DNA from: a bacterium
GTDB taxonomy: Bacteria > Planctomycetota > SZUA-567
Direction of reading: 5' to 3'
NCBI GenBank assembly: GCA_003249795.1
Contig: QKHZ01000252.1
Coordinates: 1 to 37,484, forward strand
DNA: 37,484 nucleotides
The first letter of the stretch is position 1. Each line of letters starts with the position of its first letter. This document shows, one piece after another, positions 1 to 37,484 of the stretch. The notes beneath the pieces were generated by a model. It had not been told where the DNA came from. It made no database searches and saw nothing but the letters and a program-made list of their open reading frames with translations. A program made the position numbers and the translations under genes.

Positions 1-128
1 TCGGGTCAAAAAGCGGCTTGCGACGACGTGCTTTCCGCTGTCGGGAAGAAGGGGCCAGCCATGAAACACCGCGGGATACACGCATTTGCGTCCCCATCTG
101 GTTCTGTTTGTCAAATAAAGAGTTACGC
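1..128. other. window edge, no gene assigned
   Basis: Short edge segment downstream of the large minus-strand gene that ends at 129. Several frames are open here on the plus strand, but none has a ribosome binding site or recognisable protein content. One plus frame open from the edge stops at about 63 and could be the last 20 codons of a neighbouring gene. I see no terminator hairpin. Confidence 0.3.
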
Positions 129-2174
129 CTATCTGCCCGTCCGGTTCTTCCGGATTTGTTGTTTCCAGTCTTCAAACGATGTCTTTTTGAGTTTGGCCTC
201 CCTCAATTCTTCACGCGCGGTGCGGTAGAGCTCGGCCTTTCTCTTCTGTAATAATAACTTCAAATCATAGTCTTGCAAACCAAGACGGTTGCCCATTTGC
301 TGAAGAAGACGCGCTTCTTCTCTTTGAATTTTTCCATCGGCAAGCGCGATGTCCGCCATCGTGGTGAGCCATTTTCGTGCCTGTTCATTATTCTCCGGTT
401 GTGGCGGTTGCAGGTTTCCGCACCGGGAGGCATCGATCAGTGTTTCGACGGATTCAGGGGGAAGGCCGAACTTTAGAGCCAGTTTTTGAAGCTGTTGAGT
501 TTCTTCTACTGTAACCTCACCGTCAGCCAGAACCATCGCGGTTGCCCACGAGAGCATTCCCTGTGCGGCAGGCAGGCCTTTGCCGATGCCGAAATCCTGT
601 TCGTGTTTTTCAGACGCACGAAGCAGTGAGACCAGATGAGTCGTGCGCTCGTCTGACCACGGTAAGGCCTGCGCGAGTAACCAGTCGCGTTTTTCATCTT
701 TGAGCGGTTCGCCGCAATAGACACACATTCCGTTTGCATCACTCTCCTCGGGAGCGCCGCAGTGGGGGCAGTGGGCTGAGGAAAATCCTTTCGCGGATTC
801 TGACGATGCGCCGTGCGTGCGTTCCAGTATGAAGATGTAGCGTGCCTGAATCGCATTACCTTGCCAGCGTTTGTGTACGCCGTCCTGCACACGGAATTCT
901 CGGCCTGCCCAGCTGACTTCGACCAACGCGCGGTCAACGTCTTTTTCTGTGAGAAATCCAAGGGTGCGGATTCCACCGACAGCACACTCACCGTAATACC
1001 AGCGGTTGCCGTCGGGACGAACCATCTTTTTGAGCGACTCGGTTTCGTATGCAAGACACGGCTCGGTGACAAAGGAGCGCAGCAGCTTCGTGTTGCCAGC
1101 CCGGTAAGACATCCGCTGCCGCCAGAACATGACCGAGACTTTGTCTTCAAGCTGCTGGACGGAAAAGTCCGGATCGCTTTTGCGGATCGTGTCGGCGCCG
1201 GTGGCGTCTTCCTGACTGCTGCCTTCCCACTCCATCGCCTGCGTGATTTCACACAAGACCCAATCGTGCTCACCGCTGCGCAGGAGCGCACCGCAGTACG
1301 GGCAATCCGCGTGCTGGCCCTGATGCTGTGCGTCGCCGGAAGTGTCGTTGAGTGCTGCGCCGCAGTTGGGGCAGTGACCTTCAAGAAGCCCCTGGGGATT
1401 TCCCGCAGATTTTGTCACGGCTCCTTGTCTGCGCAGGAATGTCCAGTACTCGGTAAAATATTCAGGCTGGCGCGATCCGGAGAGGTATTCGCCGTCCGAG
1501 AGGCTGACCCGGTAGTCAATCGCGTTGGCGGTAATCCCGACGGTGACAGATTGAAAACCGCCGCCGGTTGAGAAATCTTCCAACCAGAGATTGCTGATCG
1601 TAATCTCTTCCATCTGGTCGTGGTAGCCGAGGTCTTTCTGCTCCTGCAATTGCAGTTGAAACCGCTCGTACACACCGTCGGAGAGAAAGATTCGCGCAGC
1701 GGTAAGGTCTTGCTGGCACCACCCGTTCTGGATCTTCAGAAAGCCGGAGTGGACGCGGTTCATGAAAATTCTTGTCTGGAAGGCCGGGTCAACCGCCTGC
1801 AGGTTTCCCAGTACGTTATCATGTTTCATGAATCCGCGGAACTGCTTTGCCTGATGGATGGTGTGTCCCTGATAGGCGCTGTAGCCTTGTCGTTTTGCAA
1901 GGATCAAAAAAGCCGTCACGATAATCAGCAACGGAATGCCGACGGCCGGATAGCGGACGATGAGTTGGATCAGCAGGTAGAACAGCATGCCGTCTCCGCC
2001 ACCACCACCTCCGCCGCTAAAGCCGCCACCTCCTCCACTACTGCCGCCACCATAGCCACCTCCACCGCCGGCACGGGCGAAGGCGTCTGCTGCGATCAGC
2101 ATTCCTAATGCAAGCAGGCAAAAGCTGCGTGAAAACAGAAGACGCCGACAGCGTGAAAAGAAGGGTTGCTTCAT
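129..2174 (-). CDS. exported/membrane Tim44-like protein with zinc ribbons and TerB-like C-terminus
   Basis: A 681-residue protein of unknown cellular role. Visible order: signal peptide (about 1-34, ending in AFARA), an almost pure Gly/Ser stretch (35-62), a membrane segment (about 63-93), a Tim44/Tim44-like alpha-beta region (about 105-255), a first zinc ribbon (C268-x2-C271 with C291-x2-C294), a second Tim44-like region (about 330-455), a second zinc ribbon (C469-x2-C472 with C484-x2-C487) and a TerB-like helical, acidic region (about 536-650) with two ADG(E/K) repeats. I chose the ATG at 2174 because AAAAGGA lies 6-7 nt upstream; the upstream in-frame ATGs at 2201 and 2210 lack such a site. 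Tim44-like domains bind membranes or partner proteins and TerB-like domains occur in stress-related membrane complexes. The duplicated Tim44-zinc ribbon unit suggests a cell-envelope scaffold, which is inference. It is a stand-alone gene. Confidence 0.8.
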   Translation of the reverse strand: MKQPFFSRCRRLLFSRSFCLLALGMLIAADAFARAGGGGGYGGGSSGGGGGFSGGGGGGGDGMLFYLLIQLIVRYPAVGIPLLIIVTAFLILAKRQGYSAYQGHTIHQAKQFRGFMKHDNVLGNLQAVDPAFQTRIFMNRVHSGFLKIQNGWCQQDLTAARIFLSDGVYERFQLQLQEQKDLGYHDQMEEITISNLWLEDFSTGGGFQSVTVGITANAIDYRVSLSDGEYLSGSRQPEYFTEYWTFLRRQGAVTKSAGNPQGLLEGHCPNCGAALNDTSGDAQHQGQHADCPYCGALLRSGEHDWVLCEITQAMEWEGSSQEDATGADTIRKSDPDFSVQQLEDKVSVMFWRQRMSYRAGNTKLLRSFVTEPCLAYETESLKKMVRPDGNRWYYGECAVGGIRTLGFLTEKDVDRALVEVSWAGREFRVQDGVHKRWQGNAIQARYIFILERTHGASSESAKGFSSAHCPHCGAPEESDANGMCVYCGEPLKDEKRDWLLAQALPWSDERTTHLVSLLRASEKHEQDFGIGKGLPAAQGMLSWATAMVLADGEVTVEETQQLQKLALKFGLPPESVETLIDASRCGNLQPPQPENNEQARKWLTTMADIALADGKIQREEARLLQQMGNRLGLQDYDLKLLLQKRKAELYRTAREELREAKLKKTSFEDWKQQIRKNRTGR

Positions 2175-2210
2175 TCCAAATCCTTTTGCGGATGATTTCA
2201 TGTGATTCAC

Positions 2211-2546
2211 CGTGCCATGGTGACAGGTAAAAATGATAACGGCTTTTAACTCTTACCGCATGGGAAAAATTGGTGCGCGGGACGTGAATTGCAAATTCGG
2301 CTTCGTATCTCAAATTTTGAGCAAAAAAAATAATTCCACGATTGAGTGGGATTGCTTGATATTTTGACAAAATCCGATTGTTTTGTAGACTGTTCGGTCA
2401 TTATTCATACGCGGGTGTATATTGTGCTGTCTGTTTCTACAGCATGCGGAATGATTTTTTAATATTTATCTGAAAACGCATTGCGCCAACCAAAACTTTT
2501 CGTATTCTAATATCCAACTCAGACAGACAGTAAAGGCGGCTGCCGT
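2211..2546. promoter_or_regulatory. divergent intergenic region with candidate promoters
   Basis: This 336-base gap separates two divergent genes and has no convincing gene. On plus there is a sigma70-like pair TTGACA (2364-2369) and TAGACT (2386-2391) with a 16-nt spacer, and a weaker, closer pair TTGCGC (2481-2486) and TATTCT (2503-2508), also with a 16-nt spacer. Both point at the hydrolase gene at 2547. No clear promoter for the minus-strand gene was picked out. Confidence 0.45.
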
Positions 2547-3338
2547 ATGCGTTATACGATTCTGTCAGACAGACACGCCCATGCACCTGATTTGAAAACT
2601 GAGCATGGGTTGTCAATTCTGATTGAACATGACGGATCAACAATCCTCTTCGACACGGGCAATACCGATGTCGCTCTTTCAAATGCAAAACAACTGGGCA
2701 TTTCATTTGACCAATTGACTGCGGTTGTTCTCAGTCACGGTCATTATGATCATACCGGTGGCTTGGTGCATTTTGATTCCGTGATTCCGGAGTCTGTGCC
2801 GATCTACGCGCACCGGGATGTTTTGTTGACCCGCTATAGCCGTCATGCAGACGGTTCGATCCATGAGATCGGAATGCCGCCTGAATCCCGTGATGTGATC
2901 AAACATCGGAAGAAGGATATGGTCTGGGTGTCGCGGAGTTGTGAAATCGCAGCTGGTATTTGGCTGACCGGGCCGATCATGCACTTAAGCCCGTTTGAAG
3001 ATACAGGCGGAGACTTCTGGCTGGATGAGGCGTGCTCGAAGCCGGACCGTCTGGATGATGACCTCGCGCTCTGGATTCGCGAACCCAAGGGGATTACCGT
3101 CTTCTGCGGATGCGCACACGCCGGGGTTGTCAATACGATCGCGATGATCCGGATTCGCAATCCCCATACTCCGATTTGTGCTGTCATTGGCGGTATGCAT
3201 TTGAAAAATGCCAGTCCGACGCGCTTGCAGGCGACGATTTCTTATTTGGAGTCATGCGGGGTGGATGAACTGCGGCCGCTTCACTGCTCAGGCGATATGA
3301 TTCAAGGCTGGAACGACGGACATCGTCTCTGGGAATAA
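2547..3338 (+). CDS. metallo-beta-lactamase-fold hydrolase (COG1237-like)
   Basis: A 263-residue cytoplasmic metal hydrolase. The metal-binding motif H64-x-H66-x-D68-H69 (SHGHYDHTGG) is intact, preceded by the family FDTG motif at 35-38 and an EHGLS motif at 19-23. The later motifs FCGCAHAGVVN, GGMHL and LHCSG are characteristic of the subgroup annotated as 7,8-dihydropterin-6-methyl-4-(beta-D-ribofuranosyl)-aminobenzene 5'-phosphate synthase-like. That name comes from archaeal enzymes, so the substrate here is unknown. Length is normal for the group. The start ATG has a modest AAAGG upstream. The gene is single, convergent with the membrane protein at 3440 and preceded by a plausible promoter. 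It may process a phosphorylated or cyclic small molecule, but nothing next to it shows which. Confidence 0.8.
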   Translation: MRYTILSDRHAHAPDLKTEHGLSILIEHDGSTILFDTGNTDVALSNAKQLGISFDQLTAVVLSHGHYDHTGGLVHFDSVIPESVPIYAHRDVLLTRYSRHADGSIHEIGMPPESRDVIKHRKKDMVWVSRSCEIAAGIWLTGPIMHLSPFEDTGGDFWLDEACSKPDRLDDDLALWIREPKGITVFCGCAHAGVVNTIAMIRIRNPHTPICAVIGGMHLKNASPTRLQATISYLESCGVDELRPLHCSGDMIQGWNDGHRLWE

Positions 3339-3439
3339 GTGTTTTTCAGCTTGTTTCTTGCCGAAAATATTCGCAGTTCTCTTTCTCTTGTTTCCCGTGA
3401 ATTTTGTCTTGCGCTTGGTCATCACGGTGCCGCCCGCGC

Positions 3440-4123
3440 TCAGAGTGTCCTGACTTCTACCGGTTCCGGGACAAGGTGCCGGTCGAGGATCGTGACCTTC
3501 CGCAAAAAAATCCCCGCGATAATTCCAACGGCAATCGCAGCAGCAATGGTTCCTTCCCGGACGCCTTGCAGTGATGCGCAATAGACAAATGAAATCAGGA
3601 CGGAGATAGCAACCAGTGAGGCGTCAACAATGACCTTGTTTCTGGAGAAGTGGATTCCGGTTACTGTCGTCAGAGCCGAGACAAATCCCTCACCCGGAAG
3701 CATAGCGACATCCGCTTTGACTTCGCAGAAGACACCGAATCCCAGCAGGATCAAGCTGAATACGCACAAGCCGCAGCGTTCGGCATAGGTCTGTGCTGCG
3801 TACCCGCTCAGCAGGAACATGAACAGATCGATCATGTAGCCGAATGCGATTCCAACCGGAAGCTGCAAAAGCTGAACTTTCGGAAACCGGCGCCGTAGCA
3901 AAACGAGTTGAAACGCCATCAGAATAAAGTGCATGATGATGGTTAATTCGCCGATAGTGAAGTCCGTGATCAGGCTGACGACGTACGGGACGCTTGAGAT
4001 CGGCGATACTCCGAGATTTGACTTGACGGCAACGGCAACGCCGAGAGCCATGGCCAGCAGTCCGATGAAAAGGAGGAAGAAACGGCGCCCCAGGTGTGTA
4101 CGATTCAGTTGTTTCATAGTCAT
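3440..4123 (-). CDS. YczE/YitT-like integral membrane protein
   Basis: A 227-residue hydrophobic protein with about five or six membrane segments and a basic N-terminus (KQLNRTHLGRR). The early motif FFLLFIGLLAMALGVAVAVK followed by NLGVSPISSVPYVVS matches what I know of the YczE/DUF6198 membrane family, whose function is unclear. Starts at 4123 (ATG ACT ATG) or 4117 are equally possible; a GGA lies upstream. It lies 124 nt downstream of cbiJ and has its own candidate promoter (4176-4203), so it may be independent of the cobalamin operon or receive read-through from it. A role in moving a corrinoid, a precursor or cobalt is possible only by location; there is no direct sequence evidence. Confidence 0.65.
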   Translation of the reverse strand: MTMKQLNRTHLGRRFFLLFIGLLAMALGVAVAVKSNLGVSPISSVPYVVSLITDFTIGELTIIMHFILMAFQLVLLRRRFPKVQLLQLPVGIAFGYMIDLFMFLLSGYAAQTYAERCGLCVFSLILLGFGVFCEVKADVAMLPGEGFVSALTTVTGIHFSRNKVIVDASLVAISVLISFVYCASLQGVREGTIAAAIAVGIIAGIFLRKVTILDRHLVPEPVEVRTL

Positions 4124-4175
4124 GTATCCGCAAACCCTCACGCCAGCGAACAACTCCAGCGTGTTTATTTACATA

Positions 4176-4203
4176 ATGATATGCACGCATTTACCGGTGT
4201 AAA
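4176..4203 (-). promoter_or_regulatory. candidate promoter of the YczE-like gene
   Basis: Read on the minus strand: TTTACA (4198-4203), 16-nt spacer, TATCAT (4176-4181). The -35 box sits at the start of a small inverted repeat, TTTAC-ACCG-GTAAA, which could be an operator. It lies about 55 nt before the chosen start codon. Confidence 0.4.
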
Positions 4204-4247
4204 GAGGCAATTTTGAGAATATGAATGGAATGACGGAAGGGATAAGG

Positions 4248-5048
4248 CTAGTTTTTACGAAGAATATTTTCCAGCATTGTATCAAGTGACGCATAATGGT
4301 TACTCGCTGTTGCATCTGTTTGCGGGCGTTTCCACAAAACAATCTGGCAACCGGTTTGTCTGGCAGCATCCAGTTTCTGCTGCAGGCCACCGGCACTTCC
4401 ACCATCTTTGGTGACGATGACACCGGCGCCAAACTTTTTCAGCATCGCAATGTTTTGCCCGAATGAAAACGGTCCTTGTTCGGCGACAATGTCGTGGTCT
4501 GAGAGTCCCGCAGCGCGGCAGGCCTGAAGTGACGCCTCCGCAGGAAGGACGCGTGCCACACACCGGATGTCTGCTTTCTGTGCTGCCGCAGCAAAGACCG
4601 CGACGGCATTTGCACCGGTTGTCAGAAAGATTGTTTTGCGGAATGAGCAGGCAATTCGCGCGGCCTCATCTGCATCATTTGCAATGTGGAGGTGCGTGTG
4701 TCCATCTGCTTCCTCTGTCGTGCTGGCATCTGGTTTTATCGCCGACGCCGGACGTTCATACCGGAAGTAATCCACACCTGCGTCCCTCGCTGCCTGCTCC
4801 GCGTTTTGCGAGACGACACCTGCGTATGGATGGGTAATATCGACGACGGCTTCGATGTGTTGTTTACAGATTAATTCACGCATCGCAGTCTGATCCAGTT
4901 TTCCGACTACACGCTCAAGGGCAGGGGAGTCAGGTAGGGAAAGCGGGTAGTCGGTTGCTGTGCAGACAACAACAGAGCATTCGGCTTGCAGAAGCCGCCG
5001 TGCAGTCTCTTCGCTTTCGGCTGTTCCGGCAAAAAGAAGAATCCGCAT
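4248..5048 (-). CDS. cbiJ: cobalt-precorrin-6A reductase
   Basis: A 266-residue enzyme of the CbiJ/CobK family, which reduces the macrocycle of (cobalt-)precorrin-6A with a pyridine nucleotide to give precorrin-6B. The N-terminus MRILLFAGTAESEETARRL carries the family's G-T-x-E-(S/G) nucleotide-binding loop. THPYAG and the late VTKDGGSAGG motif are also typical. Length is normal. The ATG at 5048 shares one base with the TGA of cbiH (TGATG) and has GGGG upstream; a TTG one codon earlier is less likely. It is the last cbi gene of the operon. The product should feed CbiE and a CbiT, but no cbiT is present here. Confidence 0.92.
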   Translation of the reverse strand: MRILLFAGTAESEETARRLLQAECSVVVCTATDYPLSLPDSPALERVVGKLDQTAMRELICKQHIEAVVDITHPYAGVVSQNAEQAARDAGVDYFRYERPASAIKPDASTTEEADGHTHLHIANDADEAARIACSFRKTIFLTTGANAVAVFAAAAQKADIRCVARVLPAEASLQACRAAGLSDHDIVAEQGPFSFGQNIAMLKKFGAGVIVTKDGGSAGGLQQKLDAARQTGCQIVLWKRPQTDATASNHYASLDTMLENILRKN

Positions 5049-5824
5049 CAATATCCCCGCGGGGTGATAAACCGTCCGTTCTCGATTCGGGAGGTTGAGT
5101 TGCCCAGAATCACAATCGACTTCATTGTGACGTCCTCGGGCTGCAATTCACCCAGAGTCGTGATTTTGATCGTTTCGTCATCCTGCGCCATTGCCGTAGC
5201 AATTCCGACAGGAGTTTCCGGATCGCGCATCTCACGCGCCATCTGCAGCGTCTGGTCGAAGGGGTCTGTACGGGTATGGCTGCGCGGATTGTACAGGGCA
5301 ATGACAAAGTCTGCTGCCAGTGCCGCTTCAACGCGTTTGCGGATTGTGTCCCACGGCACGAGCAGGTCGGAGAGGCTGATGGTTACATAATCGAGCATCA
5401 GCGGCGATCCCATTCGTGCAGCAGCAGCGCACGCGGCGGTGACTCCCGCGACGACATTGATCTTCGTGTTTTTGCCAAGGGGGGTGTCATCGTTTGCCAT
5501 CTGCAGGGCGAGGCCTGCCATGCCGTAGATGCCCGCGTCGCCTGACGAGACCAGCGCGACGGTATGGCCTTCGTCGGAAAGGCGTAGTGCCTCTTCCACG
5601 CGCGTGCGCTCTTCTTTCATGCCGGAGACGACGCGGTCTTTGCCTTCAAGAAGATCAGCGATGCGGTCAAGGTAGGGACGGTAGCCGACAACGATGTCGC
5701 TGCAAAGGATTGCCTCTTCTGCGCGGCGCGTGCGGTCGGCTTCACCACCCGGGCCAAACCCTACCACATGCAGCGTTCCCTTGCCAGTGCGACCGTGACT
5801 CCGTTTTTCGCTTTGCGAGGACAT
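5048..5824 (-). CDS. cbiH: cobalt-precorrin-3B C17-methyltransferase
   Basis: A 258-residue SAM-dependent tetrapyrrole methylase (CbiH/CobJ). In the anaerobic route it methylates C17 and drives ring contraction to the delta-lactone of cobalt-precorrin-4. The glycine loop LHVVGFGPGG, the VSSGDAGIYGMAG motif and VVAGVTAACAAAARMGSPL are the three classic regions of this subfamily, and the LYNPRS and ILGNS motifs are also present. I chose the ATG at 5824 because AACGGAG lies at normal distance upstream. This gives a 64-nt overlap with the end of cbiG, which is long for this operon; a start at 5860 would overlap further and lacks support. Its partner, CbiG, is encoded immediately upstream. Confidence 0.93.
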   Translation of the reverse strand: MSSQSEKRSHGRTGKGTLHVVGFGPGGEADRTRRAEEAILCSDIVVGYRPYLDRIADLLEGKDRVVSGMKEERTRVEEALRLSDEGHTVALVSSGDAGIYGMAGLALQMANDDTPLGKNTKINVVAGVTAACAAAARMGSPLMLDYVTISLSDLLVPWDTIRKRVEAALAADFVIALYNPRSHTRTDPFDQTLQMAREMRDPETPVGIATAMAQDDETIKITTLGELQPEDVTMKSIVILGNSTSRIENGRFITPRGY

Positions 5825-6561
5825 ATTAACTCCGTTCTGCTTCCAGCCAGCAGCGCGCACGGTTCTGCGACTGCCGGTAAATTAACCTTTTCCTGAACAA
5901 ATGACGATTCTGTAATCTCGCGCGTGCATCCGCGAATTGCATCGTGTGCGATGATCCGCAAAGGAATGCCGAGGGCGGTTGCTGCCTGAACCAGACCCGG
6001 TTCGTCCTTTTTGATTTCTGCAGTTGCCAGATACCTGACATCTTCTGTCGCGAAGCCGGACTCATCCAGCACTTCGAGAATAAACGATTCGATTTCCGCC
6101 GCCGGTGTGTCTTTGCGGCAGCCGACTCCGACGATGATTGTTTTCTCCGCTTCGGTTGTTGTGGTGATGATCGGCTCTGCGCCGATGGTGTTGGCGATGT
6201 GCAGGCAGAGGTCGTTGGCACCGCCCTCGTGTCCGCTAAGCAGGCTCGTAACCCAGCGTCCGGCAACGTCGACAACGGCAATTGCCGGATCTGACAGTTT
6301 GTGCACGATATGCGGGGCGAGTGCGCGAACCGCCACTCCGCACGGAAGAATATATACAAACTGCTTCGTCGTGGAAAATAGTTCGGCCGTCAACTCTGTC
6401 ACTCGCGAAAACGCTTTGTGCGGAAAGGGACAGTCGCTTGTCGCAATTTCGTGGACATATAGCTGCGCATTCGTAAGCGCTGCGGCGATTGCGTTGCCGA
6501 TTACGGCGCCGCGTGCGCTGAGGCTGATGATTGCCGTCGGGCGGTGGATGACATCGTGCAT
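5761..6561 (-). CDS. cbiG: cobalt-precorrin-5A hydrolase, short form
   Basis: A 266-residue CbiG, which opens the delta-lactone of cobalt-precorrin-5A and releases acetaldehyde. The N-terminal domain is clear (about 45-130), with the family motif VTSLLSGHEGGANDL. The C-terminal domain (about 140-260) carries VGVGCRKDTPAAEIE and the later ATAEIKKDEPGL motif. Full CbiG proteins of about 350 residues have a middle region of about 90 residues between these domains. Here the two are joined directly after ITTTTEAEKT, so this is a short form. Start is ATG, 8 nt after the cbiF stop. It is translationally linked to cbiH by overlap. Confidence 0.9.
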   Translation of the reverse strand: MHDVIHRPTAIISLSARGAVIGNAIAAALTNAQLYVHEIATSDCPFPHKAFSRVTELTAELFSTTKQFVYILPCGVAVRALAPHIVHKLSDPAIAVVDVAGRWVTSLLSGHEGGANDLCLHIANTIGAEPIITTTTEAEKTIIVGVGCRKDTPAAEIESFILEVLDESGFATEDVRYLATAEIKKDEPGLVQAATALGIPLRIIAHDAIRGCTREITESSFVQEKVNLPAVAEPCALLAGSRTELICPRKAKNGVTVALARERCMW

Positions 6562-6569
6562 TGGCCTGC

Positions 6570-7352
6570 CTATTCCTTTCCGCCGGTCGCTGGGCAGTCG
6601 CCGTCTGTATTCGCTTCGCGGTAACCGTGTGTGAAGGATGCGTCATACAGTTTCGAGACTGCTCCCTTTTTTGCCAGTGCTCGGCCGACCAGAATCAGCG
6701 CGGTGCGCTCGTATCCTTTTGCCTGTTGCGGCAGCGTTGAGAGTGTTGCGGAAATTGCGACCTGATCCGGCCATGAGGCGTGATAGACCAGCGCGGCCGG
6801 ACAGTCTTCGCCGTAAAACGGGCTGAGGCGTTTACAGACTTCGTCCAGTTTGCCTGCGCTGAGAAAGAGGCAGAGTGTTGCGCCGATGGCCGCGAGATTC
6901 TCAAGCTCTTCTGTTTCCGGCAGAGGAGTCCGTCCTGATGTGCGCGAGAGGATCACCGTCTGTGTTTCTTCCGGCAACGTCAGCTCAACTTTCAGCGCGG
7001 CGGCGGCGGCCTGAAACGAGCTGATGCCGGGGACGACTTCGTACGGGATGTTGAGTTCGTCAAGCCTGTCCATCTGCTCGGCAATCGCACCGTAGATTGC
7101 AGGTTCGCCTGTATGCAGGCGGACAACGTCGATGTTTTTCTTCGTGCAGTCTGCGATGACGTCGGTCGTTTCGTCGAGCGTCATTTTCGCAGAGTCATGG
7201 ATGTCACACTCTTGGGGCAGCAGCGTCAGGATCTGCGGGTGTATGAGGCTTCCTGCCCAGATGCAACAGCGTGCCGACTGCAGCAATCTCGCTGCTTTTT
7301 GTGTGAGAAGTTCCGGATCACCCGGACCCGCACCGACAAACCACACGCTCAT
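6570..7352 (-). CDS. cbiF: cobalt-precorrin-4 C11-methyltransferase
   Basis: A 260-residue SAM-dependent methylase that adds the C11 methyl group to cobalt-precorrin-4. The N-terminus MSVWFVGAGPGDPELLT is the canonical glycine loop, followed by LHTGEPAIYGAIAEQMDRL and VVPGISSFQAAAAALK, and by the LSRTSGRTP motif specific to CbiF/CobM. The start at 7352 has AAAGGAAC upstream; an ORF extension to 7379 lacks support. It follows cbiE by 45 nt. The last about 15 residues are polar and probably disordered. Confidence 0.93.
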   Translation of the reverse strand: MSVWFVGAGPGDPELLTQKAARLLQSARCCIWAGSLIHPQILTLLPQECDIHDSAKMTLDETTDVIADCTKKNIDVVRLHTGEPAIYGAIAEQMDRLDELNIPYEVVPGISSFQAAAAALKVELTLPEETQTVILSRTSGRTPLPETEELENLAAIGATLCLFLSAGKLDEVCKRLSPFYGEDCPAALVYHASWPDQVAISATLSTLPQQAKGYERTALILVGRALAKKGAVSKLYDASFTHGYREANTDGDCPATGGKE

Positions 7353-7397
7353 GTTGTTCCTTTCGTAACCGTATTTCAACCGGATTCTGGTTGGCTT

Positions 7398-8099
7398 TCA
7401 GGTTGCTGAATCTGAGCCTGAATCCTTTTTCCATAAAAGAAGAATGGTTCTGTTCTGCGCAAAGGCTGACGATTCGCCTGCACTGTTCGGATGATTGCTC
7501 TGCAAGACAGATTCATCAATAGGCAAAATTGTTTCACTTTGAAGTGTCACATCATGGCAGAGCCAGACCGCGTGCGTTGTTAGCAATTTTTTCGCGCAAT
7601 CATATAACCACATCGCCGACTCCTTGCCGCCGCCAAGGATTGCAACGGCCGTTTCATCAGTAAGTGCGTCGTGTGAGACCGACGGGTTGCGGCCGTGTAC
7701 GGAGACAATTCGCGCTTCCTGCCAAGGTAGTCCGATTGCGGAAAACGCAGCCTGCACCGAGCTGACTCCGGCAATAACGCGGCAGCGGCTAGCACCGAAG
7801 TGATTGAGCAGCATTCGCGCGAAACTGTAACACCCCGGATCGCCTGTGACAAGGATTGCGACGATGTTTTTCTCTGCAGCCGCCGCAATCTGTCCGAGGT
7901 CGTCTTTATGAAATGTTTCAAGCGGGACGCGTTTGGCGGCAGGTAAATCTGTTTGCTCAAACAATTCGAACAGCCGTGCTGCGCCGAAGACGGTTTGGGC
8001 AGCTCGGACGGCGTTCAGTGCTGCAAGGGTCAGGTAGTCTTTGCCGCCTGGGCCGCAGCCGACGATCATGATTTTTTTCTCACACGAGTTGCTCGTCAT
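7398..8099 (-). CDS. cbiE: cobalt-precorrin-7 C5-methyltransferase
   Basis: A 233-residue CbiE, the SAM-dependent enzyme that methylates C5. Motifs: IMIVGCGPGGKDYLTL (5' glycine loop), LVTGDPGCYSFARML and VIAGVSSVQAAFSAIGLPW, then VSVHGRN, all typical of CbiE. In many bacteria CbiE is fused to, or followed by, CbiT, the C15-methyltransferase/decarboxylase. Here the protein ends with a 30-residue polar tail and the next gene is cbiF, so it is CbiE only. The start ATG directly follows the cbiD TAA. The first residue of the usual VVGPGP loop is replaced by VGCGPG, which is tolerated. Confidence 0.9.
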   Translation of the reverse strand: MTSNSCEKKIMIVGCGPGGKDYLTLAALNAVRAAQTVFGAARLFELFEQTDLPAAKRVPLETFHKDDLGQIAAAAEKNIVAILVTGDPGCYSFARMLLNHFGASRCRVIAGVSSVQAAFSAIGLPWQEARIVSVHGRNPSVSHDALTDETAVAILGGGKESAMWLYDCAKKLLTTHAVWLCHDVTLQSETILPIDESVLQSNHPNSAGESSAFAQNRTILLLWKKDSGSDSAT

Positions 8100-9299
8100 T
8101 TAGTTATCCATTCCTGCGTTTTGTGCTTCCGGATGATAGCCGATCCGGTTTTCTTTCATGTCAAACAGTGCAACCGCTACATGGCGATGATAACGATTGA
8201 AAATCGCCAGTGCAATCCTTCTTGCGAGTTCATCGCCTAAAATGGATCTCTTTTCCGGTGAAAGCGATTGGATGATTGCCTCAACTGTTTCGCCTTCATT
8301 TTGAGTTGCATTGTCTTTGAGTCCGCAATCATGAGCACATTGCGAAACGACCGGAACGGCTGACCCCGAGTGTGCCGAGTGCGTATCCCATTCGTTGTTG
8401 ATCAGTTTCGCAAGTTTGCCCGGATGTCCTGCAACGATGATGTGTTCAAAACCGCGTCCCTCGCGCGTCGCTTCTTCGAGGGCGATGCCCCACGCGTTAC
8501 TGACTTCAGCCAGTTCGTTATCGGCAATCGGGCGGATGTTCGGGTCTTTTTCTGCAGCGCGCGCGCCGATATGACCGGGAACAAGGACAAGTCGTTTAAC
8601 TTTTTCGCCATCTGCCACGCGGATCGAGCAGCGGACGGTCTCTTCAATCGCTTCATGAGAAAATGGCCGCACGCGTCCGGTTGTGCCGAGAATCGACAGC
8701 CCGCCGACGACACCAAGGCGTGGGTTGAATGTTTTTCGCGCAAGCTCTTCGCCATTGTCGATGCCGACGGTGAGGCAGACTGTTAAGCCTGTCGCGCTGC
8801 GGACGGCGTTATAAATCATTTTTCGCGGAACAGGATTGACCGCCGGTTCACCGCATGCAATGGATAGTCCGGGTTTGGTGACGGTGCCGACACCGGAGCC
8901 TGCCAGTAAAAAACAGCGATTGCCGATTTCAACGGCATTCTTGGGCTGTGTGATCAGATGCGCCGGATTTGTCTCTCCGTTGTCAAACGCGTCAACCCGC
9001 ACGCGGACAAGGCAACCGTCAGTGATGTCGGGATCGTCGCCGGAGTCTTTGAGCACTCCCGCTTCTGCCGAAAAAATCGGATGATGTTGCATGTATGAGC
9101 CGGAATATTGCGGTGGTTGAAGCAGACGCGCGAAAACGGTTTTGACCGAAACCGAACTGCCGTCGGGAAGAATCAAGTCGACAACATAGGGGAAATACGC
9201 GTCGTTCTCCGCTGAGGCGGAGAGTAGCGTTGCCGCTGCATAAGCGGCTGCGGCTGCACACGTACCGGTTGTGATTCCCTGCCGCAGTTCTTCGCTCAA
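8100..9299 (-). CDS. cbiD: cobalt-precorrin-5B C1-methyltransferase
   Basis: A 399-residue CbiD, specific to the anaerobic pathway, which methylates C1 of cobalt-precorrin-5B with SAM. The N-terminal motif LRQGITTGTCAAAAAYAA, the DDPDITDG motif, GSGVGTVTKPGL and the long GVVGGLSILGTTGRVRPFS block identify it. It is slightly longer than the usual 350-380 residues, with extra sequence at the C-terminus. ATGA overlap (4 nt) with the preceding cbiX-cbiC stop indicates coupled translation. Together with cbiG it shows that ring contraction is oxygen-independent. Confidence 0.95.
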   Translation of the reverse strand: MSEELRQGITTGTCAAAAAYAAATLLSASAENDAYFPYVVDLILPDGSSVSVKTVFARLLQPPQYSGSYMQHHPIFSAEAGVLKDSGDDPDITDGCLVRVRVDAFDNGETNPAHLITQPKNAVEIGNRCFLLAGSGVGTVTKPGLSIACGEPAVNPVPRKMIYNAVRSATGLTVCLTVGIDNGEELARKTFNPRLGVVGGLSILGTTGRVRPFSHEAIEETVRCSIRVADGEKVKRLVLVPGHIGARAAEKDPNIRPIADNELAEVSNAWGIALEEATREGRGFEHIIVAGHPGKLAKLINNEWDTHSAHSGSAVPVVSQCAHDCGLKDNATQNEGETVEAIIQSLSPEKRSILGDELARRIALAIFNRYHRHVAVALFDMKENRIGYHPEAQNAGMDN

Positions 9300-10303
9300 A
9301 TGGAAGCCTTTCCAACGTTACGAATCAGAACTGCAAGGGCGTTGAGTGTTGCCGCCGCCGCAGGGCTTCCGCCGCGCATTGAGATATTGGTGATGTACGG
9401 GATGTCGTTGCAGGCCGCGAGTGCCGACTTGGACTCGCGCGCCCCGACAAAGCCGACCGGAAGTCCTACGACGAGTGCTGGCCGGACGCCTTCCTCTTTC
9501 CAGAGCCGCATGACCTCCCAGAGCGCGGTCGGTGCGTTGCCGATGGCAATGATGGCGCCGTTCATTTTTTCAGCCAGTGTGCGCATACTGGCGACGGCGC
9601 GGGTGGTGCCTTCCTGTTTTGCCCGCGCAGCTACGTCAGGATCGCGCATCAGGCAGATGAGTTCGGATTCGGTTTTGGTTACGCCGGAAAGAAGGATTGT
9701 GCTATCGCATATGATCGGAGCCTTGCATTTCAGCGCACGGATTCCGCAGGCGACAGCCTCCGGATGAATGCGCAACGTTTCTGCGAAACTGAAATCTGCT
9801 GTTGAGTGAATGATCCTGCGCACGATGCTGCGTGAAGGTTCTTGCCAGTCAGTATGCGCGAGCCGCTGTTCGATCATCTCGTGGCTGCGTTTTTCAATTT
9901 CATCGCCCAATTCAGGCAACTCGTCAATGAGCGCAACTTCACGTTCAATCCGTTCGACAAGAAGGTCTTCTAACCGCATGTCATTTTCAAGTCCCGGCAG
10001 AACCGTGATCCTGATCGCGAGGCGTTGCGCGCATTCTGCTGCAAGTTTCGGCAGGTCTTCGCGGACGTGGTTTCCGTTTTGTAAAAAGTACGGAAGCAGC
10101 AAGATTTCCTGCACGCCGTCAGCGGCGATCGTAACGATCGCGTCAGTGACTGCAGGACTGCCAAATGACAAAAACGCGGCTTCGACTCGTGTTGCCGGAA
10201 AAATACGGGAACGCACCTGCACGACGAGTTTGGCCGCATTGGCGTTTGCCTCCTCTTCCCGGCTTCCGTGGATAACGACAATCACGGCGCGTTGTTCAGC
10301 CAT
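9296..10303 (-). CDS. CbiX sirohydrochlorin cobaltochelatase fused to CbiC precorrin-8X methylmutase
   Basis: A 335-residue two-domain enzyme. Residues 1-125 are a short CbiX: the metal-site motifs V-x-IH12GSREEEAN and LLPYFLQNGNH79VREDLP are intact, so it should insert Co2+ into sirohydrochlorin in the cytoplasm. Residues about 130-335 are CbiC/CobH, which moves the C11 methyl to C12 to give cobyrinate. The RRIIH166STADF motif carries the family's catalytic histidine, followed by GIRALKCKAPIICDSTIL and VGLPVGFVGA. One enzyme thus acts near the first and the last steps of ring synthesis. The start at 10303 is supported by AAGGAAGG 8-9 nt upstream; a longer frame to 10402 runs into cbiA and is rejected. 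It follows cbiA by 35 nt and overlaps cbiD by 4 nt. Confidence 0.92.
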   Translation of the reverse strand: MAEQRAVIVVIHGSREEEANANAAKLVVQVRSRIFPATRVEAAFLSFGSPAVTDAIVTIAADGVQEILLLPYFLQNGNHVREDLPKLAAECAQRLAIRITVLPGLENDMRLEDLLVERIEREVALIDELPELGDEIEKRSHEMIEQRLAHTDWQEPSRSIVRRIIHSTADFSFAETLRIHPEAVACGIRALKCKAPIICDSTILLSGVTKTESELICLMRDPDVAARAKQEGTTRAVASMRTLAEKMNGAIIAIGNAPTALWEVMRLWKEEGVRPALVVGLPVGFVGARESKSALAACNDIPYITNISMRGGSPAAAATLNALAVLIRNVGKASI

Positions 10304-10338
10304 TTTTCGAGTCCTTCCTTTTATTGATCGATAGCAGT

Positions 10339-11769
10339 TTATCTGTCTGCAGCGGCGCACCATCGGACGAAGGCGGCGGTGCTTTCGGGGTGTGCCGCCC
10401 AATGAAGGTGTACGTATCCGGCCAGAATGTTTTCTGAAAAATAACCTTCCGGTGTTGGTTCACTTTGTCTGCGGTAATTCACGTCATAAATCGTTTGCCA
10501 CGGCGGGCTGCTAAGCCAGTGTGAAATCTCAGAGTAATGAAATTCATGTCCGCGCAATGTTGTGCCAGCGTTTCCCCAGGGTCCCGGTGCGCACAAATGC
10601 ACTTCTGCAAAGCCAAGTCGTTTTCGTTTTTCGCACATCGCAATCGCAACGGGAATCACCCCGCACATTTCATGCCGGTTGGCGTCGCTGTCAATGACGT
10701 GATCGGCAAGGTACATGAATCCGCCGCATTCAGCGTAGATGCGTTTGCCGCTTGCCGCAAATAAGTGGATTTGAGTGCGGATGGCTTTGTTTTCGGATAG
10801 TTGTTTTGCAAAAACCTCCGGATAGCCGCCGCCGAAGTAGATCGCATCGAGTCTGTCTGGCAGTTCACTGTCATGCAATGGCGAAAATTCGACTAACTCC
10901 GCTCCCGCATTTTTCAACGCACGTAAGTTGTCAGGATAATAAAACTGAAACGCCTCGTCTTTTGCGATGCCAATTCTCGCGATCATCTTTGTTGCTGTGG
11001 TTTTCAATGAGGCAAAATCTGAAGGCTCGTCGCGCACGGTCAATTTTTGTAATAATGAAAAATCAATTGCCTGCTCACATGCGTCGGCCATTGCATTCAG
11101 AATTGTTTCAAGATCTCCCGCTTCCGTTGCCTGGACAAGGCCGAGGTGGCGGCTGGCGAGTGTCGGAAACGCGCCCCGCTTGATCGCGCCGATAAGCGGC
11201 GGAAGACCGGCGCTTTCGAGTGCATCGCGGACAAGTTCGGCGTGGCGGTCTGAGCCGAGGCGGTTTGCAATAACTCCGCATACGCGGACATCCGGTTCCA
11301 GTTCGCAAAAGCCTTTGACGACTGCCGCAACGCTGCGTCCCATTGATGATGCATCAACGACCAGCACGACCGGCAGGTTCAAAGCGATTGCCATCTCCGC
11401 GGTGCTTCCTGCCAGACTGTCAGCGTCTGCACCATCGTAAAGCCCCATGACTCCTTCGACAATTGCTGTATCGGCAGCTTCAGTCTGTGCAGCAAAGGAT
11501 TGATGGCAATAGGGCAGTCCCATCATCCAGCCATCAAGGTTGAATGTCGTTCGACCTGCCGCTTGTGTCAGAAATGCCGGATCGATATAGTCGGGGCCCA
11601 CCTTGAACGGTTGTACGGTTTTACCCATGTGTGAAAATGCACGGCATAGGCCGAGCGTGACGCTGGTTTTTCCTGTACCGCTGCAGGTGCCGCCGATCAC
11701 AAACGCCTGTCGGGCATGTGTCGTTTCGGGCATCGCCTGCGGTGTTGTTTCCGGTTGGTGGTCTGTCAC
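10339..11769 (-). CDS. cbiA: cobyrinic acid a,c-diamide synthase
   Basis: A 476-residue ATP- and glutamine-dependent amidase that forms the a- and c-carboxamides of cobyrinate. The N-terminal P-loop (VIGGTCSGTGKTSVTLGL, about 24-41) and the VEGVMGLYDGAD motif are typical. The C-terminal glutamine amidotransferase-type domain contains YAECGGFMYL with the nucleophilic Cys, and the late HEFHYSE and HLHWAAHPE motifs. Length is normal. The start is GTG with AGGA at good spacing, just 2 nt after the cbiB stop; the ATG 12 codons on is a weaker choice. Confidence 0.94.
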   Translation of the reverse strand: MTDHQPETTPQAMPETTHARQAFVIGGTCSGTGKTSVTLGLCRAFSHMGKTVQPFKVGPDYIDPAFLTQAAGRTTFNLDGWMMGLPYCHQSFAAQTEAADTAIVEGVMGLYDGADADSLAGSTAEMAIALNLPVVLVVDASSMGRSVAAVVKGFCELEPDVRVCGVIANRLGSDRHAELVRDALESAGLPPLIGAIKRGAFPTLASRHLGLVQATEAGDLETILNAMADACEQAIDFSLLQKLTVRDEPSDFASLKTTATKMIARIGIAKDEAFQFYYPDNLRALKNAGAELVEFSPLHDSELPDRLDAIYFGGGYPEVFAKQLSENKAIRTQIHLFAASGKRIYAECGGFMYLADHVIDSDANRHEMCGVIPVAIAMCEKRKRLGFAEVHLCAPGPWGNAGTTLRGHEFHYSEISHWLSSPPWQTIYDVNYRRQSEPTPEGYFSENILAGYVHLHWAAHPESTAAFVRWCAAADR

Positions 11770-11771
11770 GT

Positions 11772-12812
11772 TTATGATCCTGCCTGTTCACTGTTAACTA
11801 GAGACAGGATAACGCAAAAAACATCCGGTGCATACAGAATAATCGCAGAGCCTGCAAGCATCAGCAGCGTAAAAACGATCGATGCGATGCGGATTACTCT
11901 GGTCGCTTCACGCAGGAGTGGCGTTTGAAGTAGTCTTGCGCCGTTACCAATGGTTGGATAATCGGCCCACTTTCCCGCGTAGCGCGTCGGCCCGCCAAGG
12001 GTGACGTCAAGAAGCCCGGCCAGAGCTGCTTCTCCCCAGCCTGAGTTCGGACTGCTGTGGTGGCCATGATCAATCAGCGTGATGCGCCAGACCCGCATCG
12101 GGCTTGTGTGCATGCAGAGTGCCGTCAGCATCATCGCCAGCGTTGTCAGTCGCGCGGGAATGAAGTGCACACAGTCATCGAGTCTTGCTGCGCACCATCC
12201 AAAGTGCAGATAGCGTTCGTTTTTATATCCGTACGTCGCGTCCAGCGTATTGATAACGCGTAGTGCAATCGCCAGCGTCGCCGCTCCTGTTGGCCCGCCG
12301 ATCCACCAGCCGATCACCGCCCAGAATAATGCGCTGATGACGCCGTCGATCAGGTTTTCTCCCGCGCTTTCAAGTCCTGCGCGGACAATGCCGTCTTCCT
12401 CTAATACTTCCGTGTCACGTCCGACAATCATACTGACAGCTTTGCGACCATCCTCGACTCCGCCTGACTCAAGCGCTTCCGCGACCCGCCTGACGTGGCT
12501 GGCCAGATCGTTTATTGCAATTGTAAAATAGATCCAGATCCCGGAGACCAGCAGGCCGAACCACGGGGAAATTTTCAGCGCACCGGTTGTGCTGAGTCCT
12601 GCCAGTGTACACCAGACCGCGATGTTGAGGAAGACACTGATAATGCCCGCCAGCTTTTGATTGGAGATGATCGCACGCGTGATTTTTTCAAACGGGATAG
12701 CGCACAGCCCGATTCCGCGGACAGGATGCGGCAGCCACCGGGGGTCGCCGAAAATGGCGTCAAACCCAAGCGCCAGAATAAGCAGAATCGTCAGGCCTAG
12801 AATCCCATCCAC
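11772..12812 (-). CDS. cbiB: adenosylcobinamide-phosphate synthase
   Basis: A 346-residue integral membrane protein of the CbiB/CobD(Pseudomonas) family, which joins aminopropanol (phosphate) to adenosylcobyric acid. Family marks: GFDAIFGDPRWLPHPVRGIG at the N-terminus, SMIVGRDTE, ENLIDGVISALFWAVIGW, and NSGWGEAALAGLLDVTLGGP. About five membrane segments are visible. Start is GTG with AAGGA upstream, overlapping the end of the cobD-cbiP fusion by 16 nt. It sits next to the gene supplying its aminopropanol substrate. Confidence 0.94.
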   Translation of the reverse strand: MDGILGLTILLILALGFDAIFGDPRWLPHPVRGIGLCAIPFEKITRAIISNQKLAGIISVFLNIAVWCTLAGLSTTGALKISPWFGLLVSGIWIYFTIAINDLASHVRRVAEALESGGVEDGRKAVSMIVGRDTEVLEEDGIVRAGLESAGENLIDGVISALFWAVIGWWIGGPTGAATLAIALRVINTLDATYGYKNERYLHFGWCAARLDDCVHFIPARLTTLAMMLTALCMHTSPMRVWRITLIDHGHHSSPNSGWGEAALAGLLDVTLGGPTRYAGKWADYPTIGNGARLLQTPLLREATRVIRIASIVFTLLMLAGSAIILYAPDVFCVILSLVNSEQAGS

Positions 12813-15460
12813 TCGCGGATCCTTTTCATGTCGACATTCTCGCGGACAATCTGCGCCAACTTATTGAGTGCAGCATCGATATCGTAATGCGCCTGAACCG
12901 ACTGTAGCGGTTGCAGCCCTTTGCGCATTCGTGCGCGGTCGAGCCACCAGCGGCGGAATTCGTCGGCGTCGAAAATGCCGTGCAGGTATGTCCCCCACAC
13001 AGGGCGGGTTGTCAGTTCAAAGCCGATCGCTTCGCCGTCATTTCTGGTCAGGATCGGTTCGACGTCTCCGGTTGCCACGGTGCGCCCGTGGTGGATTTCA
13101 TAACCGCGGACGGTTTTGCCCGAAGTCTTGTGCGTGCCTTCGGTCTGAAGCAGGACTTTGTCCAACTCCAGTGTCGTCGTCAGCGGCAGGATGCCGAGGG
13201 CGGGGCACTGGCCGCGTGCGGATTCGAGTTTGTGCGGGTCGGCGACGGTGGTTCCCAGCATCTGCAGCCCGCCACAGACGCCGACGATCTCGGCTGTGCA
13301 CGCATCGGACGTCAGCCACTTGGCAAAGCCGGAGGACTCCAGCCACGCGTAATCATCGAGTACGTTTTTACTACCCGGAAGGATTACGATATCGGCGCCC
13401 TTTGCCTGCTCTGGCGAACGGACTGTTTTCAGTGTCACATCCGGTTCGGTGATCAGTGGGTCGAAGTCGCTGAAGTTGGAGATATGAGGAAGCTCCACCA
13501 GCGCGATCGTTAGCGCATCCTCGCGTGTACTCAGTCTTGTTGACTTCTGTCCTGACTTGAACGAGACCGAGTCTTCATCAGGGACGCCGAGATCTTTCAG
13601 GTACGGGATCACTCCGACAACGGGACGGCTAGTGTAATTTTCAACATATTCATGTGCAGGCGCAAGCAGCGACGCGTCGCCGCGAAACAGGTTTACCAGA
13701 TAGCCGCGGATCAGTTTGCGCTCCCAGCTTTCGAGCACGTCCATCGTTCCGATCAGCGATGCGTAGACGCCGCCGCGGTCGATGTCACCGATCAGCAGCA
13801 CCGGACTGTTTGCATATTCGGCCATACGCATGTTGACGATGTCGTGCGACTTGAGGTTGACTTCCCCCGGGCTTCCCGCGCCTTCAAGGACGACAATGTC
13901 ATACTCTGCGGCAAGGTCATCGAACGCGGTTCGTGCGGCGGCGGCGGCCTGCGGTTTGTAGGCGTGGTATTCTTTGACGCGCATGTTGCCAACCGGATGG
14001 CCGTTGACGATTACTTGGGAACCGACGTCACTCGATGGCTTCAGCAGGATCGGATTCATGCGCACGTCAGGATCAAGCCTGCACGCCTGCGCCTGCACGA
14101 CCTGTGCGCGTCCCATCTCGCCGCCGTCGCGGGTGACAAACGAGTTCAGCGCCATGTTCTGCGCTTTAAACGGCGCGACACGGTAACCGTCTTGCAGAAA
14201 GATCCGGCAGAAGGCGGCTGCTAATACGCTTTTACCCACGTTTGATCCGGTGCCTTGCAGCATCAGCGTCTTGGCCCGACGGTTCTGGATTTTTGCATTC
14301 TTGACGGTGACTGGGATCTGCGCTGCCTCAGAGGCGGGAAAACAGGAGATGCCGATTACGCGGAGTGCATCCACCAGTTTTTTCTGCTCATGCGCAGGGC
14401 GAACGGCAAAGCGCAGATACCGGTTGCTAAGCCCTGTGTAGTTGTCGCATGCGCGCACGGCGATTCCGTCGCCGAGTAGAAGCGTATCGACAATTTCTTT
14501 TGCCACCGGCCAAGGCGCGTCAAAACGACACAATACATAGTTGGCTTTTGCTGGATAAACCGTTACGCCATCAAGTTTGCCTAATTCATTACACAGATCT
14601 GCACGTAGTTCATTTGTCATGCAGATTGTTTGATCGGCGTAGTTTTTGTCTGACAATGCGCGGATTCCCACCGCCTGCGCAAGCGTGTTGACGTTCCACG
14701 GCGGAATCGCTTGCCGGATTTTGCTTGCGACTTCAACCGATGCGGCGATACAACCAAGACGGAAACCGGCAATGGCATAAAACTTTGTCAGCGAGCGCGA
14801 GACAATTGCGTTTGCCGGAACAGTCGGCAGGATCGACACCTCAGGGCAGAAGTCGGCAAAGGCTTCGTCAATCACAAACCACGTTTCTGCGTGTTGCATG
14901 ATAAAGGAACGCAGGACTTCTGGCGCGGTCGCTGATGAGGTTGGATTGTTGGGCTGTCCGAAAAACACGAGATCGCCCGGCTTGATCTTCTGGGCAAGGT
15001 CTGCCAGATCCGGCAGAAAGCCCCGGCTCTCATCCAGAAAAAAAGTATCGACTGCAACGCCCGCGGCTTCACACGCGCGAGCGTAGTCGATGTAACCGGG
15101 CCCCGGAACCCATGCGCGGTTGACATCCAGCGCACGCGGGATCGCGTAGAGCAGTTCGGACGATCCGTTACCGGCGACGATCTGGTCGGCCGACAGCCGG
15201 TGCGCGTCGGCAAAGGCCTGGCGGAATTCATCGGCATACGGGTCGGGATAGGCTTCGGCTTCCTCCAGTGTGCGGTTGACAACCATGCGCAACCATGCGG
15301 GAGATCCCAGCGGGTTCAGGTTTGCACTGAAGTCGAGAATGTCACTGACCGGTCGTCCTGCACGTTTAGCCAGCTGCCGGAGATTACCGCCATGTCCGCC
15401 CGAGCCAAGGGCGTGTTTCTTGTCGTTGGTGATTTGATTTGCTTGCGTTTGCGCCGCCAT
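12797..15460 (-). CDS. CobD threonine-phosphate decarboxylase fused to CbiP adenosylcobyric acid synthase
   Basis: An 887-residue bifunctional protein. Residues about 18-375 are a PLP-dependent class I/II aminotransferase-fold domain like CobD: GGHGGN near the start, FSANLNPLG, NNPTS, and the PLP lysine K226 in SLTKFYAIAGFRLG. This domain makes (R)-1-aminopropan-2-ol phosphate. Residues about 398-887 are CbiP/CobQ, which amidates carboxylates b, d, e and g: P-loop LQGTGSNVGKS (401-411), APFKAQNMALNS, the GATase motif GVCGGLQMLG with the catalytic Cys, and WGTYLHGIFD with the catalytic His. A 20-residue basic linker joins them. I chose the ATG at 15460 (GGGG upstream); the ATG at 15496 has no site. 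The gene precedes cbiB, whose two substrates both come from this protein. Confidence 0.93.
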   Translation of the reverse strand: MAAQTQANQITNDKKHALGSGGHGGNLRQLAKRAGRPVSDILDFSANLNPLGSPAWLRMVVNRTLEEAEAYPDPYADEFRQAFADAHRLSADQIVAGNGSSELLYAIPRALDVNRAWVPGPGYIDYARACEAAGVAVDTFFLDESRGFLPDLADLAQKIKPGDLVFFGQPNNPTSSATAPEVLRSFIMQHAETWFVIDEAFADFCPEVSILPTVPANAIVSRSLTKFYAIAGFRLGCIAASVEVASKIRQAIPPWNVNTLAQAVGIRALSDKNYADQTICMTNELRADLCNELGKLDGVTVYPAKANYVLCRFDAPWPVAKEIVDTLLLGDGIAVRACDNYTGLSNRYLRFAVRPAHEQKKLVDALRVIGISCFPASEAAQIPVTVKNAKIQNRRAKTLMLQGTGSNVGKSVLAAAFCRIFLQDGYRVAPFKAQNMALNSFVTRDGGEMGRAQVVQAQACRLDPDVRMNPILLKPSSDVGSQVIVNGHPVGNMRVKEYHAYKPQAAAAARTAFDDLAAEYDIVVLEGAGSPGEVNLKSHDIVNMRMAEYANSPVLLIGDIDRGGVYASLIGTMDVLESWERKLIRGYLVNLFRGDASLLAPAHEYVENYTSRPVVGVIPYLKDLGVPDEDSVSFKSGQKSTRLSTREDALTIALVELPHISNFSDFDPLITEPDVTLKTVRSPEQAKGADIVILPGSKNVLDDYAWLESSGFAKWLTSDACTAEIVGVCGGLQMLGTTVADPHKLESARGQCPALGILPLTTTLELDKVLLQTEGTHKTSGKTVRGYEIHHGRTVATGDVEPILTRNDGEAIGFELTTRPVWGTYLHGIFDADEFRRWWLDRARMRKGLQPLQSVQAHYDIDAALNKLAQIVRENVDMKRIREWMGF

Positions 15461-15501
15461 TCTATACCCCAGATCGATTAAACATAATGTTGGCATCTAT
15501 T

Positions 15502-16323
15502 TCATGTTTTGACTGAATTATTTTTCGTGCCTGTTGTTCCGCGTTCATCCCAACCACGTCGTCCGGTCCGGATGAGAACGGTAGCCATGTAGCCGGGTTG
15601 TTCGTCGCCGAGTTGCGTCGCGTCCTGCCAGATCACTTCGCGCCCTTCCTGTTCGATATAGAACGCGAACTTTGCAGAGCGCAGCAGTCCTTTTTCGCTT
15701 AGTAATTTCTTTAATGCGCCGACTTGTTTGCCTGCCTTGTAGAGCGCGAGGGCTTCGGCCGTGTTTAATGCTTTAGCGACTTCGTCGAGGTTTGTCGCAG
15801 TCATGATCAGGAACCGGTCTTCCTGCAGGCACAGGATTTCTCCGCAACGGCTGGCGGCGGCCTGAAACGCGCTGATTCCGGGGACGATATGGACTTTTTC
15901 TTTCGGCATCCGACTTTCCAGACCTTCAAGCAGGTACGCGCTTGTGCTGTAGATCATCGGGTCGCCCAGCGTGATCTGCACGACCGATTTGTCTTGAGCG
16001 CACCACTGTTTTGTCTTTTCGGCGATCTCTGCCCAGCAGGCGAGGGTCGCGGCTGTATCGCGCTTCATCGGATAGATGTGTTCGATGATTTCCTGCGCAC
16101 TCGTTACGTATGGCCGGACTGCATCAAGGGCGAGGCTGTCATTCGCTTTTTCCGAGCGCGGTGCGATGACAAAGTCTGCCGTCTGGATCAGGCGGACTGC
16201 GCGAATTGTAAGCAGATCCGGAGAGCCGGGACCGATGCCGAGGGCGTAGAAATGCCCCTTCTGCGCAGTTAGCGGCGCGGCACGTTCAGGGAACTCAATT
16301 GGCGTGGCGCAATCTGTTTTCAT
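15502..16323 (-). CDS. cbiL: cobalt-precorrin-2 C20-methyltransferase
   Basis: A 273-residue SAM-dependent methylase of the CbiL/CobI family that methylates C20 of cobalt-factor II/precorrin-2. Motifs: FYALGIGPGSPDLLTIRAV, FVIAPRSE, LGDPMIYSTSAYL, and HIVPGISAFQAAASRC, all typical of CbiL. The first about 20 residues are outside the fold and the last about 15 are polar. It lies 63 nt after hemL and 41 nt before the cobD-cbiP fusion. The ribosome site is weak (GAG). Confidence 0.93.
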   Translation of the reverse strand: MKTDCATPIEFPERAAPLTAQKGHFYALGIGPGSPDLLTIRAVRLIQTADFVIAPRSEKANDSLALDAVRPYVTSAQEIIEHIYPMKRDTAATLACWAEIAEKTKQWCAQDKSVVQITLGDPMIYSTSAYLLEGLESRMPKEKVHIVPGISAFQAAASRCGEILCLQEDRFLIMTATNLDEVAKALNTAEALALYKAGKQVGALKKLLSEKGLLRSAKFAFYIEQEGREVIWQDATQLGDEQPGYMATVLIRTGRRGWDERGTTGTKNNSVKT

Positions 16324-16386
16324 TATTTCTCATTTCTATTTGGTTAAACGCTTTGGGTTCTCTAAAAAGCATGCTCTCGTTTTTGT

Positions 16387-17679
16387 TTATGCAATGGATT
16401 TGAATGCGTTTTTCTGAGCGTCCAGTGTTTTCTGGATATCGTCTTCCGTATGGGCCGCGCTGACGAACATCGCTTCAAACGCGGACGGCGCAAGATATAC
16501 ACCCGCTTGCAGCATTGCCGCATGATACCGGCCATACAGTTTCGCATCGGCTTTCATCACCTCTGCGTATGACGTGACGGATTCTATTCCGAAGAACAAG
16601 GTCATCATTGATGCAATCTGATTCAGCGCTGCCGGAATCCCTGCGTCGTTCAAATTCTGTTTGGTGCCGTCTGAGAGCATCTGTGCAAGACGCTGCATTT
16701 TCGGGTACGGGTTTTCATTTTCCAGAATTGAGAGAGTCGCAATACCGGCTGCGCACGCGACAGGGTTGCCGCTGAGAGTGCCGGCCTGATAGACAGGTCC
16801 GGTCGGCGCGATCTGTTGCATCAAGTCTTTGCGTCCGCCATACGCGCCGATCGGCATGCCGCCGCCGATGATTTTGCCCAGAACCGTCAGGTCTGCAGTG
16901 ACGCCGAACGCAACACGTGCGCCGCCCAAACCGAGGCGGAATCCGGTAATGACTTCATCGAAAACCAGTAGCGCACCGTATTGGTCGCACAGCTTTCGCA
17001 GTCCCTGTAAAAATCCTTCGTTTGGCAGAACCACGCCCATGTTCGCCGCTACCGGTTCGACGATTACGCACGCGACATTGTTCTCCTGTGTTTTGAAACA
17101 CGCTTCGACTGAGGCGAGATCGTTATAGGTCGCCGTCAGCGTGTCTTTGGCTGCGCCTTCTGTGACGCCGGGGCTGCTGGGTGTGCCGAAGGTCAGCGCA
17201 CCGCTTCCGGCTGCGATTAAAAATGAATCGGCGTGTCCGTGATAGCATCCTTCAAATTTGATGATGGCGCTGCGTCCAGTTGCGGCACGCGCAAGCCGGA
17301 CGGCAGACATCGCAGCTTCTGTGCCGGAGTTGACAAGGCGCAGCATCTGCATGTGCGGCATATGCTTTTGAATGAGTTCGGCAAGCGTAATCTCATAGCG
17401 GTGGCAGGCGCCGTAGCTGAGTCCTTTTACCGCCGCTTGTTGCACTGCATCGACAACGGCAGGATGGGCATGTCCCAAAATCAGTGGCCCCCAGCTGCAG
17501 ACGTAATCGATCCAGCGATTGCCTTCAACATCGGTCATGGTCGACCCGTTTGCATGGTCGATAAAGCGCGGGCTTCCGCCGACAGAGCCGAATGCGCGAA
17601 CGGGGGAGTTGACTCCTCCCGGCATTAGGGTGCAGGCTGTTTTGTAAAGTTGGCCGTTATCTGTTGCCGCATTGCTCAT
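16387..17679 (-). CDS. hemL: glutamate-1-semialdehyde 2,1-aminomutase
   Basis: A 430-residue PLP enzyme that turns glutamate-1-semialdehyde into 5-aminolevulinate, the second C5-pathway step. Family signatures are complete: GGVNSPVRAF at the start, NSGTEAAMSAVRLARAATGR, YHGHADSFL, VFDEVITGFR, and the PLP lysine in LGKIIGGGMPIGAYGG. Length is normal. The ATG has AAGGAA upstream. It lies just after an intrinsic terminator and opens the second half of the cobalamin operon. With hemA at the head of the operon it gives the pathway its own supply of 5-aminolevulinate. Confidence 0.95.
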   Translation of the reverse strand: MSNAATDNGQLYKTACTLMPGGVNSPVRAFGSVGGSPRFIDHANGSTMTDVEGNRWIDYVCSWGPLILGHAHPAVVDAVQQAAVKGLSYGACHRYEITLAELIQKHMPHMQMLRLVNSGTEAAMSAVRLARAATGRSAIIKFEGCYHGHADSFLIAAGSGALTFGTPSSPGVTEGAAKDTLTATYNDLASVEACFKTQENNVACVIVEPVAANMGVVLPNEGFLQGLRKLCDQYGALLVFDEVITGFRLGLGGARVAFGVTADLTVLGKIIGGGMPIGAYGGRKDLMQQIAPTGPVYQAGTLSGNPVACAAGIATLSILENENPYPKMQRLAQMLSDGTKQNLNDAGIPAALNQIASMMTLFFGIESVTSYAEVMKADAKLYGRYHAAMLQAGVYLAPSAFEAMFVSAAHTEDDIQKTLDAQKNAFKSIA

Positions 17680-17720
17680 CGCGTCGTTTCCTTCTCGTTC
17701 CTGAATCGTTTTGTTTAATC

Positions 17721-17771
17721 TAAAAAAATGGCGGCTGGCCGGTAAGCAGGAGGAAGAGCCAGCCAGCCGCC
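17721..17771 (-). terminator. intrinsic terminator inside the cobalamin operon
   Basis: Read on the minus strand: a 10-bp perfect GC-rich stem (GGCGGCTGGC, 17771-17762, with GCCAGCCGCC, 17739-17730), a 22-nt loop, then A and seven Ts (17728-17722). It lies 18 nt after the cbiK stop and 42 nt before the hemL start. No promoter is visible between it and hemL, so hemL and downstream genes must rely on read-through or on a promoter inside cbiK. Confidence 0.85.
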
Positions 17772-17789
17772 GTGTTGCGTTATTTTAAC

Positions 17790-18680
17790 TTACGAGTTCA
17801 GTGTGTCCAGCAGGCGTTTGACGAATAATTCGACAACTTTCGGGTTGGAGCCAAGACCGGTGCTGGCGGTTGCCGGAAGGCCGAGGGTCTTTTTCCAGCT
17901 GTCATCTTCATCACCCATGACGTCGTTCATGATGTGATCACCGGCGACGACCATCATCGGGACGAAGTGAACCGCTTTTGCGCCCCTCTTCTTCACGTCT
18001 TCGAACGCTTTTTCTGTTCCCGGTTTTCCTTCAACCGATGCGAGGACGATATTTTTGTTCATGCCGCGTGCGAGCTTGTCCATTTCGATCAACTGGTCGT
18101 TAAACTCAGGATGGTGGTCATTACCGTGTCCGCAGAGAACGGTCGCGGTGTCTCCGCCCTTGAACTGGTCTGAGAGCGCAGCCAGAAGTGCCTTGCGCGA
18201 CGCATCGTCGGTCAACAACGGCAGGCCGTACTTGGCTTTGAGCGAGCCGGTTGCGACGTCTTTGACTTCGTTGTATTCCTGACCCGGTGAAACGTGCAGC
18301 GACTGGACGACGATGTCGGTTACGCCTTTGCTCTGCAGGTCGGCATAGACTTCCGTCAGGTTCATCAGCGGCACCTTGCGCGCAAAGAGGGTGGTCTGAC
18401 CCTGCGAGCGCAGCTTCTTCAGGATGATGCTGGAGGTAAACGCCCAGCGGACGTCATAGTCGGGGCAGGCTGCAGTGACGGCGCTGTCGATTGATTCCAG
18501 CGCGGCTTGTGCTTCGGCGACACTGGTACCGAATGCGGCGAGGACGATTGTCGGTTTCTTCACGGTCTCCACTTTCTTTGCATCTGTGCTTGCATCACTG
18601 TTTGCATTGCAGCCGCTTGCGAAAAGCGCGGCAACAGACAGTACCATTGCTGACAACATTGCGATTCCACTTAACTTCAT
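17790..18680 (-). CDS. cbiK: exported CbiK-type cobaltochelatase lipoprotein
   Basis: A 296-residue CbiK-family chelatase with an export signal. Residues 1-24 form a signal peptide ending ALFASGC24, a likely lipobox, so the protein should be lipid-anchored outside the inner membrane. The catalytic region shows VLAAFGTS (46-53), VQSLH129VSPGQEYNE, CGHGNDHHPEFND and VPMMVVAGDHIMND, matching the metal-site motifs of CbiK. Periplasmic CbiK (CbiKP) is known from Desulfovibrio vulgaris, where it binds heme. I recall that the heme ligand there is a histidine near residue 96; no histidine is present in residues 43-128 here. Start overlaps the btuF stop (ATGA), so the two are coupled. A terminator follows. 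Since CbiX is fused to CbiC in the same operon, this is not needed for cytoplasmic cobalt insertion. Confidence 0.92.
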   Translation of the reverse strand: MKLSGIAMLSAMVLSVAALFASGCNANSDASTDAKKVETVKKPTIVLAAFGTSVAEAQAALESIDSAVTAACPDYDVRWAFTSSIILKKLRSQGQTTLFARKVPLMNLTEVYADLQSKGVTDIVVQSLHVSPGQEYNEVKDVATGSLKAKYGLPLLTDDASRKALLAALSDQFKGGDTATVLCGHGNDHHPEFNDQLIEMDKLARGMNKNIVLASVEGKPGTEKAFEDVKKRGAKAVHFVPMMVVAGDHIMNDVMGDEDDSWKKTLGLPATASTGLGSNPKVVELFVKRLLDTLNS

Positions 18681-19699
18681 TTTGCTTCTCCCTTCACCAT
18701 TTTCTTCGTGTTTCCCAGCTGGCCGTAAAATCGGTCCAGCAACAATGAAATGCTTTCCAATAATCGCGGTGTCGGCCGCGAAACTTTTTCCTCATCCAGA
18801 ATCAGGATTCGACCTTCCTTGATCGCAGGCAGAAGGGCGAAGTCCTTGCGGATCTGGTCTTCAGTGATATCGTTCATCTTTCCCTGTTGCGCCAGAAAGA
18901 AATCGATTTCGTCCGCATGCAGGAAGACGCGTTCTTTGTTGTATGCGGCGATGTTGCTGCCCTGAACAGAGGCGGCATCGGTTGCGATATTGACGCCGCC
19001 AGCGGATTCAAGCACATATATGGCTATTGAATCAGGGCTGAAGGTCTTCACCTTGTCGTGCATGGATTCAAAGTACACTCGCTTGCGCTTTGCCATGTCC
19101 TGCGGGATTCGCCCGTTCTGTAAAGCGGTCAGTTTCGCTTTGAACTCATTGATCATGTTCTCAGCCTGCGTTCGTTGGCCGCTGAGTGCACCGAGAGCCA
19201 GCCAGTACGAAAACATCTGCTGCGGCGAACACGGCTGCAGGGCAAGTACGGTTACGCCGGACTGTTCCAGTTGCGAAACCAGTCCTTTGTACGCGCGCTC
19301 ATGCATTGGCCGCATCAGCACTAAGTCAGGGCGCGCGGCCAAAAAGTTTTCCGCGCCGCTTTTCGGGTCAAAAACAGGGAGCCCAAGCGCCTTGTCGTCA
19401 CCGCGGCTGACGCCGACGAGTTTGTTTTTTGCGCCCATGAAAACGAGGTTTTCGGTATGCGCGCCGTACAGCGAGATGATGCGCGAGAATGTTTTACCTT
19501 GTTGAATCAAGGATAGGATTGCTTCGCCGTTTTCAAGATTTTCGATTCCGTCGGTATCGTCTTTCACCACTGCCGTTTTTTCTTCACTGAATCCACAGGC
19601 GCAGAAAATCCATGTCAAAAGACAAATGCCGATCGTGGCGAAGATGTTTGTTCCGCTGCTGCGTAACCATGGCTGCGTGTGTTGTTGGCTGAGTTGCAT
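18677..19699 (-). CDS. cobalamin/iron-type ABC transporter substrate-binding lipoprotein (BtuF-like)
   Basis: A 340-residue class III periplasmic binding protein. The N-terminus has a hydrophobic signal (about 19-34) ending in the Cys-containing segment IFCACG, probably a lipoprotein. The mature part has the fold of the FecB/BtuF group: RIISLYGAHTENLVFMGA at the start, LVGVSRGDD, ARPDLVLMRPM, then a long helix and the C-terminal ILILDEEKVSRPTPRLLESI. The ligand could be a corrinoid, heme or siderophore. Cobalamin/corrinoid is favoured because the gene is in a cobalamin-riboswitch operon between btuD and cbiK. It overlaps cbiK by 4 nt. AGGA lies close to the ATG. Confidence 0.88.
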   Translation of the reverse strand: MQLSQQHTQPWLRSSGTNIFATIGICLLTWIFCACGFSEEKTAVVKDDTDGIENLENGEAILSLIQQGKTFSRIISLYGAHTENLVFMGAKNKLVGVSRGDDKALGLPVFDPKSGAENFLAARPDLVLMRPMHERAYKGLVSQLEQSGVTVLALQPCSPQQMFSYWLALGALSGQRTQAENMINEFKAKLTALQNGRIPQDMAKRKRVYFESMHDKVKTFSPDSIAIYVLESAGGVNIATDAASVQGSNIAAYNKERVFLHADEIDFFLAQQGKMNDITEDQIRKDFALLPAIKEGRILILDEEKVSRPTPRLLESISLLLDRFYGQLGNTKKMVKGEAK

Positions 19700-19740
19700 T
19701 GTCCTGACTTTCTTTTAAAATAATCGATTCCCTGCCAAAC

Positions 19741-20607
19741 TTAATTTATTATAGATGACGCGGGCGTTGCCTGTGCTGACTGCGGGAAGAGCGAAATCTC
19801 CATCCCCTTGTTTTTCTGAGCCTGTTGAATCCGGCAACCGACCTGAAAGACGTCTTCGATCCGTTTTTCAGTAAATACATCTTCCGTCTGTCCATGCGCA
19901 ACGATTTGTCCGCTTTGCATCATGATTGCATGTTTGGCATAGAGCGCGGCGAGGTTCAGCTCGTGCAGCACTGTGACGACAGTCTTGCCGCTTTCTGCAA
20001 GTTTACGCAGTGACTGCAGTAGCTCCAGCGCGTGGTGGACATCGAGGTTCGCCGTCGGTTCATCCAGAAGCCACACGTCGGTTTCGGCAGCCTGAATGCG
20101 CGCAAGCGCCACTCGTTGCCGCTCGCCTCCGGAAAGTTGCGTGACAGGCTTGTCGGCCATCCCGTGCAGCTCATGCGTATGGATCGCCTCTTCAGTTGCC
20201 TGCCAGTCTTTTGCCGTCATCGTTCCAAAGCGGCCTGTATACGGAAATCGCCCCATCGCGACGACTTCGCGTACGGTAAAGTCAAACGCGATTTCATTTG
20301 CTTGCGGCAGGTACGACACCTGTCTTGCATATTCTTTGCGCGGCCACTGATTCAGTATCTTGTTCATGAAAATGATCTTGCCCTGTGCCGGAACGTGGTT
20401 GCGCGAGAGCAGGCTCATCAACGTTGACTTGCCGCATCCGTTGGGGCCGACAATTGCCGTGAATGTCCCGCGTGTAATGCCGCATGTGAGTCCATGCAAT
20501 ACCTCTTGCTTACCATAGGCGAAGAACACATCGTTTAATTGAAAAATGGTTTCTATATTTGCGCTGGTATTCTTGGACGCCGATTCAGTCATGCGATTGC
20601 ACGTCAT
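19741..20607 (-). CDS. cobalamin/iron-type ABC transporter ATPase (BtuD-like)
   Basis: A 288-residue ATPase of the FepC/BtuD/HmuV group. Walker A GPNGCGKST (54-62), signature LSGGERQRVALAR, Walker B VWLLDEPTANLD and the H-loop VLHELNLA are all intact. I chose the ATG at 20607: GGGAGG is 7 nt upstream and the codon overlaps the btuC stop (ATGA). The first 20 residues lie before the fold. A frame reaching up to 20937 is not genuine because it runs inside btuC. It powers uptake through the btuC-like permease. Confidence 0.93.
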   Translation of the reverse strand: MTCNRMTESASKNTSANIETIFQLNDVFFAYGKQEVLHGLTCGITRGTFTAIVGPNGCGKSTLMSLLSRNHVPAQGKIIFMNKILNQWPRKEYARQVSYLPQANEIAFDFTVREVVAMGRFPYTGRFGTMTAKDWQATEEAIHTHELHGMADKPVTQLSGGERQRVALARIQAAETDVWLLDEPTANLDVHHALELLQSLRKLAESGKTVVTVLHELNLAALYAKHAIMMQSGQIVAHGQTEDVFTEKRIEDVFQVGCRIQQAQKNKGMEISLFPQSAQATPASSIIN

Positions 20608-21701
20608 GCTCCGCCTCCCTGTCGCATGGCGCGTGAGCGGAAGACGATGCAGAAGAATGGCCCACCGATCAGCGAAGTCAGAATCCCGACCGGAACCTCT
20701 ATCGGTAGGATCGTACGCGATGCGGTGTCTGCCATCAGCAGCAGGACTCCGCCGCCCAAGGCGGATGCGATTAAAAGATGTTTGTGCGATGGGCCAAGCA
20801 GAAAGCGCATGACGTGCGGCAGGATCAGTCCGGCAAATGCGATCATCCCCGCAGCCGCAACAGTGACGGACGCAGCCAGTGATCCGACTAGCAAAGCAAT
20901 CAGCCGGACGCGGCTTGCTGACACGCCGAGTGAACACGCGGTCTGTTCGCCGAGGGCTAAAATATCGAGGGGCCTAGCCATCCACAAGCCGACGCTGAGA
21001 CAGCCGGTTAATGCTGCCAGCAGCCACACGGCCTGATCCCAGTTCGTGTTGGCGAAACTCCCCATCAGCCAGAATACGATCAGCGTCGCGCGCTCGTCGG
21101 CCAGAAACTTGATAAAGCCGATTCCTGCGGCAAGAATCGCCGAAACGATCACACCTGCCAGCACAAGATTGACCGTGGACAGTCGTCCGTTAAATGACGC
21201 GAGCATCAGCACCGCAAAGAGCGCAGCCGTGCCGCCACCGAATGCCCACACCGCAACCGGAATCCCAGCCAAAAATCCCAGCCCTGACCAACTTGCCAGA
21301 ACCGTGCTGAAGGTCAGGCCGATGGCCGCACCGAATGCGGCACCTGCCGAAACGCCAAGTGTATAAGGCTCTGCCAGAGGATTCAGCAGGCTGCCTTGCG
21401 CGAGGACGCCAGCTGCCGACAGAATCGCTCCAGCCAGAACCGCGCACACGACACGGCACAACCGCACGTCGAGGATCACGTGCCGGGTCACATTTGAGAT
21501 TGCCGCGTTTTCTTGTTCAGCGTCTGCGAATTCATGCAAACTGGGTGCGGAACCTGTTACAGCTTGCCACACGACGGTCGCAACCGTTGACCAGCTTGTC
21601 GGGTACGCGCCGCTTGAGGATGCCCACAGCGTCAGCCCTGCCAGAAGGCAGACCAGAATGATCACAACGGCGGAAAACGGAACGCGTCCTGCGTGCTTCA
21701 T
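20604..21701 (-). CDS. cobalamin/iron-type ABC transporter permease (BtuC-like)
   Basis: A 365-residue FecCD/BtuC permease with about ten membrane segments. Family motifs: LRLCRVVCAVLAGAILSAAGVLAQ near residue 80-105 (R-L-x-R-V/A pattern), NPLAEPYTLGVSAGAAFGA, and the cytoplasmic coupling loop GMIAFAGLILPHVMRFLLGPSHK. It overlaps both neighbours by ATGA (with the Gate protein upstream and btuD downstream), so the transporter genes are tightly coupled. GGAGGGCGG lies before the ATG. Confidence 0.93.
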   Translation of the reverse strand: MKHAGRVPFSAVVIILVCLLAGLTLWASSSGAYPTSWSTVATVVWQAVTGSAPSLHEFADAEQENAAISNVTRHVILDVRLCRVVCAVLAGAILSAAGVLAQGSLLNPLAEPYTLGVSAGAAFGAAIGLTFSTVLASWSGLGFLAGIPVAVWAFGGGTAALFAVLMLASFNGRLSTVNLVLAGVIVSAILAAGIGFIKFLADERATLIVFWLMGSFANTNWDQAVWLLAALTGCLSVGLWMARPLDILALGEQTACSLGVSASRVRLIALLVGSLAASVTVAAAGMIAFAGLILPHVMRFLLGPSHKHLLIASALGGGVLLLMADTASRTILPIEVPVGILTSLIGGPFFCIVFRSRAMRQGGGA

Positions 21702-22792
21702 CCTGCCGCCCTCCAGAAGAACGCAAGCAGAAGCGTTGCGATGATCATGGAGAGGATGCGGAGCGTCTGGGCAACTGTGACAACAACCGTTCCGCGTTTC
21801 AGTCCCAAGACCCCGACGTACGATGCGCCGCCATGCCGCAGTACGCGGATCGGTGTGCTCAGGATTGAACCGGCCAGAAGCAGCAGTGCCGCGCCGCGCT
21901 CGTCAAGAAGCGAATTTTTCATCAGGTCGCCAGCCGTGCCAGCCGCCGTCATCATCGACGCAAAACTTCCGGCAATCACCTCCGGTGCGTGCGGGCCGAT
22001 TTTTGACAGAAGCGGGCTGCCGGAGAGCCAGTCCTTGAGTCCGTCAAGCGCACCCAACCGTGTCAGGATCATGATGACAGCACAGAGTGGCAGAGTAATC
22101 ACAGCGATCCGGCGGAAGCTTTGAAAAAACTCTGACCAAACGCTTTTTGACGCATGGTGATGCTGCGTGTTTTTCTTGGAGGTAACGTCAGTAATTTCAG
22201 TGCTATCACGTTCTGCGTTTTCGGCGCGCTTTTCAATTTCGGGTGTCAACGTTTCATCCGCTTGCGTTTTCTCTTCTGCTTGAAGCGTTGCTGTGTTTTC
22301 ATTTGTGTTGATGTCACCTGCGTTTGTTTCAGACTCTTGTGCCAGATGCTGGTTCGCGTGAAGTTTTCGTCCGGCAAAGAGGTATAAAAACGTTCGGGCA
22401 ATTCCTGTAGCGATTTGTACGCCAAATACAGCCGCGGCGACTTTTGTACTCGTCAGCAGCGCCAACGGAAACCACTGGCTCGGCAGGTGACGCAATTGGG
22501 TCGGGAATGTATTGAGCATCACGCCAAGGATCACCTGTTTCTCACTTAATGTTTTCGCATCACGAAATCGCGACAGTGTTCCTGCGGCGGCGGCTCCCGA
22601 TGCAAATGCCGCACAAAAAGACGTTGCCAGTTCCGGTGGGACGTGGCCGATCCGTAAAACCGGCGCTGTGACTTTGCCAAGCCAGGCCGTCCATCCCCAT
22701 CGCTCGATCAGTACCCCCACCAGAACGCCGATGGCTAATTCTGATGCCAGGCGCAACAAATCCCAAATCAGAGCCAGACTGATATGCATCAT
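21698..22792 (-). CDS. Gate-domain (nucleoside-recognition-like) membrane protein
   Basis: A 364-residue membrane protein with two hydrophobic halves (about 1-145 and 225-364). Each half carries a PE-(V/L)-A-(T/G)-SF-A-(A/S) type motif (HVPPELATSFCAAFASGAAAAGT; HAPEVIAGSFASMMTAAGTAGD), so the protein is an internal duplication of the Gate fold seen in spore-maturation and nucleoside-transporter-like proteins. Function in this setting is unknown. Between the halves is a 70-residue acidic, polar linker (about 146-215) ending with a QHHH stretch. It overlaps hemA and btuC by ATGA at both ends. The location, between hemA and btuC, fits a transporter, possibly of a tetrapyrrole or cobalt species, but that is inference. 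Confidence 0.8.
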   Translation of the reverse strand: MMHISLALIWDLLRLASELAIGVLVGVLIERWGWTAWLGKVTAPVLRIGHVPPELATSFCAAFASGAAAAGTLSRFRDAKTLSEKQVILGVMLNTFPTQLRHLPSQWFPLALLTSTKVAAAVFGVQIATGIARTFLYLFAGRKLHANQHLAQESETNAGDINTNENTATLQAEEKTQADETLTPEIEKRAENAERDSTEITDVTSKKNTQHHHASKSVWSEFFQSFRRIAVITLPLCAVIMILTRLGALDGLKDWLSGSPLLSKIGPHAPEVIAGSFASMMTAAGTAGDLMKNSLLDERGAALLLLAGSILSTPIRVLRHGGASYVGVLGLKRGTVVVTVAQTLRILSMIIATLLLAFFWRAAG

Positions 22793-24192
22793 GAGTTGGC
22801 GTCCGTTTTGCTGGAAATTGGGGCGGAGGTCGCGTTATTGCATTTGCAGGATGCCGGTGTTGCCGCTCCGCATGAGCAGGACGCGCTGAATTCCGGTGGC
22901 ATTTCCGGATAGATGTCTGCGCACGGCAATCCTTCCCGGACAGCCTGCGCCATCGCCTTCATCGGCCAGTCCAGCATTCTCGTCAGGAGAGTATGCGAGA
23001 TTTTTTTGAGCTGTTCCTGCATGGGGTCCGGGAGTTTGTTTTCCTGTAAAATATTCTCGACTTCCGCGCGCATGGCGGTTTCAACCTGAGCACGCCAACC
23101 GGCGAGGCATTTTTCCGATAGGCTCGCATTCAGGCATTGCCAGAACTGATCGGCTTCCGCTGCGAGGATCGGGCGGATGCGTCCGGCTTCGGCGATGCGT
23201 TTGTCGCGGTGCTGTTGTGCGAGATCTGCCATTGTATCGAGGTTAAGGATTGTGACGCCGTCGATGTTCGCAACGTCATCAGCGACATCACGCGGAACGG
23301 CCAGGTCGACTAGCAGTAGCGTGTTTTTGCCGTGTTGCGGATGCGATGCGTCTGCCCCCCGTGCGGCCAGCGCGGCCTTTACCATTTCTGTTGTGATGAC
23401 AGCGTGCGGTGCGCCTGTGCAGGAGACAAAGACGTCGCTCTCGCTCAGAATCTGCTGGACATCGTCGCGCAGGGCTTCGACGCCGTCCCATTCTTGTGCA
23501 ATCGTCCGCGCACGATAGAGATCCCGGCTGATGACACGGCCGCCACGGATGCCGAGTTTGGCGAAGGTCTGCACCGCAGCCCGCCCGACAGGGCCTGTTC
23601 CCCAGACAGATGTGTTTTTGCCAGATAACCCGGGCAGTCGGCGGAGCACTTCCTCAACGGCGACGCTGGCGACCGACACGCGGAAGCGTCCGATTCGTGT
23701 GCCGCTGCGGATATCTTTGGCGACAGAAAATGTTTTTTGAAATAGAGCGTTGAGAATCCGTCCGGCCGTGCCGCAGGAGAGGGCGTCGGCATATGCTTTT
23801 TTGAGTTGCCCGAGGATTTCGGTTTCACCGATCACCAGCGATTTCATCCCACAGGCGAGTGAGAAGACGTGCTCGATCACCGCCGCGCCTTCAAATTCCA
23901 CGCCGCTTTTTCTGAACTGTTGCAGAAGTTGTAGTGACGGGGTCGAATTGCCAGCGGCTGAACAAGTTCTTCCGTGAAGCAGGATCTCGGCCAAGTCCGG
24001 CGAGCAGTTGCCGTTTGTAGCCAGATACAGTTCTGTGCGGTTACAGGTGCATAGCAAGAGAGCTTCGCGGACGCCGTCGGTTTCAAGTGCGTAGCGCATC
24101 AATCGGGGCGCTTCTGCACGGGGAACGGCGGCAAGTTCCCGTATGGCAAGGTCGGCGGTTTCGTGGCTGAGTGAGAAGCAAAGTAGGCGCAT
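22789..24192 (-). CDS. hemA: glutamyl-tRNA reductase with Cys-rich tail
   Basis: A 467-residue glutamyl-tRNA reductase, the first C5-pathway enzyme. The catalytic Cys50 lies in CTCNRTELY, at the same position as in the E. coli enzyme. Later motifs are SLACGMKSLVIGETEILGQLKKAY, RIGRFRVSVASVAVE, the NADPH loop VWGTGPVGRAA and LVDLAVPRDVADDV. The C-terminal dimerisation region (about 330-430) is present. A tail of about 35 residues follows, with C-x-C-x7-C-x-C (CSCGAATPASCKC), not usual for the family. I chose the ATG at 24192 because AAGGAA is 10 nt upstream. It heads the riboswitch-controlled operon. Confidence 0.93.
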   Translation of the reverse strand: MRLLCFSLSHETADLAIRELAAVPRAEAPRLMRYALETDGVREALLLCTCNRTELYLATNGNCSPDLAEILLHGRTCSAAGNSTPSLQLLQQFRKSGVEFEGAAVIEHVFSLACGMKSLVIGETEILGQLKKAYADALSCGTAGRILNALFQKTFSVAKDIRSGTRIGRFRVSVASVAVEEVLRRLPGLSGKNTSVWGTGPVGRAAVQTFAKLGIRGGRVISRDLYRARTIAQEWDGVEALRDDVQQILSESDVFVSCTGAPHAVITTEMVKAALAARGADASHPQHGKNTLLLVDLAVPRDVADDVANIDGVTILNLDTMADLAQQHRDKRIAEAGRIRPILAAEADQFWQCLNASLSEKCLAGWRAQVETAMRAEVENILQENKLPDPMQEQLKKISHTLLTRMLDWPMKAMAQAVREGLPCADIYPEMPPEFSASCSCGAATPASCKCNNATSAPISSKTDANS

Positions 24193-24207
24193 CGGCGCGT
24201 TTTTCCT

Positions 24208-24230
24208 TATTGCACACTCCGGCTGCAATA
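24208..24230 (-). promoter_or_regulatory. hairpin overlapping the hemA ribosome binding site
   Basis: Perfect 7-bp stem TATTGCA/TGCAATA around a 9-nt loop. Its 3' arm ends at the first base of the AAGGAAAA site before hemA (24201-24208). It could be part of the riboswitch expression platform, holding or exposing the site; there is no U-tract, so it is not an intrinsic terminator. Confidence 0.55.
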
Positions 24231-24254
24231 GGAAACCGCTCCGACAACATTGCC

Positions 24255-24474
24255 GGATGGAATCCCTATCCCAGACCGGGGACGAGAACCGGCATTCAGG
24301 TGGTCTTCTGGCTTCCGGGTCATCCTCGGACCTGCCTTCCCTGCGGGGTCATTCGCAAGTGGCGTTATAGGCCGTTGTCACCGGTTACAGCAGCATGTCT
24401 TCTGCAGCGGACTCGCACCGCTTTCCATCTCCTGTTGGCATTACGCCGACGGGAGTCCCTGAATCCATTTCTAA
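24255..24474 (-). ncRNA. cobalamin (adenosylcobalamin-type) riboswitch
   Basis: Read on the minus strand, the leader carries the signature elements of the cobalamin riboswitch in the right order. First comes GGGACTCCC with GATGGAAAGCGGTGCGAGTC. Next is the conserved GCTGCTGTAAC region, then GCCACTTGCG, and last the B12-box-like GGAAGCCAGAAGACCACCTG at about 24295-24315. It starts about 7 nt after a strong promoter and ends about 65 nt before the hemA start. In this class, adenosylcobalamin binding switches off expression of the downstream genes. I see no terminator between the aptamer and hemA, so control is probably at translation initiation, but this is inference. Confidence 0.9.
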
Positions 24475-24480
24475 CGAATG

Positions 24481-24510
24481 ACTATACCGCACAGGGCTTG
24501 TTGTTGTCAA
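24481..24510 (-). promoter_or_regulatory. sigma70 promoter of the cobalamin operon
   Basis: Minus strand: TTGACA (24505-24510), 18-nt spacer, TATAGT (24481-24486). The -35 is perfect and the -10 is one base off consensus. The expected transcript start, near 24474, is exactly where the riboswitch begins. Confidence 0.8.
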
Positions 24511-24776
24511 ACGCTCTTTTAAATTTGCACCATGTTTTATTAGTGAATGCAACTGTGTCAAGTGCCGGTGATAAAAGGACTACGCCGACGGGCAGTAAAA
24601 CAAAGCGTTTGGCGAAACCGCCATTATTTGCCAACTCCCTGATTGACAGCCGAATTCGTTGCCCATACCCTCAATAGTATCAGGGAATTTCTCTGTTTGT
24701 TTTGTTATGGCACCGGCCCGCATTTCAGCGTTCTCTGGTGAGATTTCTATCAGGAAATGAGATGGAGGAAAATGGT
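24511..24776. promoter_or_regulatory. intergenic region before the MEMO gene
   Basis: The rest of the 584-base divergent gap between hemA and the MEMO gene. On plus a TTGACA (24643-24648) is followed after 17 nt by a poor -10 (TACCCT, 24666-24671), a candidate promoter. GGAGGA (24765-24770) is the ribosome site of the MEMO gene. No further gene is seen. Confidence 0.4.
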
Positions 24777-25688
24777 ATGCGCCGCCGATCTGCCGAAAAA
24801 GCCGGTTCGTGGTATCCGTCACAGTCGTCCGTTCTGCGCGATGAGCTGAAATCGTATCTGTCGGAAGCGGCTGTTTCTGAAAAACCGGATCTGTGCGGTA
24901 CTCCCCGCGGTGTGATCGTTCCCCACGCGGGGCTGTCCTTTAGCGGCCCGACTGCTGCGTGTGCGTATCGGTGGCTTTCTGAGAAGGCGCAGGATACGAC
25001 GACTTTTATTTTGTTTGGTGCGGTTCACACGATGAATATTCCGGTGCCTTGTGTCTGGACGCGTGGCGCGTGGCAGACGCCGCTGGGGGATTTGGCGGTG
25101 GATGAGGATCTGGCTGACGAGCTGGTGCGTGCGGGAGTGGGGATTGACCAGCCTGCACCGCACTTGGGTGATAACGCGATTGAACTGCAGACGCCGTTTC
25201 TGGCGTATCTGTTTCCTCAGGCGAAGATTGTCCCCATCGCCGTTCCGCCGATTGCCGATGCCGTGCAGCTTGGGGCTTCTGTCTGGCAAGTGGTGCAGGA
25301 GTTTTCAAAAGCACAGGCTGAGGCGGGTGAGAAAGCTCGCCAGACGGTCGCTATCGGCAGTACCGATCTGACGCATTACGGACAGGCGTATGGGTTTGCT
25401 CCGGCCGGAAGCGGCGCGGGTGCGCTGGAGTGGGCCAAAGAGAATGACGAGCGGTTGTTGGAACTGATTGTAAAAATGGATGCCGCGTCCGTGATCCCGA
25501 CGGCTCGCAAAGACCGCAGCGCATGCGGGGCGGGGGCGGTGGCTGCGACGGTATCGTTTGCCCGTGCTGCTGGTTGTCGCAAGGGCGTCGTGCTGGATTA
25601 TTCGTCGAGTTTTGATCGCCATCCCGAGCCGAATCCGCAACTGTTTGTTGGTTACGCCGCCGTCGGCTTTGCCGGTTCAGGTCAATAA
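24777..25688 (+). CDS. MEMO-family protein (AmmeMemoRadiSam system protein B-like)
   Basis: A 303-residue cytoplasmic protein of the MEMO1/AmmeMemoRadiSam-B family. Conserved regions: RSAEKAGSWYPS at the start, VPHAGLSFSGPTAACAY with the metal-site His, LFGAVHTMN, LGDNAIELQTPFLAYLFP, GSTDLTHYG and the late CGAGAVAATV. These hold the His/Asp/Cys cluster of the family. MEMO proteins belong to the LigB-like fold; their bacterial function is unknown, and the eukaryotic protein is linked to metal handling. The start at 24777 has GGAGGA 7 nt upstream; two earlier ATGs (24762, 24772) are in or overlap that site. It is single and divergent from the cobalamin operon, with the stop 17 nt from the convergent SGNH gene. 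Confidence 0.88.
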   Translation: MRRRSAEKAGSWYPSQSSVLRDELKSYLSEAAVSEKPDLCGTPRGVIVPHAGLSFSGPTAACAYRWLSEKAQDTTTFILFGAVHTMNIPVPCVWTRGAWQTPLGDLAVDEDLADELVRAGVGIDQPAPHLGDNAIELQTPFLAYLFPQAKIVPIAVPPIADAVQLGASVWQVVQEFSKAQAEAGEKARQTVAIGSTDLTHYGQAYGFAPAGSGAGALEWAKENDERLLELIVKMDAASVIPTARKDRSACGAGAVAATVSFARAAGCRKGVVLDYSSSFDRHPEPNPQLFVGYAAVGFAGSGQ

Positions 25689-25705
25689 TTTTTTTGTCTT
25701 ACGTA

Positions 25706-27142
25706 TTATTTTGTTTCTTCCGATTCATTTATTGCGGGTTTTACCGGTTGTTGGATTCGTTCTGCAAGCATCTTGCCGACTTCGGCGTGGAGTTCTTTGC
25801 TTGGGTGCGCGTCATACGGACTGACGACTAACTCGCTTGCTGGTCGGCCTTTCAGCACCGGTGCAAGATCAATCGTTTCGATTCCTTCGTTTTGCAATGT
25901 TTCAGCTACTGTTGCCGTGATTGGAGCGGTCTGCTCGATCGCATTCAGCATCGGGAATATGACGGCGATGATCCTGACGTCTTCTGTTCCCCGTTGTTTA
26001 CAGGCTTGGACGAAATCGTGCAAGTCGGATTGATGTATTTTCCACGCAGCATGATCTGCATACAGTTCTTTCAAAAACTCAAGATACGATGACTGGACGA
26101 CTACGAGCGAGTGAAATAACCGGTACCACAGCATATCTGCAAAATACGAGTTGCTCAATACCGGACGGAGCCACTCCGGCGCTTGTTTGACGCCGTAGAA
26201 ATGTCCCGTTTCTGCTGCCGCTTTGTCGATGTCATTCAGAAAGTACCCGAGGATAACCGTCTGCGGTTTGACTTCGGGTAGGTAGCTTTTTACCGCTTGC
26301 GTTTCATCCCGCGTGTCGAGGCCGCATTTGGCGAGGACGCAGGTTTCGTAAGTATCCCCAAGTTGCTGTTGCATTTTTTCGGCAAACCGGTCGCGGATGT
26401 CATTGATTCCATGGCCGCCTGCGAAGGAATCGCCGACGACAAAGACGGCCTTCTTGTTCTGCAGAACTTCTGGCGAGTGGGTGATGTCGCGGAAGCCCTC
26501 CGGCGTAAGCGGATTCCAGTATGTATTCATCCACTTCTGCCCGCGCAGGCTGACCCCGAAGCCATCTGACTCAACGTGCAGATACGCGTATGTTTCCAGC
26601 AGCGTCAAGCAGAGCAGGGCGCTGGCACAAAACGCAACGGCATGTTTTGCGCATTTTCGGATGCCGGAGGGTGTTGTCCAGTGATAACGGCCGATGAGAA
26701 ACGCGTCGAAGAGCAGCAGCAGAAGAAGAAACGGCAGCATCCCGCACAGGGCAAAGTACGTGAGCCCCCATCCCAGCAGCGCAATTACCCCGGCCGATAC
26801 GCCAAGGATCACAAGAAGTTGTTTCTTCATCAGCTTGAGCAGTTCACCGGGGATATTGCTTTGAAAGAGCAGGCACGCACCGGCAATCAGAAGAACGGCT
26901 TGTGCGATGCCGATCAGACCACGTTTCCAGACAATCGAGATGACCCCGTCCGGTGCCAGCAGCGCTCCGAGACGGTTTGCGTCGAAGATAAACGCGTCTG
27001 CGATCAGCAGCAGGCCGACCCAACGGAATCCCGGCGGAATGGGGAAGTCTTTTTTTTCTTCGTTTTCCTGCACGGGAGTATCTGTAATAGGCGATGTCTC
27101 TTGCGCCTTTTTCGCCGAATTGTTGCGTTTTTTCTTTTTCAT
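25706..27142 (-). CDS. membrane protein with SGNH/GDSL hydrolase domain
   Basis: A 478-residue protein. A Lys-rich cytoplasmic start (MKKKKRNN) and about five membrane segments (about 40-185) precede a hydrolase region (about 230-470). The hydrolase block I VVGDSF (S239) and the C-terminal DAHP (D444, H446) supply the catalytic Ser, Asp and His of the SGNH fold; LGYFLNDID supplies the conserved Asn. Enzymes of this shape remove or transfer acyl groups on polysaccharides or cell-wall material outside the membrane. The substrate is unknown. It has its own candidate promoter (27194-27220). Together with the two genes upstream it may belong to a surface-related group. Confidence 0.8.
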   Translation of the reverse strand: MKKKKRNNSAKKAQETSPITDTPVQENEEKKDFPIPPGFRWVGLLLIADAFIFDANRLGALLAPDGVISIVWKRGLIGIAQAVLLIAGACLLFQSNIPGELLKLMKKQLLVILGVSAGVIALLGWGLTYFALCGMLPFLLLLLLFDAFLIGRYHWTTPSGIRKCAKHAVAFCASALLCLTLLETYAYLHVESDGFGVSLRGQKWMNTYWNPLTPEGFRDITHSPEVLQNKKAVFVVGDSFAGGHGINDIRDRFAEKMQQQLGDTYETCVLAKCGLDTRDETQAVKSYLPEVKPQTVILGYFLNDIDKAAAETGHFYGVKQAPEWLRPVLSNSYFADMLWYRLFHSLVVVQSSYLEFLKELYADHAAWKIHQSDLHDFVQACKQRGTEDVRIIAVIFPMLNAIEQTAPITATVAETLQNEGIETIDLAPVLKGRPASELVVSPYDAHPSKELHAEVGKMLAERIQQPVKPAINESEETK

Positions 27143-27193
27143 GATACTGCTTTCCTGTTGGCCTCAGTTGTTGGTCTCAGATTTTCGTCTGTC

Positions 27194-27220
27194 ATTATAT
27201 GAAAAAAACGATTGTGACAA
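27194..27220 (-). promoter_or_regulatory. candidate promoter of the SGNH gene
   Basis: Minus strand: TTGTCA (27215-27220), 15-nt spacer, perfect TATAAT (27194-27199), about 52 nt before the start codon. The spacer is short by two bases, so confidence is limited. Confidence 0.4.
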
Positions 27221-27314
27221 CAGGCAAATTACATGTATGCGGAAACAATGCCGTTTTGCGGAGCGAACTGTTTGATTTGGTGTGCATGCTGTGGGGATTG
27301 GCTCAAGGCGTTTC

Positions 27315-28022
27315 TCACGTCGGTTGCTGGGTTGGGCTAACCGCCGGTTTTTGAAAACTTCTCTGCCGGACTGCCACCATGCTTGGTGTGTTCGGATGCT
27401 TTTTAAGCGCGGCCTGTAGAATCGTGATCGCGTGTGCATGGTCATGGAGCTGGTTTTCAGCGATGTCAGCGGCGGTGAGTGCTGCGGTTGCGCACTGATC
27501 CGGCGTCAGGTCGCCACCGATTGCAATTTCCCACTCCGAAACCGCGCTTGGGTAAATTTCTCTGTCCCGTAAAAAACGCGCATAGTGAAGACGGATGACC
27601 GCGTTCTCCGGCATCGGGCCTTGGGGCTCCGGGCCGAGTGCTTCAAGAAATGCGTCTTCGACTTCGTCATACCGTTCCTGCCCGATCAGAGCCAGCGCCT
27701 TGTCGCATTTCTTTGGTCCCTTGTTGCGGCAGCCGCGATTCATGAACAGCGAGAAGCTGAAGATATCCGAGATCCAGACCGTAAGCAGTACGGCGTAGGG
27801 CATTGAAAAAAGGAGGATCAGCGCCGGCGCCATCTGAACACGCCCGCCTGAGATGGATACCGAACAGATTGTAATGACAAACATGGATGCCAGAAACCAG
27901 GGCATGAGAAACCATGAGCGCACATACCAGGGCGGGTCGGTGTAGCTGCCGTACCGCACAAGCAGGAGCTTGACGGTAATGGTGTCCAGTAGAAGCAGGA
28001 AAAAAAAGAGAACGATTGCCAT
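27315..28022 (-). CDS. membrane protein with TPR-like cytoplasmic tail
   Basis: A 235-residue protein I do not recognise. About three membrane segments lie at 1-22, 38-58 and 65-90 (with WYVRSWFLMPWF between the first two). The C-terminal half is helical, about 105-220, with TPR-like pairs (ALALIGQERYDEVEDAFLEAL, AVIRLHYARFLRD, AISEWEIAIGG-like, HAITILQAALKKHPN). It starts 19 nt after pilT with AGGA at good spacing, so it is likely co-transcribed. TPR proteins often serve type IV pilus systems as adaptors, which makes a link to PilT plausible but unproved. Confidence 0.7.
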   Translation of the reverse strand: MAIVLFFFLLLLDTITVKLLLVRYGSYTDPPWYVRSWFLMPWFLASMFVITICSVSISGGRVQMAPALILLFSMPYAVLLTVWISDIFSFSLFMNRGCRNKGPKKCDKALALIGQERYDEVEDAFLEALGPEPQGPMPENAVIRLHYARFLRDREIYPSAVSEWEIAIGGDLTPDQCATAALTAADIAENQLHDHAHAITILQAALKKHPNTPSMVAVRQRSFQKPAVSPTQQPT

Positions 28023-28041
28023 TGATTTTGTTCCTGAAAAA

Positions 28042-29124
28042 TCAGCCGAACAGAACCTGCGGATGGCGCATGGCTTTTCTGGCTTCGTCTTCGGTGATGG
28101 CGCCGCTCAGAAACAGTTGCTTGATCGTTGTGTCCATCGCGATCATCCCGCGTTTGCTCTGCGTTTCGATCACGGCCTGAATCTGCTCTGTCCGGTTTTC
28201 TCGGATCAGATTTGCCACTGCCGTATTGATCCTCAGGATTTCGCATGCAAGAACCCGCCCGCTTTTATCCGCTTTCGGGATCAGCCGCTGGGAGATGACC
28301 GCCTGCAGGCTTCCGCTCAGTTGCTGGCGGATCTGGTTTTGCTGGTGTGGCGGGAAGACATCGATAATCCGGTCCATCGTCTGCACTGCGTCGTTGGTGT
28401 GTAGCGTCGAGATCACGAGGTGACCGGTTTCGGCAGCAGTGAGTGCGGTTGAGATCGTGTCCAGATCCCGCATCTCCCCGACCTGGATTACATGGGGCGC
28501 CTGTCGCAGCACATGCCGCAGGGCGCTGGCAAACGAGAGCGTGTCGGTACCGACTTCGCGCTGTTCGATGACGGATTTTGCGTTTGTGTGCAAGAACTCG
28601 ACCGGGTCTTCGACCGTGATAATATGGCAACTGCGTGTATGGTTGATGTAGTCGATCATTGACGCCATGGTCGTGCTTTTGCCGTGCCCGGTTGGCCCGG
28701 TGATCAGGATCAGCCCGTGGTTCAGGTTGCACAGCTCTGCGGTGACCGGCGGAAGCCCCAACGTTTCAAGTGACGGCACTGATTGCGGGATCAGGCGCAG
28801 CGCGGCGCCTACCGTTCCCTTTTGCCAGAAGGCATTACAGCGGAAGCGGAACTGCTCCTGATAGGTGATCGAGAAGTCAAGCTCGCGTTCGCTTTCAAAG
28901 TGCGCGATTTCGTTTTTCTCAAGCATCCCGTAAACCAGTGCACGCGTTTCCTGCGAGGACAAGGTTACGGTGCCGAGTTTCCGGATCTGGCCGTTGATGA
29001 ATAATAGCGGCGGCATTCCTGCACTGAGGAGGATGTCGCTAGCCGACTCCGTTTTTGCACGCTCAAGAATGGCCTCGATCTGTACGGCCTGATTTGTCTG
29101 ATCTGCGGGAGGGGTGCTACTCAT
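28042..29124 (-). CDS. pilT: PilT-type twitching motility ATPase
   Basis: A 360-residue cytoplasmic hexameric ATPase that powers retraction of type IV pili. Walker A GPTGHGKST (143-151), the Asp box IITVEDPVEFLH, Walker B VIQVGEMRDLDTI (213-224) and the His box AAETGHLVISTLHTNDA are intact, and the N-terminal PAS-like domain (SASDILLSAGMPPLLFINGQI) is typical. Residue 215 is Gln where most PilT proteins have Leu/Val, a mild difference. The related C-terminal motif AIRENR-like (LIRENRTEQI) is present. GGGG precedes the ATG, and a candidate promoter lies at 29169-29197. No pilin or PilB is within view. Confidence 0.92.
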   Translation of the reverse strand: MSSTPPADQTNQAVQIEAILERAKTESASDILLSAGMPPLLFINGQIRKLGTVTLSSQETRALVYGMLEKNEIAHFESERELDFSITYQEQFRFRCNAFWQKGTVGAALRLIPQSVPSLETLGLPPVTAELCNLNHGLILITGPTGHGKSTTMASMIDYINHTRSCHIITVEDPVEFLHTNAKSVIEQREVGTDTLSFASALRHVLRQAPHVIQVGEMRDLDTISTALTAAETGHLVISTLHTNDAVQTMDRIIDVFPPHQQNQIRQQLSGSLQAVISQRLIPKADKSGRVLACEILRINTAVANLIRENRTEQIQAVIETQSKRGMIAMDTTIKQLFLSGAITEDEARKAMRHPQVLFG

Positions 29125-29583
29125 TGTTTCCCCTAATTGGCATAATAATGGATTTTTCTTCTGATGATAATCTAACGCTTCGGGTGTTTACGGGCAAGGG
29201 AAAACATCGATTGCCCCAGCCGGTTCTTCTGCTTTCGACGATGATTGCATCAATGACTTACGGCATCTGGGCGGTACTGTGTGCTTAACCGATCTCGATT
29301 CGCTGTTTTTTTTATTTTCTGGTAAAGTTGCCGCATCCGTGTCCGATAAAAAAAATACCATCGCCAGCAGCGGCGAATTGATATCGAATCGTTTTGCGAA
29401 TATGTTGTGATAGAATTTTCCCGGGAAGGAATGTTTCATAGATAAATAGATAAGTGTTAGAGGCGATGGCATGGAGCCACGTCAATTATTTTGTATTTTG
29501 TAGCGTTATGTACGGTTCTTCCCACCTTGCTTAATTGTATTAAGATTATGATGAGAAGAAAATGATCATGGAGGAGAATTATT
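29125..29583. promoter_or_regulatory. divergent intergenic region, pilT / EF-hand gene
   Basis: A 459-base AT-rich gap. On minus, TTGCCC (29192-29197), 17-nt spacer and TAGATT (29169-29174) form a candidate promoter for pilT. On plus, an inverted repeat CTTAAT-TGT-ATTAAG (29530-29544) lies 40 nt before the start of the EF-hand gene and may be an operator or a promoter element. Short open frames in this stretch lack ribosome sites and recognisable content, so I call no gene. Confidence 0.4.
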
Positions 29584-30000
29584 ATGTCAACAATCGGTAG
29601 TGGTAATCTGGGTTCGTCATTATACGGTGATTATTCGCTTGTCAGCAAAACGTCATCAAGCACCAGCAGTTCCACCTCAAGCAGCTCCACCAGCTCCACA
29701 GATGAAGAAAGCACCAGCACAAGCTCAAGTTCATCGACCAGCACAGTCAGTTCAACAACCTCAAGCGACTCCATTTATGATACCATTCTCAGCGACGTCG
29801 AGAAAGATTCGGCTGATACCAATGGTGACGGGACGATCTCGTACCAAGAGTATCAGAGCTACATCGAAGAATCTGAATCAGACGACGACAGCGAAGAAAC
29901 GACCGCAACCGGCGCGGCACAGTCTGACGATTCTGACGAAACCGCAGACGCGACAACAGATGAGTCGGAAGTCGGCCTCAAGATTGATGAGATAGCCTGA
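29584..30000 (+). CDS. small Ser/Thr-rich acidic protein with one EF-hand loop
   Basis: A 138-residue protein of low complexity with no signal peptide. Residues 23-61 are almost only Ser and Thr. Residues 78-89 are a full 12-residue EF-hand loop, DTNGDGTISYQE, with the expected ligands at positions 1, 3, 5, 7 and 12. The rest is highly acidic. GGAGGAGAA precedes the ATG at good distance and a strong terminator follows, so the gene is real. Such proteins can be secreted, bind Ca2+ on the surface, or act as flexible linkers; I cannot choose. The gene is single. Confidence 0.85.
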   Translation: MSTIGSGNLGSSLYGDYSLVSKTSSSTSSSTSSSSTSSTDEESTSTSSSSSTSTVSSTTSSDSIYDTILSDVEKDSADTNGDGTISYQEYQSYIEESESDDDSEETTATGAAQSDDSDETADATTDESEVGLKIDEIA

Positions 30001-30041
30001 TTGATCTGAACAGCACTCATTTACGTTTATTTGCCATTGAA

Positions 30042-30075
30042 AACAGGAACCCCTGAAATGGAGTTCCTGTTTTTT
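30042..30075 (+). terminator. intrinsic terminator of the EF-hand gene
   Basis: Perfect 9-bp stem AACAGGAAC/GTTCCTGTT (30042-30050 with 30063-30071), a 12-nt loop and a T-tract following. A short T-tract on the other side may also help end the minus-strand kinase transcript. Confidence 0.9.
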
Positions 30076-30103
30076 AATTCTTGTTGTGCGTGGTGCGGAT
30101 ACG

Positions 30104-31288
30104 TCAGCTTTTGATTGACGCCAGTTCGATGATAAAGCTGGCGCCGCCTTCGGGACGGTTTTCCGCCCACAGCCGTCCGCCGAACTCCTCGATAATTCCC
30201 TTGCAGATCGGCAGTCCCAGACCGGTTCCTTTTTCATTGTCCTTGGTGGTGAAAAAGGTTTCCCAGATCTTTTCTTTCATCTCTTCCGGGATGCCGGGGC
30301 CGGAGTCTTCGAACACGATCCGGATATTGCCGCCGACCATCTTGACGCGAATGGTGATGTCGCCGGTATTGGTCGCCTCCATCGCATCGCACGCGTTGAC
30401 GATCAGGTTGACAAATACCTGCTCCAGACGCTGCCCGTCTGCGAGAGTTTCCGGAATGCCTTCCTGAAAATCCTTCTGTACGGTGAACTTGTATTTCAGC
30501 GAATTGTGGCAGAGTTGCAGCGAGTTCTCGATCGAGGTGATCACGTCGCAGTTGTACAGGCCGCTGCGCTCACGGCGGGCAAAGCCGCGCATGTTTTTAA
30601 CGATCCCGTTGATGCGGTCAATCCCGGAGCGCACACTCTTGATCGTTTCCGGCATCATCTCAAGAGCCGTTTGCATCTTTGGCTCGGTATTGCCCTTTTC
30701 TTTGAGATAATCACCCAGTTTCGGCGAAACAATGTCCCAAAACTTCTGGATCATCTGGATGTTCGCGCTGATAAAGGCCGTAGGGTTGTTGATCTCATGC
30801 ACGAGGCCAGCCGAAAGCGTTCCGAGTGTCGCCAGCCGGTCGCTGTGTACCAGCATCTTTGCGCGCTCTTCTGCAAGTTGCTCCATCTGGGTCGTGTATT
30901 GGAAAACTTTGTTATCATACTCAATCAGACGCAGGCCGACTTCGATGCGGCTTTTCAGCTCCGGCGGTTCCACCGGCTTTGTGATAAAGTCATGGGCTCC
31001 GGCTTCAAGGCCGTGGACGAGGTCTTCGATCTCGTTTTTTACCGTCAGCAGGATTGTATAGATCAGCGGCCCTTTTTCTCGGGTCATCAGGTCGCGGCAG
31101 AGTGTGACACCATCCTTGCGCGGCATGAGCCAGTCCAGCACCGCCAGCCGCGGCGGGTCTTCTGCTGTCAGGATCTCCCACGCTTCCATGCCGTCAGTGG
31201 CTTCTACGACTTCGTGGCCCCACTTGCGCAGGAGCGCGCGAAGCTCGATCCTTGTAATTCTGTCGTCGTCGGCGATTAGTACCTTCAT
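30104..31288 (-). CDS. receiver-histidine kinase hybrid
   Basis: A 394-residue soluble protein with an N-terminal receiver (1-120) and a C-terminal kinase. Receiver: acidic pocket D7-D9, phosphorylatable D52 in LAVLDWLMP, T82 and K104. A helical linker (125-150) leads to an H-box with H164 in LVHEINNP, an NtrB/ZraS-like pattern. The ATP domain has N-box (VFVNLIVNACDAME), G1 (DSGPGIP), F-box (FFTTK) and G2 (GTGLGLPICKG), all intact. No membrane or sensor domain. It should autophosphorylate on H164; the receiver probably controls this. It lies 26 nt downstream of the pseudokinase hybrid, so the two probably work together. Confidence 0.9.
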   Translation of the reverse strand: MKVLIADDDRITRIELRALLRKWGHEVVEATDGMEAWEILTAEDPPRLAVLDWLMPRKDGVTLCRDLMTREKGPLIYTILLTVKNEIEDLVHGLEAGAHDFITKPVEPPELKSRIEVGLRLIEYDNKVFQYTTQMEQLAEERAKMLVHSDRLATLGTLSAGLVHEINNPTAFISANIQMIQKFWDIVSPKLGDYLKEKGNTEPKMQTALEMMPETIKSVRSGIDRINGIVKNMRGFARRERSGLYNCDVITSIENSLQLCHNSLKYKFTVQKDFQEGIPETLADGQRLEQVFVNLIVNACDAMEATNTGDITIRVKMVGGNIRIVFEDSGPGIPEEMKEKIWETFFTTKDNEKGTGLGLPICKGIIEEFGGRLWAENRPEGGASFIIELASIKS

Positions 31289-31314
31289 ACCCGCACCTTT
31301 GTCTCTAGCTTCCC

Positions 31315-33666
31315 TCAGGAAGACGCCATGACATCCTGCTCCAAGGTTTCACATAGCCGTTCAAATTCATGGCTCACGGTCTGTACTGCCTTGTCGAAAT
31401 CCACCACGTTGTCTTCACGCACTGCGTCCTCCACATCGGCAGCGACCTGAAACAGCAACTCCGCCCCAAGCCCTACGGCAGTGCCTTTGATTTTATGTGC
31501 AACTTTCCCGAGCATCGGTCCGTCACGGCGTTGCGCCGCCATCTCGAATGCCCGGATATCTTCGCGGCCGTCTTCCAGATAGGCGGCAACGACTTCTTTC
31601 AGCAACTCCGCGTCATTATCAAGTGTGCGCATCGCGCGGGCCCGGTTCCAGATAACCAGTTTCTTGCCGTCCTGACCTGTCACCAACTCCGGATCAAACG
31701 GGACGCCGATGGTGTCGCACGCCGCCTGCAAAAGATCTGGCATGCGGAATGGTTTGTGAAGGATGCCTTCCACCCCAAGTCGCCGGATTTCCTGAATGCG
31801 GGAGTCGGAAGAGCCGAGAGCGGTTACGACCAGAATCTTCGAGGCGGAATACCGCTTTTTCGATTTGAGGAACCTTATCATGGCTACTGCGTCCATCTCC
31901 GGCATCATCACATCGGTGACAATCATCTTCGGCTGGAAGCTGCCGACAAGCGCACAAGCTTCCATCCCGTTATTGGCCACGCGGATTTCAGCTTTGGGAA
32001 AGAGCTTGCGGATATTGATATGGATCAGGGTTCTGAGCGAGCGGTCGTCTTCGACAATCAGGATACGTAGCGGCTCCGTTGGCGCAACTGCCGGTGACGA
32101 CGCATCGGCCGGGCAAAACCGGTTCAGCGCATCGATCAGTGCGTCTTTGTCAATCGGCTTCGGAACGATTTCGTCCATGCCGCAGGTCAGGCACATCTCT
32201 TTGTCTTTCTGGCTGTTGAACGAGGTCATCGCCAGAATCGGTGTGTGTCGCCCTTTTTCGTTTGTGCGGATTTCTCGGGTCGCCGTCAGTCCGTCCATGA
32301 TCGGCATTTCGCAGTCCATGAAGATCACATCGTATGGCGTTGCGAGGGCTTTTCCCAATCCTTCCTGACCATTGACGCCGACATCGACATGGCAGCCGAG
32401 TTTTTCCAGAATGGCGATTGCAACCTTGCGGATGATCGGGCTGTCTTCAACCAGCAAAACCCGTTTGGTTGATGAAATGCTGTTTTCCCCGTTGGCGTGT
32501 CCAGTAACGTCTGTGGGTGGCGTTGCGGTGATCGGCTCCTGTTGCTGGCGGCGTGCCGGATACATGATGTCCAGCAGTTGCGATTCGCGAACAGGTTTGA
32601 CCACAGAAACGGCATCATCCAGTTGCAGGATTGTTTCCGGATTTTCTTCTGTCGGTTGAAGCCGGCTCATCAGAAGAATCCGCGGGCGCGGGTTGAATTT
32701 GCTGAGAAGTTCTTTTGCCGCCCGTGCATCAAGTCCTGGCATCGGATAGCTCAGAAGCAGGACGTCAAATTGTTGCGCTCCCGATTTCAGTGAATCAAGA
32801 GCCGGAGCAAGTTCGGAGAATGCCTCGCCTTTTCCGCCCCAGTGCCGTAGGCGACTTGCCAGAACCCTTCGGCTGGTCAGGCAGTTGTCGATCAAAAAGA
32901 CCTGTACCGGTTTGTTTGCATCAATTTCTGGATGTTGTTCTTCCGGCATATCGGCAAGCGGAAGGGTGAAGGTGAACGCGTAAGCGCGGTCTGTTCCGTG
33001 GTCGCGGTCAACCTGAATCTGCCCGCCCATCATGGTGACCAGCTCGCGGCTGATTGCCAGATGCAGGTCTTCCTGATTGACGATATGGGTGCTGCCTTTT
33101 CCGCCGGTTGACTGTGGCGTGCTGAGAAGCATCATCCCTGTGTCGCTGTCTGTTATATGGACACAGAACGAGGCGGAGTCCTCTTGTTTTTCTTTCAGCT
33201 CAATTTTGACAAGAACGTGGTCGGACTGGGCGGAGTCGGCAATATTCCGGAGCAGGTTCATCATGATCTGCCGCATCCGTGTGGCATCTCCGATCAGCCA
33301 TATCGGTGCATTGAACGGATACTCGACAACGAAGTCCAGTTCAGGCCCCAGCATTTGTGCAGCCATGAGTTGGGCGGTATCCTCGAGAGTCTCTTTGAGG
33401 TTAAACGGTTTCTGGTCAAGAGCCAGAAGCCCCGCTTCAATCCAGCTGGCATCGACAATATCGCTGAGCGTATTTTGTAGCATCCTTGCAGACTTCGAGG
33501 CCATGGAGACCTGGTCGCGCTGTTCGGTTGTCAACTCCGCATCTTGCAGCAGATCGAGCATGCAGAGGATGGCGCTCATCGGTGTGCGCATGTCTTTTGA
33601 CATGCCGGCGATGGCCTGCATCATGCGGGATCGTACGGGGATTTGAGTCATTTGTGATGGCTCCAT
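31315..33666 (-). CDS. degenerate hybrid kinase with three receivers and an HPt domain
   Basis: A 783-residue soluble protein. Residues 17-95 look like a HisKA dimerisation region, but the phospho-accepting residue is Lys24 (MSKDMRTP instead of MSHE-RTP). The following ATP-binding-like domain (125-237) keeps an N-box but lacks a proper G2 box. Receiver 1 (254-370) has Ser306 where the phosphorylated Asp should be; receivers 2 (401-520) and 3 (533-652) are intact (D451, D585). An HPt domain (677-775) has H724 in VAHKIKGTA. It thus reads as a phosphotransfer scaffold without kinase activity. The ATG at 33666 is chosen; 33651 with GGAG upstream is equally possible. Confidence 0.88.
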   Translation of the reverse strand: MEPSQMTQIPVRSRMMQAIAGMSKDMRTPMSAILCMLDLLQDAELTTEQRDQVSMASKSARMLQNTLSDIVDASWIEAGLLALDQKPFNLKETLEDTAQLMAAQMLGPELDFVVEYPFNAPIWLIGDATRMRQIMMNLLRNIADSAQSDHVLVKIELKEKQEDSASFCVHITDSDTGMMLLSTPQSTGGKGSTHIVNQEDLHLAISRELVTMMGGQIQVDRDHGTDRAYAFTFTLPLADMPEEQHPEIDANKPVQVFLIDNCLTSRRVLASRLRHWGGKGEAFSELAPALDSLKSGAQQFDVLLLSYPMPGLDARAAKELLSKFNPRPRILLMSRLQPTEENPETILQLDDAVSVVKPVRESQLLDIMYPARRQQQEPITATPPTDVTGHANGENSISSTKRVLLVEDSPIIRKVAIAILEKLGCHVDVGVNGQEGLGKALATPYDVIFMDCEMPIMDGLTATREIRTNEKGRHTPILAMTSFNSQKDKEMCLTCGMDEIVPKPIDKDALIDALNRFCPADASSPAVAPTEPLRILIVEDDRSLRTLIHINIRKLFPKAEIRVANNGMEACALVGSFQPKMIVTDVMMPEMDAVAMIRFLKSKKRYSASKILVVTALGSSDSRIQEIRRLGVEGILHKPFRMPDLLQAACDTIGVPFDPELVTGQDGKKLVIWNRARAMRTLDNDAELLKEVVAAYLEDGREDIRAFEMAAQRRDGPMLGKVAHKIKGTAVGLGAELLFQVAADVEDAVREDNVVDFDKAVQTVSHEFERLCETLEQDVMASS

Positions 33667-33730
33667 GACGTTAACCTGTTTCAAATTATCCGTTTATCTG
33701 ATCGTCTTTATCTTAAGCCCGTCAAGCAAC

Positions 33731-33758
33731 ATCATAATCCCGCTGCGCTTTTCGGCAA
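33731..33758 (-). promoter_or_regulatory. candidate promoter of the two kinase genes
   Basis: Minus strand: TTGCCG (33753-33758), 16-nt spacer, TATGAT (33731-33736), 65 nt before the hybrid start. No terminator for the SBF gene upstream was found, so read-through is possible. Confidence 0.4.
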
Positions 33759-33816
33759 CGGTTTTTCCTGCAGGAATACTCGGATTATTACATTTTTTTG
33801 GATTGTGTTATTTTTG

Positions 33817-34797
33817 TTAACTTTGAGGATGCGTTTTAGCAGAGGAAGATTTTGAAAGTCGTGCTGCAATGAATGAATCAAGCAGGATTTGTGAGAAGTG
33901 AAACAGGACACCCGCCAGCGTTGCATGTCCGATAAGTGGATCGAGTGCAGGTTCAGCTTTTTGCAGAAGGAGCAGAACCGTGACCATAATCGGCAAGGTT
34001 TTTTGTGAACCGGTGAAAAGCATCGCGATGCCGTAGCTGCGTTGGAGCTTGAATAGTTTCCATACTGCCGTGGCGATCAGTAGCAATCCGATATGAACCA
34101 TCAGTGCCTGCAGAACGATCATCCCGATCAGGCTGACGCTGACTGTCGACAATGTCTCAGCCTGTGCGCTGATTGCGATCCAGACAAATGCGATCACGCA
34201 CGCTTGCGGTACAAATCCAAGCCAGCTGACTTTTTTCGAGCGTAGCGGAATCTGCAAAATCGCCCCGATGAAAATCGGGATCAGGACAAGCTGGACGATA
34301 TTCCAGAGTAACGGCCACGGATCCATGTTGAGTTCCGAGCCGCTGGCTAGTGCGATGCGCAGGGAGAAAGGAAGCACTACAACCCCCAGCAGGTTCATGA
34401 CCACCGTCAGGATTACCGCAAGGACGGATGAGCCGCCGGCAACCGTTGTCAGGACAATCGCAGACGAGAGCGTTGTCGGCATGCATGCCATGACCAGCAA
34501 ACCCAGCGCAATCCCTTCGGTCGGATGAAACATGCGCACGATGCCGATTCCCAGAAGCGGTCCGATGAGGAGCGCGATACTTGCCCCGCAGCACACCGGC
34601 AGCAAGAATGACCGGATCTGCTTCAGCGCTTCCCGTTTTATTGTATAGCCCATGATCAGAAAGATCAGAACCATCAATACCGATTTTAGCCGGATGGGGC
34701 CAAATGATATGTCGGACGCAAAAATACCGGCAGCCGGAAACAGGCTCCCCGATAAAATTGCCACGACCAGACCAACCGGTAGAAACTTCGATTTCAT
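33817..34797 (-). CDS. SBF-like (bile acid:sodium symporter family) transporter
   Basis: A 326-residue protein with about nine or ten membrane segments. The family motif MACMPTTLSSAIVLT, followed by NLLGVVVLPFSL, matches the SBF-like/YfeH group of the bile acid:sodium symporter family, a group whose natural substrates are mostly undefined organic anions. The start at 34797 (MKSKFLPVGLV) has AGGGAG upstream; longer frames to 34881 lack a site. The gene is single. Confidence 0.83.
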   Translation of the reverse strand: MKSKFLPVGLVVAILSGSLFPAAGIFASDISFGPIRLKSVLMVLIFLIMGYTIKREALKQIRSFLLPVCCGASIALLIGPLLGIGIVRMFHPTEGIALGLLVMACMPTTLSSAIVLTTVAGGSSVLAVILTVVMNLLGVVVLPFSLRIALASGSELNMDPWPLLWNIVQLVLIPIFIGAILQIPLRSKKVSWLGFVPQACVIAFVWIAISAQAETLSTVSVSLIGMIVLQALMVHIGLLLIATAVWKLFKLQRSYGIAMLFTGSQKTLPIMVTVLLLLQKAEPALDPLIGHATLAGVLFHFSQILLDSFIAARLSKSSSAKTHPQS

Positions 34798-35246
34798 TAA
34801 TACTCCCTTATTTCTTGCCGCAGCGCGGTAAGAGAACAACCTTTTTCTGTCATCTGACCGGTCAAAATTCTGATGAACCATTCACTGCTTATACAGAAAA
34901 TGAGAAAATCATTACCTCGGCGTTACGATAAAATAAGAATGATTTCCTTTTTTTATCAGCAATCAACTTTTGAGGCGATGCCTCCGATAAATAAAAAAAC
35001 AATGAGTGTTAATATTTACAACTCTTTATATTATAGCATATAATAGATAATTGAATACAATAATCTGTGCGTTCTGGTTTATTGTACCCTGTATAAACAT
35101 GTCGTCAAGCAACTGTTGGCGAAACTTTATCCGGCAATGTCTTGACAGGATCTCAACCCGGACTATACTACTTTCTTACGATGATGCCCGCGATTCTGCC
35201 GGTAACGGTTATGGGCAGGTCGCACAAACTATGTTTGGAACCAGAC
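34798..35246 (+). promoter_or_regulatory. long divergent intergenic region before the cold-shock gene
   Basis: A 449-base gap. On plus, TTGACA (35142-35147), 16-nt spacer and TATACT (35164-35169) make an excellent sigma70 promoter for the cold-shock gene, giving a leader of about 70 nt. Further upstream, an AT-rich run (34980-35060) holds TTTACA (35015-35020), 18-nt spacer and a perfect TATAAT (35039-35044), which would start a transcript near 35051. No gene is seen between the two, so it may be a second promoter or drive a small RNA. Confidence 0.6.
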
Positions 35247-35471
35247 ATGAACACTGGCCACATCAAGTGGTTTAGCCCCTCGAAGGGCTATGGATTTATC
35301 ACCAAATCTGACGGCACCGATGTATATGTGCATTATTCGGGGTTGTCGGATGGGCAGGATCGCAAACTTCGCCCGTCTGATGAGGTGATGTTTGATGAAG
35401 AAACCGGCGAAAAGGGACCGAAAGCGGTCAATGTGCGCCGCGTGTCCGAAGCTACGCCTGAAAATACTTGA
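35247..35471 (+). CDS. cold-shock-domain protein
   Basis: A 74-residue single cold-shock domain that binds single-stranded RNA/DNA. RNP1-like KGYGFI (13-18) and RNP2-like VYVHYS (26-31; more often VFVHFS) are present, with the usual IKWFSPSKGYGFI beginning. Weak site GGA before the ATG. It has a strong promoter and a leader of about 70 nt; long leaders in such genes often control translation by temperature, which is inference here. The Tyr-for-Phe changes in RNP1/RNP2 keep aromatic contacts. Confidence 0.93.
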   Translation: MNTGHIKWFSPSKGYGFITKSDGTDVYVHYSGLSDGQDRKLRPSDEVMFDEETGEKGPKAVNVRRVSEATPENT

Positions 35472-35526
35472 CTGATACAATAGTCCGGGTATGATAGTCC
35501 GCATCATCGACAGCAGACATGTTGCT

Positions 35527-35612
35527 GCCGGATTTGGGACTACGGAAATCCGGCTGACGGTGTGTGAATATTTGGCAACCGGCGGATCAATTCGCTTCGG
35601 TTGCCGGTTTTG
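35527..35612 (+). terminator. two hairpins between csp and rpoZ, the second terminator-like
   Basis: First, a 9-bp perfect hairpin (GCCGGATTT, 35527-35535, with AAATCCGGC, 35546-35554). Second, an 8-bp GC-rich hairpin (GGCAACCG, 35574-35581, with CGGTTGCC, 35598-35605) followed by GGTTTTG. The T-tract is short, so termination may be partial, letting the cold-shock transcript run into rpoZ. Confidence 0.5.
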
Positions 35613-35660
35613 TCTAAATCAGAAGCGCGTTAATGTGCGCGTTGGGAATAGAAGAGCATC

Positions 35661-35679
35661 CGGTTTGGATTCCAAGCCG
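35661..35679 (+). promoter_or_regulatory. hairpin before the rpoZ ribosome site
   Basis: CGGTTTGG and CCAAGCCG form 8 pairs (one U-G) around a 3-nt loop, 18 nt before the AAAGGAG site of rpoZ. It may shape translation of rpoZ; no more can be said. Confidence 0.35.
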
Positions 35680-35709
35680 CAGTAGACCTGAGTACAAAGG
35701 AGTACTTCC

Positions 35710-35985
35710 TTGCAGTCTTACGATTCATTAGCCAGTCTTCACATGGATAACCTTGCGACAAAGGTCGGCGGCAAGTTCCGTCTGACGCGTCTGGTTTCAC
35801 AGCGCCTTCGTGCGATCAACAGCGGCGAACCGCTTCTGGTTGACCGCCAGCCGAACGAGGCTCTTCTTGCTGCGGTTTGCCGCGAGATTGAAGAAGACCT
35901 GATTTCGCTGGATATTCCGGAAGTTGCCGTCAGCGCCGAAGAAACCGAATTCGATATCCTCGGTATCGACGAATCGATGGCGTAA
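35710..35985 (+). CDS. rpoZ: RNA polymerase omega subunit
   Basis: A 91-residue omega-family protein, which helps assemble RNA polymerase around beta-prime. The core (about 15-60: NLATKVGGKFRLTRLVSQRLRAI and SGEPLLVD, then ALLAAVCREIEEDLI) fits the omega pattern; the tail is acidic. The start is TTG at 35710, supported by AAAGGAG 7-8 nt upstream. The next ATG (35743) has no site and would cut the N-terminal helix. A strong terminator follows. It is a single gene, possibly co-transcribed with the cold-shock gene. Confidence 0.83.
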   Translation: MQSYDSLASLHMDNLATKVGGKFRLTRLVSQRLRAINSGEPLLVDRQPNEALLAAVCREIEEDLISLDIPEVAVSAEETEFDILGIDESMA

Positions 35986-36031
35986 GCCTCGGCGCTTTGC
36001 GCAGGCAGTTTCTGCCGTAGTGATTATGCTT

Positions 36032-36067
36032 AAAAAGTGCACCGGTTTTCCGGTGCACTTTTTCTTT
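36032..36067. terminator. strong bidirectional intrinsic terminator
   Basis: A perfect 14-bp stem AAAAAGTGCACCGG/CCGGTGCACTTTTT (36032-36045 with 36050-36063), TTTT loop and T-runs on both strands. It serves rpoZ on plus and the chemotaxis gene on minus. Confidence 0.95.
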
Positions 36068-36131
36068 TCATCTTTTATTCACTGTTCAAACAGAATGTGT
36101 TTCTGAATAGATGGCGGCAGAGGATTCTTTC

Positions 36132-37484
36132 TTACTCGTTTGTGTTCGTACCGTTGACAATCCTGATCAGGTTGCCGACCAGATTGTGTAGTTGATCGGC
36201 CTGTGAGGCCAGTTCCGCCGATGCCGATGCCGATTCTTCCGCGCAGGCGGCGTTGTTTTGCGTGACCGAATCCATTGATGAAATCGCTTTGTTGACCTGC
36301 TCGACGCCTTGTGCTTGCTCCTGACTTGCTGCGGTGATCTCTTCAATTAATTTGGCAATCCGGTTGGCGCCGGACTCGATTCCTGAAAAACTTTTTTCAA
36401 ATTCATTTACAATGCTGGAACCTTTTCCGACGCGGGTGACGGTGCCTTCAATCAGCTCTGAAGTGTCACGCGAGGCTTGCGCAGAACGCTGGGCGAGGTT
36501 TCTGACTTCATCGGCCACCACGGCAAATCCTTTTCCCGATTCACCAGCGCGTGCGGCTTCGACGGCGGCGTTGAGGGCCAGCAGGTTGGTTTGGAAAGCG
36601 ATCTCCTCAATCGTTTTGATAATATTGCGGATCTTTTCGGAGTATTCATTGATTTCCGCCATTGCCGTCGCCATACTTTGCACCGAGACTGCGCCTTCAT
36701 TTACCCGTTTGCGGGTATCGATCATTGTTTCGTTGGCTTTGCGCGCGTTTTCCGCGTTTTGCGCGGTCATGGATGACATCTCTTCCAGCGCGGATGAGGT
36801 TTCCTCAAGGGCGGATGCCTGGGAGGTTGAGCCTTCTGCCAGCGACTGGCTTGCTCCGGCGATTTGTGAAGAGGTGTGGGCGAGTTGTTCCGAGCCGTTG
36901 GTGAGGGCTTCAATAATTCCGCCGACGGGTTTGGTGATGCTGCGTGCAATGAAGAAGGTCATCGCCATTGAGACCAGAACCGCGATCATCGTCAGGAATA
37001 TACCGAGGTACAGGCTTCCTTGAAACGATCCGATGCGGTTTTCCAGAAGCAGGTCAAGTTCTTTTGAGGATGAGTCCCACAGGGAGAATGTCGAGTCGAT
37101 TGCAGAGGACAGCGTGGCGCCAAACTCGTCTGAGGTAATGGTGAGATCGTCTGAGCCGCAGAGCGCTTTCAGTTGTCCGATCAGTTTGTCAGTTGCTTTG
37201 GCATAGGCATCTGCTGCTGGAGGAAGATTGGCTTGAAGGGTTTGACTAAGGCCATAATAGGCTTCATCGTTTTCGAGAATCGCGGGGACATCACCGTTAA
37301 TGATACGGTCGCGGTCGTCCTGCTGCAGCTGGGCGGCATAGACAGCCAGTTGCACTTTCTCAGAAACGGACAGATAAGACCGCTCAAAGATTCCAGCAGT
37401 AAACTCCCTGATTTCCGCCAGACGGTTCTGCGTTTGCGGCAGCGCCAGGAGGGTGATATCCATCAGATAGTAGCTGTCCAGATC
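36132..37484 (-). CDS. methyl-accepting chemotaxis protein, 5' end outside window
   Basis: At least 450 residues visible; the frame stays open to the window edge (seven further codons before an internal ATG at 37463), so the true start and first membrane segment are missing. Visible parts: the end of a periplasmic/helical sensor region, a membrane segment (about 158-178), a HAMP-like region ([14 protein letters not shown]) and the signalling domain with the tip hairpin [40 protein letters not shown], split here into two adjacent motifs [20 protein letters not shown] and [16 protein letters not shown]. Ligand unknown. It signals through CheA/CheW, which are not in this window. The terminator at 36032-36067 lies downstream. 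Confidence 0.93.

Follow-up and report, generated by a model that had tools for sequence, protein, structure and literature searches.

The cobaltochelatase CbiKP of Desulfovibrio vulgaris is reportedly periplasmic, and two of its histidines, H96 and H103, are said to bind heme. In that organism, CbiKP belongs to a B12-element regulon together with btuCDF and cbiL (PMC545781), and CbtX was predicted to be a cobalt transporter from its clustering with cbiK (Rodionov et al., PMC545781). A CbiK-like lipoprotein, IhtB (FetB, PDB 9b86), has likewise been described in P. gingivalis, where it occurs with IhtC–E (PMC10913741), and this species lacks precorrin-2 synthesis (PMC6461909). Two papers (Shelton 2019, PMC6461909; PMC8123684) treat precorrin-2 salvagers as a class of tetrapyrrole-precursor salvagers, for which we found no system named there that takes up precorrin-2 or sirohydrochlorin. 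Because CbiKP and IhtB are precedents, an exported CbiK is not in itself new.

The window analyzed here, one whole contig of 37,484 bases from a metagenome-assembled genome (MAG) that is 82% complete, carries a long minus-strand operon in the order hemA–Gate–btuC–btuD–btuF–cbiK–hemL–cbiL–(cobD-cobQ)–cbiB–cbiA–(cbiX-cbiC)–cbiD/E/F/G/H/J, with a single cobalamin riboswitch ~90 nt upstream of hemA (Table 1). The five genes from Gate to cbiK, all on the minus strand, lie where the first-pass annotation had placed them, and its description of genes joined mostly by ATGA overlaps under this riboswitch is borne out at four of the five junctions between hemA and cbiK (hemA/Gate, Gate/btuC, btuC/btuD, and btuF/cbiK, each a 4-nt overlap), the fifth (btuD/btuF) being a gap of 41 bp. 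The cytosolic CbiX that it had reported in the same operon as CbiK is also present, fused to CbiC. The module does sit within a cobalamin operon, as had been claimed, but it is not self-contained: beyond a 110-bp gap between cbiK and hemL, the operon continues via hemL, cbiL, and the cbi genes. CbiL acts on cobalt-sirohydrochlorin, which is the product of CbiK. For hemA, an alternative upstream TTG start is possible at 24228. The grouping is more than chance, since it recurs in other genomes.

Table 1. Features of the cobalamin operon in the 37,484-base window
Feature	Coordinates	Strand	Supporting match
Cobalamin riboswitch	24282..24477	-	Rfam RF00174, 77.1 bits (gathering score 31.5)
hemA, glutamyl-tRNA reductase, operon gene 1, ATG start	22789..24192	-	TIGR01035, 262 bits (cut-off 209.6)
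Gate-domain membrane protein, two-halved, probable CbtX, optional partner	21698..22792	-	PF07670, 38 bits
btuC-like FecCD permease	20604..21701	-	PF01032, 266 bits
btuD-like ABC ATPase	19741..20607	-	PF00005, 113 bits
btuF-like substrate-binding lipoprotein	18677..19699	-	PF01497, 40.6 bits
cbiK, class II chelatase, predicted exported lipoprotein	17790..18680	-	PF06180, 164 bits (cut-off 26)
hemL	16387..17679	-	TIGR00713, 611 bits
cbiL methyltransferase	15502..16323	-	TIGR01467, 179 bits (cut-off 163)
Cytosolic CbiX-CbiC fusion, second cobaltochelatase of the operon	9296..10402	-	PF01903, 66 bits, and PF02570, 225 bits, in one ORF
Remaining corrin operon: cobD-cobQ fusion, cbiB, cbiA, cbiX-cbiC, cbiD, cbiE, cbiF, cbiG, cbiH, cbiJ	4248..15496	-	

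Rather than cytoplasmic, CbiK is predicted to be exported by every sequence feature available, in agreement with the export signal and likely lipobox noted at first pass. Its N terminus, MKLSGIAMLSAMVLSVAALFASGC, when read by inspection, combines a positive n-region, a hydrophobic core, and a lipobox (FASG/C, with A-S-G before the cysteine), and the catalytic domain begins only at residue ~44, versus residue 2–3 in Salmonella CbiK. Its best matches among solved structures are D. vulgaris CbiKP itself (2xvx, E 2e-34), Salmonella CbiK (1qgo), and FetB (9b86), which binds heme, and the nearest named match, from a Lentisphaeria bacterium, is 41% identical. H185 and H249 correspond to the catalytic H154 and H216 of CbiKP, and both are invariant in an alignment of 102 compared domains. 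The heme histidines H96 and H103 of CbiKP, in contrast, are absent, with N and T at those alignment columns, which rules out for the window protein a heme-binding role carried over from CbiKP. Their absence, along with the cobalamin type of both operon and riboswitch, also makes it very improbable that this locus scavenges heme or iron in the manner proposed for P. gingivalis Iht, with the exported CbiK binding heme or removing iron from it, even though its homologues FetB and CbiKP bind heme and the same gene set is found in Iht (PMC10913741).

The naming of the transporter genes as btuC, btuD, and btuF stands at the level of families (FecCD, ABC_tran, and Peripla_BP_2 domains) and fails at the equivalog level, where the NCBIfam cut-offs were all missed (202 of 461, 138 of 281, and 27 of 234 bits, respectively). 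The BtuF-like protein has a lipobox of its own (IFCA/C), and its PDB matches include 4m7o (E 6e-16) and the vitamin B12-binding protein 5ysc (E 4e-4). Plain corrinoid uptake, in which BtuCDF imports cobalamin or cobinamide while the exported CbiK is a non-catalytic lipoprotein for corrinoid binding or hand-over, would account for the riboswitch control, the Peripla_BP_2 and FecCD families, and the weak resemblance of BtuF to the B12-binding protein. We nonetheless consider it unlikely: both catalytic histidines of CbiK are invariant, the equivalog cut-offs are missed, the organism's genome has a second BtuCD and binding protein elsewhere, and the module tracks genes of corrin-ring synthesis instead of mere B12 use. 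For those Clostridia in which BtuF had not been detected, the idea that CbiK itself acts as the binding protein was ruled out, PF01497 lipoproteins being present there.

The core module, comprising an exported CbiK and an ABC importer, is found again both among members of the window's family and in other phyla, in most cases as part of the B12 regulon. In eight loci of relatives from the same family and phylum, cbiK adjoins the genes for BtuC, BtuD, and BtuF (btuF was not detected in one of them, L026). Instead of being scattered in these relatives, the genes thus stay together, and one genome, G002, has hemA-btuC-btuD-btuF-cbiK-hemL-cbiL, the order of the window minus Gate. Rfam cobalamin riboswitches were found in seven of eight scanned loci of relatives (a scan that left out L028), mostly directly 5′ of cbiK. 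A comparison of 60 relatives shows that exported CbiK co-occurs with CbiD (contingency table 8, 2 and 6, 44; p = 4e-5), and CbiX was not found in five of these genomes.

On a wider scale, a scan of GTDB contigs yielded 80 CbiK loci, 53 classed as exported and 27 as cytosolic from N-terminal extension and hydropathy (L044, from Methanosaeta, has one copy of each kind and was counted as cytosolic). The exported loci come from Clostridia, Spirochaetota, Synergistota, several delta-proteobacterial groups, Nitrospirota, and Lentisphaerota. A BtuC gene on the same strand and no more than 6.5 kb away accompanied 33 of the 53 exported versus 2 of the 27 cytosolic loci (p = 2.5e-6, uncorrected for kinship). 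The tree calls for eight switches of location, at least four of them supported, and with kinship controlled, the BtuC association comes down to four independent pairs with support (2.1 in favor and 0 opposed), which is not significant. A riboswitch model built in this analysis placed a cobalamin riboswitch within 6.5 kb 5′ of 38 of the 53 exported loci, and CbiL follows directly after the module in four loci. The exported CbiK of Clostridia carries or neighbors NEAT-like domains (weak matches), NEAT being a tetrapyrrole-binding family.

The Gate protein, which the first reading had listed as an unexplained fifth member, is present in the window. It is not a core member, as its absence from the otherwise identical G002 operon rules out a conserved fifth partner and most module loci also lack it, nor is it without explanation, since it is probably CbtX (PMC545781). 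That identity is suggested by the Gate domain and by the Desulfovibrio synteny at L075; like CbtX (COG3366), the window protein is a polytopic Gate-domain protein clustered with cbiK. Homologues adjoin cbiK/cbiL in Desulfovibrio (L075, E 3e-12) and Methanosaeta (L044, E 1e-15), and Gate genes adjoin cbiK/cbiL in L038, L043, L075, L025, and G007. Together with the published prediction of CbtX as a cobalt transporter, this recurrent neighborhood could point to cobalt acquisition, with CbiK collecting Co2+ outside, Gate/CbtX moving it in, and BtuCDF being an unrelated B12 importer that shares the operon. Most module loci, however, have no Gate while BtuCDF stays, and the Gate alignment reveals no obvious conserved metal ligands, so that we judge this reading to have only a small chance of being right. 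The AlphaFold model of the Gate protein is poor (pLDDT 63), and a Foldseek search yielded nothing below E = 3.

Of these named genomes, 30 with an exported CbiK were searched whole. CbiK was recovered in all 30 and CbiD in 28, while uroporphyrinogen-III methyltransferase (SUMT) and precorrin-2 dehydrogenase were both present in 16 and both missing in 14, with no mixed case (p = 7e-9 for so perfect a split); the 16 include G073, whose methyltransferase match is split and falls slightly short of the cut-off. The 14 genomes with neither enzyme belong to Clostridia and Spirochaetales and are mostly MAGs, but MAG gaps are disfavored as the sole cause because random gaps would yield mixed cases. CbiD is kept in all 14, CobN was found in none of them by whole-genome search, and the exported CbiK is the sole CbiK/CbiX found in 13, the remaining genome (G074) having a second, cytosolic CbiK copy. 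At the locus level, SUMT occurs in 7 of the 27 cytosolic-CbiK loci versus none of the 14 loci of these genomes. As judged from their genes, these 14 genomes keep the corrin pathway and are predicted to be unable to make sirohydrochlorin, the cobalt-inserting enzyme found in them (the sole one in 13) would face outward beside an importer, and they fit the description of precorrin-2 salvagers given by Shelton et al. For the window organism that description does not hold, its genome encoding SUMT-HemD and precorrin-2 dehydrogenase (both at C181), CbiX within the operon, and CobN. It is therefore predicted not to be a precorrin-2 salvager, and the module should not be needed there.

We put at roughly 50% the probability that the block in the window is a module that inserts cobalt outside the cytoplasm and imports the product for use in corrin synthesis. 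The lipoprotein CbiK, outside the inner membrane, would insert Co2+ into sirohydrochlorin, either free or reaching the enzyme in the periplasm, the BtuF-like lipoprotein would bind the resulting cobalt-sirohydrochlorin (cobalt-factor II), and BtuCD would import it, whereupon CbiL would take over as the next pathway enzyme. Gate/CbtX may be an optional helper for the passage of cobalt or possibly of a tetrapyrrole. The existence of free sirohydrochlorin in nature is an assumption of this model. Extracytoplasmic cobalt insertion followed by import is favored because the 14 genomes without the sirohydrochlorin enzymes retain CbiD and no CobN, with the only chelatase exported in 13; counted against it is that a precorrin-2 dehydrogenase of the Met8 type, where present, could take care of cobalt insertion within the cytosol. 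At first pass, a chelatase facing outward had been proposed to work together with an importer, and the predicted export signal and the synteny with btuCDF in relatives uphold that much, while we infer the substrate, the direction of catalysis, and the hand-over to BtuF. That proposal had left the direction of catalysis as metallation or demetallation; metallation appears to fit better, considering the invariant catalytic histidines, the missing heme histidines, the frequency of CbiD, and the 14 genomes predicted to lack sirohydrochlorin synthesis. In the window organism, the module would be only a supplement, because SUMT-HemD, the dehydrogenase, and CbiX are present, and it may salvage external sirohydrochlorin or capture cobalt, with the riboswitch shutting it at plentiful cobalamin. 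In many other bacteria, it would be the only apparent route.

More broadly, and somewhat more tentatively, the exported CbiK and its dedicated BtuCDF-type importer may take up external sirohydrochlorin as the cobalt complex and thus be the means by which precorrin-2/sirohydrochlorin salvagers acquire their precursor, which would also explain the use of the corrin pathway in P. gingivalis; sirohydrochlorin makers without cytosolic CbiK/CbiX would then export the ring, load cobalt outside, and re-import it. If true, precorrin-2 salvagers and P. gingivalis (IhtB–E) gain an uptake route for a large, charged isobacteriochlorin, and the question of how salvagers obtain it has a concrete answer that can be tested: an outward chelatase with its own importer, under riboswitch control and the only chelatase of these genomes. 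It would also mean that cells can obtain the cobalt of B12 without drawing on the metal-buffered cytosol and that pathway scoring, as now practiced, mistakes CbiK genes of this kind for proof that B12 is made de novo.

Among described systems, CbiKP shares with the window CbiK the PF06180 chelatase domain, a signal peptide, the catalytic histidines, and B12-riboswitch control, as well as btuCDF and cbiL nearby, a CbtX candidate, and a second, cytosolic chelatase in the genome. The window differs in that its CbiK has a lipobox, whereas CbiKP is reportedly soluble in the periplasm, in that the cytosolic partner is a CbiX-CbiC fusion, and in that the module lies within a long corrin operon with hemA and hemL. 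The Iht system (IhtA–E) has in common with the window a CbiK-like lipoprotein, a substrate-binding protein, a permease, and an ATPase, but it includes a TonB-dependent receptor, IhtA, while the window operon (4248–24228), with all genes accounted for, has no receptor; in addition, Iht is described as a heme/iron uptake system, and the window organism, unlike P. gingivalis, has precorrin-2 synthesis. With the BtuCDF B12 importer, the window shares a binding protein, a FecCD permease, an ATPase, and a cobalamin riboswitch, the differences being the equivalog scores of all three proteins and the exported chelatase as a permanent neighbor. Precorrin-2 salvagers, finally, are matched by 14 of the 30 genomes with exported CbiK, in which the corrin pathway is kept and the precursor steps are missing. 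Already known are the exported CbiK of Desulfovibrio and its connection, by way of the B12 riboswitch, to btuCDF and cbiL, as well as the Iht locus, CbtX, and the class of salvagers. New, as far as the open-access papers searched show, are the breadth of the exported-CbiK/BtuCDF module, the observation that many corrin makers have the exported CbiK as their only chelatase, and the sharp division of genomes according to whether sirohydrochlorin synthesis has been lost.

On a Methanosaeta contig (L044:774-7039), an exported and a cytosolic CbiK occur together, along with BtuF and a Gate protein. Because the two are each other's nearest relatives and lie on one contig, they point to a local duplication after which the export signal was gained or lost. 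In G002, a relative of the window organism, an additional degenerate cobalamin riboswitch (36 bits; L020:5165-5233) sits between btuF and cbiK, which suggests that cbiK formerly constituted a riboswitch unit of its own.

Clostridial exported CbiK lipoproteins carry a predicted C-terminal domain resembling NEAT, a class of tetrapyrrole-binding domains (table), and the CbiK domain is doubled within a single exported chain at loci L048, L054, L061, and L092.

Coordinates of NEAT-like domains associated with CbiK and of the riboswitch beside the second importer
Feature	Location	Remark
Clostridial exported CbiK with NEAT-like C-terminal domain	L111:5071-6423	PF05031, E 0.017 (weak match)
Same	L048:4139-6280	
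Same	L051:9560-11149	
Same	L085:9773-11149	
NEAT-like domain in separate gene neighbouring CbiK	L105:6564-6992	E 6e-4
Cobalamin riboswitch	G000 C264:8627-8787	just upstream of L119 importer genes, opposite strand

Besides the importer in the window, the organism's genome (G000) encodes another FecCD permease with an ATPase and a binding protein, and the gene for a CobN-type chelatase subunit comes next (L119; C264:1667-8388); the adjacent riboswitch points toward pilin-like genes, away from this set. In the corrin operon (window 4248-8099), cbiE is present and no cbiT was evident. A further cobalamin riboswitch of this genome lies upstream of a ThiC-family gene (L118:4394-6101; C177). Since this gene clears the threshold for ThiC and also reaches 483 bits, where 700 is the cut-off, against BzaB, a B12 lower-ligand protein, it may encode a lower-ligand synthase.
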